A DNA stretch of 45,308 nt from Burkholderiales bacterium (GTDB taxonomy: Bacteria; Pseudomonadota; Gammaproteobacteria; Burkholderiales; JAEUOS01). Below are positions 1-45,308 of the stretch, one piece after another. The number at the start of each line of letters is the position of its first letter. Positions within the stretch are counted from its first letter, which is position 1. A program made the translations under genes and the position numbers. Below the pieces are notes generated by a model. It did no database searches, was not told the DNA's origin, and saw nothing but the letters and a program-made list of their open reading frames with translations. The stretch covers positions 1 through 45,308 of the forward strand of contig CANJDH010000030.1 of assembly GCA_947473125.1 (NCBI GenBank), given 5' to 3'.

Positions 1-31
1 ATACGGATCATCACCGCTGCCGCACAGGAGG

Positions 32-61
32 TCACTGATCGACCAAGTTCACTGATCGACC
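32..61. repeat. 13-bp direct repeat downstream of chemoreceptor gene
   Basis: The 13-mer tcactgatcgacc occurs at 32-44 and again at 49-61, a 17-bp period, just past the 3' end of the minus-strand chemoreceptor gene. Only two copies are visible and I assign no function. Confidence 0.5.
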
Positions 62-80
62 GCCAGCCAGGGCTAGCGGT

Positions 81-1790
81 TCAAGCGATCCGGAAGCGCC
101 CTGCCAGCGTGTCGAGGTCCATCGCCAGTTGCCGCATCCGGTTTGCCTCGTCGCTGGTCCGGTTGGCCGATTCAGTTTGGGTTTCGGCGCTGCGCGCGAG
201 CATCTCTACGCGCCCTGCCATGTCGCGCGCGGCCGCCGACTGCTCGCTCAGCGAGGCATTGATGCCGTCCACTGCCAGAGTGGCTTCGCCCATGCCTTCG
301 CGGATCCGCGTCATCGACGTATCGGCGCGCGTGGCCAGTTCGACGCCCTGGCCGACGCGTTCGACGCTGCGCGTCATCTCGCGCGAGGTATCGCGCGTGC
401 TTTCGAGCACCTTGTCGATCATGCCGCCGATTTCTTCGGTCGAGCGCGCGGTGCGCTCGGCCAGATTGCGTACTTCGTCGGCAACCACGGCGAAGCCGCG
501 TCCCTGCTCGCCGGCACGCGCCGCCTCTATGGCGGCGTTGAGCGAGAGCAGGTTGGTCTGGTCGGCGATCTCGCGAATCGTGCGCACGATGCTGGCGATC
601 TGGCCGGAATGCGATTCCAGTGTGCGGATCGACCCCGCCGTGTGGTTGACCGCCGCCGCGATTTCGCGCATCTCCAGAATTGCATCCTGGATCACCTGCG
701 CGCCTTCGGTAGTCTGCTGGTTGGATGCTGCCGTGACCGAGTGCGCGGTCTTGGCATGTTCATCGACCTGGTCGATCGAAACCGACAGTTGTTCTACGGC
801 AGCGGCGATGCTCGACACCGCTTCGCTTTGCTCGGCGCTGCTGCGTGCGCCTTCACCGATAGCGCTGGTGATGGATTCTGCGGCATGGCGCAGCACTCCC
901 GAATTCTGGCGCAGCGATGCCACCAGCTCATGCAGGCTGTTACGCATGATGCGCATGCTGCCGACCAGACGGCCAATATCACCGTCTGCCGAACACGGCA
1001 GGGGCGCCAGGAGATCGCCGCGCGCGATGGCATCGGCCATGCCGGCAGCCTCGCGCAGGGTCCGCCGGATCGCTCGCTGCTGCATGAGCACAACCAGCAT
1101 CAGCAAGCCCGAGAGCAGGGTGGCAACGCCCACAGCAGGCGCCGCCCGGTTCAACAGGTCACGGTTGATCGTCAGGACAGCGGCCTGCGCGCCGGGTGTG
1201 GCTGCCGCCTGTTGCCGGAGCAAGGCGTCGTGCTGCTCAGCCATTCCGAATGCCAGCATGCTGAACACGCTGGCCACGGCAAGGGCACCAAGCAGGCTTA
1301 GCCTGGCGCTGATCGAGAGTCGCGCTGCACGCCACAACAGATAAGCCAGGATTCCGTTTGGCGCCAGGTCTCCTGCCACGAGGCGGATCGATGCCCCCGC
1401 GCGCATGCGCGCATACAGTGCTTCCGTCTGCGCGATAGCCGCCCGATCGGGACGGATGCGCACCGAGATATAGCCGCCCTCGGCGCGCGGCGTGACCGAT
1501 GCCTGCACCCAGTAATAGCCGCCGTCCCTGCGGCGGTTTTTCACCATGCCGCGCCAGGGCTGGCCGCCCTTGAGCGTCTTCCACATGTCGGCAAAGGCTG
1601 CGGCGGGCATGTCGGGGTGGCGGATCATGTTGTGCGGCTGTCCAACCAGCTCCTGACGGCCATACCCGGACGCCGCGACAAAGTCGTCGTTGACGTGGGT
1701 AATGATGCCTTTTGCATCCGTGTGCGAAATGATCGCGCAGCCTTCGGGGAGCGCATGCTCCTTTTGCGTGACGGGTCCATTGTTGCGCAT
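81..1790 (-). CDS. Aer-like methyl-accepting chemotaxis protein with N-terminal PAS domain
   Basis: 569-residue chemoreceptor. Residues about 18-125 form a PAS domain with the [10 protein letters not shown] signature of Aer-type redox sensors, which in that family binds FAD. Two hydrophobic segments (about 163-184 and 217-237) enclose only about 32 residues, too short for a large ligand-binding domain, so sensing is probably cytoplasmic. A HAMP region follows (238-290). The signalling hairpin tip lies at about 407-441 and contains [21 protein letters not shown]. The C-terminus lacks the NWETF-type CheR/CheB tether. The ATG is preceded by AAAGGA about 8 nt upstream. Expected role: inner-membrane energy or redox taxis receptor acting on CheA/CheW, whose genes are not in the window. 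No flagellar sigma-28 promoter was recognised upstream. Confidence 0.93.
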
Positions 1791-2077
1791 GGCGCTGTCC
1801 TTTCCAGGGTGGTGAAGCCAGTGATGCCCATTGTGCGCGCAGGGTTTCTGCCATTAGCGACGAACACGGGCACGAAAGGTACGCAATTCCATGTGCTGCG
1901 ACGCATGCGCGCCGCGGAGCATCGCCAATTGACGTGCATCAAACTGGCCAAATGGCGCCGCATTACACTTTTGCCAGCCGCCAGGCGTCCAGATCCGCCC
2001 AGTCTACGTTGTGGGCTGCTGGGGCGGCAGGCCAATCGGCGGCACCAGACCCACCGTCCCTTCATCGAGGAGTTGCC

Positions 2078-2437
2078 ATGACCACATCGTTACAAGTCAT
2101 CCTGTTGATGGCGTTATCGAGCACCGCGTGGGCGCAGGCTCCGGCCCCGGCCGACAAGCCCACGGCACCTCCTGCGGAGAAGCCGATGGCGCATGACATG
2201 AAGAAAATGCACGAGATGATGGGTGCGATGCGGCCGCCGGTGTGCCTGTATGAGGGCAAGGCGTATAGCCGGGGAGCGCTGCTGTCGGCGCGTGGCATCA
2301 AGCCGGTGTTGATGTGCGCCCCGTCTGGCGAGGCCGGCGCCCACGCAGGGTCCGGTGGCGATGCTCACGCCGGACACGCGCCCGTTCCCCTGGGATGGCA
2401 GGTGTATAGCCCGGCCAAGGCAGCGCATCATCACTGA
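2078..2437 (+). CDS. Small exported Met/His-rich protein, DUF1496-like
   Basis: 119-residue protein. I chose the ATG at 2078 because CGAGGAG lies about 6 nt upstream and the product then begins with a clean signal peptide ending ...TAWA-Q near residue 19. The mature part has a Pro/Ala/Lys linker, a Met/His cluster (HDMKKMHEMMGAM, 39-51), and a segment from Cys56 to Cys80 (CLYEGKAYSRGA...VLMC) resembling DUF1496, a small periplasmic domain of unknown function with two conserved cysteines. A His-rich tail ends in HHH. The Met/His content suggests metal (Cu or Ni) binding, which is inference only. The gene is convergent with the small membrane-protein gene that follows. The 287 bp before it (1791-2077) show no convincing gene. 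Confidence 0.7.
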   Translation: MTTSLQVILLMALSSTAWAQAPAPADKPTAPPAEKPMAHDMKKMHEMMGAMRPPVCLYEGKAYSRGALLSARGIKPVLMCAPSGEAGAHAGSGGDAHAGHAPVPLGWQVYSPAKAAHHH

Positions 2438-2477
2438 GCGGGAGCCCCGCCGCTGCGCAACATCTGCCTCACCCGCT

Positions 2478-2750
2478 TCAGTTGCCCTGCGCTCCCTTTG
2501 TCTCGACATCGCCAATCAGCTTGAACTGGCCGGTACACGGGTTGAACTTGAAAAGCTTGCCGTCGATCTCGCGGTTTTCCCAGCAGCGTTGCGGCGGGCC
2601 TAAACGCTTGATCGGGCCTTGCAGGAAATATCCGAACGCGATCAGCGCCGCCAGAAGCGACAGCACCACGGCGATGCACGCCATGTCAGCGCGCCAATGC
2701 GATGCTGGCGACTCGTCCGGCGGCAGTTCCGCTACGGGGTCTTCACGCAT
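2478..2750 (-). CDS. Small single-pass membrane protein of unknown function
   Basis: 90 residues: a hydrophilic acidic N-terminus, one transmembrane helix at about 24-44, then a short exported or cytoplasmic tail with two cysteines (56 and 72) around an RCWENREIDGK...NPCTGQFKL segment. I do not recognise the family. It starts 18 bp after the stop of the upstream MFS gene on the same strand, so it is probably co-transcribed with it. No strong Shine-Dalgarno is visible. Confidence 0.6.
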   Translation of the reverse strand: MREDPVAELPPDESPASHWRADMACIAVVLSLLAALIAFGYFLQGPIKRLGPPQRCWENREIDGKLFKFNPCTGQFKLIGDVETKGAQGN

Positions 2751-2768
2751 GGCCGCTGGAGTGCGGGA

Positions 2769-3959
2769 TCAGGTTCGCGTTGCCGCAGCGGCAGCATCCA
2801 CGACATCGCGTTGTGCCAGCGCGATGAGTGCGCCGAGCGCCAGCACCCCGACCGACAACACCAGCCCGACGCGCAACGAACCGAATACATCGGCGAGCCA
2901 GCCGGTCGCCACCGGCCCGACGATCTGCCCGGCCGAAAACACAATGGTGAAGGTCGCTACGGCGGAACCCCAGGCCGGTTTGGGCAGTGCGCGCTTTGCC
3001 AGATTGGTCACCGAGCCGGGAATGTTCCACATGGAGGCGCCGAACAGCGCCGCCGAGAGCAGCATCGACAACATGCCCGCATGCAACAACGGCAGCAGCG
3101 CGCCGACCGCGAGCAGGCCCATGGCCGCCGCCAACATGCGCCCGGGGATCCAGTGCTGCAACGGCCTGCGCCACAACCACGGCCCGAGCAGGCTGGCCGC
3201 GCCGAAGGTGCACCAGACCGCGATCACCTGTTGGGTGCTCGCACCGTGATCACGCATCCAGGCAATCACGAAGGTCATGTAGCCGATGTAGCCGAGGCCG
3301 AACATCACGTAAGCCGCCAACCCTGCCCGAAGCCGGCGCACGCCGTCGTGAGGCACCGGTCCGCCGGCGGGTTCGATGTTGGGCTCGGTAATCCGCAGCG
3401 CCGCCGATGCGCAAACCACCAGCATCAGCAGGCCCGCCACCCCCATGCCGACCCACGCCTGCTGCCACGCACCGGGCCCGCCGGCATCCAGCCACAAGGG
3501 GATCGCCACGCCGCACAACAGGAAGCCCACCCCGCCACCGGCAAAATAGATCGCAATGGTGGTCGCGGCGAGGCGCGGCTGGCCCGGCACTACATTGCCC
3601 GACAGCGCCCCGCCGCTGATGAACGCCGTTGCCCCTGCCACGCCCGACACGAGGCGCCACACGCCAAGCCAGAACAGGTCGCGCGTCAAACCGGTGGCCA
3701 GTATCGCCACGGCGGTGAGCAGCACGCCGCCGATGAACAGACTGCGATTGCCGGTGCGCCGGATCACCAGGCGCGTCAGCACCGCTCCGAGCAAATAGCC
3801 GATCGCGTTGGCCGTGTTGAGCCAGCCGGCCTGGGCGTAATTCCAGTCCAGCTCGGTGCGCATCGACGGCAACACCAGCGCATAGGCGAAGCGCGCAAAC
3901 GAATTCGACACCGTGACGCCGAGCGACAGCGCGAATGCAAGGAGATAGCCGCGAGCCAT
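2769..3959 (-). CDS. YbfB/YjiJ-type MFS transporter
   Basis: 396 residues with about 12 hydrophobic helices, the usual size for this family. The N-terminal half carries the family-typical pattern FARFAYALVLPSM and GYLLGA. YbfB/YjiJ proteins are inner-membrane major-facilitator permeases of unknown substrate. The open frame continues upstream, but the ATG at 3959 opens directly into the first helix (MARGYLLAFALSLGV), so I prefer it; the Shine-Dalgarno is weak. The gene is divergent from the VTT-domain gene with about 68 bp between starts, a compact shared promoter region. Downstream it is followed closely by the small membrane-protein gene. Confidence 0.85.
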   Translation of the reverse strand: MARGYLLAFALSLGVTVSNSFARFAYALVLPSMRTELDWNYAQAGWLNTANAIGYLLGAVLTRLVIRRTGNRSLFIGGVLLTAVAILATGLTRDLFWLGVWRLVSGVAGATAFISGGALSGNVVPGQPRLAATTIAIYFAGGGVGFLLCGVAIPLWLDAGGPGAWQQAWVGMGVAGLLMLVVCASAALRITEPNIEPAGGPVPHDGVRRLRAGLAAYVMFGLGYIGYMTFVIAWMRDHGASTQQVIAVWCTFGAASLLGPWLWRRPLQHWIPGRMLAAAMGLLAVGALLPLLHAGMLSMLLSAALFGASMWNIPGSVTNLAKRALPKPAWGSAVATFTIVFSAGQIVGPVATGWLADVFGSLRVGLVLSVGVLALGALIALAQRDVVDAAAAATRT

Positions 3960-4027
3960 GGATGGGAAGGGATAGAGGGTGTGGCGCACTGCACGATCGG
4001 GAATACACTGTAACCGAACCCTCCGCC

Positions 4028-4690
4028 ATGACCCACCTCTCGGAATCGATCGAGGCTGCGCTGACACGGCGCGACCTCCTGCCCTCGGCGACATCGCTGT
4101 TGTGGGTGGTTTTCCTGTTTGCGGCGGCGCTTGCCCTGACCAACCTCTACGCGGCCCCCATCAGCGCCGCGCTGGGCGCACACGGCAATCTCGGCTTCAT
4201 CATTTTCTTCGGCACGACGGCGCTGGCGGTGGTGCTCCCCTTGTTCAGCAACCTGCCGCTGGTACCGTTTGCAGTGCTGCTGTGGGGGCCGTGGCCGACC
4301 GCCCTGATCCTGCTGCTGGGCTGGGTTGCGGGCGCGGTACTGTCCTTTGAAATGGCGCGGCACATGCAAACCCAGATGCTCAAGCGCTTCCCCAAAGTGG
4401 CGCGCTATGCGCAGATCGACCGCCTGATTCGGCCGCAGCACCACGTCTGGTCGCTGGTGCTGCTGCGCATGACGTTTCCGGTCGACATCCTCTCCTACGT
4501 GCTCGGCCTGTTCAGCCGCAAGACCAGCGTCCTGGACAACGCGCTGTCCACGGCCATCGGCGGCGCGCCCTTCGCGCTCCTGTTTGCCTTCTTTCCGGCC
4601 TTGCCGATAGGCCTGCAGGCGCTGGTGTTCGGCGCATCAGGATTGGTGTTTGGTCTTTACGTGATGTGGGCATTGCGCCACCCGCATTGA
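4028..4690 (+). CDS. VTT/DedA-like (TVP38/TMEM64-type) membrane protein
   Basis: 220 residues with several hydrophobic helices. It shows the VTT-domain layout: a re-entrant-like segment with conserved small residues (LLLGWVAGAVLSFEMAR) followed by a charged loop and R-M-T-F-P-V-D-I-L-S-Y, which resembles the family's R-x-x-P motif. VTT/DedA proteins act in membrane lipid and proton homeostasis; some scramble undecaprenyl phosphate or phosphatidylethanolamine. The exact role here is unknown. The ATG at 4028 was preferred to upstream options that would run into the divergent MFS gene. Confidence 0.75.
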   Translation: MTHLSESIEAALTRRDLLPSATSLLWVVFLFAAALALTNLYAAPISAALGAHGNLGFIIFFGTTALAVVLPLFSNLPLVPFAVLLWGPWPTALILLLGWVAGAVLSFEMARHMQTQMLKRFPKVARYAQIDRLIRPQHHVWSLVLLRMTFPVDILSYVLGLFSRKTSVLDNALSTAIGGAPFALLFAFFPALPIGLQALVFGASGLVFGLYVMWALRHPH

Positions 4691-4813
4691 CATCGCCGAC
4701 GTGGGGCGCCCGAGCCATGCCCGCTGCGGATGCGGCTAGAATGCCAGCGCACGTGCGTTACACCAGTCACACCATCCGGCGTGCATGCCCGCGCCATTTC
4801 ACAGGAACTCCCC

Positions 4814-6025
4814 GTGCCACTCGACCCGAACCTGCTGCACCGCGAACGCAGTGCGCGCATCATCAGTGCCTTCCAGGCCGACATCGACCGCGGCGCCATC
4901 CCCGGTGCCGTGGTGCTGATCGCCCGCAACGGCAACCTTGCCTGCCTTGAGGCGCTTGGCGCGCGCGACAGCACCAAGGGCCTGCCGATGACCAGGGACG
5001 CGATCTTCCGCATCGCTTCGATGACCAAGCCGATCGTCTCGTGCGCGGTCATGATGCTGGCCGAAGAAGGGCGCATCCGCCTTGTCAACCCGGTTTCAAC
5101 TTACCTGCCCGAGCTGGCCGGCCTCAAGGTCGGCGTGGAAACACGCGATACGGCCGGCAAACCGGTGCTGAAACTGGAAGCGGCAGGGCGTGACATGTCG
5201 GTGCAGGACCTGTTACGCCACACCTCGGGCCTCACCTACGGCCAGTTCGGCGATTCGCTGGTCAAGCAGGCGTACCGCGCCGCCGACATGATGGACCCGC
5301 GGCAGACCACCGCCGAGTTCATCACCAAGCTATCGAAGTTGCCGTTGCAGAATCAGCCGGGCCACGTGTTTGAATACGGCATGTCGACCGACGTGCTCGG
5401 GCGGCTGGTCGAAGTGGTCTCGGGGCAGGCACTCGATGCCTTTGTCGCAGAGCGCATCACCGGGCCGCTGGGCATGAAGGACACCGGCTTTCACATCCCC
5501 GCCGCTGAAGCGCACCGGCTCGCCGAGGCCCTGGTCGACCCGGGTACCGGCGAACGCCCGCCGATGGCGCGCGACCTCACGATCAAGCCGGCTTTCCTGT
5601 CCGGCGGCGGCGGCATGGTCTCGACCGCCCCCGACTACCTGCGTTTCACCCAGATGCTCGCCAACGGCGGCACGCTCGACGGCGTGCGCCTGCTGTCGCG
5701 CAAGACCGTGGCTTTAATGTCCAGCGACCACCTGCCGCCGGGCGTCGGTTTTGCCCCGGCCACCCGCGCACAGTTCGAGGAGTCTGCGCCGATCCCGGAA
5801 TTCGGCCAGGGCTTCGGCCTCGGGTTCTGCGTGCGCAAGGAAGCCGGCCGCAACCCGGTGCCGGGCTCCCCGGGCGAGTTTTATTGGTCCGGCGTACACG
5901 GCACCTATTTCTGGATTGACCCCGCCGAACAACTCATCGGCATCCTGATGCTGTGCGCCCCCGACGTGCGGCGCCACTATCGCGCCTTGATGCGCCAGCT
6001 CACCTACCAGGCCTTGCCGGATTAG
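4814..6025 (+). CDS. Serine hydrolase, class C beta-lactamase/EstB-type esterase
   Basis: 403 residues from a GTG start, preceded by ACAGGAA about 8 nt upstream. The catalytic S-x-x-K is S69-M-T-K72, inside FRIASMTKP. The HTSGLTYG block (136-143) and the Tyr motif Y188-G-M before STDVLGRLVE follow, and GVHGTYFWIDP near the C-terminus occupies the KTG-box region. These features fit family VIII carboxylesterases such as EstB rather than a true beta-lactamase. No signal peptide is visible, so it is probably cytoplasmic. It lies 7 bp upstream of the 2-hydroxyacid dehydrogenase gene on the same strand, suggesting an operon in which an ester or lactone is cleaved and a hydroxyacid is oxidised or made. 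Confidence 0.9.
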   Translation: MPLDPNLLHRERSARIISAFQADIDRGAIPGAVVLIARNGNLACLEALGARDSTKGLPMTRDAIFRIASMTKPIVSCAVMMLAEEGRIRLVNPVSTYLPELAGLKVGVETRDTAGKPVLKLEAAGRDMSVQDLLRHTSGLTYGQFGDSLVKQAYRAADMMDPRQTTAEFITKLSKLPLQNQPGHVFEYGMSTDVLGRLVEVVSGQALDAFVAERITGPLGMKDTGFHIPAAEAHRLAEALVDPGTGERPPMARDLTIKPAFLSGGGGMVSTAPDYLRFTQMLANGGTLDGVRLLSRKTVALMSSDHLPPGVGFAPATRAQFEESAPIPEFGQGFGLGFCVRKEAGRNPVPGSPGEFYWSGVHGTYFWIDPAEQLIGILMLCAPDVRRHYRALMRQLTYQALPD

Positions 6026-6032
6026 GCACACC

Positions 6033-7025
6033 ATGCAACGTATCTTCCTCACGCACCCGCCCGAGGCGCTCGCAAAATATTATGGCGACAAGGCCATCGC
6101 CGGCCTCAAGGCCGTCGGCGAAGTGCGCTTCAACCCTCTCGACCGTGAGCTCACCGTGCCGGAGCTGGCCGACGCTGCCCGGGATTGTGCATTGATCATT
6201 TCGTATCGCCAGACGCCGGGTACCGCGGAACTGTTTGCCCTGCTGCCCAATCTGGTGGCGTTCTCGCGCTGCGCCATCGACATTCGCAACATCGATGTAG
6301 CCGCCGCCGGCGCCAACGGCATTCTGGTGACGCAGGCCAGCGCCGGCTTCATCACCTCGGTGAGCGAATGGACCATCGGCGCCATGATCAACCTGGCGCG
6401 CAACATCACGGCGTCAACCGAGGCCTACCATGTAGGCAGCGTGCCGTCAGCGCCAATGGGCCGCGAGCTGCGCGGCTCGACGCTCGGGCTGGTCGGCTTC
6501 GGGCAGATCAGCCGCACGCTTTACAAGCTCGCCCTCGCCTTCGGCATGCGCGTCATGGCTTTCGATCCCTACGCGACAATCGATGATCCTGCGGTCCTGC
6601 AGGCCGACCTCGACCAGGTCCTGCACGAGGCCGATTTTGTCGTGTGCCTGGCCGTGGCGAACGAGGAAACCGAGAACCTGATGAACGATGCCGCCTTTGC
6701 ACAAATGAAACCGGGCGCGTTGTTCGTCAACCCGTCGCGCGGCAACCTGGTCGATGAGGCGGCGCTGCTGCGCGCCCTTGACAGCGGCCACCTGGGCGGC
6801 TGCGCCATGGACGTCGGCCGGGCGCCGGACCAGATGCCGACACCTGCCGTGGCACGCCACCCGAAGGTGATTGCCACGCCGCACCTTGCAGGCCTCACGC
6901 CGGCTGCGATTGAACACCAGGCGCTGGAGACGGTGGCTCAGGCGGCCGAGATTCTGCAAGGGCGTGCGCCGGTGGGTTCGGTAAATGCCGCGCAGGCGAC
7001 GCGCCTGGATCGGCTGCGTCACTGA
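6033..7025 (+). CDS. D-2-hydroxyacid dehydrogenase-family NAD-binding protein, atypical active site
   Basis: 330 residues of the D-isomer-specific 2-hydroxyacid dehydrogenase fold. The nucleotide-binding loop is G155-F-G157-Q-I-S160, so the third glycine of GxGxxG is Ser. The catalytic Arg is R236 (NPSRGNLVDE) and the catalytic His is H284 (TPHLAG). In typical members a Glu lies in a DVFxxEP segment; here the equivalent reads D260-V-G-R-A-P265, so the Glu is absent. This variant may bind a different substrate or use altered proton relay. It follows the serine esterase gene by 7 bp. Its stop codon TGA is the first triplet of a 7-bp tandem repeat. Confidence 0.9.
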   Translation: MQRIFLTHPPEALAKYYGDKAIAGLKAVGEVRFNPLDRELTVPELADAARDCALIISYRQTPGTAELFALLPNLVAFSRCAIDIRNIDVAAAGANGILVTQASAGFITSVSEWTIGAMINLARNITASTEAYHVGSVPSAPMGRELRGSTLGLVGFGQISRTLYKLALAFGMRVMAFDPYATIDDPAVLQADLDQVLHEADFVVCLAVANEETENLMNDAAFAQMKPGALFVNPSRGNLVDEAALLRALDSGHLGGCAMDVGRAPDQMPTPAVARHPKVIATPHLAGLTPAAIEHQALETVAQAAEILQGRAPVGSVNAAQATRLDRLRH

Positions 7026-7061
7026 CCTCTGACCTCTGACCTCTGACCTCTGACCTCTGAC
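7023..7061. repeat. Tandem repeat, unit tgacctc, five copies plus partial
   Basis: Five perfect head-to-tail copies of the 7-mer tgacctc run from 7023 to 7057, followed by tgac. The first unit supplies the stop codon of the hydroxyacid dehydrogenase gene. The array is immediately followed by a copy of the dispersed intergenic repeat. A 7-bp period is not a multiple of three, so expansion would not preserve a frame, which fits its non-coding position. Confidence 0.95.
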
Positions 7062-7065
7062 AATC

Positions 7066-7100
7066 GGCCTGCAGCCCTTGGTGGGAGCCGTTCTTGAACC
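7066..7100. repeat. Dispersed intergenic repeat, copy 1
   Basis: Shows the shared layout GGCCTG...CCCTTGGTGGGAG...TTCTTGAACC. The core cccttggtggg can form a small CCC/GGG hairpin. It lies between the dehydrogenase and EamA permease genes. The seven clear copies in this window share the core. Confidence 0.75.
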
Positions 7101-7182
7101 CAATGGCCCGGCAGCCACGCCCCTCGCACGGCAGATACTATCAAGCGCAACAACCCTCTGCAAACCCGAAAAAAACTTCCCG

Positions 7183-8103
7183 TTGTCCCCCCTGACGCTG
7201 CACCAACCCCATCCACACCTGCTGCGCGCCTTCCTGTTCCTGGTCGGCGCGCACGTGCTGTTCACTTTTCTTGATGCCACCGCCAAGGCGCTGGCGAGCC
7301 AGATGGGGGTACCGCTGGTCACGCTGGCGCGCCACAGCCTGCATGCGCTGTTCATGCTGGCGTTTTTTGCGCCTACGATGGGCTGGGCGGTGTTCCGCAA
7401 TCTGACGCGCACCCGGCGCCCGGGCCTGCAGCTGGTGCGTGGCCTGCTGCTCGCCGGATTCACATTTTTCTTTTTTACCGGCCTGCGCTACCTGCCGCAG
7501 GCCGAAGCTACGTCGATCAATTTCCTGACGCCCTTTTTTGTCATGGTCCTGGCCGGGCCGCTGCTCGGCGAACGAGTCACCTGGGTGCGCTGGGTCGGCG
7601 TGGCGCTAGGCTTCATCGGCATGTTGATCATCGTGCGGCCGGGCAACAACCTGGCGCCGATCGGGGTGTTCTTCATCATCCTGACAATGCTGTGCAACAT
7701 CGGCTTCCAGATGCTGACGCGCAAGCTCTCGGCGATTGACAACTCGATCGCGACGATCTTCATTGCGGCGCTGGTCGGTACCACCGCCTCGCTCCTGGCC
7801 CTGCCGCTACAGGAGGTCTGGGGCGGTTGGCCGAAGGAGCTCTCGTCGCTGCAACTGTTCCTGCTGGCGTCGATGGGCGTGACCGGCAGCCTCAGCCAGT
7901 GGTGCCTGATCCGCGCCTACTACTGGTCTTCGGCATCGTTCATCGCCACGCTGGTGTATCTGCAGATCGTCTGGGCGACGCTGTCGGGCTGGGTATTCTT
8001 CGGCCAACTGCCCGATACCCTCACCTTCGTCGGCATGGGCATCATCTGCCTCACCGGCATCGGCGTGATGCTGGTCGAGCGGCGCGGCCGCGTGCGCAGC
8101 TAG
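7183..8103 (+). CDS. EamA/DMT-superfamily permease
   Basis: 306 residues from a TTG at 7183. The open frame extends 35 codons further upstream through the dispersed repeat, but that part is not membrane-like and a 306-residue product is the normal size for ten-helix DMT permeases. Two EamA repeats are visible, the first ending around GERVTWVRWVGVALGFIGM and the second around VFFGQLPDTLTFVGMGIICL. The family exports metabolites or amino acids across the inner membrane; the substrate is not predictable. No good Shine-Dalgarno precedes either start, so the N-terminus is uncertain. The TAG stop at 8101-8103 overlaps the stop codon of the convergent hydrolase within the palindrome CTAG. Confidence 0.85.
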   Translation: MSPLTLHQPHPHLLRAFLFLVGAHVLFTFLDATAKALASQMGVPLVTLARHSLHALFMLAFFAPTMGWAVFRNLTRTRRPGLQLVRGLLLAGFTFFFFTGLRYLPQAEATSINFLTPFFVMVLAGPLLGERVTWVRWVGVALGFIGMLIIVRPGNNLAPIGVFFIILTMLCNIGFQMLTRKLSAIDNSIATIFIAALVGTTASLLALPLQEVWGGWPKELSSLQLFLLASMGVTGSLSQWCLIRAYYWSSASFIATLVYLQIVWATLSGWVFFGQLPDTLTFVGMGIICLTGIGVMLVERRGRVRS

Positions 8104-9362
8104 GCGAGGAACTCGCGCAGCTTCAGGTATACGTCCTGGCGGTCGAGCAGGTCGAGGTGGTGCATGGCGTAGCCGGTCCACTGGCGTGCCTCGGGAATCG
8201 CCAGAATGCGCCGCGCCTCGGCGTGTTGCCCGAGCGCGCTATCGCGCGGTACCAGCCCGTCGCCCATCATGCGCTTGCGGTCGTCGGCATCTTTTGCGAG
8301 CACGCCGGCCAGGGTATAACAAGTCACACCATCAGGCAGGGGCACAACTTGGCGCGCGTCCGGGCCGTGTGAAAAGCGGTCACGCGATTGCGCCGATGTC
8401 TCCGGTTTGTGGCCGATAGCATCCTCTTCGTCCGACGCAACGGACGCAATGTCCTGCTCGAGCAAATTGCCGTAGCGCAGATCGGTAATGCCGGCGCTGC
8501 GGATCTTGGCAAGACGCGAAAATGCCGTCGTATAGGGGCTGGCATCGAGGATCAGGTTGACCCAGTTACCGCCGCGCTCGAGCGGGGCGCCGTGGTGCGG
8601 CGTACCAAGAAAAACGATCTTGCGCAGGTGCTTCAACCAGGTTTGCCCGGCTTCACACGCGGCGCGACAGGTGCTGCGCGTCACCAGCCCACCCATGCTG
8701 TAGCCGAGCATGTCGAGATGTTCCACCGGGACCGGCCAGGCAGCCAGCAAGGCCTCGAGCAGGCCGGCCAGTGCACGACCATTGGCCGCCACGTGCAGGC
8801 CGGTGTTGTAGTTGACGTCGATCACGGTCACGCCCAGGTCGGCGCCCAACCGCGCACCGTGGTCGTGCCCTTTGCGCAGCCACTGCCGGTCACCCATGCA
8901 CAGGCCGTGCACGCGCAACAGGATCCTGCCGTTCGCATCCGGCAGCGCCGCAGCCAGACCAACGGGCGTCAACGCCAGCGCCTTGCCATTGCGGCGCAGC
9001 TGCATCTCGATGCGCAGCGGATTGCTGCGCGTCACCAGATGGTCGCCAAGCACACCATTGAGCGCCGCCAGGATCGCCTCGCGCTCGGCCGTCGACTCGC
9101 GCGACTCGAGCAGGGGCACCAGCCGTTCCAGCACCAGGTCAATGCCGCCGCCCACGCCGCGCGTGATGCCACGCACCACCTTGTAGACGAAGCCGGAGAT
9201 GCCGCCGGTGCGCTCCTGCACCGGTTTGCCGAGCACGCCCGGCGTGCGCACGATCGTCTGGTGCAGGGTCTCTACTAGATCGGCGACACCTACCGTGGCG
9301 TCGATCGCGAGCTGGCTGTAGCCACGGATGTCGGAAAGATGCAGATGGGATTTTCGACGCAT
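8100..9362 (-). CDS. Alpha/beta-hydrolase, lipase/PGAP1-like
   Basis: 420 residues. The nucleophile elbow is G220-Y-S222-M-G-G and the oxyanion-side motif VHG is at 151-153 (LRVHGLCM). A GDGLVP segment and a late His pair (AMHHLDLL) are candidates for the acid and base. The first 140 residues are an unusual helical extension with Gly-rich stretches. A start upstream of 9362 would run through the dispersed repeat, so I chose the ATG beginning MRRKSHLHLSD. No signal peptide is visible. Related triacylglycerol lipase-like proteins of Burkholderiales are uncharacterised. It is separated from the CocE gene upstream by 130 bp holding a dispersed repeat, so it is probably not in that operon. Confidence 0.85.
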   Translation of the reverse strand: MRRKSHLHLSDIRGYSQLAIDATVGVADLVETLHQTIVRTPGVLGKPVQERTGGISGFVYKVVRGITRGVGGGIDLVLERLVPLLESRESTAEREAILAALNGVLGDHLVTRSNPLRIEMQLRRNGKALALTPVGLAAALPDANGRILLRVHGLCMGDRQWLRKGHDHGARLGADLGVTVIDVNYNTGLHVAANGRALAGLLEALLAAWPVPVEHLDMLGYSMGGLVTRSTCRAACEAGQTWLKHLRKIVFLGTPHHGAPLERGGNWVNLILDASPYTTAFSRLAKIRSAGITDLRYGNLLEQDIASVASDEEDAIGHKPETSAQSRDRFSHGPDARQVVPLPDGVTCYTLAGVLAKDADDRKRMMGDGLVPRDSALGQHAEARRILAIPEARQWTGYAMHHLDLLDRQDVYLKLREFLA

Positions 9363-9435
9363 CGACGCGTTATACCGCAATCGGCCCCAATCGGGGCGCA
9401 CCTGCCATGACGGCATCGCAGCACGGACGCGCAAT

Positions 9436-9472
9436 GCCATGAAACCATTGGTGGGAGCGGATTTCCAGCCGC
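9436..9472. repeat. Dispersed intergenic repeat, copy 2
   Basis: Reads tgaaaccattggtgggagcg followed by gatttccagcc. It lies between the CocE-type gene and the lipase-like gene. The core is conserved and the flanks are diverged. Confidence 0.7.
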
Positions 9473-9492
9473 CGTCCACCTCACGTCGAGCG

Positions 9493-11232
9493 CTACGCTG
9501 CTGGAATCACCGGCAGCAACAGGCTCGGAGACCGGCTGCCGCCGAAGTGCAGCGTGACCTTGCCGCCGAATATGCCGGCCGGCCGGTCTTCGGGATCGTC
9601 GTGCACGAACGGCCCGCAACCCTTCATCGGATGCTTCATGTTCGACAGCGTTGCCGCGGGACCGTCCCATTCGTAGTCCTTGCCGCGCAGCGTCAGGGCA
9701 ATCGTGTAGCCCTTGGGCACGACGATGCAGGTGGCCCAGATCTCGACGTCCAGCGCCACTTCCTGGCCGGGCTGCAGCGGTTGCTTCTCGTCGTGCGTAT
9801 GGAACGGCCGGTATGGAAGCGAGCGCACTGCATCGAGCTTGCGATGCGACGCGCGCAGCCAGCCCAGGCTGATCGGCGAGTGCGGGTCGAGCGCGCCCTG
9901 GAACACCACCTCGGTGCCTTGCGGATCGAACACGCGCAACACTGCAAACACGTCGGCATCGGCGGTCGACGACGACAAAAACAGCTTGAGCGCCGACGGG
10001 CCGGTAATTTCGGTGGCCTCGGCAAGCGGCGCAGTCTTGAATGTCACGCCATCACCCAGAGCGTCATAAGTAATCGCCCCTTCCGCGGTGACCGGGGTTG
10101 GCGACAAACGCATGCCGTTCGGGTCGAGATGGAAGTGGGTCCATTTTGTGCGCGCCAGCGGCCATTCGGATTCGTGGCGTTCCACAAAGGTCTCGCCGGG
10201 GTGGCGGATCTGCAGGCGAATCCGCGGCTCTTTGTCCCAGCCGTTGGCCGCGCCCTTGAGGAAGAAATCGAAGAACTTCTTTTGCATCCTGACGCCATAG
10301 TCGGTGTAAAACGGCGCCCAGTGCGAGCCGCCATGCGCTTCAAGCCACTTCTGGCTGGAGGCCGCGCCAACGAAGCCTTCGAGATTGCCGCGCAGGTGCA
10401 GGCCGTGGCCGCCCCAGTTGGCCGCCGACAGCAACGGCACCTTGACGCGCGACAGGTCGGCCGAGCGTTCGCGATAGTAGGGGCCGTCGAGTTCGCGGGC
10501 GAGCAGTTGCCCCGCCATGTTCTCGCGGTTCTTCACCAGCTCTTCAGCCGTCAGCGTATCGGGGCCGCAGGCCCACTCGCCGGTGACCGGGCTCTTGCGC
10601 CCGTTTGCGCCGACGCCGTGCTGCACCGTCTTGACCTGCATGTCCTGCCAGTTCTTGCGGAACGAGCAGAGGATGCCGCCATGGCGGTTACCGTCGCGGT
10701 AGTTGTCATGCCAGCCCTCCCATACGCAGATTGCGGCAAGATGCGGCGGTTGGGTCGCCGCAGCGCGCCACTGGTTGGCGGCGTAGTAGGAAATGCCATT
10801 CAGGCCCACCTTGCCGGTGGACCACGGTTGCACTGCAGCCCATTCGATGCAGTCGTGATAGTCCTTCTGCTCGCGGTCGTTGTTGTGGCACAGGTAACCC
10901 GGCGAACGCCCGGCGCCGCGCGAATCGACGCGCACGCACACATACCCGTCCGGCACCCACTTCTCGGGGTCGACCACCTCCCAGTTCGCATACAGGTTGG
11001 TGGTGCCCGACACCGCGTCCGGATTCTCGCGGCACATGATGTCCCATGAGGTCTTGTAGCCTTCCTGGAACGCTACGCCCTTGCCATACGGCCCGTAGGT
11101 CATCAGCACCGGGTAGCGCCCTTCTGCTACCGGGCGGAACACGTCGGCGCGCAGCACCAGGCCATCGTCCATGGTGACCGGCACATCCCAATCGATGCGC
11201 ATGCCGTCGCGTACTTCGCTTTTGAATTCCAT
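9493..11232 (-). CDS. CocE/NonD-family hydrolase (X-Pro dipeptidyl-peptidase S15 fold), copy 1
   Basis: 579 residues from an ATG with GAGGAAC 7 nt upstream. The S15-type catalytic domain has the oxyanion segment TYGPYGKG (45-52) and the nucleophile S148 in NGISYYAANQW. The C-terminal jelly-roll region (from about 330) is the X-Pro/CocE C-terminal domain. CocE/NonD enzymes cleave esters and amides, for example cocaine or glutaryl cephalosporins. No signal peptide is seen, so hydrolysis is probably cytoplasmic, after uptake. It is the last gene of the nine-gene minus-strand cluster, 35 bp after a Bug gene. It is a close paralogue of the CocE gene at 17252-18994, by eye near-identical through most motifs. 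Confidence 0.92.
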   Translation of the reverse strand: MEFKSEVRDGMRIDWDVPVTMDDGLVLRADVFRPVAEGRYPVLMTYGPYGKGVAFQEGYKTSWDIMCRENPDAVSGTTNLYANWEVVDPEKWVPDGYVCVRVDSRGAGRSPGYLCHNNDREQKDYHDCIEWAAVQPWSTGKVGLNGISYYAANQWRAAATQPPHLAAICVWEGWHDNYRDGNRHGGILCSFRKNWQDMQVKTVQHGVGANGRKSPVTGEWACGPDTLTAEELVKNRENMAGQLLARELDGPYYRERSADLSRVKVPLLSAANWGGHGLHLRGNLEGFVGAASSQKWLEAHGGSHWAPFYTDYGVRMQKKFFDFFLKGAANGWDKEPRIRLQIRHPGETFVERHESEWPLARTKWTHFHLDPNGMRLSPTPVTAEGAITYDALGDGVTFKTAPLAEATEITGPSALKLFLSSSTADADVFAVLRVFDPQGTEVVFQGALDPHSPISLGWLRASHRKLDAVRSLPYRPFHTHDEKQPLQPGQEVALDVEIWATCIVVPKGYTIALTLRGKDYEWDGPAATLSNMKHPMKGCGPFVHDDPEDRPAGIFGGKVTLHFGGSRSPSLLLPVIPAA

Positions 11233-11267
11233 TGCGGCGTTCCTCGTTGCGTCTCTAGACGCGGTTG

Positions 11268-12239
11268 TCATTCGGGTTTGATGTTTGCAGACTTGGCGAC
11301 CTTGGCCCACAGGTCCATCTCGGCGCGCACGCGCGCGCCAAACTCCTCGGGCGTCTGCCCGCCGGGCTCGGCGCCAATATCGGTAAAGCGCTTTTGCACG
11401 TCGGCGTCCTTGAGTACGGTGGCCACATCGCGCTGGATCTTGGCGATCACATCCTTCGGCGTGCCCTTCGGGGCAAACAGCCCGAACCACGAAATCGCCT
11501 CATAGCCCGGCACTTCCGCCGACATCACCGGCGCGTCCGGAAACAAGGGGGTCGGTTTCGACGAAGCGACACCCAGCATGCGCACCCGGCCGGCCTTCAC
11601 CTGCCCCTGCACCGAACTGACCGCCGCAATGCCGATCGGCACGTGGCCGCCGGCCAGATCGGTCATCAGCGGCCCTGCCCCCTTGTAGGACACGCTCTGC
11701 AGGTCGGTCCCGGCGAGCATGTTGAACAGGTGGCCGGCAAAGGCCGAGCTCGAATCGGACGTGCCGAACGAGACCGACCCCGGCTTGGCGCGCATGATCG
11801 CAATCAATTCCTTGATGCTCCGCGCCGGAAAGTTGGCGGCTGCCACCATGGCAAACGGCGACACCGACACGATCGTCACCGGCTGAAAATCGCCCATCGG
11901 GTCGTAGGGCAGCTTGGCATACATGCTCGGATTGACCACGTAGGCGGTCGAGGTCAGGAGCAGCGTGTAGCCGTCCCCCGGGCTCTTGGCCACCGCGTCG
12001 GTACCGATGATGGTGTTGGCGCCGGGTTTGGTCTCGATGATGACGGGCTGCCCCCACAACGCGGCCAGCTTCTCGTTGATGATGCGCGCGTTGGCGTCGG
12101 TGCTGCCCCCCGGTGCGAACGGAATGACGATACGCACGGGTTTGGATGGGAATGCCTGGGCGTGTGCCGCCAACGGCACGGCGCCCGCAGCCATGCCGAA
12201 CGAAAGAATCAGTGCGACGCGCGCGATCATTGGGTTCAT
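11268..12239 (-). CDS. Bug/TctC-family periplasmic substrate-binding protein 1
   Basis: 323 residues with a signal peptide ending around AAHAQ (residue 28) and the family opening FPSKPVRIVIPFAPGGSTD. The HVPIGIAAVSSVQGQVKAGRVRMLGV block and the closing WFGLFAPKGTP...IAKIQ block are Bug landmarks. Bug proteins bind carboxylates, often aromatic or amidated acids, in the periplasm and classically pass them to TctA/TctB, which are absent here. GGAGAG lies upstream of the ATG. It sits between Bug 2 (72 bp upstream) and the CocE gene (35 bp downstream). Confidence 0.93.
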   Translation of the reverse strand: MNPMIARVALILSFGMAAGAVPLAAHAQAFPSKPVRIVIPFAPGGSTDANARIINEKLAALWGQPVIIETKPGANTIIGTDAVAKSPGDGYTLLLTSTAYVVNPSMYAKLPYDPMGDFQPVTIVSVSPFAMVAAANFPARSIKELIAIMRAKPGSVSFGTSDSSSAFAGHLFNMLAGTDLQSVSYKGAGPLMTDLAGGHVPIGIAAVSSVQGQVKAGRVRMLGVASSKPTPLFPDAPVMSAEVPGYEAISWFGLFAPKGTPKDVIAKIQRDVATVLKDADVQKRFTDIGAEPGGQTPEEFGARVRAEMDLWAKVAKSANIKPE

Positions 12240-12311
12240 GAGGTTCTCTCCAGAGGTTAGGGCTTGCGTCTGCCCTTCAAAACAAGGTGACGCGAATAGC
12301 AGGTATGGCGC

Positions 12312-13277
12312 TCATTCGAGCTTGATGTTGGCGTCCTTGATGACACGGCCCCACTTCGCCGTTTCAGCGCGGATGAAAGCGAGGAATTCTTCCGGCGATT
12401 CGCCGCCGTATTCATAACCTTGCTGGATCGCGTCGGCCTTCATCGCCGGCGTGGCGAGGATCTTTGCGGTTTCCGCTTGCAGGCGCAGGATCACTTCGCG
12501 GGGCGTGCCTGCCGGCACAAACAGCCCGTTCCAGCCGGATGCCTCGACCCCGGCCAGCCCTGCCTCGGCGAAGGTTGGCACATCGGGAAGAAAGCCGAAG
12601 CGCTTCGATGCGGCAACACCGATTGCGCGCAACTTGCCCGACCGAATGTGCTGGGCCACCACCACCGGCGCGAGGTACGCTGTCGACACGTGGCCGGCGA
12701 GCAGGTCGGGCAGTTCGGCGCCGATCGCCTTGTAGGGAATCTCGCGCACCGAAATGCCGGCGGCCGACTTGACCTTCTCACCCAGCAACTGCGTAATCGC
12801 GCCGGTACCGCCGGAAGCAAACGTCAGCAGTTGCGGCTGTGCCTTGGCCAGCGCGATGTACTCCTTGAGGTTGTTGGCCGCAACCGACGGATGCACCACC
12901 ATCACCAGCGGCGTGCTGGTCAGACGCGTCACCGGCACCAGGCCCTCGCCGAGGCGGCAGCAGGTGTCGTTGCTGAGCAGGTCGTTGAGCGAGTTGTTGA
13001 TGTTGGCGTGCAGCCAGGTGTGGCCGTCGGGTGCAGCGCGCGCCACTTCACGCGCGCCGATCGCGCTGTTGGCGCCAGGGCGGTTGTCGATCACCACGGA
13101 TTGCCCGAGCACTTCGGCCAATGCCGGGGCGAGCTTGCGTGCGAACACGTCGACGGCGCTGCCGGGTCCGGCCGGCTCCACCAGGCGAATCGTCTTGGTC
13201 GGCCAGGTTTGCGCCTGGACCAAAGGTGCCGCGTGCATGGCTAGCGCGGCAACGAACAAACCAGTGATTGTCTTCAT
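12312..13277 (-). CDS. Bug/TctC-family periplasmic substrate-binding protein 2
   Basis: 321 residues with a signal peptide cut near APLVQAQ and the start-of-domain motif WPTKTIRLVEPAGPGSAVD. This is a divergent form of the Bug PFxPGGxxD loop (E-P-A-G-P-G-S), which may change ligand choice. A pair of cysteines (SNDTCCRLGEG) in the first lobe is unusual for the family. GGAGACC lies close upstream of the ATG. It is followed 72 bp later by Bug 1 and preceded by an alpha/beta-hydrolase gene 41 bp upstream. Confidence 0.9.
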   Translation of the reverse strand: MKTITGLFVAALAMHAAPLVQAQTWPTKTIRLVEPAGPGSAVDVFARKLAPALAEVLGQSVVIDNRPGANSAIGAREVARAAPDGHTWLHANINNSLNDLLSNDTCCRLGEGLVPVTRLTSTPLVMVVHPSVAANNLKEYIALAKAQPQLLTFASGGTGAITQLLGEKVKSAAGISVREIPYKAIGAELPDLLAGHVSTAYLAPVVVAQHIRSGKLRAIGVAASKRFGFLPDVPTFAEAGLAGVEASGWNGLFVPAGTPREVILRLQAETAKILATPAMKADAIQQGYEYGGESPEEFLAFIRAETAKWGRVIKDANIKLE

Positions 13278-13318
13278 GAAGGTCTCCGGTCCAATGGGAA
13301 AAGTTCAAAGGGTGATGT

Positions 13319-14110
13319 TCAATGCTGGTCGAGGAAAGCACGCAGGATACCGTTGTAGCCGGCCTCGTTTTGCAGGTTTGCAATATGTGCAGCCTGCGGT
13401 ACCGGCGTATACGATGCGCCCGGCACTTTGGCGGCCAGCGTGCGCATCAGCGCTTCCGGCCCGCCGACTTTGTCTTCCGCACCACCCATGAACAGCGTAG
13501 GCGCGGTGATGCGGCCAATCTCGTCCTCTATGTCGAGCCCGACGAACGCTGCCACATTGCCCAGATAGCCCTCCTTACTGGTGGCACGGATCATCGCGCG
13601 CACCTCGTCAAGCTTGCCCGGATGCGCTGCCTTGAAATCTTCCGAAAACCAGCGCTGCGCGGTCTGCTCGACGATCGCCTCGACGCCCTCGGCCGTCACA
13701 GTATCAATGAGCCGCTGCCACATCGCCGCAAAGTCGGGCACCATGCGCGCCCGGCAGCAGGTCGGCAGCAGGGCGATGATGCGCGCCGGATGGTCGATCG
13801 CGACGCGCATCGCCACCGGGCCGCCGAGGCCCAGCGCCACCAGGTGCGAGCGCTGGATGCCCAGCGCATCCCACAACGCCACCAGATCAGCCGCTAGCGA
13901 TGCAATCGAATACGCACCGGGCGTAGCTTCGCTTTTGCCCTGGCCGCGCAGGTCGTAGCGCAACACCCGGTACTTGTCGCCCAACGCGCGTGCCTGCCCG
14001 GCAAACAGCGTGGTGTCGTTGGCGATGCCGGTGATGAAGGTCACCCAGGGGGCACCTTCCGGGCCATCCACGGTGTAATGCATGTTGATGCCGTTCGCTT
14101 GAACAAACAT
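13319..14110 (-). CDS. Alpha/beta-hydrolase-fold protein with Ser-to-Gly at the nucleophile
   Basis: 263 residues resembling 3-oxoadipate enol-lactonase and related hydrolases, with FITGIANDTT, RYDLRGQGKS (51-60) and a complete fold to the C-terminus. The nucleophile elbow reads V-A-L-G94-L-G-G where the family has G-x-S-x-G-G; the codon is GGC, one base from AGC. The acid (GGAEDKVGG) and a late His (QAAHIANL) are present. Loss of the Ser would prevent ordinary esterase chemistry, so the protein may have another reaction or a binding role, or the call could be a sequencing error. AAGGAG precedes the ATG well. It is 12 bp from the upstream hydrolase gene. Confidence 0.88.
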   Translation of the reverse strand: MFVQANGINMHYTVDGPEGAPWVTFITGIANDTTLFAGQARALGDKYRVLRYDLRGQGKSEATPGAYSIASLAADLVALWDALGIQRSHLVALGLGGPVAMRVAIDHPARIIALLPTCCRARMVPDFAAMWQRLIDTVTAEGVEAIVEQTAQRWFSEDFKAAHPGKLDEVRAMIRATSKEGYLGNVAAFVGLDIEDEIGRITAPTLFMGGAEDKVGGPEALMRTLAAKVPGASYTPVPQAAHIANLQNEAGYNGILRAFLDQH

Positions 14111-14122
14111 GTTTCGGACTCC

Positions 14123-14980
14123 TTACTGTTGCTGCGCAGCGGCGCCGGCAACATGGTGCATGAATGCGACAAACTTGCGCGCCATCGCCGGTTCGTGCGG
14201 CGCCCAGTCCGAAAACGGCAGCAGCGGCACGTCCTGGTCCTGGATCGGCAACTGGAACAGCTCGCTGCCGGGAATCAGCTTGTGCGCCGCCAGGCCGTTG
14301 CCCGACGCATGGGTGTTGTCGTTGCCGGGCACGATCAGCGTCGGCACCTTGATCGAGCCAAGTTGTGCGTCGGTCAGTCCCATCACCGGAGCACGCGGCC
14401 CCTGCAGGAAGATCGCCAGCCAATGCTCCATCACCCGGATGTACTCGGCCGGGTCCATCGCCATCAGCTTGTCGCGGTTCGCCGGATTCGCGGCGATGCG
14501 CTCCTGGTATTGCTCGGTGGCGCACACCGCCGCCATGCCGCCCTCGCGCGCCGCCTTGATGAACTGGCCGTAATACATGTTCGGCAGGCGGCCGGCAGCA
14601 AAGGCGCCGCCGGTGATGCGCGCCAGGATCAGGCCGCGCACCTGCTGCGGGTGGCGCAGGTACACCAGCATCGACATGCGCGCCCCCGACGAGGTGCCGC
14701 CGATGAATGCCGGCAACGCATTGAGCTGACCGAGCAGGACCACCAGATCATCGGCCCAGATTTCCTCCTCGCCCTCGTTTCCGGCGATCACCACTTCGGA
14801 AGCCCCCGTGTTGCGCCGGTCATGCAACAGCACGCGGCAGCCTTCCGCGGCGAGCTTTTGTGCCAATGGCACGAACTCGGTGAAACCGCGCCGCCCGCCG
14901 GTGACAAACGCGAACCACGGCCCGCGATCGCCAAACGTTTGGTAATGGATCTTGACGCCACGTATGTCTGCTATCGGCAC
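14123..14980 (-). CDS. Alpha/beta-hydrolase with intact GTSSG nucleophile elbow
   Basis: 285 residues. I chose the GTG at 14980 because CTGGAGACAGCA gives a well-spaced Shine-Dalgarno, and an upstream ATG at 15028 would overlap the previous gene and add a non-conserved leader. The product opens PIADIRGVKIHYQTFGDRGPW. The nucleophile S97 lies in G95-T-S-S-G99. VTGGRRGFTEF and HDRRNTGASE correspond to the oxyanion and strand-4 regions. It is a probable cytoplasmic esterase or C-C hydrolase of unknown substrate. The gene is in the middle of the nine-gene cluster, 34 bp after the 402-residue hydrolase gene and 12 bp before the Ser-less one. Confidence 0.88.
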   Translation of the reverse strand: MPIADIRGVKIHYQTFGDRGPWFAFVTGGRRGFTEFVPLAQKLAAEGCRVLLHDRRNTGASEVVIAGNEGEEEIWADDLVVLLGQLNALPAFIGGTSSGARMSMLVYLRHPQQVRGLILARITGGAFAAGRLPNMYYGQFIKAAREGGMAAVCATEQYQERIAANPANRDKLMAMDPAEYIRVMEHWLAIFLQGPRAPVMGLTDAQLGSIKVPTLIVPGNDNTHASGNGLAAHKLIPGSELFQLPIQDQDVPLLPFSDWAPHEPAMARKFVAFMHHVAGAAAQQQ

Positions 14981-15014
14981 TGCTGTCTCCAGAATGAAGG
15001 ATGGAACGCCGGAT

Positions 15015-16223
15015 TCAGCCCGGCGCAAAGGCCAGCCGGCGCTGGTCGATCTTGAAAATGTCGGTCAGCCAGTCAAGCATGATTTCCTGGCCCAGGGTCG
15101 GGTTGTCGTGCTGGCAATGCTCGGCGCCGGTCTCTTCGGCGTCGGTCAGGCGCAGCGTCACGTTGATGCCCTTCGATTTCGCGTAGTCGTGCACCTGCTT
15201 GACGGTCTCGACGCCGAGCACGTCGTGCCCGCCATGCAGCACCAGATACGGGCAGCGCATTTCGTCGAGCACGCCGTCGAGCTTGAATGGCGCGGCTATC
15301 TCGACCGCCTCGGTCATGGTCTTCGCGCCCAGCACCCATTTCATGTGGCCGGCCAATGCGTGATGCTCGCCGCGGTCGGCGAAGCGCTTGGCAATGTCCC
15401 AGATCGCACCATGCGATATGCAGGCCGCAAGGCGATGTTCCTTCGACCCGGCGCGCGCGGCGTAATAGCCGCCCATGCTCGAACCACTAACTGCAATCCG
15501 TGTGGCGTCGACATCGGCACGCTGCTCCAGCCAGTCGATGCAACGGCCGATCGGCACTTCGTAATCGTGGCGCGACACGATGTTCTGGCGGCGCAACGCG
15601 CCGCCCTGCCCCGGGCCGTCCACCAGCAGGACCGCAATGCCGCGCTGTACCGCGCCGCGCCCGGTCATGAACCAGAGTTCGTCCTTGAACGAATCGAGGC
15701 CGCCCACCGAAATGAGCACCGGCTGCTTCACGTTGCCGCCCCGGCCATAGGCCGGTGACTTGACGAAATAGGCCGGCAGGGTCTTGCCGTTCTCGTAGGG
15801 GATTTCGACCACTTCACCGGGCGGATCGAGGTGGCGCAGCCATTTCTGGCTCGCCGCCTCGCAGCGCGTGAAGGTCGGCAGGCGCCGCGGGTCGTCCGCC
15901 GGCAGCCAGAACTCCGCTGAGCGGAACTGGTCGGCCGAGCGCAACCAGCAATTCATCGCGGTACGAATGTGCCCGGCCTTTTCGGCCGCGTCGCCGCGCA
16001 CGTCGTTGCGATTGGCGACGTGCATCCATTCGTCGTGCCAGCTGTCGAGGTCGCCGGGCACCATGCGGCTGGCCGCCTGGAACGATTCGCTGACGCTGCC
16101 GCCGCCCTCCTGGGTTTCGCCGAGCGCGCGGCGAAACTGGTAAGACATGAAAAAATGGTCCGGCCAGTGGTGCCAGCCGAACGGCTCGTAGCGGGGCGCC
16201 GCCCCAGATGCAGGTGCCGTCAT
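15015..16223 (-). CDS. Alpha/beta-hydrolase, 2,6-dihydroxypseudooxynicotine hydrolase-like/FrsA-like
   Basis: 402 residues with a helical N-terminal half (about 1-140) preceding the alpha/beta core. This layout is known from 2,6-dihydroxypseudooxynicotine hydrolase, which cleaves a C-C bond. The nucleophile S249 lies in V-S-G-S-S-M-G-G. Other marks are ISVGGLDSFKDE, VDGPGQGG and the acid/base region LVLHGGHDVLG and GAEHCQHDN. No signal peptide is seen. It begins 21 bp after the Bug 3 gene. The relation to C-C hydrolases is based on architecture only; an esterase or peptidase is possible. Confidence 0.87.
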   Translation of the reverse strand: MTAPASGAAPRYEPFGWHHWPDHFFMSYQFRRALGETQEGGGSVSESFQAASRMVPGDLDSWHDEWMHVANRNDVRGDAAEKAGHIRTAMNCWLRSADQFRSAEFWLPADDPRRLPTFTRCEAASQKWLRHLDPPGEVVEIPYENGKTLPAYFVKSPAYGRGGNVKQPVLISVGGLDSFKDELWFMTGRGAVQRGIAVLLVDGPGQGGALRRQNIVSRHDYEVPIGRCIDWLEQRADVDATRIAVSGSSMGGYYAARAGSKEHRLAACISHGAIWDIAKRFADRGEHHALAGHMKWVLGAKTMTEAVEIAAPFKLDGVLDEMRCPYLVLHGGHDVLGVETVKQVHDYAKSKGINVTLRLTDAEETGAEHCQHDNPTLGQEIMLDWLTDIFKIDQRRLAFAPG

Positions 16224-16244
16224 GTTTTGCTGCTTTCGAATCGG

Positions 16245-17216
16245 TTACTGCGGTTTGAAGCCGATGTCGCGCACCAGCTTGCCGTACTTGGCGTAGTCGC
16301 TCTTGATGACTTCGCCAAAGTATTCCGGCGATTCGGCGACCACGATCAAGCCCAGCGCCACCAGTTTCTCGACCACCTCGGGCTGCTTCATGGCGCGGTT
16401 GATTTCGTCATTGAGTTTGGCGACGATGTCGCGCGGCGTGCCGGCTGGCGCCACGTAGCCGAACCAGCCGCCCGATTCATAGCCCGACACGGTTTCCCCG
16501 GCGGCCGGCGTGTCGGGCCAGGTATTGACGCGCGTCTTGTTGGTGATCGCCAGCAGGGTGATGCGCCCCGAGCGGATGTGCGGCGTGATGCCGGAGATGC
16601 CGTCGATGCCGGCCTGCACCTGGCCGCCGACCAGGTCGGTGACGATCTGCGCCGAGCCCTTGTAGGGGATGTGGTTGTAGGTGAAATTACCCATCATGCG
16701 CAGGTGTTCGAACACCAGGTGCGGGAAGCCGCCTTCGCCGTTGGTCGCGACGGTGAGCTTACCGGGGTTCGCCTTGGCGTAGGCGATCATCTCCGCCAGG
16801 GTCTTGAACGGCGCGTTGGTGCTCGCGACAATGCCCTGGTAGTTGGTGGTCGAAATCGCGACCGGCGCAAAATCCTTGAGCGCATCGTAAGGAATGTTCT
16901 TGCTGGTATGCGGCAGTACCACCAGGTTGCCGCCCTGCCCGGCGCCGATGGTGTAACCGTCGGGAGCCGCCTTGGCGACCAGGTCCAGGCCGAGCATGCC
17001 GCTGGCTCCGGCACGGTTCTCGACCACGACCTGCTGCCCGAGCCGCTCCGAGAGTCGCGGCGCCACCAGGCGCGTCATGATGTCCATGGTGTTGCCCGGC
17101 GGGAACGGGATGATGATCCTGATGGGCTTGTTGGGGTAACCCTGCGCCTGCACCAGCGTCGCACAGACCAGTGCCAACGCCGCCAGCACGAAACGCACTA
17201 CCAATACGGTTTTCAT
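16245..17216 (-). CDS. Bug/TctC-family periplasmic substrate-binding protein 3
   Basis: 323 residues with a signal peptide ending around TLVQAQ and the domain start GYPNKPIRIIIPFPPGNTMD. The PGGxxD loop is PPGNTMD here. The middle contains IPYKGSAQIVTDLVGGQVQAGIDG, a standard Bug segment. AAAGGA lies upstream of the ATG. It sits between the second CocE gene (35 bp upstream) and the 402-residue hydrolase (21 bp downstream). A CocE-Bug pairing is found at both ends of the cluster but in opposite order. Confidence 0.93.
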   Translation of the reverse strand: MKTVLVVRFVLAALALVCATLVQAQGYPNKPIRIIIPFPPGNTMDIMTRLVAPRLSERLGQQVVVENRAGASGMLGLDLVAKAAPDGYTIGAGQGGNLVVLPHTSKNIPYDALKDFAPVAISTTNYQGIVASTNAPFKTLAEMIAYAKANPGKLTVATNGEGGFPHLVFEHLRMMGNFTYNHIPYKGSAQIVTDLVGGQVQAGIDGISGITPHIRSGRITLLAITNKTRVNTWPDTPAAGETVSGYESGGWFGYVAPAGTPRDIVAKLNDEINRAMKQPEVVEKLVALGLIVVAESPEYFGEVIKSDYAKYGKLVRDIGFKPQ

Positions 17217-17251
17217 GGAAGAGTCCTTTCTCGCAATTAGCTTGTCGTGAA

Positions 17252-18994
17252 TCAGGCCGCCGGAATAAACGGCAGCAGCGCGCTCGATTCGCGCCCCGGG
17301 CCCGCATGCAGGGTCACCTGGCCGCCAAAAATCGCCGGCGGCCGGTCGGTGTCGTCGTCGTGCTCGAACGGGCCGCAGCCCTTCATCGGGTTTTTCATGT
17401 TCGACAGCACCGTCCGTTCGCCGGCGTATTCGTAGTCCTTGCCGCGTACCGTCAGCACAATGCGGTAGTCCGTGGGCACCACGATGCAGGTCGGCCAGAT
17501 CTCCACGTCGAGTTCGTAAACCTTGCCTGATTCGAGTGGCTGCTTCTCGTCGTGGGTATGGTACGGCTGATACGGCAGCGAGCGTTGCGGGTCAAGTTTG
17601 CGCTGCGATGCACGCAACCAGCCTTGCGCCACCGGCGTGTGCGGATCGAGTGCGCCCTGGAACACGACCTCCTTGCCTTGCGGGTTGAACACCTGCAGCA
17701 CCGCAAAGATGTCGGCATCCGCGGTCGACGATTCGATGAACAGTTTCAGCGCGATCGGCCCGGTGATTTCGACCGATGCCCCGGTCACCGTCATAGAGAA
17801 ACTGACGCCGTCGCCCATCATGTCGTAGGTCAGGGTCTGCGCGCCGGCCGCCGGCGTTTTGGCCAATTGCATGCCTGCGGGATCGAGATGAAAACGCGTC
17901 CACTGGGTACGCGCCAGCGGCCATTCGTTCTCATGGCGCGCCACAAATTTCTCGCCGGGGTGGCGCACTTGCAGCAGCACCTTGGGCTCTTTATCCCAGC
18001 CGTTGTCCGCGCCCTTGAGGAAGTGGTCGAAAAAGCGCTTTTGCAGCTTGACGCCGTAGTCGGTGTAGAACGGCGCCCAGTGCGAGCCGCCGTGCACTTC
18101 CAGCCACTTCTGGTTCGACGCCGACTCGGTGAAGCCGGAAAAATTGCCGCGCGTGTGCAGGCCCTGCCCGCCCCAGTTGGCAGCCGTCATCAGCGGCACC
18201 ACCACCTTCGACAAGTCGGCAGAACGCTCCCGGTAATACGGTGCATCCAGGGTGCGCACCAGCACTTCGCCCCACATGTCCTCGCGGTTCTTGAACAGTT
18301 CCTCGTCGGTCAAGGTTTCGGGGCCGCAGACCAGCTCGCCGGTAACCGGGCTCTTGCGGCCGCGCGTGCCCATGCCGTGCTGCACCGTCTTGACCTGCAT
18401 GTCCTGCCAGTTCTTGCGAAACGTGCAGGCGATGCCGCCGTGCCGATTCCCCTCGCGGTAGGCATCATTCCAGCCTTCCCACGCACAAATGGCTGCGAGA
18501 TGCGGCGGCTGCACCGCCGCCGCGCGCCACTGGTTGCTGGCGAAATACGAAATGCCGTTCATGCCGACCTTGCCGTTGCTCCAGGGCTGTGCCGCTGCCC
18601 ACTCGATGCACAGATAGATGTCGCGGGTTTCGCGCGCATTGTTGTGCTGCAGAAAACCGGGCGAGCGCCCGGCGCCGCGCGAATCGACGCGGATGCAGAC
18701 GTAATCGTCCGGCACCCACTTTTCAGGGTCGACGACTTCCCAGTTGGCGTACCGGTTCGAAGTACCCGCGACCGCGTCCGGATTGTCGCGCGCCATGAGG
18801 TCCCAGGCGGTCTTGTAGCCTTCCTGAAAGGCGAGCCCCTTGCCGTACGGGCCGTAACTGATCAGCACCGGGTAACGACCGGGAGCAATCGGGCGAAACA
18901 CGTCGGCGCGCAGCACCAGGCCGTCGTCCATCGTCACCGGCACATCCCAGTCGATCTGCATGCCGTCGCGCACTTCGCTTGTCATCTGCTTCAT
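17252..18994 (-). CDS. CocE/NonD-family hydrolase (S15 fold), copy 2
   Basis: 580 residues from the ATG at 18994; AAGGA lies 5 nt upstream of it, whereas the ATG two codons earlier would sit too close to that site. It shares the full layout of the copy at 9493-11232: EVRDGM..DWDVPVTMDDG, the YGPYGKGLAFQEGYK segment, the nucleophile in NGISYFASNQW, and the C-terminal jelly-roll domain. Probable cytoplasmic ester or amide hydrolase. The two copies bracket the cluster, so an ancestral duplication with two Bug partners is likely. Differences are concentrated in the region after the catalytic core. Confidence 0.92.
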   Translation of the reverse strand: MKQMTSEVRDGMQIDWDVPVTMDDGLVLRADVFRPIAPGRYPVLISYGPYGKGLAFQEGYKTAWDLMARDNPDAVAGTSNRYANWEVVDPEKWVPDDYVCIRVDSRGAGRSPGFLQHNNARETRDIYLCIEWAAAQPWSNGKVGMNGISYFASNQWRAAAVQPPHLAAICAWEGWNDAYREGNRHGGIACTFRKNWQDMQVKTVQHGMGTRGRKSPVTGELVCGPETLTDEELFKNREDMWGEVLVRTLDAPYYRERSADLSKVVVPLMTAANWGGQGLHTRGNFSGFTESASNQKWLEVHGGSHWAPFYTDYGVKLQKRFFDHFLKGADNGWDKEPKVLLQVRHPGEKFVARHENEWPLARTQWTRFHLDPAGMQLAKTPAAGAQTLTYDMMGDGVSFSMTVTGASVEITGPIALKLFIESSTADADIFAVLQVFNPQGKEVVFQGALDPHTPVAQGWLRASQRKLDPQRSLPYQPYHTHDEKQPLESGKVYELDVEIWPTCIVVPTDYRIVLTVRGKDYEYAGERTVLSNMKNPMKGCGPFEHDDDTDRPPAIFGGQVTLHAGPGRESSALLPFIPAA

Positions 18995-19038
18995 GTCCAT
19001 CCTTGTTTGCTGTTGTTGTGCCGGGCTCCCGAATCGCG

Positions 19039-20067
19039 TCACTCGGCCTTGATGCTTTTCTCGCGAATCACCTTGGACCACATCTCCTGCTCTTCGCGCA
19101 TTTCGCGCGCGAACTGCTCGGGCGTGTTGGCGACGATCTCGTTGCCGCCCTTCTGCGCGCGCTCGCGCACGTCCGTCTGTGCCAGCGCCTTGACGACCTC
19201 GGCATTGAGCTTGGCGACGATAGCAGAGGGCGTGCCGGCCGGCGCCAGCATTCCCAGCCAGATGTAGGCAGCGAGCCCCTGCAGGCCGGTTTCGCCCATG
19301 GTCGGCACCTCGGGCACCGGCGCCGAGCGCTTGTCGGCAAACACCGCCAGGCCGCGCATCTTGCCGGCCGCCACCATTGCCTGTGAATTACCGACGCTGT
19401 CGCAAAACATCTGCGCTTCGCCGGCAATGGTGGCAGCCTGCGCCGGCGCCGCGCCCTTGTAGGGCACGTGGACGATGTTGGTGCCGGCGGCAATGTTGAA
19501 CATTTCGCAGGCGAGGTGCCCGCCGCTGCCGATGCCGACGCTTGAGTAGTTGAGCTGCCCAGGACGCGCCTTGGCCAGCGCGATGAATTCCTGCACGGTC
19601 TTGGCCGGCAGGGCCGGATTGATCAACAGGTACATCGGGTACTTGACGGCATTGGTCACGGGAGCAAAGTCGCGCACTGCATCGAACGGCCGCGGGTTGC
19701 GCAACAGCGGGCTGATCACATGCGCGCTGTTCGAGGTGAACAGCAGCGTATAGCCGTCGGCCGGCGCCTGCAGCACCATGGCCGTGCCCACCTGGCCGGT
19801 ACCGCCGACGCGGTTTTCGACCACCACCGGCTGGCCCCAGGCATCCTGCAGCTTTTGCGATATCACGCGGGCATACAGGTCGGTCGGCCCGCCCGGGGGA
19901 AACGGCACGATCACGCGGATCTGCCGCGACGGATAAGTCGATTCGGGCGCCTGCGCATGCAGCGGTCCGGAGACGGTCAGTGCGACCAATGCGAAAAGCG
20001 CGAAAAGTGCGAAAAGCGCGAAAATGGATGTCTGCGCGACGTGCCGGCAGGTTGTGGCTGCTCCCAT
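19039..20067 (-). CDS. Bug/TctC-family periplasmic substrate-binding protein 4, repeat-bearing signal peptide
   Basis: 342 residues and first gene of the nine-gene minus-strand cluster. AAAGGAGAC is well spaced before the ATG, the strongest Shine-Dalgarno of the cluster. The signal peptide is long (about 39 residues) and contains four FAL triplets encoded by a 9-bp tandem repeat at 19991-20026. The mature domain opens YPSRQIRVIVPFPPGGPTD and has VPYKGAAPAQAATIAGEAQMFCDSVGN, which carries an unusual Cys. The next gene is CocE copy 2, 44 bp downstream. Confidence 0.93.
   Translation of the reverse strand: MGAATTCRHVAQTSIFALFALFALFALVALTVSGPLHAQAPESTYPSRQIRVIVPFPPGGPTDLYARVISQKLQDAWGQPVVVENRVGGTGQVGTAMVLQAPADGYTLLFTSNSAHVISPLLRNPRPFDAVRDFAPVTNAVKYPMYLLINPALPAKTVQEFIALAKARPGQLNYSSVGIGSGGHLACEMFNIAAGTNIVHVPYKGAAPAQAATIAGEAQMFCDSVGNSQAMVAAGKMRGLAVFADKRSAPVPEVPTMGETGLQGLAAYIWLGMLAPAGTPSAIVAKLNAEVVKALAQTDVRERAQKGGNEIVANTPEQFAREMREEQEMWSKVIREKSIKAE
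19991..20026. repeat. 9-bp tandem repeat coding for FAL triplets in a signal peptide
   Basis: Four near-identical 9-mers (gcgaaaagc, gcgaaaagt, gcgaaaagc, gcgaaaatg on the plus strand) encode the repeated Phe-Ala-Leu of the Bug 4 signal peptide on the minus strand. The unit is a multiple of three, so copy-number change would lengthen or shorten the hydrophobic core in frame. Confidence 0.9.
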
Positions 20068-20149
20068 TTCCGTCTCCTTTTAGAATGGTTGCGACGCTTC
20101 AGGCTCCGCCTTTTTTTGTAGTACCCCGATGCGATCAGCCTGAACAGCT

Positions 20150-20169
20150 AATTTATCATATGTTAAATT
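20150..20169. promoter_or_regulatory. AT-rich near-palindrome between divergent cyclase and Bug/CocE cluster
   Basis: Arms AATTTA and TAAATT flank a central CATATG; only the two bases beside the centre do not pair. It stands out from the GC-rich surroundings, in the 130-bp region between the start of the nine-gene cluster (20067) and the cyclase start (20198). The minus strand contains a TATGAT that could serve as a -10 box, but no well-spaced -35 is clear. It is a candidate operator; no regulator gene is adjacent. Confidence 0.4.
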
Positions 20170-20197
20170 ACATCCCTGAATTGCTCGACGCTAGTCA

Positions 20198-21118
20198 ATG
20201 ATCGACGCCAGCAAAACCAACCGCCTCACGACGCTGCCGACTACCGTGCTGTTCGCCGACATTGTCGATTCGATCGACCTGTTCGCGCGTCTCGGCAACC
20301 AGGTGGCCAAGGAGCTGATCGACGAATTTTTCGATCAGCTCAAGTTCCTGGTCGTCGACCACCACGGCACCGTCGTCAAACTGATTGGCGACGAGCTGAT
20401 GTGCTCGTTTGGCCAACCGCTGGCGGCATTCGCCGCTGCGCGGGACATGCAGCGCCTGGCCGACACCCTCAACGGCACGCGCCTGGAGCAGGTCAAGCTG
20501 CGCATCGGCTTTCATTCGGGCAACGTGATCCGCGCCGGGGACGACCTGTTCGGCGACACCGTCAACATCGCCTCAAGGGTGGCCGGAGTGGCCAGCAGCG
20601 GACGCATCCTCACTACCGGGCAGACGGTGGCCATGGTGCCGGCCTACGATGCCGGCCTGGTGCGGCCGTGGCGCCGCGAATTGCTCAAGGGCCTGACCGA
20701 GCCGGTGGAACTGCACGAGGTGCTATGGACCGAAGCCCTCGACGGCAACGAATTTCGCAACACCTCGCTAGGCAGCTACCAGCCGCCAACCGCGCACCAA
20801 CTGGTCATGAGCCTGCAGGGCCGCTCCTATGTGGTCAATGCGCCGCGCCCCTTGCTCACGCTCGGGCGCCACCCCTCGAACCATGTCGTGGTGCAGGACG
20901 AAGGCGCCTTCGTGTCGAGCCACCACGCCAAGATCGAATGCCGTGGCGGCGTGTTCGTCCTCACCGACACCAGCCTCAACGGCACTTACGTGGCCCTCGG
21001 CAGCGGCAACCACTTTCGCGTCAAGCTGCCGTTCACGCTCGAATCGTCCGGCCTGTTGGTGATCGGCTATCCGCCGAAGCATCCCGACCAGATCGTGGCG
21101 CGCTTTGAACTGATCTGA
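20198..21118 (+). CDS. Class III adenylate/guanylate cyclase with C-terminal FHA domain
   Basis: 306 residues. The cyclase domain (about 12-180) has both metal-binding aspartates, D21 (LFADIVDS) and D65 (KLIGDELM), the purine-contacting K61, and the transition-state pair N123 and R127 in GDTVNIASR. It should therefore be active, and the Lys/Asp pattern favours ATP. The FHA domain (about 210-295) has G223-R224-H, SSHH (240-243) and N261-G-T and should bind phosphothreonine. No membrane segment is seen, so it is cytosolic. It is divergent from the Bug/hydrolase cluster. An FHA-linked cyclase implies control by a Ser/Thr kinase encoded elsewhere. Confidence 0.92.
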   Translation: MIDASKTNRLTTLPTTVLFADIVDSIDLFARLGNQVAKELIDEFFDQLKFLVVDHHGTVVKLIGDELMCSFGQPLAAFAAARDMQRLADTLNGTRLEQVKLRIGFHSGNVIRAGDDLFGDTVNIASRVAGVASSGRILTTGQTVAMVPAYDAGLVRPWRRELLKGLTEPVELHEVLWTEALDGNEFRNTSLGSYQPPTAHQLVMSLQGRSYVVNAPRPLLTLGRHPSNHVVVQDEGAFVSSHHAKIECRGGVFVLTDTSLNGTYVALGSGNHFRVKLPFTLESSGLLVIGYPPKHPDQIVARFELI

Positions 21119-21175
21119 TCCGGCGCCAACCCATCCGCCAGCACCATTGGTAGATGCGAGTTTCGGCCTGGCATG

Positions 21176-21210
21176 ACCCTGGTGCCGTTGGTGGGAGCGC
21201 CTCTCCGGTT
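21176..21210. repeat. Dispersed intergenic repeat, copy 3
   Basis: Core gttggtgggagcgcctctcc. It lies in the 270-bp gap between the cyclase gene and the convergent Bug 5 gene, 136 bp from copy 4 in the same orientation. Confidence 0.75.
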
Positions 21211-21345
21211 TTGCTATTTCGCAGTTTCGCGTGCCAGGCGCAGTACCGTGCCGTTGCGGTCTTCGCTGACAAACACAGCGTCGACGGCGTCGCCAAGCAG
21301 CATCGCAAGCGTCACCAGCAGGCGCTTCATGATGCACCACCCATC

Positions 21346-21384
21346 GGCCTGAAACCCTTGGTGGGAGCGTCTCTCAAGCCAGCC
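21346..21384. repeat. Dispersed intergenic repeat, copy 4 (best-preserved)
   Basis: Left arm ggcctgaaa and right arm tctcaagcc form an imperfect dyad (seven of nine positions) around the core cccttggtgggagcg, whose CCC and GGG can pair. The copy lies just before the Bug 5 stop codon region. Confidence 0.8.
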
Positions 21385-21388
21385 TCGA

Positions 21389-22369
21389 CTATTGGAGCCT
21401 GATCCCGGCGGCGGCGATCACTTTTTCCCAGCGCGCCCGGTCTTCGGTGATGAGCGTGGCAAACTGCTCCGGCGTGTTGCCAACCAGCCTGGCCCCGCTT
21501 GGTGCAAAGCGGTTTTGCATGTCGACATCCTTGAGTGCTGCCGCCGCTTCAGTACGCAATCGATCAACGATCGCCTTCGGGGTTTTCGCCGGTGCGATCA
21601 GGCCAAACCACGACGAGGCTTCAAACCCGGGCAACCCGGCTTCACCGATGGTCGGCACGTTCGGCAACTGTGCCATACGCTCCTTCGCCGCCACGCCAAG
21701 GGCGCGCAGGGTGCCGGCCTTGACCTGCGCCATGATGGTCGGCGGGTTGTCGAACAGCGCCGTGGTCTGGCCGGCCAGCGTCGATTGCACCGCTTCGGCG
21801 GCGCTCTTGTAGGGCACGTGCTGTAGCTTGACGCCGGCCGCCACCATGAACAGTTCCATGCCGAGGTGCCCGGTGGTACCGTTGCCGGGTGAACCGTAGA
21901 ACAATCCGCCGCTGGTCGATCTGGCGAGGTTGATGAACTCTTTCACATCGCGCGCCGCCACGTCGTTGCGTACCACCAGCACCATCGGCATATCGGCCAC
22001 CACCGTCACCGGTGTGAACGCAGTGGCGGCATCGAACGGCATCTTCGCGTACAGGAACTGGTTGATCGTGAGGATGCCGGCCGACGACATCAGCAAGGTG
22101 TAGCCGTCCGGTTCGGCACGCGACACCACCTCCGCGCCGACATTGCCGCCGGCGCCGGTGCGGTTTTCGACCACGAAGGGCTGGCCCATCGACTTGGTGA
22201 GGCGCTCGGCCACACTGCGCGCCAGCACGTCGGCGAGGCCGCCTGCCGCGAACGGCGCGATGATCTTCACCGGGCGAGCCGGGTAGGTTTGCGCCGCAGC
22301 CGCCGTTGCGCCAAGACCCGACAGCGCCGCCAGCAACGCCACTCCCGTCGTCCGCATAAAACGTTTCAT
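21389..22369 (-). CDS. Bug/TctC-family periplasmic substrate-binding protein 5
   Basis: 326 residues from the second of two adjacent ATGs, chosen because GGGGGA is 6 nt upstream of it. Signal peptide cut near TAAAAQ, then TYPARPVKIIAPFAAGGLADVLARS, the Bug PFxxGGxxD loop in the form PFAAGGLAD. It lies 44 bp downstream of the lipoprotein cytochrome c and sulfite dehydrogenase genes on the same strand, which suggests that its ligand may be a sulfur compound; this is inference from context. Confidence 0.92.
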   Translation of the reverse strand: MKRFMRTTGVALLAALSGLGATAAAAQTYPARPVKIIAPFAAGGLADVLARSVAERLTKSMGQPFVVENRTGAGGNVGAEVVSRAEPDGYTLLMSSAGILTINQFLYAKMPFDAATAFTPVTVVADMPMVLVVRNDVAARDVKEFINLARSTSGGLFYGSPGNGTTGHLGMELFMVAAGVKLQHVPYKSAAEAVQSTLAGQTTALFDNPPTIMAQVKAGTLRALGVAAKERMAQLPNVPTIGEAGLPGFEASSWFGLIAPAKTPKAIVDRLRTEAAAALKDVDMQNRFAPSGARLVGNTPEQFATLITEDRARWEKVIAAAGIRLQ

Positions 22370-22413
22370 CATGTCTCCCCCGACGCCATCAACAGGCCGC
22401 AACGCGCGCACCC

Positions 22414-23001
22414 TTACTTGCAATCGTGCATGCAGCGCGAGCCGTTCACGTCGGGCCGCGGATCAATCTGGGTGAAGCCGTTGCGATTCGGCATCGCCAC
22501 TTTCGGCAACGACTGCGCGTCCATCACGGCGTCGGCGCCGATCACGCCGTTCTGGTTGAGCAGAAACGCGGCGAGCGCGTACACCTCGTCGGGCTTGAGC
22601 GACTGCGGCTTGTCGTGCGGCATGGCGCGGTTGACATAGTCGTAGACGATGGTGGCATAGGGCCAGAAGCTGCCGATCGTCAACAACGGTTTCGCCATGG
22701 CCAGCGTGCCTTGGCCGCCCACCAGGGTGCCGCCGGGCCCGCCAGTGCCGGTAGCACCATGGCAGGCCGCGCACTTTTGCGTGAACAGTGCACGCCCCTG
22801 TGCCACGCTGCCGGATCCGGCCGGCAATCCGGCGCCATCGGGCGTGACGTCGATATTCCAGGCATTGACCTGAGCAGCGCTAGGCGTGCTGCCGATGCCG
22901 TAACGCGTGGTCGTGGATTGCGGCGCGGGTTGTGGCGCGGTGCAGCCGCTGGCGAGCAGCAGCGCCACGGCGCAGATGGCGAATGCCTTATGCGTGGACA
23001 T
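22414..23001 (-). CDS. Lipoprotein c-type cytochrome, SoxD/SorB-like partner of sulfite dehydrogenase
   Basis: 195 residues. The lipobox L-A-S-G-C20 marks a lipoprotein. One haem motif C77-A-A-C80-H81 is present, with a probable Met ligand in the NRAMPHDKPQSL segment. The C-terminus has a CMHDC cysteine pair. Its start overlaps the 3' end of the molybdoenzyme gene by 14 bp, indicating translational coupling and that it takes electrons from that enzyme. It is much shorter than the classical two-domain SoxD of Paracoccus, so functionally it is closer to a monohaem partner of the SorA/SorB type. Confidence 0.88.
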   Translation of the reverse strand: MSTHKAFAICAVALLLASGCTAPQPAPQSTTTRYGIGSTPSAAQVNAWNIDVTPDGAGLPAGSGSVAQGRALFTQKCAACHGATGTGGPGGTLVGGQGTLAMAKPLLTIGSFWPYATIVYDYVNRAMPHDKPQSLKPDEVYALAAFLLNQNGVIGADAVMDAQSLPKVAMPNRNGFTQIDPRPDVNGSRCMHDCK

Positions 23002-24283
23002 TGGTCACCTCCCCGCCGGCGGCAACGCGCCAGCTCTGGATCGCGTTGTAGTGGTACAGCGAGTTTTGCCCGCGAACCGCAATCAGTTGGCTGCGCGTCG
23101 GCTGGGTATAACCGGTCTCGTCGGTGGCGCGACTTTGCAGGATCGCCGGCTCGCCGTTCCAGCGCCAGGGCAAGCGAAACCGCGTCAGCGCCATGCTCTG
23201 CACCGGCCCCTGGAGCGTCGCCTCGCGCCAGGTGCGGCCGCCATCGACCGACACGTCGACGGCGCGAATCCGGCCGCTGCCAGTCCAGGCAATACCGGAG
23301 ATTTCATGGAATCCCTGCTGCAACAATTTCTGCCCGCCCGAAGGCGTGGTGATCACCGACTTTGCGTCCATTACGAAGGTGAACTGGCGCGCACTGCCGT
23401 CCGGCATCAGGTCGGAATACTTTGACGTTTCCTCGCGCGTGTGGAACGGCGCGGTGCCGACCTTGATGCGGCGCAGCCACTTGATGCTCATGTTGCCTTC
23501 AAAGCCGGGCAGGAACAGGCGCACCGGGTAGCCCTGCTCGGGGCGCAGCATCTCGCCGTTTTGCGCATACACCAGCAGCGCATCGTTCATTGCCTTGTCG
23601 AGCGGCACGCTGCGTGTCATCGCAGCGGCATCCGCGCCCTCGGCGAGCAGCCACTTGCCCTCGGGCTTGACGCCGGCTTCATCGAGGATGATCGACAGCG
23701 GCACGCCGGTCCACTCGGCGCAACTGACCAAACCATGGATGTCCTGCGCCGTCTTGCCGGCCGGCCGGAACCACTCGGCCGCGCTGTTGCCCGAGCATTC
23801 GAGGTAGTGCACGCGCGACACCGAGGGGTAGCGCATCAAGTCGTTCATCGACAGCAGCAGCGGCCGGTCTACCAGGCCGTGCACCATCAGGCGGTGCGCA
23901 TCCGGGTTGATCGCCGGCACGCCGCCGTGGTGCCGTTCGAAAAACAGGCCGTTGGGCGTGATCGTGCCGAACAGGTTTTGCAGCGGCGTGCGCGTCGCCG
24001 AGGGAAACGCCGCCGGCGCGTCGGGCAGTTTGCGCACCACACCCTTCTCGAAGGGCGAAGGCTGGCCGTAGGGCGGGTTGAGAAATCCCGCACCCTGCGC
24101 TTTCATCCATTCGGGTACGTTGGGCGGCAGGTTGGCCGCCGCGTCGGCAGCGTTTGCCGCGGTCGGCAGTGTCGCGGCACCGATGGCCGCAGAGGCAAAC
24201 GCACTGCGCTTGAGGAATTGGCGACGTCCGCTCGCCTCGACGTCACCCCCGGCTGCGTGATTCTGTGGATCGCTCCTGGCCAT
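22988..24283 (-). CDS. soxC: SoxC-type molybdopterin sulfite dehydrogenase
   Basis: 431 residues of the sulfite oxidase family. A twin-arginine signal (G-R20-R21-Q-F-L-K) indicates export with cofactor. The Mo-binding Cys is C163 in HYLECSGNS. GYPVRLFLPGFEGNMSIKWLRRI and the dimerisation domain with DGGRTWREA are family landmarks. Expected activity: periplasmic oxidation of sulfite, or of protein-bound sulfane sulfur in complex with SoxD, passing electrons to the adjacent cytochrome. No soxXYZAB genes are in the window, so free sulfite is the more likely substrate. It follows the FmdB-like gene by 9 bp. The symbol reflects family resemblance; SorA is an alternative. Confidence 0.85.
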   Translation of the reverse strand: MARSDPQNHAAGGDVEASGRRQFLKRSAFASAAIGAATLPTAANAADAAANLPPNVPEWMKAQGAGFLNPPYGQPSPFEKGVVRKLPDAPAAFPSATRTPLQNLFGTITPNGLFFERHHGGVPAINPDAHRLMVHGLVDRPLLLSMNDLMRYPSVSRVHYLECSGNSAAEWFRPAGKTAQDIHGLVSCAEWTGVPLSIILDEAGVKPEGKWLLAEGADAAAMTRSVPLDKAMNDALLVYAQNGEMLRPEQGYPVRLFLPGFEGNMSIKWLRRIKVGTAPFHTREETSKYSDLMPDGSARQFTFVMDAKSVITTPSGGQKLLQQGFHEISGIAWTGSGRIRAVDVSVDGGRTWREATLQGPVQSMALTRFRLPWRWNGEPAILQSRATDETGYTQPTRSQLIAVRGQNSLYHYNAIQSWRVAAGGEVTNVHA

Positions 24284-24292
24284 GTCTGCTCC

Positions 24293-24568
24293 TCAACGAA
24301 ATATTTTTTTCGGCCCACCGGTGCCCGCGGTGCGCTCGTAGGTACCGTCACCGGATTTCTTGTATTGCGTCATGCCGGAACTGGCGATCGCACCGGGGGT
24401 CATCGAGTATTTCCCGCCGAGCGCCACCGCGCTGAGCTGGCGCTCGCAAGGCTGGCCGCAAGTCGGGCATTGGGTGAGCTTGTCGTCGGCCATGCGCTGC
24501 ATCACGGAAAAACGGCCGTCGCATTGCTCGCATTGGCCGGACGTGGGGGCGTATTCGTAAAGCGGCAT
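24293..24568 (-). CDS. FmdB-family zinc-ribbon protein
   Basis: 91 residues from an internal ATG (MPLYEYAPTSGQCEQC), the standard FmdB opening MPxYEYxC modified so that the first Cys pair comes at C13 and C16. The second pair is C34 and C37, with C41 nearby. The C-terminus is a Gly/Thr/Lys tail. FmdB proteins are small regulators of unknown mechanism often found near formamidase or amidase genes. It lies 9 bp upstream of the sulfite dehydrogenase gene, so it is probably the first gene of that operon. Confidence 0.82.
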   Translation of the reverse strand: MPLYEYAPTSGQCEQCDGRFSVMQRMADDKLTQCPTCGQPCERQLSAVALGGKYSMTPGAIASSGMTQYKKSGDGTYERTAGTGGPKKIFR

Positions 24569-24666
24569 GGTCGATTCGCGTAAACAGGTCTCACCGGGAT
24601 GAATGCAGATTGTCGCCGATAACCCGGTGCGTCGTCGGTGCGGCAGGCTGTACGCATGCAGTGCGG

Positions 24667-25113
24667 CTATTTCCGCCCGCACACCATTTTCAAAACGTGT
24701 TCGGCGGCGGTCCCCGGCGGCACCGCGCGCCACAAGCCGTAGTCGGCGTCGGCATGCACGATCTCGCCGAGGGCCATGTTGCCCGCATGCAGGGACAAGG
24801 TGACCTGGCGCGACACGTCATCGCGGCAATCGTATTCCGCCAGCCGCCGGATCGATCGGAAAGGCTTGAGGTCGGGTCGCATCTGGGTTGACCTGAAATC
24901 GACCAACTCCCACACCTTCACCACATCGCCGGCGCGGCGCAGCGTCGCCGGATCGACAAAGAAGCCTGTCCCGCCATGCGCGTCGACCTGCACCCAGGCA
25001 GCGGCAGCGGGAGCGCTAAGCAGGATCAGCGCGGCCAGCGCAATCCGAATCCGAATCCGAATCCGAATCCGAATCCGAATCCGAATCCGAATCGTCGTCG
25101 TCGGGAGGGTCAT
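24667..25113 (-). CDS. Exported protein of unknown function with (Ile-Arg)8 leader
   Basis: 148 residues from the ATG at 25113. Residues 8-23 are eight Ile-Arg pairs encoded by a perfect hexanucleotide array. They are followed by a hydrophobic core (ALAALILLSAPAAAA) and a mature part with VQVDAHGGTGFFVDPATLRRAGDVVKVWELVDF, which resembles the surface-adhesin-E-like exported proteins common in Burkholderiales. Two Cys near YDCRDD and MVCGRK may form a disulfide. The AGGAGG upstream is about 18 nt away, too far for this ATG, so the true start is uncertain. The repeat may lie in a leader of no function or tune export. Confidence 0.65.
   Translation of the reverse strand: MTLPTTTIRIRIRIRIRIRIRIRIALAALILLSAPAAAAWVQVDAHGGTGFFVDPATLRRAGDVVKVWELVDFRSTQMRPDLKPFRSIRRLAEYDCRDDVSRQVTLSLHAGNMALGEIVHADADYGLWRAVPPGTAAEHVLKMVCGRK
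25042..25089. repeat. Hexanucleotide microsatellite, eight copies of aatccg
   Basis: Eight perfect copies of aatccg (plus strand) run from 25042 to 25089, then a partial copy aatc. On the minus strand they encode Ile-Arg pairs at the N-terminus of the exported protein. The unit preserves frame, so slippage would change leader length and positive charge rather than switch the gene off. Confidence 0.97.
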
Positions 25114-25264
25114 CGCGGCATTGTGAAACGTGCCCTCCTGCCGGCATCACGCGAAAACACGCCACTTTCCGCCCGACTCCGCCCTTTGCCTCGACCTCAC
25201 TGGCCCGCGTCGGCCCGGGCCGGTGCCACCGCGCCGGCCGGCAGGGTGCGCCTTGCCGCGCTTC

Positions 25265-25936
25265 TCAGTTCGGGCCGTCCTTGCGCAGCCGCGTTTCGAT
25301 GTCGCGCAGGCGCACATAGAAAGCACGTCCGAGGCGCCCGAGCGGGCGGGTCGCCGTGTCCTTGAGCAGGTCGACCCGATGGCGCTTGCCGTCGCGCTCG
25401 CCGGCATACACGGCCTCGTCGATGTGCACGTGCACCACGCTGCCCATGATCCACTTGTTGGCGCCGATGTCGATGATGTCGTAGAGCTTGCACTCGTAGG
25501 CCACCGGCGTGCCGGCCACGCGCGGCGGCCTTACCACGGTGGACGGCACTTCAAGCAGGCCGGCATGCGCGAATTCGCTCTTGTCGTGCGGCAGGTCTTC
25601 GGCGCTCTTGACCATCTCGTCCATCAATCCTTCGGGCGACAGGTTGACCACGAACTCGCCGTTTTCGCGGATGTTGAGGAGCGTGTCCTTGGGGTGGCGC
25701 TCCGGGTCGTTGTGGTTATCGCCGCGCGGCCCGCACGAAAAGCCCAGTACCGGCGGCGACGGGCAACACACATTGAAAAAGCTGAACGGCGCGATGTTCG
25801 AGACGCCGGCGTTGCTCATCGTCGAGACCCAGGCGATCGGGCGCGGGAGAATCGAATCGCGCAGCAGGAAATACATTTCGCTGGGCTGGAACTCGCTGGC
25901 AGCGAGCGATAGGGTGCGAGGCGGGGTTGCGGACAT
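25265..25936 (-). CDS. Flavin reductase-family FMN-binding protein
   Basis: 223 residues with the FMN-binding split-barrel fold: RDSILPRPIAWVSTMSNAGVSNIAPFSFFN, the typical flavin reductase signature with the conserved S-T-x-x-x-G-x-x-N and P-F-S-F-F-N segments, then a DTLLNIRENGEFVVNL block. The family reduces FMN or FAD with NAD(P)H, or acts as a flavoprotein oxygenase component. It has no obvious operon partner; the LuxR remnant lies upstream on the same strand. The two FAD monooxygenases at 27858 and 30690 are of the single-component type and do not obviously need it. Confidence 0.88.
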   Translation of the reverse strand: MSATPPRTLSLAASEFQPSEMYFLLRDSILPRPIAWVSTMSNAGVSNIAPFSFFNVCCPSPPVLGFSCGPRGDNHNDPERHPKDTLLNIRENGEFVVNLSPEGLMDEMVKSAEDLPHDKSEFAHAGLLEVPSTVVRPPRVAGTPVAYECKLYDIIDIGANKWIMGSVVHVHIDEAVYAGERDGKRHRVDLLKDTATRPLGRLGRAFYVRLRDIETRLRKDGPN

Positions 25937-26079
25937 TGGTAGCGGCGCCGGTGGCTATGCAAAGACCGCACTGTAGCCGCAAACCCGGTAGCCCGGGGCA
26001 CATCGCCCGCCCGGCCCCGCCGTCTGGCGCGGAACCCGGATTCTGCGGGAACCGACTTTTGCATCGCCCGACTGCTGCG

Positions 26080-26358
26080 TCAGGATTCGGGCTGCGGAAG
26101 TGAGCGCGACGCCAGTTCGACGCGCGATGACACCGGCGGCAACATGCCGAGCCGCAGCAGCAAGGCACGCAGGTTTTGCTCTCCGGTCTTGTGCAGGATA
26201 TTCTTCACATGGGTGCGTGCCGTGCTCACCGAGATGTGCAGCGTCTCGGCAGCCTCGCTGACATCCTTGGCGCGGCACAGCTCGCCTGTGACCCGTGCTT
26301 CGGTCGGGGTCAGGCCGTTGGCGCGGGCAAAAAAATGCTGGCTGACGCCGTTGCACAC
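26080..26358 (-). pseudogene. C-terminal LuxR-type HTH remnant
   Basis: About 92 residues that keep only the LuxR DNA-binding domain: LTPTEARVTGELCRAKDVSE, the HTH VSTARTHVKNILHKTG and a following helix. Full-length relatives carry 200 or more residues of sensory sequence before this domain. The open frame continues upstream, but that part is antisense to the VOC gene promoter and is not LuxR-like. A degenerate dispersed-repeat copy sits at the breakpoint near 26376-26411. An in-frame GTG at 26358 could still yield a small HTH protein, so a functional short regulator is possible. Confidence 0.6.
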
Positions 26359-26375
26359 GCCGGGCCGCTCTTCAT

Positions 26376-26411
26376 GGATGGCCCAAAACCCTTGGTGGCC
26401 GCGCTTCTTCG
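26376..26411. repeat. Degenerate copy of the dispersed intergenic repeat
   Basis: Reads ccaaaacccttggtgg and then diverges (ccgcgcttcttcgg). Only the left half of the core matches. It sits at the point where the LuxR homology ends. Confidence 0.35.
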
Positions 26412-26515
26412 GCCCTCGCCTGATCACCCGAGCGGGTGCGGTATGCTCGCCTCCTGCAACACTTTCCGCTACCGCGCACCTTGCGCTGCCGAATGGCGCA
26501 ATCGAGGAGACCCCC

Positions 26516-26959
26516 ATGGCCAAACTGCGCCACATCGCCCTTGCCGTCGAAGACCCCGAAAAAGCCGCCGCCTTTTACATGCAGGCCTTCGGCCTCGAAC
26601 GTGTCGGCGATACCGACTGGACCAACGCCAAGGGCGTGTACCTGAGCGACGGCGTGATGAGCCTGGCGCTGCTGCATTACAAGACGGCCGAAGCTGCCGG
26701 CGCGCGCGGCACCGGTTTTGTCGGCCTGCACCACTTCGGCTTCTGGGTCGATGACGTGCCCGAGAGCAAACGCGCCATCGAAGCGGCAGGCGGCTCCTAC
26801 TGGATGGGCGACGTCTCCAAGACCGGCGGCTTCTACGAAGTCAAATACCACGACCCGAGCGGCATCGTCGTCGACATCACCGAAACCGGCTGGGTCGGCG
26901 CCAGCAAGGACGTGGTTGCGGCCGATCCCGTGCCGGCGAGCGGCGGCGCCACCAGCTAA
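26516..26959 (+). CDS. VOC-family (glyoxalase/dioxygenase-fold) protein
   Basis: 147 residues from an ATG with GAGGAGAC about 5 nt upstream. One VOC module pair: H6 in LRHIALAVEDPEKA, the GLHHFGFWVDD segment with a second His, and a closing YHDPSGIVVDITE whose last Glu is the usual third metal ligand. Members include glyoxalase I, extradiol dioxygenases and fosfomycin-resistance proteins; the substrate is not predictable. It precedes the GST gene by 121 bp. A glyoxalase/GST pairing is consistent with glutathione-linked detoxification. Confidence 0.88.
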   Translation: MAKLRHIALAVEDPEKAAAFYMQAFGLERVGDTDWTNAKGVYLSDGVMSLALLHYKTAEAAGARGTGFVGLHHFGFWVDDVPESKRAIEAAGGSYWMGDVSKTGGFYEVKYHDPSGIVVDITETGWVGASKDVVAADPVPASGGATS

Positions 26960-27080
26960 GCCGGCCGGCGCGGGCCTACCCGATACAATGCAATGCGACA
27001 ATGCAGCGCGCCGCCTGCAACATGGCCGCACACGCACCCTGCACCCCGCCTTGCATCCCTTCCTTTGAAAGCACTTTCCC

Positions 27081-27776
27081 ATGCTCAAGTTCTATTACAA
27101 CGCCGCCCCGAACCCGATGAAGGTGGCCCTGCTCCTTGAAGAGCTCGGCCTGCCCTACGAAGCCGTGCCGGTTGATACCCGCAAGGGCGAGCAGCACAGC
27201 GCCGAGTTTCTCAAGATCAATCCGAACGGCAAGGTGCCGGTGATCGTCGACGGCGACGTGCGCGTGTTCGACAGCAACGGCATTCTCCTGTACCTGGCCG
27301 ACCGCGCCAAGCGTTTCGTACCGACCGATGCCGCCAGCGCCGCGCGCGGCAACATGATCTCCTGGCTGATGTTCATCGCCACCGGCATCGGCCCGTTCTC
27401 GGGGCAATCGGTGCACTTTCGCCACGCCGCGCCCGAGCCCAAGGAATATGCCCTCAACCGCTACGACTTCGAAGCGCAGCGCCACTGGAAGATCGTCGAA
27501 AACCACCTCGCCACCAACACCTACATGCTCGGCGATGAATATTCGATCGTCGACATGGCCTTCTGGGGCTGGGCACGCCTGATCCCCTACGTGCTGGGCA
27601 CCGGCGACGCCACCTGGACCACCTACCCCAACACCAAGCGCCTGCTTGACCTGATCAACGCGCGCCCGGCGGTGGCGCGCGCCGATGCGCTCAAGACCAA
27701 GCATGCCTTCAAGGCCGAGATGGACGACGACGCCAAGCGCAACATGTTCCCGCAGAACGAGCGCCTCAAAAAGTAA
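27081..27776 (+). CDS. Glutathione S-transferase, YfcG/Nu-class-like
   Basis: 231 residues. The thioredoxin-like N-terminal domain (1-80) begins LKFYYNAAPNPMKVALLLEE and has the conserved cis-Pro and Ser/Asn glutathione contacts in NGKVPVIVD and FDSNGILLYLAD. The helical C-terminal domain follows. The YNAAPNPMKV opening resembles Nu-class (YfcG/YghU) proteins, which use Thr/Asn rather than Tyr/Ser/Cys and act as disulfide-bond reductases. The final sequence NMFPQNERLKK is hydrophilic. It is followed after 8 bp by a strong GC hairpin. Confidence 0.92.
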   Translation: MLKFYYNAAPNPMKVALLLEELGLPYEAVPVDTRKGEQHSAEFLKINPNGKVPVIVDGDVRVFDSNGILLYLADRAKRFVPTDAASAARGNMISWLMFIATGIGPFSGQSVHFRHAAPEPKEYALNRYDFEAQRHWKIVENHLATNTYMLGDEYSIVDMAFWGWARLIPYVLGTGDATWTTYPNTKRLLDLINARPAVARADALKTKHAFKAEMDDDAKRNMFPQNERLKK

Positions 27777-27784
27777 GCAGCCCG

Positions 27785-27817
27785 GCGGCGCCCCACCGTC
27801 TCGCGATGGGGCGCCGC
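27785..27817. terminator. Strong GC hairpin after the GST gene
   Basis: An 11-bp perfect stem (gcggcgcccca pairing with tggggcgccgc) around an 11-nt loop begins 8 bp after the GST stop codon. There is no T tract after it, so it is not a classical intrinsic terminator. It may act as a Rho-assisted stop or protect the transcript end. Confidence 0.45.
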
Positions 27818-27857
27818 GCACCCTCCTGCCTGGAGCGCCTGATGGGCGCCACACAAC

Positions 27858-29678
27858 ATGGCCTCAGCCCAACTAAACCCTCCTGACGCAGCCACCGCGC
27901 AAGCCGCGCGCTGGCTGCATGACTTTGCCGCCGCCCTGGCGCAAGTCGACATCGACAGCGCGCTGGCGCTCTTCGGCGAGACCTGTTTCTGGCGCGATTT
28001 TGTCGCCTTCACCTGGAACATCCACACCTGCGAAGGCCGCGACAGCATTGCCGCGCTGCTGCGCGGCGTGCTCGCCGCCGCCAGGCCTGCCCAATGGGCG
28101 CTCGACGGCAACGCCACCGTGCAAGACGGCGTCAGCGGCGCCTGGTTCAGTTTCGAGACCGCCGCCGGGCGCGGGCGCGGCTACCTGCGTCTGAAGGACG
28201 GCAAGTGCTTCACCCTGTTTACCGCCCTGCGCGAGCTCAAGGGCTTTGAAGAGAAAACCGGCCGCAACGGCACGCGTGAACCCGGCACCGTGCATGGCGC
28301 CTTCAAGCAGCGCAAAAACTGGCTCGAGCGCCGCCACGAAGAGCAAGCCGAACTGGGCATCACGCGCCAGCCCTACTGCCTGATCGTCGGCGGCGGCCAG
28401 GGCGGCATTGCGCTGGCCGCGCGCCTGCGGCGCCTCGAGGTGCCGACACTGGTGATCGAAAAAAACGCGCGTGCCGGCGACTCCTGGCGCAAGCGCTACA
28501 AATCGCTGTGCCTGCACGACCCGGTCTGGTACGACCACATGCCCTACCTGCCCTTCCCCGACCACTGGCCGGTGTTCTCGCCGAAAGACCAGATCGGCGA
28601 CTGGCTTGAAATGTACGTGCGCATCATGGAGGTGAATTACTGGGGCGGCAGCGCCTGCCTCGGTGCGCACTTTGATGAAGCCCGGCAGGAGTGGGTCGTA
28701 GAGGTCAACCGCAACGGCAGCCCGCTCACGCTGCGCCCGAAACAGCTGATCCTGGCCACCGGCATGTCGGGCGTGCCGAACATGCCCGATATTCCCGGCG
28801 CCGACAGCTTTGCCGGCACGATCCGCCATTCGAGCGCGCAGCAGGGCGGTGTGGGCTTTGAAGGCAGCCGCTGCATCGTACTCGGTTCGAACAACTCGGC
28901 GCACGACATCTGCGCCGACCTGTGGGAGCACGGCGCGCACGCCACCATGATCCAGCGCTCGCCGACCATCGTGGTGCGCTCCGAGATGCTCAAGCAGCTC
29001 GCCTGGGGGCCGCTGTATTCGGAAGAAGCGGTCAAGGCCGGCATCACCACCGAGCTGGCCGACCTGACCGCCGCCGCGCTGCCGCTCAAGCTCATGCCTG
29101 CGGCATTGAAGCCGGTGTACGACGAAATCCAGCGCCGCGATGCGGCGCTCTACGCCGGCCTCGCGCGAGTCGGATTTCAATACCACTTCGGCCACGACAC
29201 CTCGGGCATCCACACCGCCTATTTGCGGCGCGGCTCGGGCTATTACATCGATGTCGGCGCCTCGCAACTCATCATCGACGGCGAGATCGGCCTCAAGAGC
29301 GGCGTGTCGATTGCGCGCATCAACCCGCACTCGGTCACCCTCAGCGACGGCACCGAGCTGCCGGCCGACCACATCATCTACGCCACCGGCTACGGCTCGA
29401 TGAACGGCTGGGCCGCCAGGCTGATTTCGCAGGAAGTCGCCGACAAAGTCGGCAAATGCTGGGGTCTGGGCTCCGGCACCCCGAACGACCCCGGCCCGTG
29501 GGAAGGCGAGCTGCGCAACATGTGGAAGCCGACGCAACAGCCCGGGCTGTGGTTTCAGGGCGGCAACCTGATGCAGGCACGACACTACTCGCTGTATCTG
29601 GCGCTGCAGCTGAAGGCGCGCTTTGAAGCAGTGGCGACGCCGGTGTACGGGCTGGCACCGGTGCAGCATCTCTCCTGA
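27858..29678 (+). CDS. Flavin-containing monooxygenase with N-terminal NTF2-like domain
   Basis: 606 residues. The first 125 residues form an NTF2/SnoaL-like domain (ALALFGETCFWRDFVAFTWNIHT). An FAD-binding Rossmann fold follows: V-G-G-G-Q-G-G at 177-183, then EKNARAGDSWRKRYKSLCLHDP. A second nucleotide-binding site reads IVLGSNNSAHDIC, where N replaces one Gly of the usual GxGxxA. The late GYG/ATGYG segment is the usual FMO/BVMO ATG motif. Family members insert oxygen into ketones, amines or sulfides using NADPH; the substrate is unknown. It is convergent with the methyltransferase gene. No clear Shine-Dalgarno precedes the ATG. Confidence 0.9.
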   Translation: MASAQLNPPDAATAQAARWLHDFAAALAQVDIDSALALFGETCFWRDFVAFTWNIHTCEGRDSIAALLRGVLAAARPAQWALDGNATVQDGVSGAWFSFETAAGRGRGYLRLKDGKCFTLFTALRELKGFEEKTGRNGTREPGTVHGAFKQRKNWLERRHEEQAELGITRQPYCLIVGGGQGGIALAARLRRLEVPTLVIEKNARAGDSWRKRYKSLCLHDPVWYDHMPYLPFPDHWPVFSPKDQIGDWLEMYVRIMEVNYWGGSACLGAHFDEARQEWVVEVNRNGSPLTLRPKQLILATGMSGVPNMPDIPGADSFAGTIRHSSAQQGGVGFEGSRCIVLGSNNSAHDICADLWEHGAHATMIQRSPTIVVRSEMLKQLAWGPLYSEEAVKAGITTELADLTAAALPLKLMPAALKPVYDEIQRRDAALYAGLARVGFQYHFGHDTSGIHTAYLRRGSGYYIDVGASQLIIDGEIGLKSGVSIARINPHSVTLSDGTELPADHIIYATGYGSMNGWAARLISQEVADKVGKCWGLGSGTPNDPGPWEGELRNMWKPTQQPGLWFQGGNLMQARHYSLYLALQLKARFEAVATPVYGLAPVQHLS

Positions 29679-29696
29679 GGTTGGCCATCGCGCTCC

Positions 29697-29751
29697 CTAC
29701 CCCGACGCTACCCCGACGCTACCCCGACGCTACCCCGACGCTGCGGCGACG
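29697..29751. repeat. 11-bp tandem repeat, unit ctaccccgacg
   Basis: Four perfect copies of ctaccccgacg (29697-29740) and one degenerate copy (ctgcggcgacg, 29741-29751) lie just after the monooxygenase stop, 40 bp before a dispersed-repeat copy. The 11-bp period is one helical turn of DNA. Confidence 0.93.
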
Positions 29752-29790
29752 CTGCGCGCTGGATCAGCCCCCTGCGGGCGACCAGCCGAA

Positions 29791-29824
29791 GCCTGAAAAC
29801 CCTTGGTGGGAGCGCCTCTTCAGC
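29791..29824. repeat. Dispersed intergenic repeat, copy 5
   Basis: Left arm gcctgaaaa, core cccttggtgggagcg, right side cctcttcagc. It lies in the convergent gap between the monooxygenase and methyltransferase genes. Confidence 0.8.
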
Positions 29825-29839
29825 AGGTAGCCAACGGCG

Positions 29840-30640
29840 TCAAGCCTCGCGCAATTCCAGCTTGCCGCCTACCAGGCGCCCGCGATACTGCCTGCTGCCG
29901 GCACTGAGCATGATCTCTTCGCCATACACGCGCCCGGTGAGGCTGAACACCGTGGTGCCTTGTTTCAAGGTGCCGCTGAGCATCTGGAATTCCTGCTTGA
30001 GCGTCACTTCGCCCAGCGCCACCGTGTAGCTGCCCTCGACTTTCTGCGGCACCACCCAGTGCAGCACCTTGCAAAATGAAATGGTGCAGCCGGGCTGGCC
30101 GTACAGGTCAGCTTCAGCGTCCGGCTTCCAGTCGCCCATGGTGAAGGTGTTGGAGACGATGCGCGTGCCCGGCTTCAGGTCGAGGATTTTCGGCCGCAGC
30201 TTCAGGTTGATGTCCGGCAGCAGGAACATGGTGAGCACCGTGGCTTCGGCGAAGCTGGTCTCGAACAGGTCGGCCTTGACGAAGGTGGCGCGCGCCGTCA
30301 TGCCGGCGGCCACGGCGGCGCGCTGCGAATACGCCACCATGTCCGGGTTGTATTCGATGCCGAGGGCGCGTGCGCCCAGTTTGGCCGCGGTGATCACGGT
30401 GCGGCCGTCGCCCGAGCCCAGGTCGATCACCACGTCTTGCGATGTGGTCGCGGCGATGGAAAGCATTTTGTCGACCACCACCTGCGGCGTCGGCACCCAC
30501 ACGACGTCTTTGCCTTGCTGGCCGGAGCGCGGCTCGTAGGGTTCGGCGGGGGCGGGGGCGGGGGCAGTCTGGGCGCCGGCGAGGCCGGCAAGACACGCAA
30601 AAACAAGCGCCACAAGGCGCTGCGAGGCGATGTGAAACAT
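29840..30640 (-). CDS. SAM-dependent methyltransferase-fold protein with signal peptide
   Basis: 266 residues from the ATG at 30640, with CCGGAG upstream. The N-terminus is a typical signal peptide (LVALVFACLAGLAGAQ, cut near 23), then a Pro/Ala linker, then a class I methyltransferase core: motif I V-I-D-L-G-S-G-D-G-R at 71-80, GIEYNPDMVAYSQRA, and VLTMFLLPDINLKLRP as motif IV region. A C-terminal 90-residue beta-rich part follows. SAM is not known to be available in the periplasm, so either the leader is not cleaved or the domain is non-enzymatic. It is 49 bp downstream of the second monooxygenase gene on the same strand. Confidence 0.85.
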   Translation of the reverse strand: MFHIASQRLVALVFACLAGLAGAQTAPAPAPAEPYEPRSGQQGKDVVWVPTPQVVVDKMLSIAATTSQDVVIDLGSGDGRTVITAAKLGARALGIEYNPDMVAYSQRAAVAAGMTARATFVKADLFETSFAEATVLTMFLLPDINLKLRPKILDLKPGTRIVSNTFTMGDWKPDAEADLYGQPGCTISFCKVLHWVVPQKVEGSYTVALGEVTLKQEFQMLSGTLKQGTTVFSLTGRVYGEEIMLSAGSRQYRGRLVGGKLELREA

Positions 30641-30689
30641 GTGAAGGCTCCGGCGGGGAATGGAGCGGAAATTATGCAGGAAATCGGCG

Positions 30690-31982
30690 CTACGGAATCG
30701 GCAGCGGCAACTCTTCCGGCCAGGACAGCGCCAGCTTCTCGTAGTGCGCGCGCCATTCGCCGGGCGGAAAGCTCTCCGGATCGCGCGCCGCAAAATACGG
30801 CAGAAAGTCGAAGTGGGCGATCTTGGTGCCGGTGGGCACGGTGTCGAACGTCGCCTTGCCGCGCATGTGCGCGATGATCGAGCGGCACCCGATCGAATAG
30901 GCAAACGGTCCGGAGCCGGTGCCTTCCAGAACCGTTGCCAGGAAATAGAGATTGGGTTCATCCAGATACTGGAAGATGCACGCGCAACGCTTGGCCAGTT
31001 GCTGGATATGCTTGATGCCGGAAAGCGCCGGCGAAGCAAAGTAGCTCAAGTCCGCCTCATACCCCGTGCCCCAAAGCAAGGTGTCAGCCTGCAATGTCTC
31101 GCCGGACGACAAGTGCACCTGGTTACCGGCAATGCGCACCACCTCGCCTTGATGCCGCTCGATCTCGCCAAAGTGTTCCAGCATGCGAAAGCGCCCCGGA
31201 ATCAGCTGGTGCACCCCAAGGTCGAAGGGCTCGGCGGGCAGAATATCCATGAGCCCGAATTTCTCGTACCGGCCGCGCAGGTCGGCGTTGAGCGCCTGGT
31301 TGATCTCACCCACCGTGGCGCCCAGCATCTGCTGTTTGGCGAGGCCGCGAATGTCCCCGGCCACGCTTTTGGGCTTGCGCGTCGGCAACATCCAGTGGAC
31401 CGAGCGGTAGACCCACATCACCTTGCGCGCCTTGTATTCGAAGCACAGGTCGAGCAAATCAAACCCCGAGGCCCCGGCGCCGACGATCACCACATCCTTG
31501 CCGGTGAGCTCGTTCGGATCACGCAATGCCGAAGAGTGCAGCTCGCGCACGGTGCCCGCCTCGCGCACCACCGGCGGCACCAGCGGCCGGTTATGCGCAC
31601 CGGTGGCTGACACCAGGTGCTTCGCGAGGTAAGTTCGGCCCGGCGTAGTCACCTCCCAGCGATCCCCCTTGCGTTCGGCACGGGTAACGGAGGTGTTCAG
31701 TTCGATGCCGGAAGTCAGGTCGAACTTCTCGACCCAGGCGCGAATGTTCTTCAAAATATCAGGTTGGTCTGCCCCATCGATGGGCAGATCACCCAGGGTC
31801 CAATCGACCGGCTTGATCTGGATGTCTTGCCACGCCGGCAACTGCGCCCACAGACCGCCAGTCACCGGCTCCTTTTCCAGCACCACGGCGTTGAGGCCGG
31901 CCTTGCGGGCGTAGTGCAAGCAGATGATCCCGCCGACGCCGGCGCCGATGATGACGAGGTCTAGTTCACTACGTGGATCCAT
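30690..31982 (-). CDS. FAD/NAD(P)-binding flavin monooxygenase
   Basis: 430 residues from the ATG at 31982; AAAGGAAG is correctly spaced, so the upstream in-frame start was rejected. FAD motif I-G-A-G-V-G-G at 12-18, then EKEPVTGGLWAQ; second Rossmann motif VIVGAGASGFD near 165-175; late LLWGTGYEADLSYF equals the ATG-type motif. Shorter than the monooxygenase at 27858 and without an NTF2 domain. Likely cytosolic; the substrate is unknown. Probably co-transcribed with the downstream methyltransferase-fold gene. It follows the Bug 6 gene by 137 bp on the same strand. Confidence 0.9.
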   Translation of the reverse strand: MDPRSELDLVIIGAGVGGIICLHYARKAGLNAVVLEKEPVTGGLWAQLPAWQDIQIKPVDWTLGDLPIDGADQPDILKNIRAWVEKFDLTSGIELNTSVTRAERKGDRWEVTTPGRTYLAKHLVSATGAHNRPLVPPVVREAGTVRELHSSALRDPNELTGKDVVIVGAGASGFDLLDLCFEYKARKVMWVYRSVHWMLPTRKPKSVAGDIRGLAKQQMLGATVGEINQALNADLRGRYEKFGLMDILPAEPFDLGVHQLIPGRFRMLEHFGEIERHQGEVVRIAGNQVHLSSGETLQADTLLWGTGYEADLSYFASPALSGIKHIQQLAKRCACIFQYLDEPNLYFLATVLEGTGSGPFAYSIGCRSIIAHMRGKATFDTVPTGTKIAHFDFLPYFAARDPESFPPGEWRAHYEKLALSWPEELPLPIP

Positions 31983-32119
31983 GGCGCTTCCTTTACGTGC
32001 CACGTTCACAAACGGTGCAACCGCCTTCTTGTCCGGGCGGCTACTTCTCTTTCAACGTCGGCAATCCGCCCATTTATCTGTAGGCCCGCAGAACCCGGGC
32101 AATACTGAACAAAACCCGT

Positions 32120-33115
32120 TCAGTCAAATTTCAGGTTGCGCACCTTCACCAGTTGCGCCCACTTCTGCAATTCCTGCGCAATCGTGGTGGCCAGCAGTTC
32201 CGGCGTGCCGCCGACCGCTTCGGCACCCAGCGCGGCGAGCCGGTCGCGCACCTCGGGCAGCAACAGGGCGCGATTGACTTCGCGATTGAGTGTCTCGACC
32301 ACATGGGCGGGCAACTTCGCCGGCCCGAGCAGTGCGAAGAACGTGCCGCCTTCCACCGGATAGCCCTGCTCCCTCAGCGTCGGCACGTCGGGGATCAATG
32401 AAAAGCGTTTGGCCGACGCCACCCCGAGCAACTTGAAGCGGCCCGAGCGCACGTGCTGGTAGGCGGTGGCATAGACGTCCATCGACGACTGCACCTCGCC
32501 CGCCATCAGCGCCGCAATCAGCGGCGCACCGCCCTTGTAGGGCACATGCACCGCGTCGATGCCCGAAGCCTGGCGCAACAGTTCGTAGGTGAGGTGGTTG
32601 GAGCTGCCCAGGCCGAACGAGCCGTAGTTGAGCTTGCCGGGGTTGGCACGCGCGTAGGCGACATACTCGGCCAGGGTGTTGGCCGGCACCGACGGGTGAG
32701 TCAGCAACAGGTAGGGCGTGGTGGCGATCATCACGATCGGCGTGAAATCCTTGACCGGGTCGTAGGGCAGGTTCTTCTGCGTCGCCGAGTTGGTGCCGAA
32801 GGTGCTGGCCGTGCCAAGCAGCAGCGAGTAGCCATCGGCCGGCGAGGTCGCGATGTTGCTGGTGCCGATCGCCCCGGCGGCGCCGGTGCGTGTGTCGACC
32901 ACGAAGTTCTGGCCGAGCGCGATGCCGACCTTCTCCATCACGATGCGCAGCACCGCGTCGCCCGAGCCCCCGGCAGGGAAAGTGTTCACCACCCGCACCG
33001 GATGGTCCGGATACTTCTGCGCCAGCGCCGGCGCGCCCCACCCGGCCAGGCCCAGTAGCGCCAGCGTGGTGCAGGCGGCGCGCCGCAACGTGCTGCGTGT
33101 CATGCATTGGTTCAT
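32120..33115 (-). CDS. Bug/TctC-family periplasmic substrate-binding protein 6
   Basis: 331 residues from an ATG with AAAGGTG upstream. Signal peptide cut near APALAQ, then KYPDHPVRVVNTFPAGGSGDAVLR; the PFxPGG loop is TFPAGGSGD here. VPYKGGAPLIAALMAGEVQSSMDV and FFALLGPAKLPAHVVETLN are Bug landmarks. Divergent from the MaoC-RidA-CoA ligase operon with 174 bp between starts. This arrangement suggests that Bug 6 may capture the acid that the operon's CoA ligase activates. Confidence 0.92.
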   Translation of the reverse strand: MNQCMTRSTLRRAACTTLALLGLAGWGAPALAQKYPDHPVRVVNTFPAGGSGDAVLRIVMEKVGIALGQNFVVDTRTGAAGAIGTSNIATSPADGYSLLLGTASTFGTNSATQKNLPYDPVKDFTPIVMIATTPYLLLTHPSVPANTLAEYVAYARANPGKLNYGSFGLGSSNHLTYELLRQASGIDAVHVPYKGGAPLIAALMAGEVQSSMDVYATAYQHVRSGRFKLLGVASAKRFSLIPDVPTLREQGYPVEGGTFFALLGPAKLPAHVVETLNREVNRALLLPEVRDRLAALGAEAVGGTPELLATTIAQELQKWAQLVKVRNLKFD

Positions 33116-33210
33116 GTGAACACCTTTGATGGAGGTTTTCCGCCCGGTGCAGGCCGGTGCGGGGGTCGATGTGTGTGTGCCTATTGTATGATCAGGTCGA
33201 GCAGGAACCG

Positions 33211-33245
33211 CAACGCAAGAAGCAGCAAGAAGCAGCAAGAAGCGC
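33211..33245. repeat. Short 10-bp tandem repeat upstream of the MaoC operon
   Basis: Two perfect copies of agcagcaaga (33221-33240), with a related caacgcaaga before and agcgc after. It lies in the 5' leader of the MaoC-RidA operon. Function unknown; possibly only low-complexity purine-rich leader. Confidence 0.6.
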
Positions 33246-33289
33246 GCCCACAATCGCCACAACACCTGCAGAGCCCGCGAAAGCACCGC

Positions 33290-33748
33290 ATGAACCTCCA
33301 ACCCGGCGACACCTTCGAAGGTCCGTCCAAGACCCTCACCGACGCGCATTTCCTGCTGTTCTCCGGCGTCACCGGCGACACCCATCCGGTCCATTACGAC
33401 GTCGAATACGCGAAGCAGACGCGCTTTGGCAAGCCGCTCGCGCACGGCCTGCTGCTGGCCTCGATGACCGCCCTGGGCGCCTCGTCGGCGCGCGACCGGC
33501 TCGACGGCTTCGTGTTCGTCGAGCAGGGCTGCACTTATCTCAAGCCCGCGGTGGTCGGCGACACCATCAAGCCAATGTTCGTGATCGAAAAAATCTGGGA
33601 CGAAGGTCACCGGCGCTTTTGCCGCGTCGCCACCAGCCTCGTCAACCAGCGCGGCGAGCGCCTGCTCGAAGGCTTTCACCTCTACCGCGTCATGCCCAAG
33701 CCCACCACCGGCGCGAACTCCAGCGCCCCTTCGAAGGAAACCCCATGA
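33290..33748 (+). CDS. MaoC-type enoyl-CoA hydratase, catalytic motif intact
   Basis: 152 residues, hot-dog fold. The hydratase-2 motif F-S-G-V-T-G-D-T-H-P-V-H-Y-D keeps both the catalytic Asp and His. AHGLLLASM follows as the usual second block. It should hydrate (R)-specific enoyl-CoA or dehydrate the reverse, in the cytosol. Its stop codon overlaps the next gene's start (ATGA), so it is coupled to the RidA-like gene. The Shine-Dalgarno is weak (GAAAG). Confidence 0.9.
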   Translation: MNLQPGDTFEGPSKTLTDAHFLLFSGVTGDTHPVHYDVEYAKQTRFGKPLAHGLLLASMTALGASSARDRLDGFVFVEQGCTYLKPAVVGDTIKPMFVIEKIWDEGHRRFCRVATSLVNQRGERLLEGFHLYRVMPKPTTGANSSAPSKETP

Positions 33749-34149
33749 GCGCGATTCGCGGCCCCGTCACCGGCGGCAAGCCCTGGCCGGCCCACTACAC
33801 CTATGTGCCGGCGACGCGCGTCGGCAACATGGTCTGGCTGTCCGGTACCACCGGCACCGACGACAACGGCGTCATCACCGCCCCGGGCGACATCGCCGAG
33901 CAGACCCGGCAGATTTTCCGCAAGTTCGAAAATCTGCTCAACTCGATCGGCGGCAGCTGCAACGACATCGTCCAGACCCACGACTTTTTCACCACCACCG
34001 AGAACTACCGCGCCACCGCCGCGGTGCGCCGCGAGTTTTTCACCAGCGCGCAGCCGACTTCCGCCGGCGTACTGGTGGCGGGCCTGTTGCGCAAGGATGC
34101 CTTGATCGAGATCTCCGCGGTGGCGGTGCTGCGCGACCCGGCGGGCTGA
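33745..34149 (+). CDS. RidA/YjgF-family protein lacking the deaminase arginine
   Basis: 134 residues. Fold landmarks: GNMVWLSGTTGTDDNGVI, DIAEQTRQIFRKFENLL, LIEISAVAVL. In E. coli RidA the catalytic Arg105 precedes the V-x-V-A block; by alignment this protein has Ser there (TSAGVLVAGL). It is therefore probably not an imine deaminase of the archetypal type but one of the Rid1-7 subgroups. AAGGAAA spaces the ATG, which overlaps the MaoC stop. Three bases separate its stop from the next gene. Confidence 0.88.
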   Translation: MSAIRGPVTGGKPWPAHYTYVPATRVGNMVWLSGTTGTDDNGVITAPGDIAEQTRQIFRKFENLLNSIGGSCNDIVQTHDFFTTTENYRATAAVRREFFTSAQPTSAGVLVAGLLRKDALIEISAVAVLRDPAG

Positions 34150-34152
34150 GGC

Positions 34153-34623
34153 TTGACAGACGCTGTGAAGCCCGCCCTGCACAGCCGCGACTGGGACGAT
34201 TTCGAGCTCGGTGCACGCTACCCGACGCTAAGCCGCCTGATCACGCTCGAAGACCACCTTGCCTTTTGCAGGCTGGTGCGCTACGAGGTGCCGCTATTCC
34301 TCGACGAAGACGCCGGCAAAGCCACTGCCTACGGCGGGCGCATCTGTCCGAGCCACCTGATCATGTCGTTCTCGACCGCGATGACCGGCCACCTGTTTTC
34401 CGAATCGGTGCTGGGCCTGCTGGCGATCGAGCGTGCGCGCTTTCTCGCGCCGGTGCGCCCCGGCGACACGATCCGTACCGAGGTCGAGGTGCTCGAGAAG
34501 AAGCCGACCTCCGACCCCGGGCGCGGCATCATCACGTTTCGCGACCATGTGTTCAACCAGCGCGACGAGCTGGTGTTCCAGAACGACAAGGTCACGCTGC
34601 TGCGCCGGCGCCTGTTGCCGTGA
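34153..34623 (+). CDS. MaoC-like hot-dog protein without the catalytic Asp-His pair
   Basis: 156 residues from TTG, 3 bp after the RidA stop. The MaoC region lining up with T-G-D-x-N-P-x-H-x-D reads V-R-Y-E-V-P-L-F-L-D, so Asp is Tyr and His is Phe. The later GRICPSHLIMS block is in the position of the usual A-x-G. It is therefore a hot-dog protein that may bind an acyl-CoA or fulfil a thioesterase-like or chaperone role for the active MaoC. The TTG is the only start near this position; no good ATG is nearby. Confidence 0.82.
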   Translation: MTDAVKPALHSRDWDDFELGARYPTLSRLITLEDHLAFCRLVRYEVPLFLDEDAGKATAYGGRICPSHLIMSFSTAMTGHLFSESVLGLLAIERARFLAPVRPGDTIRTEVEVLEKKPTSDPGRGIITFRDHVFNQRDELVFQNDKVTLLRRRLLP

Positions 34624-34661
34624 CAGCCCTGCCTTGACGCCTCTGCGGTGAGAAGCCTGCC

Positions 34662-36002
34662 TTGAGAGACCTGTTGCGCGAATCTGCCGCATCGATCGCG
34701 GCGTTTCAGGCGGAACGCCTGCGCGCCATGCTGGCGCTGTGCGCGCGCGGCCACCCCTACTACCGTCGCGTCTGGGCCCAGGCCGGCATCGACATCGCCT
34801 CGATTCAAACCCTGGACGACCTGGCGCGCCTGCCGCTGACGCCCAAGCGCGACCTGATGGCCGACCCCGAGAGCTTCCGCCTGCAGTTGCCGGACCTGCC
34901 GCTGCACGAACGCGTGTTGTGGGAGGTGATCTACACCAGTGGCAGCACCGCCGAGCCGACGCCGGTCTACAACACCACTCACGATTACCACGCCTACCTG
35001 TTCCAGTCGCGCCGTGTCGCCGAGATCTCCGGCATCGGTGCCGACGACGTGATCGCCAATCTGTTCCCGCTGACGGCCGCGCCGATGGGCGCCTTCGTGC
35101 GCTCGGCCACCAATGCCTATGCCGCCGGTGCCGCCATCTTCGCCGCCCTGCCGGGTGCGCCGCTCGGCCCCTTCGAGGTGCAGCGGCCGCTCGACTACGC
35201 GGTGCGCAGCGTCGAGCGCCACCGCGCCAGCATCTTGTGGGGCGTGCCGAGCTTTGTGCGGCGCGTGCTGCTACGCGCCATCGAATTGCAGGCCGACTTT
35301 TCCAGCGTGCGCATGTGTGCCATCACCGGCGAGGCCTCCAGCCCGGCGATGCGCGACGAACTGCGCCGCTGCCTCACCGCCTTGAAGGCGTGCGGCACCA
35401 CCGTGTTTGACCGCTACGGCTCGACAGAACTTGGCGCCTTTGCGCAGTGTCATGAAGAAGGCAGCTGGCACAACCCGGCGCCGGAAATCCAGTATCACGA
35501 GGTAGTCGACCCCGACACCGGCCGGCCGCTGCCCGACGGCACGCGCGGTTCGCTGGCCGTGACCCACCTCGACCGGCGCGGCACGGTGCTGATCCGCTTT
35601 CTGGTGGGCGACACGGTGTCGCTCGAGCGCAGCCCCTGCCTGCATTGCGGCCGGCACGGCGACCGCGTCGTCGGCCCGGTGGCGCGCAGCGGCGACCTCG
35701 TCAAGATCAAGGGCGCGCTGGTCAACATCGCCGTGCTGCTCGACAGCGTGCAGGGCCTGCCCGAGGTCGATGAGTTGCAGGTGGTGGTCGGGAATGTCAA
35801 TGCGGCCGACCCGTTCTCGGGCGACGACCTGGTGGTGCGCGTGGCCACGCGTGCGGCCGACCGCGCCGTTCTGGCCGAAAACATTGTGCAGCGCGTGCAG
35901 GACGCGGTACGCCTGCGGCCGCGCGTCGAGTTCGTCGAGGGGCTAAGCATCTACGAGCCGGGTGTGCAGACCAAGGCGGTGCGGTTCATCGACCGACGCT
36001 GA
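34662..36002 (+). CDS. Phenylacetate-CoA ligase-like AMP-dependent synthetase
   Basis: 446 residues from TTG. The ATP-binding loop is Y91-T-S-G-S-T-A-E-P-T-P (91-101), and YGSTELGAF is the acyl/ATP motif A5 region. A CLHCGRHGDRV sequence resembles the Zn- or structural Cys of PaaK-type enzymes. Size and order match PaaK, which activates aryl acids with ATP and CoA. Together with MaoC it suggests CoA-thioester degradation of an aromatic or alkenoic acid. It is the last gene of the operon. Confidence 0.9.
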   Translation: MRDLLRESAASIAAFQAERLRAMLALCARGHPYYRRVWAQAGIDIASIQTLDDLARLPLTPKRDLMADPESFRLQLPDLPLHERVLWEVIYTSGSTAEPTPVYNTTHDYHAYLFQSRRVAEISGIGADDVIANLFPLTAAPMGAFVRSATNAYAAGAAIFAALPGAPLGPFEVQRPLDYAVRSVERHRASILWGVPSFVRRVLLRAIELQADFSSVRMCAITGEASSPAMRDELRRCLTALKACGTTVFDRYGSTELGAFAQCHEEGSWHNPAPEIQYHEVVDPDTGRPLPDGTRGSLAVTHLDRRGTVLIRFLVGDTVSLERSPCLHCGRHGDRVVGPVARSGDLVKIKGALVNIAVLLDSVQGLPEVDELQVVVGNVNAADPFSGDDLVVRVATRAADRAVLAENIVQRVQDAVRLRPRVEFVEGLSIYEPGVQTKAVRFIDRR

Positions 36003-36021
36003 CGGTGCGGCATCGGGAATA

Positions 36022-36056
36022 GGTCGGAAACCCATGGTGGGAACGATTCTCAGCCC
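36022..36056. repeat. Dispersed intergenic repeat, copy 6
   Basis: Reads ggtcggaaacccatggtggg then aacgattctcagccc. It lies between the CoA ligase and the convergent ankyrin gene; diverged from the consensus at two core positions. Confidence 0.7.
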
Positions 36057-36127
36057 GCTTGCATTACGCCCCACTGGCGCCGCGTCCGGACCGGCCGGCC
36101 AGTGCCTGTGGTCTGCGTGCCCCGGGG

Positions 36128-36886
36128 TCAGCGCGCCCCCGCCGCCTCCAGCAGGCGAACCATGGGCAGGTAACCGCGCTGGCGCGCCAGCGCGAGTGGC
36201 GTGTTGCCGGCGCGGTCTGCCAGTTGCAGATTCGCCCTGGCCTTGATCAGCGCTTCCAGCGTGGCCTGATGGCGCTTGCCGCCGTCTCCCAGGACAATCG
36301 CTTCAATCACGGCGGTCCAGTGCAGGTTGTTGACATGGTCGAGCGGCGCACCGGCCGCAATCAGTTGGCGCACCACGCCGTCGTGCCCCAGATGCGCAGC
36401 GGCAATCAGGGCGGTGCCGTCGTAGCGGCTGGTGGTGAGCTTGGCGCTGGCACCGAGTTCGATCAGGAGGCGCAGCGTGTCTTCGTCATCCGCCACAGAG
36501 GCGATGGTAATGCCGTCATAGCGGTCGTTCTCCAAGAGGTTGATATTCACGCCCCCTTTCACCAGCGCGCGCACTGCATCGCGCTGGCGTGCGAATACCG
36601 CCACGTGCAGCGGGGTACGGCCATAACTGTCACGCGCGTTCAGGTCCGCCTTCGCAGCGGCAGCCGCCTCGATCGCGGCCAGATTGCCGCGATGCGCTGC
36701 AGCGTGCAGCGTGCCGAATCGTGCGATTTCCGGTGCACTGGGCGGCACCTGCGCCATAACGGAGGTGGACGTCAGGATCGGGTTAAAGAACACCCCGCAC
36801 GCTGCCACCGACAGGCCGACGAGGAACAACCGGCCCCTCATGTGCTGGAAAGGGCGCCGGAAAACCACAGGATACGGGGTGTGCAT
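36128..36886 (-). CDS. Exported ankyrin-repeat protein
   Basis: 252 residues. The N-terminus has a basic stretch and a hydrophobic segment (about 19-44) ending in SVMAQ, a signal anchor or signal peptide. At least four ankyrin repeats follow, recognisable from GRTPLHVAVFARQRDAVRALV, YDGITIASVADD, GTALIAAAHLGHDGVVRQLI and GNTPLALARQRGYLPMVRLL. GGAGATAT upstream supports the start at 36886. Ankyrin proteins mediate protein binding; a periplasmic one may protect or bind the neighbouring GlcG/HbpS-family protein. It follows that gene by 15 bp. Confidence 0.88.
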   Translation of the reverse strand: MHTPYPVVFRRPFQHMRGRLFLVGLSVAACGVFFNPILTSTSVMAQVPPSAPEIARFGTLHAAAHRGNLAAIEAAAAAKADLNARDSYGRTPLHVAVFARQRDAVRALVKGGVNINLLENDRYDGITIASVADDEDTLRLLIELGASAKLTTSRYDGTALIAAAHLGHDGVVRQLIAAGAPLDHVNNLHWTAVIEAIVLGDGGKRHQATLEALIKARANLQLADRAGNTPLALARQRGYLPMVRLLEAAGAR

Positions 36887-36901
36887 GGCGATATCTCCGG
36901 A

Positions 36902-37393
36902 TTACTTCAACAGGTCTTTGACTTTTTCCAGCGCGGCAACAGCGCATTGTTCATCCAGATGGCCGCCGGGTGCGCCACCCACGCCCACCGCGCCAATCAC
37001 GTCATTGCCGACACGGACCGGCACGCCGCCACCGACCAAGAGGAAACCGGGAATGTAGACCAGGTTGGCCGCTGCGGGATTTTTCTGCGCGCCTTCCATC
37101 ATCGCCAGGGTGGTGTTGCGGGCGGAAGCGGAGGTGAAGGCCTTGCCGAAGCTGGCAGCCACGGTGTGCGGGCCGGCATTGTCGGCACGCTGCACGGCGC
37201 GCACGGTGCCGGCGCGATCCACCACGGTGGCGGTGACGTTGTAGCCGCCGGCGGTGCAGGCGGCCACGGTGGCAGCGGCAAGCTGGTTGGCCAGCTCGAG
37301 CGACATGTTGCGCTCGGTGCGCACAGCCTGCGCGTTGACGGTGGAAGCGGCTGCACAGGCAGCCAGGACGAGGGTGGTGGCAAAGCGACGCAT
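36902..37393 (-). CDS. GlcG/HbpS-family secreted haem-binding-like protein
   Basis: 163 residues with a signal peptide (MRRFATTLVLAACAAASTVNAQ). The GlcG/HbpS domain is recognisable from LANQLAAATVAACTAGG, VDRAGTVRAVQRADNAGPHT, and the Gly-rich GGGVPVRVGNDVIGAVGVGGAPGG. In Streptomyces, HbpS binds haem and modulates the SenS-SenR two-component system. This gene lies downstream of a sensor kinase/regulator pair in the same direction, 120 bp after the regulator. CTGGAGAAC upstream supports the start. Confidence 0.88.
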   Translation of the reverse strand: MRRFATTLVLAACAAASTVNAQAVRTERNMSLELANQLAAATVAACTAGGYNVTATVVDRAGTVRAVQRADNAGPHTVAASFGKAFTSASARNTTLAMMEGAQKNPAAANLVYIPGFLLVGGGVPVRVGNDVIGAVGVGGAPGGHLDEQCAVAALEKVKDLLK

Positions 37394-37513
37394 GAAGTTC
37401 TCCAGTTGTTTGATCCGGTTCGATTAACCGTAGGAGAACTTTATGAATTCGGGCTTGTTTGCACCATCCGCATGGCTACGCCGCAGGCTCCGTAGAACTA
37501 CGTGCAGCGTGGC

Positions 37514-38170
37514 TCAGGAGCTGCCGTCCTGCTGCTCCACCAGGCTGGCGTAACCGCGGATCAGGTGCGCCAGCGAATCGACTTCCAGCTTGGCAAACAG
37601 ATGCGCGCGATGCGTCTCTACGGTACGCGGAGAAAGCTCGAGCGCACGACCGATTTCCTTGTTGGTCAGGCCTTCGATGATCAGGCCCAGCACCTCGCGC
37701 TCGCGCTCGGAGAGCTGCGCGTACCGCTCGCGGGCCGCACGATCGGCCTGATGCCGCTGGCGCGAGCGCACATGCTGGCGCACCGCATGCTGCAAGGCGT
37801 CGATCAGCGCTTCGTCATTGACCGGCTTTTCCAGAAACTCGGCCGCCCCTGACTTGAAGGCGCGGCGGCACATCTCCACCGTGCCATGGCCGGTGAGCAT
37901 GATGATCGGTTGGTCCACGCCTTGCGCCACCAGACGCTCAAGCACCGTCAGGCCGGAGAGGCCGGGCATGCGCACATCGAGCACGATGGCGCCAATGCTC
38001 TCGCGATCGAAGCCTTCCAGGAAGGCCACCGGATCGGCCCAGCTTTGCACGCGCAGCCCCACCGTGCCAATGAGCAGCGCGAGGCTGCTGCGCACCGCCT
38101 CGTCATCATCGATCAGCTGGATCAAGGGTGAGAGGGGTTGGTGGGTCAGGGAGGATTCCACGCTGTTCAT
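37514..38170 (-). CDS. FixJ/NarL-type response regulator
   Basis: 218 residues from the ATG at 38170 (a TTG four codons earlier overlaps the kinase stop and is an alternative). Receiver domain: acidic pocket D21-D-D, phosphoacceptor D65 in AIVLDVRMPGLSG, and switch residues in MLTGHG and LEKPV. A LuxR-type HTH follows (SEREREVLGLIIEGLTNKEIGRALELSPRTVETHRAHLF). The layout matches FixJ/TodT-type regulators, in the same operon as the histidine kinase. Target genes are unknown but plausibly the adjacent secreted proteins. Confidence 0.92.
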   Translation of the reverse strand: MNSVESSLTHQPLSPLIQLIDDDEAVRSSLALLIGTVGLRVQSWADPVAFLEGFDRESIGAIVLDVRMPGLSGLTVLERLVAQGVDQPIIMLTGHGTVEMCRRAFKSGAAEFLEKPVNDEALIDALQHAVRQHVRSRQRHQADRAARERYAQLSEREREVLGLIIEGLTNKEIGRALELSPRTVETHRAHLFAKLEVDSLAHLIRGYASLVEQQDGSS

Positions 38171-38178
38171 CGCATTGT

Positions 38179-39627
38179 TCAAGACGGTGTGCTTTGCAGG
38201 GGCAGGCTCAGTGTGAAGATAGCACCCGTGGGTGTGTGGTTGCCCGCGATCAGTTGCCCGCCCATTCTGGCAGCAAGCGATTCACATAGGCTCAGGCCCA
38301 GCCCGAGCCCGCCGGCACGGGTGCTGAAGAAGGGTTCAAACAGGCGCGGCAAGGCGTCGGGCGCAATCCCGGGGCCGGTGTCGCTGATGGAAAGCACACC
38401 CTGTGCGCCCTCGCGAGCCACTGCCAGGGTCAGCCTGCGCCCGGCCTCGGCGGTGGCTGCCATCGCCTCGATGGCATTGGTTATCAGGTTGTGGATGATC
38501 TGCTCCACCGCCACCGGGTCGGCCGCCACCAGCACCGGCTCGCCTGCGTCTACCGATGCGTGTACATGCTGGCCTTGCAGCCTTGGTGCCAACAGATGCA
38601 GCGCGGCCGCGGCCGCTTCCGCCAGATTCACCGCCTGCAGCGGTGCAGTGGTGGAAGGATCAATGCTGCGGCGCAGGCGCGCAATCACGTCCGATGCGCG
38701 GCGTGCCTGGGTGGCCGCCTGCACCATGGCGCCGCGCGCGGTCTCCAGTTCCGGCGGGTCCTCGGCCAAGAGGCGTTGCGCTGCCTGCGTATTGGCCAGC
38801 ACCGCCGTGAGCGGCTGGTTCAGTTCGTGCGCCAACCCGGCCGCCAATTCGCCCATCTGGTTCAGGCGCGCCACCTGTCCCAATCGCAGCAATTCCTCAG
38901 CGCGGCGCCGTTGTTCCTGCTGGCCCAGCAGTGCCCGCAGCGCGGCCAATGCTGCCGCCACAAGGGCACACCAGGCCAGCATGCGCAGCCAGGGCAGCTC
39001 CGCCCAGCCAACGTGCCGTTCGGCCAGCACATTGAAGGGCTGGCTTTCCGCTGCCAGGTGTTTTTCAAACGCGAAGCTCCACCCGCCGGACCCGATTTGC
39101 CCCGGCTGAAGGGTGACCTCCTGTCCCAGGTGCGCCAGCCGCACACGCACAGAGCTGGTTTGCGGATCCATCGGCCATTCCGCCCACGGCACCACCTGAC
39201 GCAGGTCGAGCCGCAGCGCGAAGCTGGCGGGATCAGCGGCGTTGACCACCACGTAGCGGCCGGCGGCCAGATCCATGCTCGCCAACTCAGGCCGCTTCAG
39301 CGCGCGCGAGCGCGCCTCAGCCTGCACCAGGGCCTGATCAGACCATTGCGCGCCGGCTTCGCGGCGCTTTACCTCGAGAATTTGCGGGTACACCGAAGAC
39401 AGGCGCGGCTCGGGGCCCGCCGGTGGCTGCAACAGTGCCAGTGACGACAACACCGCATCATGTTGCACCACGCGCTGGCTGAGCAGGCGGTGGACGATGC
39501 GCGCATCGGTTTCGAACGCATCGCGCAATTGCCCCAGTTCGGCGCGCGCCAGTACCACGGCACCGATGGTGCCAAGCAGGCACCAGGCGAGAACCCACAC
39601 GGCTAGGCGGTTCAACTGAAGCGGCAT
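38179..39627 (-). CDS. Membrane sensor histidine kinase with periplasmic domain
   Basis: 482 residues from the ATG at 39627. TM1 at about 8-28 and TM2 at about 212-233 enclose a periplasmic sensor region of about 180 residues. The cytoplasmic part has the H box L-A-H267-E-L-N-Q-P-L, followed by HATPase with NLITNAIEAM (N box), SDTGPGIAPD and GLGLGLSLCESLA (G boxes). The ELNQPL H-box is that of DctB/FixL-type kinases. It overlaps or adjoins the regulator gene start. Two periplasmic binding-protein genes precede it, a plausible source of ligand signal. Confidence 0.92.
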   Translation of the reverse strand: MPLQLNRLAVWVLAWCLLGTIGAVVLARAELGQLRDAFETDARIVHRLLSQRVVQHDAVLSSLALLQPPAGPEPRLSSVYPQILEVKRREAGAQWSDQALVQAEARSRALKRPELASMDLAAGRYVVVNAADPASFALRLDLRQVVPWAEWPMDPQTSSVRVRLAHLGQEVTLQPGQIGSGGWSFAFEKHLAAESQPFNVLAERHVGWAELPWLRMLAWCALVAAALAALRALLGQQEQRRRAEELLRLGQVARLNQMGELAAGLAHELNQPLTAVLANTQAAQRLLAEDPPELETARGAMVQAATQARRASDVIARLRRSIDPSTTAPLQAVNLAEAAAAALHLLAPRLQGQHVHASVDAGEPVLVAADPVAVEQIIHNLITNAIEAMAATAEAGRRLTLAVAREGAQGVLSISDTGPGIAPDALPRLFEPFFSTRAGGLGLGLSLCESLAARMGGQLIAGNHTPTGAIFTLSLPLQSTPS

Positions 39628-39694
39628 GGTAAATGCGCCGGCGGTTGCATCAGCGGTTGCGCCGGCAAAGTCGCCTTGAGCCTGTAGCGGTGTT

Positions 39695-40807
39695 TCATCG
39701 CGCCAGGCTGCGCACCCGCATCTCGAGCGGCGGCAGGAAGCTGCGGTCGAACACTTCACTGACGGCCGGCGTGCGGGGCAGGCGCTTGACGCGTACCAGC
39801 CGTTCGATCAGCTTTTGCAGACGTTGATCGTCCATATCGCCGATGCCGATGCTGCGCCCCTCGGGGTGGGCCATCTCGATCGCCAGCGTGCCTTCCAGAC
39901 GGCGCAGATTGATCGCCGCATCGCTGCCCGGCGCCTGGCGCAGCAGAGTGGCAATCGCCGCCTGCGGGTCGCGCACGGTATCGGCCAGGCCCTGATTGAT
40001 GGCGCGCACCAGGCCCGCGAGCAGCGGGCGTTCGCGCTGATAGGTCTCGCGGGTCACGAACAGGGTGTTGCCGTACATCTCGGGCAGCACATCCGACCAA
40101 TTGAGAAAACGAATTGCCGCAGGGTCGACGCCGAGGGGTGCAGCCGAGGCAATCAACGTGTTGACAAAGCCGAACACGCCGTCGGCACCGCGGCCTTGCA
40201 GCATGTCCCTGACGGCACCGCCCATGCCGCCCATGGAGCCATCTACCTGAACCCGGCCGGGGTCGAACCCGGCGGCGTTGGCATACAAATCAAAGGTCAG
40301 CAGCGCTGCATCGCTGCCGTGGCCGGTGATGCGCTTGCCGATCAGATCGGCGGGCTGGCGGATCGGGCCGCGCGCATCCACCGCAATGGTGAACGGCACC
40401 GTGTTGAATGTGGTGAAAATCGCCACCGGCCCGGTGCCCGGGGCGCTGCGGGCAATGCGCTCGATTAGTGCGCTGATGTCACCGTACCCGGCCTCGTAGG
40501 CGCCATCGCGAACCATCGGCACCATGGCCGCCGCGCCCGGCCCGCCGGACAATTGCACCTCCAGCCCTTGTTCACGCAGGTAGTTGCGCTCCTGCGCCAC
40601 CAGAAAGAACACCACCGGCCCGGAAAGCCCGGTGTTGAGCAGGATGCGCAGGGTGCGCGATGCCGGGGCAACCTGGGCGCGCGAATCACCCATCCCGGCG
40701 AGGGCGCAGGCGGCGGCGAGCGTGGTGAGGCAGCGGCGGCGGGTGAATGCCTTGGAGGCAAGCGGTGTGGTGGCAGAAGTGTTGTGCATGGGCAAAAGTG
40801 TGGCCAT
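39695..40807 (-). CDS. NMT1/SsuA-type periplasmic substrate-binding protein, copy A
   Basis: 370 residues with an N-terminal Tat-like or Sec signal (FTRRRCLTTLAAACALAGMGDSRAQ); the RRR preceding a hydrophobic stretch suggests export via Tat. The mature domain begins LRILLNTGLSGPVVFFLVAQ and contains EVQLSGGPGAAAMVPMVRDGAYEAGYGDISALIE, typical of the nitrate/sulfonate/taurine/thiamine-precursor binding family. No ABC permease or ATPase is adjacent. It is separated by 67 bp from the kinase gene, and its stop lies 5 bp from the second binding-protein gene upstream. Confidence 0.88.
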   Translation of the reverse strand: MATLLPMHNTSATTPLASKAFTRRRCLTTLAAACALAGMGDSRAQVAPASRTLRILLNTGLSGPVVFFLVAQERNYLREQGLEVQLSGGPGAAAMVPMVRDGAYEAGYGDISALIERIARSAPGTGPVAIFTTFNTVPFTIAVDARGPIRQPADLIGKRITGHGSDAALLTFDLYANAAGFDPGRVQVDGSMGGMGGAVRDMLQGRGADGVFGFVNTLIASAAPLGVDPAAIRFLNWSDVLPEMYGNTLFVTRETYQRERPLLAGLVRAINQGLADTVRDPQAAIATLLRQAPGSDAAINLRRLEGTLAIEMAHPEGRSIGIGDMDDQRLQKLIERLVRVKRLPRTPAVSEVFDRSFLPPLEMRVRSLAR

Positions 40808-40812
40808 AGGCC

Positions 40813-41880
40813 TTAAGGGCGTGCGCGCAGTGGAGCCGCCGGCAGGTGGGCGGCGGTGAAAATTTCGGATGGCGCCGGGGAACGCGGCAGCCGGCTGCCT
40901 TGCACCATCAAGGCGATGCTGCGCGCCAGCCGCGCGGCATCGACATCGCCTATGTGCGTTTGCCGGGTGCCGGCCGGAAAGGCAGCACTCATTTCCACGT
41001 CCAGCGTGGCGCGCAAGCGCGCGCGCTCGGCGGCACGGTGAAAGCCCGGAGCCGCTTGTGCGAGGGCCTCAAGCCCGGCTTCCGGTTCGCGCAGCATGTC
41101 AAGCACGCCGCGATTGAACGCGCGCAGCAGCCCGGCCACCAGGGCTGGCTCGTCGCGCAGAAGCTTTTGCGAAGCCATCACGACACTGCCGTACAGGTCG
41201 GGCACGAACTCGGCAAACTGCAGAAAGCGCACGCGGCGCAGCAAGCCGGGGTCGGCCGCCACCAGCGAGCCGGTAAAGGTGCTCACATAGCCGAAGGCAC
41301 CCGCTGCGCGGCCGGCCAGCACCTCTTCGGCCATGCCCGCCATGCCGGACCAGGTGCCGGCGATCTCGGTTTGCGAAGGGTTCATCTGCTGGTGCTGGCA
41401 CAGCGCGCCAAAGGTGCGCAGCGCCACGTCCGAATCATGGCCGATCACCCGCTGCCCGGCCAGTTGCCGCGGGTGCTTGATCGGCCCATCGGCCGCCACC
41501 AGCACGCACGAAGGAGAAGCGTTGAACATCATGTAGACCCCGCGCGGCGCAGACTCCGGCGCGCGTGCGTGAACTTCGATCAGCGAATTGACGTCGCCAT
41601 AGCCCAGATCGTAATCACCGGCAGCCATGCGCGGCGCGGCGGTATAGGCCCCGGCGCCAGGCGTGAGCTGCAGCTCGATGCCCTCCGCCGCCAGATAACC
41701 GCGGGACTGGGCCAGCCAGAGCCAGGCCTGCGGGCTGGAAAAACTCGTGTTGAGCAGCATGCGCAGCGGCTTGGCTGGGCGCTGCGCCCGCGCCGGCAGG
41801 GCGTGCAAAACGGTGCTGGCGGCGGCAGCGGCAAGCCAGGTGCGGCGGGCCGTGCCGAGCGACGAAAGGGAAGGTGTCAT
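40813..41880 (-). CDS. NMT1/SsuA-type periplasmic substrate-binding protein, copy B
   Basis: 355 residues from the ATG at 41880 (an upstream GTG would add 11 residues). Signal peptide with ARRTWLAAAAASTVLHALPARAQ. The domain begins LRMLLNTSFSSPQAWLWLAQSRGYL and has LQLTPGAGAYTAAPRMAAGDYDLGYGDVNSLIE, a paralogue of copy A. The two proteins line up throughout, so they arose by tandem duplication and may bind related ligands. The gene is the first of the minus-strand locus. No Shine-Dalgarno is obvious. Confidence 0.87.
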   Translation of the reverse strand: MTPSLSSLGTARRTWLAAAAASTVLHALPARAQRPAKPLRMLLNTSFSSPQAWLWLAQSRGYLAAEGIELQLTPGAGAYTAAPRMAAGDYDLGYGDVNSLIEVHARAPESAPRGVYMMFNASPSCVLVAADGPIKHPRQLAGQRVIGHDSDVALRTFGALCQHQQMNPSQTEIAGTWSGMAGMAEEVLAGRAAGAFGYVSTFTGSLVAADPGLLRRVRFLQFAEFVPDLYGSVVMASQKLLRDEPALVAGLLRAFNRGVLDMLREPEAGLEALAQAAPGFHRAAERARLRATLDVEMSAAFPAGTRQTHIGDVDAARLARSIALMVQGSRLPRSPAPSEIFTAAHLPAAPLRARP

Positions 41881-41979
41881 GGCAGCACTGTAAGCCACGG
41901 CGGCGCCTGACACCAGTCCGTAGCAACGCGGGTGGGGCTGCGTAGTTTTACTGAGAGCGTGCGCTTGTCATTGGATCGC

Positions 41980-42330
41980 TCACGGCGTTTCACCTTCTTC
42001 AAGCAACGCCTCGACCACCGCACGCAACCTCGCCAGATCATTCATCACGACACCCCACACCACCAGATCGTCGATGGTCTGATAGCCATGCACCAGCTGG
42101 TTGCGAAAGGAGACGATCTGGCGCGCGTCTGGCACACGCTCAAACGTAGCCAGATCGATCTTCCCCAATTGTGAGAGCGCTTCACCGGCAATCACAAATT
42201 GCCGTTCGACGGCGGAGCGAAGCAAGGCGCTCACCGAGTAGCGCTCATAGGATTCGTTCGCGCAAAACTCAGTGATCAGATTGGCCGCCTCGAGAACATC
42301 GAAGAGGTACTTTTGCGACTCAAGCCGCAT
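41980..42330 (-). CDS. hepT: HepT-like toxin (DUF86) ribonuclease
   Basis: 116 residues, all helical. The HEPN-type catalytic motif R76-N-Q-L-V-H81-G-Y83 fits the R-x4-H-x-Y signature of HepT RNases. The protein pairs with the nucleotidyltransferase gene immediately upstream, with an 11-bp overlap. In known HepT/MntA systems the antitoxin adenylylates the Tyr of this motif. It is expected to cleave RNA in the cytosol when not modified. Confidence 0.9.
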   Translation of the reverse strand: MRLESQKYLFDVLEAANLITEFCANESYERYSVSALLRSAVERQFVIAGEALSQLGKIDLATFERVPDARQIVSFRNQLVHGYQTIDDLVVWGVVMNDLARLRAVVEALLEEGETP

Positions 42331-42622
42331 AGACCAGGCGTTTGCTTCGATCCACGCTGATGCGGAAATACGGATTCTTGATGCTCCGGTCCGTCACCAG
42401 ATCAACCGGCTTGCCCGTAATCTTCTGCAAAGCTTCCAGAAGACCGAAATACGCCTTCGCGTATTTGCCGGGCTCGACTTCTTCCAGATCAACCAGAAAG
42501 TCGAAGTCATTCGCGGCCACCGGATCGCGCACGGCCGAGCCGAACAACTCCAGCCGGCGCACACCGTAGGTACGGCAGGCGTCGGCAATGGCTTGTTCGT
42601 CGAGGACGGGGCTGGCTGACAT
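42320..42622 (-). CDS. mntA: MntA-like minimal nucleotidyltransferase antitoxin
   Basis: 100 residues. The nucleotidyltransferase signature is F-G-S-A-V-R (27-32) followed by N-D39-F-D41-F-L-V-D, giving the two metal-binding aspartates. A helical part completes the domain. As the partner of HepT it is expected to transfer AMP to the toxin's Tyr. It overlaps the toxin gene by 11 bp, antitoxin first. A REP-like copy lies about 60 bp upstream. Confidence 0.9.
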   Translation of the reverse strand: MSASPVLDEQAIADACRTYGVRRLELFGSAVRDPVAANDFDFLVDLEEVEPGKYAKAYFGLLEALQKITGKPVDLVTDRSIKNPYFRISVDRSKRLVYAA

Positions 42623-42684
42623 GGCGTCAAGAGTGCAGGAAACGAAACAGCATTCTACCGCCGTGGATAATTCAAGCGAGAAAA

Positions 42685-42720
42685 GGCTGGAAACCGTTGG
42701 TGGGAGAGGCTCTCAAGCCA
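42685..42720. repeat. Dispersed intergenic repeat, copy 7
   Basis: Left arm ggctggaaa, core ccgttggtgggagaggc, right arm tctcaagcc. It lies between the MntA and HTH genes; its right arm covers the stop codon and final codons of the HTH antitoxin gene, so it inserted at or created that 3' end. Confidence 0.8.
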
Positions 42721-43039
42721 TCTCTTTGAGCATGTCCGGATGCCTGGCCACGATTCTAAGCAAAGTCCGTGCAGCGCCCGTGGGCGAACGGCGCCCCTGC
42801 TCCCACTGCTGCAAGGTGCGCTTGGAAATGCCCAGCATGTCGGCAAACTGCGCCTGTGAAAGGCCGGAGGCAAAGCGCGCCTTCACAATGTCGGATTCCG
42901 AAAAACTGCCGTCCTTGTTCGGCACGTGCACGCGGCCAACGCGCCCCTTGGCCAGATCGGCCGTCGCCTCCAGAATCTCGGCGTTCAGATCACGCTTTGC
43001 GTCGCGCGCGCGCAATTGCTTCTCAGTCAATTTGGGCAT
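42713..43039 (-). CDS. XRE-family HTH antitoxin (HigA-like)
   Basis: 108 residues. The C-terminal half is an XRE helix-turn-helix: ARFASGLSQAQFADMLGISKRTLQQWEQGRRSPTGAARTLLRIV. The N-terminus is charged (TEKQLRARDAKRD). It overlaps the upstream toxin gene by 17 bp. The order is toxin first, antitoxin second, as in HigBA. It probably represses the promoter carrying the inverted repeat at 43440-43463. The final three codons and stop fall in a dispersed-repeat copy. Confidence 0.9.
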   Translation of the reverse strand: MPKLTEKQLRARDAKRDLNAEILEATADLAKGRVGRVHVPNKDGSFSESDIVKARFASGLSQAQFADMLGISKRTLQQWEQGRRSPTGAARTLLRIVARHPDMLKEMA

Positions 43040-43427
43040 GGTCGATCGACTCCTTCAATTTCAGCAGGTTCTTGACCGCGATGTTCTCGCGGGCGCTTTT
43101 GGCATACACCGTCATCAACCAGATGCGCCCCAGACGATCCTGTACGTAATAAATCACCCGCAAACCGCCGCGCTTGCCAGCGCCCTCGCGCGCCCAGCGA
43201 ATCTTGCGCACGCCGCCGGTTTCGGGAATGACATCGCCCGCTAACGGATTGAACGCAAGGTGGCGCTGGAACGCCGCGAATTCATCGTCATCGAAATACT
43301 CGTCCCGCGCACGCGAGAACGGGGTCAGTTCAATGAACCTGAATGTGGTTTGATTGTACGCCAATGGCGCATAGCCATGCAACGAAGCCGGCTTGGCCGA
43401 TGTTCCAGTTTTCCGTGTGCTTGCCAT
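43023..43427 (-). CDS. RelE/HigB-type toxin
   Basis: 134 residues. The RelE/ParE-type fold is recognisable from TPFSRARDEYFDDDEFAAFQRHL, the NPLAGDVIPETGGVRKIRWA segment and GGLRVIYYVQDRLGRIWLMTVYAKSARENI. These fit the DUF1044/HigB-like family, expected to cleave mRNA on the ribosome. Its start lies 12 bp downstream of an inverted-repeat operator and the gene overlaps its antitoxin. The N-terminal about 25 residues are extra relative to the core fold, so an internal start is possible. Confidence 0.88.
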   Translation of the reverse strand: MASTRKTGTSAKPASLHGYAPLAYNQTTFRFIELTPFSRARDEYFDDDEFAAFQRHLAFNPLAGDVIPETGGVRKIRWAREGAGKRGGLRVIYYVQDRLGRIWLMTVYAKSARENIAVKNLLKLKESIDHAQID

Positions 43428-43439
43428 GAGCTCGACCTG

Positions 43440-43463
43440 TAAACTGTATTTTTATACAGTTTA
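43440..43463 (-). promoter_or_regulatory. Inverted-repeat operator overlapping the toxin-antitoxin promoter
   Basis: Perfect 10-bp arms TAAACTGTAT and ATACAGTTTA are separated by TTTT. On the minus strand a TATAAA -10 box falls within it, with TTGGTG 18 bp further upstream as a plausible -35. The toxin ATG begins 12 bp downstream. This is the classic arrangement for autorepression by an XRE antitoxin. Confidence 0.8.
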
Positions 43464-43511
43464 TCAAGCCACTTCACCAAGGACAAGTGGGTGAACGCCC
43501 CGCGCAGGACG

Positions 43512-43748
43512 CTATTCCCCGACCTCCTCCACCAACCCCGCATCATTATTCTTCGGACTATTCACCCGACTGCTCACCTTGTGGGCAATGGTCAGCTCGT
43601 CGCTGTAGGGGGTAAGGCACGCAAACGCCTCTTCGGCGCTGCCGTGCAGCCATGCTTCCTGCGCTTCCACCGTCAGGATCGCCGGCATGCGGCCGTCGTT
43701 GGTAGCCTCGTATTTTGCAAAGCGTGGTTCGATCAAGCTCCTTGGCAA
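43512..43748 (-). pseudogene. 3' fragment of an SRAP (YedK/HMCES-type) gene
   Basis: About 70 residues match only the C-terminal part of SRAP proteins: GRMPAILTVEAQEAWLHGS, LTPYSDELTIAHKVSSRVNSPKNND. The catalytic Cys2 and the DNA-binding core, which lie N-terminally, are absent. SRAP proteins form covalent links to abasic sites. The sequence is cut near 43720-43735, where the CHAT gene begins on the opposite strand. Confidence 0.75.
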
Positions 43749-45117
43749 TGACGCGACCGAAAAAGCTATACGGGGCTACAACCTCAGAGACTTTCGCGTC
43801 ATTTCCTTTGCGACGCATGGACTCGTAGCCGGTGAATTTGAAGGCATTGCAGAGCCAGCACTTGTACTGACACCCGGATCAGAGGGTGACGCAGACAATG
43901 ACGGGCTGCTGACCATGAGCGAAATCTCAAATATGGCTCTCGACACCGACATAGTTGTTTTATCGGCTTGCAATACAGCCCTGCCCTCAGGCCTTCCCAA
44001 TGCCAAGGGTCTTGGGGGACTCATTTCGGCGTTCACCTTTGCAGGTGCGCGCTCCGTTCTCGCTTCACAGTGGCCGGTTTACTCCACGGCTGCGACCCAA
44101 CTTACAACAGCCATGTTTGATCATGTGGAGCGTGGGAAAGACCTTTCGGAATCTTTTCAGTTAGCAATGCTTGATTCCATAGCGAACGCCAAATCCACGT
44201 TCGATGCGCATCCCCGCTTCTGGGCACCATTTATGCTGACTGGCGAAGGTTCTCTGGCACCGGGAAGATCAGTCGAACGGACAGTTGCAGGAAGCTTTGG
44301 CGAACTTGAATGGCAAGAGGAGCTGGGGGACAAGGTTTATGGCGAGGTAATGGATTTGGCCGCCGCAAAAGGTGGCGGCTACTATGTTTCGGGGATTGGA
44401 GATCCGGTCAATGCTCGTGCCACTTCTTACGTCGACCATCGGTCTACTACCGGTCAACGACAATGGCGCATTCCAGGAGACCAGGTTTCATGGAGAGAAC
44501 TCACCCCGACAGTGGATGGTGGAACGTTGATGCAAGGATCCATCTTTTCCGACGAAAAGGGTGCGGGAGCGGTTCTTGCCAAGGTTTCTTCCTCTGGCAA
44601 GATTGAATGGAAGAGAGAAATCGATTCGCTCGACTTTGACAACGATTCCGGTCTCTCAATTCTTCCGAATGGAAACCTAGTTTGGCTTGTTCATCAAATC
44701 ACAAACGGCGGCTCGCGGCCACCGGTAAATCAATTGCATTTCGAAACACTTAGCCAAGGCGGAAAGCTATTAGGTAGTGCGAAATATCAACTGACGCAAA
44801 CCGGATACATTTCACAAGTTCTTAGCAGAATGATAAAGAACAAATTTAGCGTTGCAGTTAGCCTCACCGCCGATTTCATTAAAGCCACTTTTGGTATCGA
44901 CCTAGTCAGCAAAGATGTAGAGAAGATTCCACATCCGGCTGGGGTTTTGGATGAGGTCTGCAAGTCAGTAGGAGCGAGATACCGAAAGCGAAAGGATGAA
45001 GTCGAGGCTTTGGTTAGTCGTCTAGATTTTGAGAAGATTTACCTAGACGACCGCTTAGAAATTCCCGCATTAAATGAATTTCTAACTGAAATAGATTTCT
45101 TCATGAATACAGATTAG
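43687..45117 (+). CDS. 5'-truncated CHAT-domain (caspase-like) protease with C-terminal propeller-like region
   Basis: 476-residue open frame. Residues about 18-180 are the C-terminal half of a CHAT protease: LLGNDATEKAIRG, catalytic His H44 in SFATHG, catalytic Cys C95 in LSACNTA, then AFTFAGARSVLASQWPV. In relatives several hundred residues of TPR precede this point; here the frame begins inside antisense SRAP sequence, so the N-terminus is lost. The rest has repeated YYVSGIGD..., GTLMQGSIFSDE and KVSSSGKIEWKREID segments resembling a beta-propeller, then a charged helical tail. The lower GC content marks it as acquired. Both catalytic residues remain, so a shortened protein might be active if expressed. 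Confidence 0.75.
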   Translation: MRPSLVASYFAKRGSIKLLGNDATEKAIRGYNLRDFRVISFATHGLVAGEFEGIAEPALVLTPGSEGDADNDGLLTMSEISNMALDTDIVVLSACNTALPSGLPNAKGLGGLISAFTFAGARSVLASQWPVYSTAATQLTTAMFDHVERGKDLSESFQLAMLDSIANAKSTFDAHPRFWAPFMLTGEGSLAPGRSVERTVAGSFGELEWQEELGDKVYGEVMDLAAAKGGGYYVSGIGDPVNARATSYVDHRSTTGQRQWRIPGDQVSWRELTPTVDGGTLMQGSIFSDEKGAGAVLAKVSSSGKIEWKREIDSLDFDNDSGLSILPNGNLVWLVHQITNGGSRPPVNQLHFETLSQGGKLLGSAKYQLTQTGYISQVLSRMIKNKFSVAVSLTADFIKATFGIDLVSKDVEKIPHPAGVLDEVCKSVGARYRKRKDEVEALVSRLDFEKIYLDDRLEIPALNEFLTEIDFFMNTD

Positions 45118-45119
45118 AA

Positions 45120-45308
45120 CTACCCCAACGTCGGCATATTCAACTTCACACCCACATCACTCGTCGTCCACCGCGTCGTCACCACCTTCGGCCGCGTGTA
45201 GAAGCGCACGCCATCCATGCCGTGCACGGAGTAGTCGCCAAACAGCGATGCCTTCCAGCCGCCGAATGAGAAGAACGCCATCGGCACGGGGATCGGTACG
45301 TTGATACC
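45120..45308 (-). CDS. mmsA: Methylmalonate-semialdehyde dehydrogenase (CoA-acylating), C-terminal end, partial
   Basis: The 62 codons before the TAG stop at 45120-45122 read in frame to the window edge: [21 protein letters not shown], then [17 protein letters not shown] and a final VKLNMPTLG. These match the C-terminus of MmsA/IolA-type aldehyde dehydrogenases, which oxidise methylmalonate or malonate semialdehyde to propionyl- or acetyl-CoA in valine and inositol catabolism. The 5' part lies beyond the window. Confidence 0.88.

Follow-up and report, generated by a model that had tools for sequence, protein, structure and literature searches.

A nine-gene run of Bug binding proteins and alpha/beta hydrolases in a Burkholderiales genome, apparently joined from two modules

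A run of nine minus-strand genes (g1-g9, positions 9493-20067) was analyzed within a 45,308-nucleotide stretch of a Burkholderiales genome (hereafter the window, meaning the whole stretch). The run appears to consist of two modules fused here, g2-g3-g4 (module A) and g5-g6-g7 (module B), plus a second CocE gene (g9) and two extra Bug genes (g1 and g8). The reading preferred, at about even confidence, is a catabolic operon made from the two joined modules and acting on an acylated aromatic or N-heterocyclic acid. In this scheme a small acid would be bound by the Bugs in the periplasm and passed to a TctAB permease, of which the genome has few. In the cytoplasm, a CocE would split an ester or amide. 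Like DHPONH (2,6-dihydroxypseudooxynicotine hydrolase of the nicotine pyridine pathway), g4 would hydrolyze the C-C bond that links an aromatic or N-heterocyclic ring to an acyl chain, and a product, for example a lactone or enol, may be processed by g5/g6. The substrate class, the order of these steps and the permease are what we infer.

Organization of the run and its binding proteins

The ORF list and profile searches gave four TctC/Bug binding proteins and five proteins of alpha/beta-hydrolase fold, as follows.

g1, 19039..20067, minus strand: Bug/TctC binding protein (TctC 6.2e-69)
g2, 17252..18994, minus strand: CocE/NonD hydrolase, core module A (TIGR00976 5.5e-63; 74% identical to g9)
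g3, 16245..17216, minus strand: Bug/TctC binding protein, core module A (TctC 2.6e-66)
g4, 15015..16223, minus strand: DHPONH/FrsA-like alpha/beta hydrolase, core module A (2jbw_A 4.6e-29)
g5, 14123..14980, minus strand: alpha/beta hydrolase, module B (Hydrolase_4/Abhydrolase_1 profiles)
g6, 13319..14110, minus strand: PcaD-like protein, module B (TIGR02427 222.7 bits, cut-off 255.85)
g7, 12312..13277, minus strand: Bug/TctC binding protein, module B (TctC 3.5e-58)
g8, 11268..12239, minus strand: Bug/TctC binding protein (TctC 4.1e-55)
g9, 9493..11232, minus strand: second CocE/NonD hydrolase (TIGR00976 1.4e-67)

By family, g1, g3, g7 and g8 are TctC/Bug, g2 and g9 are CocE/NonD, g4 is FrsA-like, and g5 and g6 are Abhydrolase. 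The ORF list and profiles bear out an earlier note on this DNA as to the nine minus-strand genes, their order and gaps of 12-72 bp, but the 'three fold types' of hydrolase it named are three families within one fold. Gaps from g1 to g9 were 44, 35, 21, 34, 12, 41, 72 and 35 bp, with starts picked by eye from the ORF list (g2 18994, g5 14980 GTG, g9 11232). A promoter and terminator scan was uninformative (promoter-like sites, 0 found vs. 2.3 in shuffles; terminator-like sites near chance, 15 vs. 11.2 in shuffles), and co-transcription is therefore suggested by gene spacing.

All four Bugs passed the PF03401 cut-off, hydrophobic N-terminal leaders were visible by eye in their translations, and they are mutually only 32-36% alike. 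As had been claimed, no TctA or TctB gene was seen in the run; the genome has three places for each of these two genes, all outside the window, and no complete TTT transporter, in which a binding protein comes with TctA and TctB, was found in the window. A distant permease common to several Bugs is plausible, given the three TctA genes in the genome.

In many Burkholderiales Bugs are strongly over-represented, and to our knowledge the majority are orphans whose ligand is not known. At least 150 TctC matches were obtained in this genome, out of 245 candidates (the 150 listed do not include g7 and g8). Random placement in 4.88 Mb gave a mean of 1.6 places with four Bugs within 8 kb for 245 Bugs, and 0.2 for 152. 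Other multi-Bug places occur among the matches listed, e.g., contig C88 with four within 11 kb, three of which adjoin TctA/TctB. The description of four orphan Bugs as unusual was thus overstated; what goes beyond chance is the conserved gene order, not the Bug count. Orphan Bugs of Bordetella, Achromobacter and Rhodoplanes are likewise of the TctC family, with binding proteins far outnumbering TctA genes (202 vs. 5 in Achromobacter xylosoxidans, in a passage of PMC5812351), whereas in the window a Bug is tied to a conserved enzyme core.

Recurrence of the two modules in relatives

Module A recurs across Burkholderiales. For relatives of g4, the 80 best of 168 confirmed loci were used, metagenome assemblies among them; because their gene maps follow a longest-ORF rule, the ends of genes are approximate. 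Loci L011 and L012 duplicate L017 and L058 (contigs C85 of G004 and C6 of G003). The order CocE-Bug-g4 on one strand was found in 13 of these best 80 loci, 11 by a strict rule together with L058 (Bug and g4 overlap) and L036 (Bug reading frame broken up). The conservation of gene order in relatives that had been anticipated therefore holds for the core g2-g3-g4, not for the nine genes as a whole. Within the same best 80 of 168, a Bug lay directly upstream of g4 in 27/46 loci with g4 identity ≥67.5% and in 0/34 below, and a branched-chain-type ABC binding protein was present in 18/34 below vs. 1/46 above. Both other DHPONH-like genes of the window's own genome (found at 1e-30) adjoin a same-strand Bug. 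Among 18 stretches around CocE matches, a g3-like Bug adjoined CocE with no g4 in the stretch in L127 (72%) and L131 (74%); in L132 another alpha/beta hydrolase separates the g3-like Bug (80%) from CocE. CocE matches numbered 30/399 at 1e-170, own genome included.

Both CocE genes share the profile match of CocE/NonD hydrolases (TIGR00976; 3ib3), passing the cut-off of 66.3 with 213.8 and 229 bits, and also match Pfam S15 and PepX_C. The nucleophile motif GISY and the motif NWGG were each present in 24/24 aligned CocE rows (two rows repeat others); the NWGG of this subfamily probably stands where cocaine esterase has its acid residue, and would set the subfamily apart from that enzyme. In the tree (7 of 19 inner forks open), g9 grouped with L015 (100/100) and not with g2. 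A recent tandem duplication of a whole CocE-Bug unit was rejected, as g2 and g9 are unpaired in the tree though 74% identical, and it is disfavored also by the low likeness of the four Bugs.

For module B, matches to g5 numbered 11/200 at 1e-60 and 4/399 at 1e-90, and to g6 4/300 at 1e-55, own genome included in each. The window shares the order g5-g6-g7 with L015 and G004, at identities of 70-86%. L015 joins g3-g4-g5-g6-g7-g9 without g8, with g7 at 79% (75% in L110) and a g9 orthologue (83%) after g7. In G004, a genome of the same family, g2-g3-g4 lies on contig C85 and g5-g6-g7 on contig C25, beside a divergent GntR/UTRA gene; a polysaccharide-deacetylase-type gene (54%) and an amidase also lie near this module B. 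The earlier note had proposed a dedicated uptake-and-hydrolysis unit; an uptake-and-hydrolysis run with a conserved core and no local permease stands, but nine genes as one dedicated unit is not supported, because G004 holds two separate modules, a split that could be a binning error, since the assemblies are from metagenomes and C85 stops soon after g4.

It is possible, though we think it doubtful, that only g2-g3-g4 are functionally linked and that the rest is a weakly selected neighborhood, in which some Bugs may be sensory, in a Bug-rich genome whose Bug genes endure next to numerous enzyme genes. The abundance of Bugs, with four in 8 kb expected 0.2-1.6 times, fits such loose company, as do g1 and g8: for neither is a clear positional orthologue seen, the Bugs that lie upstream of CocE in L017 and L058 being 42% and 37% identical to g1, and g8 being absent from the equivalent place in L015. 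In Rhodoplanes, standard TTT operons contain only nine of the TTT binding-protein genes, and sensing roles are raised (a passage of PMC5994714). Against this stand the order of g5-g6-g7, kept in L015 and G004 as in the window, the retention of g9 in L015, and gaps that are short throughout.

The g4 hydrolase and the candidate substrate

The predicted model of g4 (pLDDT 85.6) gave DHPONH (2jbw) as its best Foldseek match (8.3e-24), in agreement with the sequence match (~28% identity). The fold is the same, and DHPONH Ser217, Asp300 and His329 are aligned in g4 (residue numbers from PMC6122326, shifted by 14, a value determined by eye); Glu248 of that paper could not be placed in the alignment. 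As an identity of 28% does not justify assuming cleavage of 2,6-dihydroxypseudooxynicotine, g4 was not classed as a DHPON hydrolase. The next Foldseek matches were SMU_737, Wdyg1p, AntI and Ayg1p; SMU_737, named as a peptidase, matches almost as well as DHPONH, which counts, like the low identity to DHPONH, against the preferred reading, and the other three are polyketide-shortening enzymes by title. Several of these nearest enzymes cut C-C bonds, and the best reading is that g4 would do so as well.

In nicotine breakdown the DHPONH step is followed by 2,6-dihydroxypyridine hydroxylase (a passage of PMC6122326), whereas the company of g4 is CocE and Bug, and a search for a neighbor like that hydroxylase found nothing in the window at 1e-5. 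An FAD monooxygenase lies ≤4 kb from g4 in only 3 loci of the best 80 of 168 (L030, L034 and L049; L030 is from Polynucleobacter sinensis, a relative in culture that carries the core), and the only PDB match of the L030 protein at 1e-15 was 2,6-dihydroxypyridine hydroxylase (2vou). This neighbor speaks for the preferred reading, its presence in so few loci against it. With the DHPONH-like g4, these three loci also favor a narrower reading, that of catabolism specifically of N-heterocycles (pyridine or cyclic ureide) and not of aromatics in general, which is considered tentative and probably too narrow. Consistent with it, isochorismatase-type (17/34), polysaccharide-deacetylase-type (19/34) and FAA-hydrolase (13/34) genes occur ≤4 kb from g4 in the clade below 67.5% (best 80 of 168), and the deacetylase-type gene and amidase near module B of G004 may be added; however, none of those enzyme neighbors matches the window at 1e-5. 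The binding protein g3 points both ways, as it matches Bug27 (3.4e-57), a quinolinate binder in a passage of PMC11452294, but the Bug 2dvz (3.4e-58) as well, with terephthalate binders at 8.6e-51.

No report of a CocE-Bug-DHPONH set was found in our searches of open-access papers; in passages of PMC3557247 (Burkholderia), TctC and CocE terms occur in primer names and letters. The association of g3 with one pair of enzymes across many genomes provides a narrow substrate hypothesis, an acyl-aromatic or acyl-heterocyclic acid. It would also help decide if a single TctAB pair works for a large number of Bugs.

Catalytic residues of g5 and g6, and other neighbors

Compared with 3-oxoadipate enol-lactonase PcaD (2xua, 2.2e-38), g6 retains both Asp and His, whereas Gly95 takes the place of the nucleophile serine; it lacks the GxSxG serine and scores below the TIGR02427 cut-off (222.7 vs. 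255.85 bits). The two close orthologues (L015 and L110) also have Gly there, and Ser is present in 5/5 remoter homologues in the loci compared. Such a serine-less PcaD relative is a small question of interest in itself. The fold of g5 is nearest to an enol-lactonase and esterases; Ser97 is present, and no invariant His was seen by eye at the usual C-terminal site.

These residues bear on the substrates first proposed, esters or amides, which are possible for the CocE genes but fit poorly with g4, nearest to enzymes several of which cut C-C bonds, and with g6 and, by eye, g5, each lacking a canonical catalytic residue. A single dedicated pathway in which all five enzymes are ester or amide hydrolases is accordingly unlikely: g2 and g9 belong to CocE/NonD, g6 is close to PcaD by profile and the g5 fold would suit, but g4 is nearest DHPONH and polyketide-shortening enzymes, Gly stands for the nucleophile in g6 and its close orthologues, and the modules are apart in G004.

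Very unlikely, in our estimate, is that g5 and g6 form a paired non-canonical couple, as a two-subunit enzyme or with non-hydrolytic chemistry (lyase or tautomerase). A serine-less alpha/beta-hydrolase neighbor was present in 4/4 loci with g5 at ≥65% identity, the serine being replaced by Gly in the window, L015 and L110 and by Ala in L109 (a different neighbor; by eye). The idea is weaker outside this close clade, because the ten neighbors scanned for remoter g5 homologues (45-54%) included no simple alpha/beta hydrolase without the serine; the neighbor L112:7603-8988 was FrsA-like.

Ten neighbor-gene types were searched in the window, and only flavin reductase matched, at 31%. This gene (25265-25936), 31% identical to a gene upstream of CocE in Polynucleobacter-like loci and matched in five loci at 30-33%, was rejected as a common element. 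When the 33 other window ORFs were compared with the loci, only Bug paralogues and the flavin reductase matched more than three. PrpF (2 loci, ≤4 kb), an Asp/Glu racemase in L015 and a molybdopterin enzyme in L016 occurred too sporadically to be of use. A methyltransferase-like gene (29840-31039) has matches of 52-59% in three loci, not near a conserved place. A luciferase-like gene was seen in seven loci of one sub-clade, and another lies beside the g5 relative in L109.

The nine-gene run and its borders

All nine minus-strand genes claimed in the earlier note at 9493-20067 (g1 to g9) were found, with intergenic gaps of 12-72 bp. By profile search, g1, g3, g7 and g8 were TctC/Bug binding proteins, each well above the Pfam cut-off, g2 and g9 were CocE/NonD, g4 was FrsA-like, and g5 and g6 were alpha/beta hydrolases. 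The hydrolases had been assigned to three fold types; g2, g4, g5, g6 and g9 share a single fold. One further gene was considered at the border:

8100-9479, minus strand: tenth gene, PGAP1/DUF7379-like (profile match); start may be 9362 (by eye)

It was excluded from the run because a start at 9362 would leave ~130 bp. Divergent from g1, a plus-strand gene (20198-21118) combined an FHA domain with an adenylate/guanylate cyclase domain; among the genes seen adjoining the operon none was a usual transcription regulator.

Conservation and modular structure

A g4 scan of genome contigs gave 168 confirmed loci (L-numbers), and counts rest on the best 80 of these. CocE-Bug-g4, in that order on one strand, was kept in 11/80 under a strict rule, and in 13/80 when L058 (genes overlap) and L036 (Bug frame broken) were included. 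CocE lay ≤4 kb from g4 in 17 of the 80 (14/24 at ≥74% g4 identity, 2/22 at 67.5-74%, 1/34 below). Bug stood directly 5' of g4 in 27/46 loci at ≥67.5% vs. 0/34 below (24/46 vs. 0/34 under a stricter rule), whereas a branched-chain-type ABC binding protein was found in 18/34 lower-clade loci vs. 1/46; isochorismatase-, polysaccharide-deacetylase- and FAA-hydrolase-type genes were also near g4 in that clade. The g4 family therefore has a Bug partner in one clade and an ABC transporter partner in the other, a contrast suggesting uptake as Bug's role here. In Polynucleobacter sp. UK-Mo-2m-Kol15 (L031:2-11170), a diverged CocE-Bug-Bug-DHPONH-like-CocE set (34-40%) lies just 5' of the core set and is an independent case of CocE doubling around Bugs.

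Gene order was kept for the core and not for the whole run. Locus L015 (g4 90%) held g3-g4-g5-g6-g7-g9 from the contig end, without g8. In G004, another genus of the same family, contig C85 carried g2-g3-g4 at its end, and g5-g6-g7 were internal to contig C25. A divergent GntR/UTRA regulator adjoined the latter three genes, and an amidase, a polysaccharide-deacetylase-type gene and a further Bug lay in the vicinity. This split may reflect a misplaced contig, since C85 stops soon after g4 and the assemblies are metagenomic. The proposal of one dedicated pathway is weakened by the separate modules of G004; the best reading of the nine genes is a combination of module A (g2-g3-g4), module B (g5-g6-g7), extra Bugs and a second CocE. 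A g9 search of the own genome (1e-5) matched only the two CocE genes, g2 and g9, and the two fall apart in the tree, forming no common group.

Enzymes and proposed function

The g4 product aligned to 2,6-dihydroxypseudooxynicotine hydrolase (DHPONH) at 4.6e-29 with Ser, Asp and His matched (triad numbered after PMC6122326); Glu248 in that numbering had no assignable position in the alignment. Structures nearest to its AlphaFold model (pLDDT 85.6) were, in order, 2jbw (DHPONH), SMU_737, Wdyg1p, AntI and Ayg1p. There is an even chance that the run is an operon for breaking down an aromatic or N-heterocyclic acid that carries an acyl group, in which g4 would be the C-C hydrolase. In L030, L034 and L049, g4 has a relative of 2,6-dihydroxypyridine hydroxylase nearby, a nicotine-like hint that is suggestive only; none was matched within the window. 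Ester or amide catabolism is a less likely alternative. Orphan Bugs adjoining catabolic enzymes are already known in kind; no description of the CocE-Bug-DHPONH-like core was found in open-access literature.

The g6 product matched PcaD (2xua) at 2.2e-38 but has Gly95 at the expected serine position; Gly also occurs there in both close g6 orthologues, and Ser in 5/5 remoter homologues. Ser97 is kept in g5, where His 53 and His 224 were the sole invariant histidines of an eight-row alignment, neither at the usual site (by eye); its model fitted known structures modestly (global TM about 0.6). At L109, a neighbour of the g5 relative has Ala at the nucleophile site (by eye).

Bug abundance and other features of the window

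The own genome (4.88 Mb, 209 contigs, 97% complete) held at least 150 TctC matches among 245 candidates, and three TctA genes. Under random placement, 1.6 places with four Bugs within 8 kb are expected for 245 Bugs and 0.2 for 152; contig C88, with TctA and TctB adjoined by three neighbouring Bugs, is one example among other Bug clusters. The four-Bug run had been called unusual, but given this expectation and these clusters Bug number is weak evidence. That the genes are a loose company in a Bug-rich genome is a less likely alternative to the catabolic operon. Genomes with many Bugs and few TctA genes are well documented in PMC5812351 and PMC5994714, the latter describing an array of nine genes in Rhodoplanes.

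A further Bug (21389-22423, minus; TctC match) adjoins a cytochrome c gene (22414-23001), beside which lies a molybdopterin oxidoreductase with a dimerisation domain (22988-24283, minus); the minus-strand set at 21389-24283 is sulfite-dehydrogenase-like, with a Bug. A possible second Bug-linked oxidative cluster spans 25265-33679: it comprises a flavin reductase (25265-25936), flavin monooxygenase-like genes on the plus strand (27858-29678) and the minus strand (30690-32009), and one more Bug (32120-33679). Two adjoining NMT1/THI5-like binding proteins next to a histidine kinase (38179-41913, minus) are perhaps a ligand-sensing set. G+C falls to 57% at 42001-44000, adjoined by a CHAT-domain gene (43687-45117), and 42001-45117 is possibly acquired DNA.
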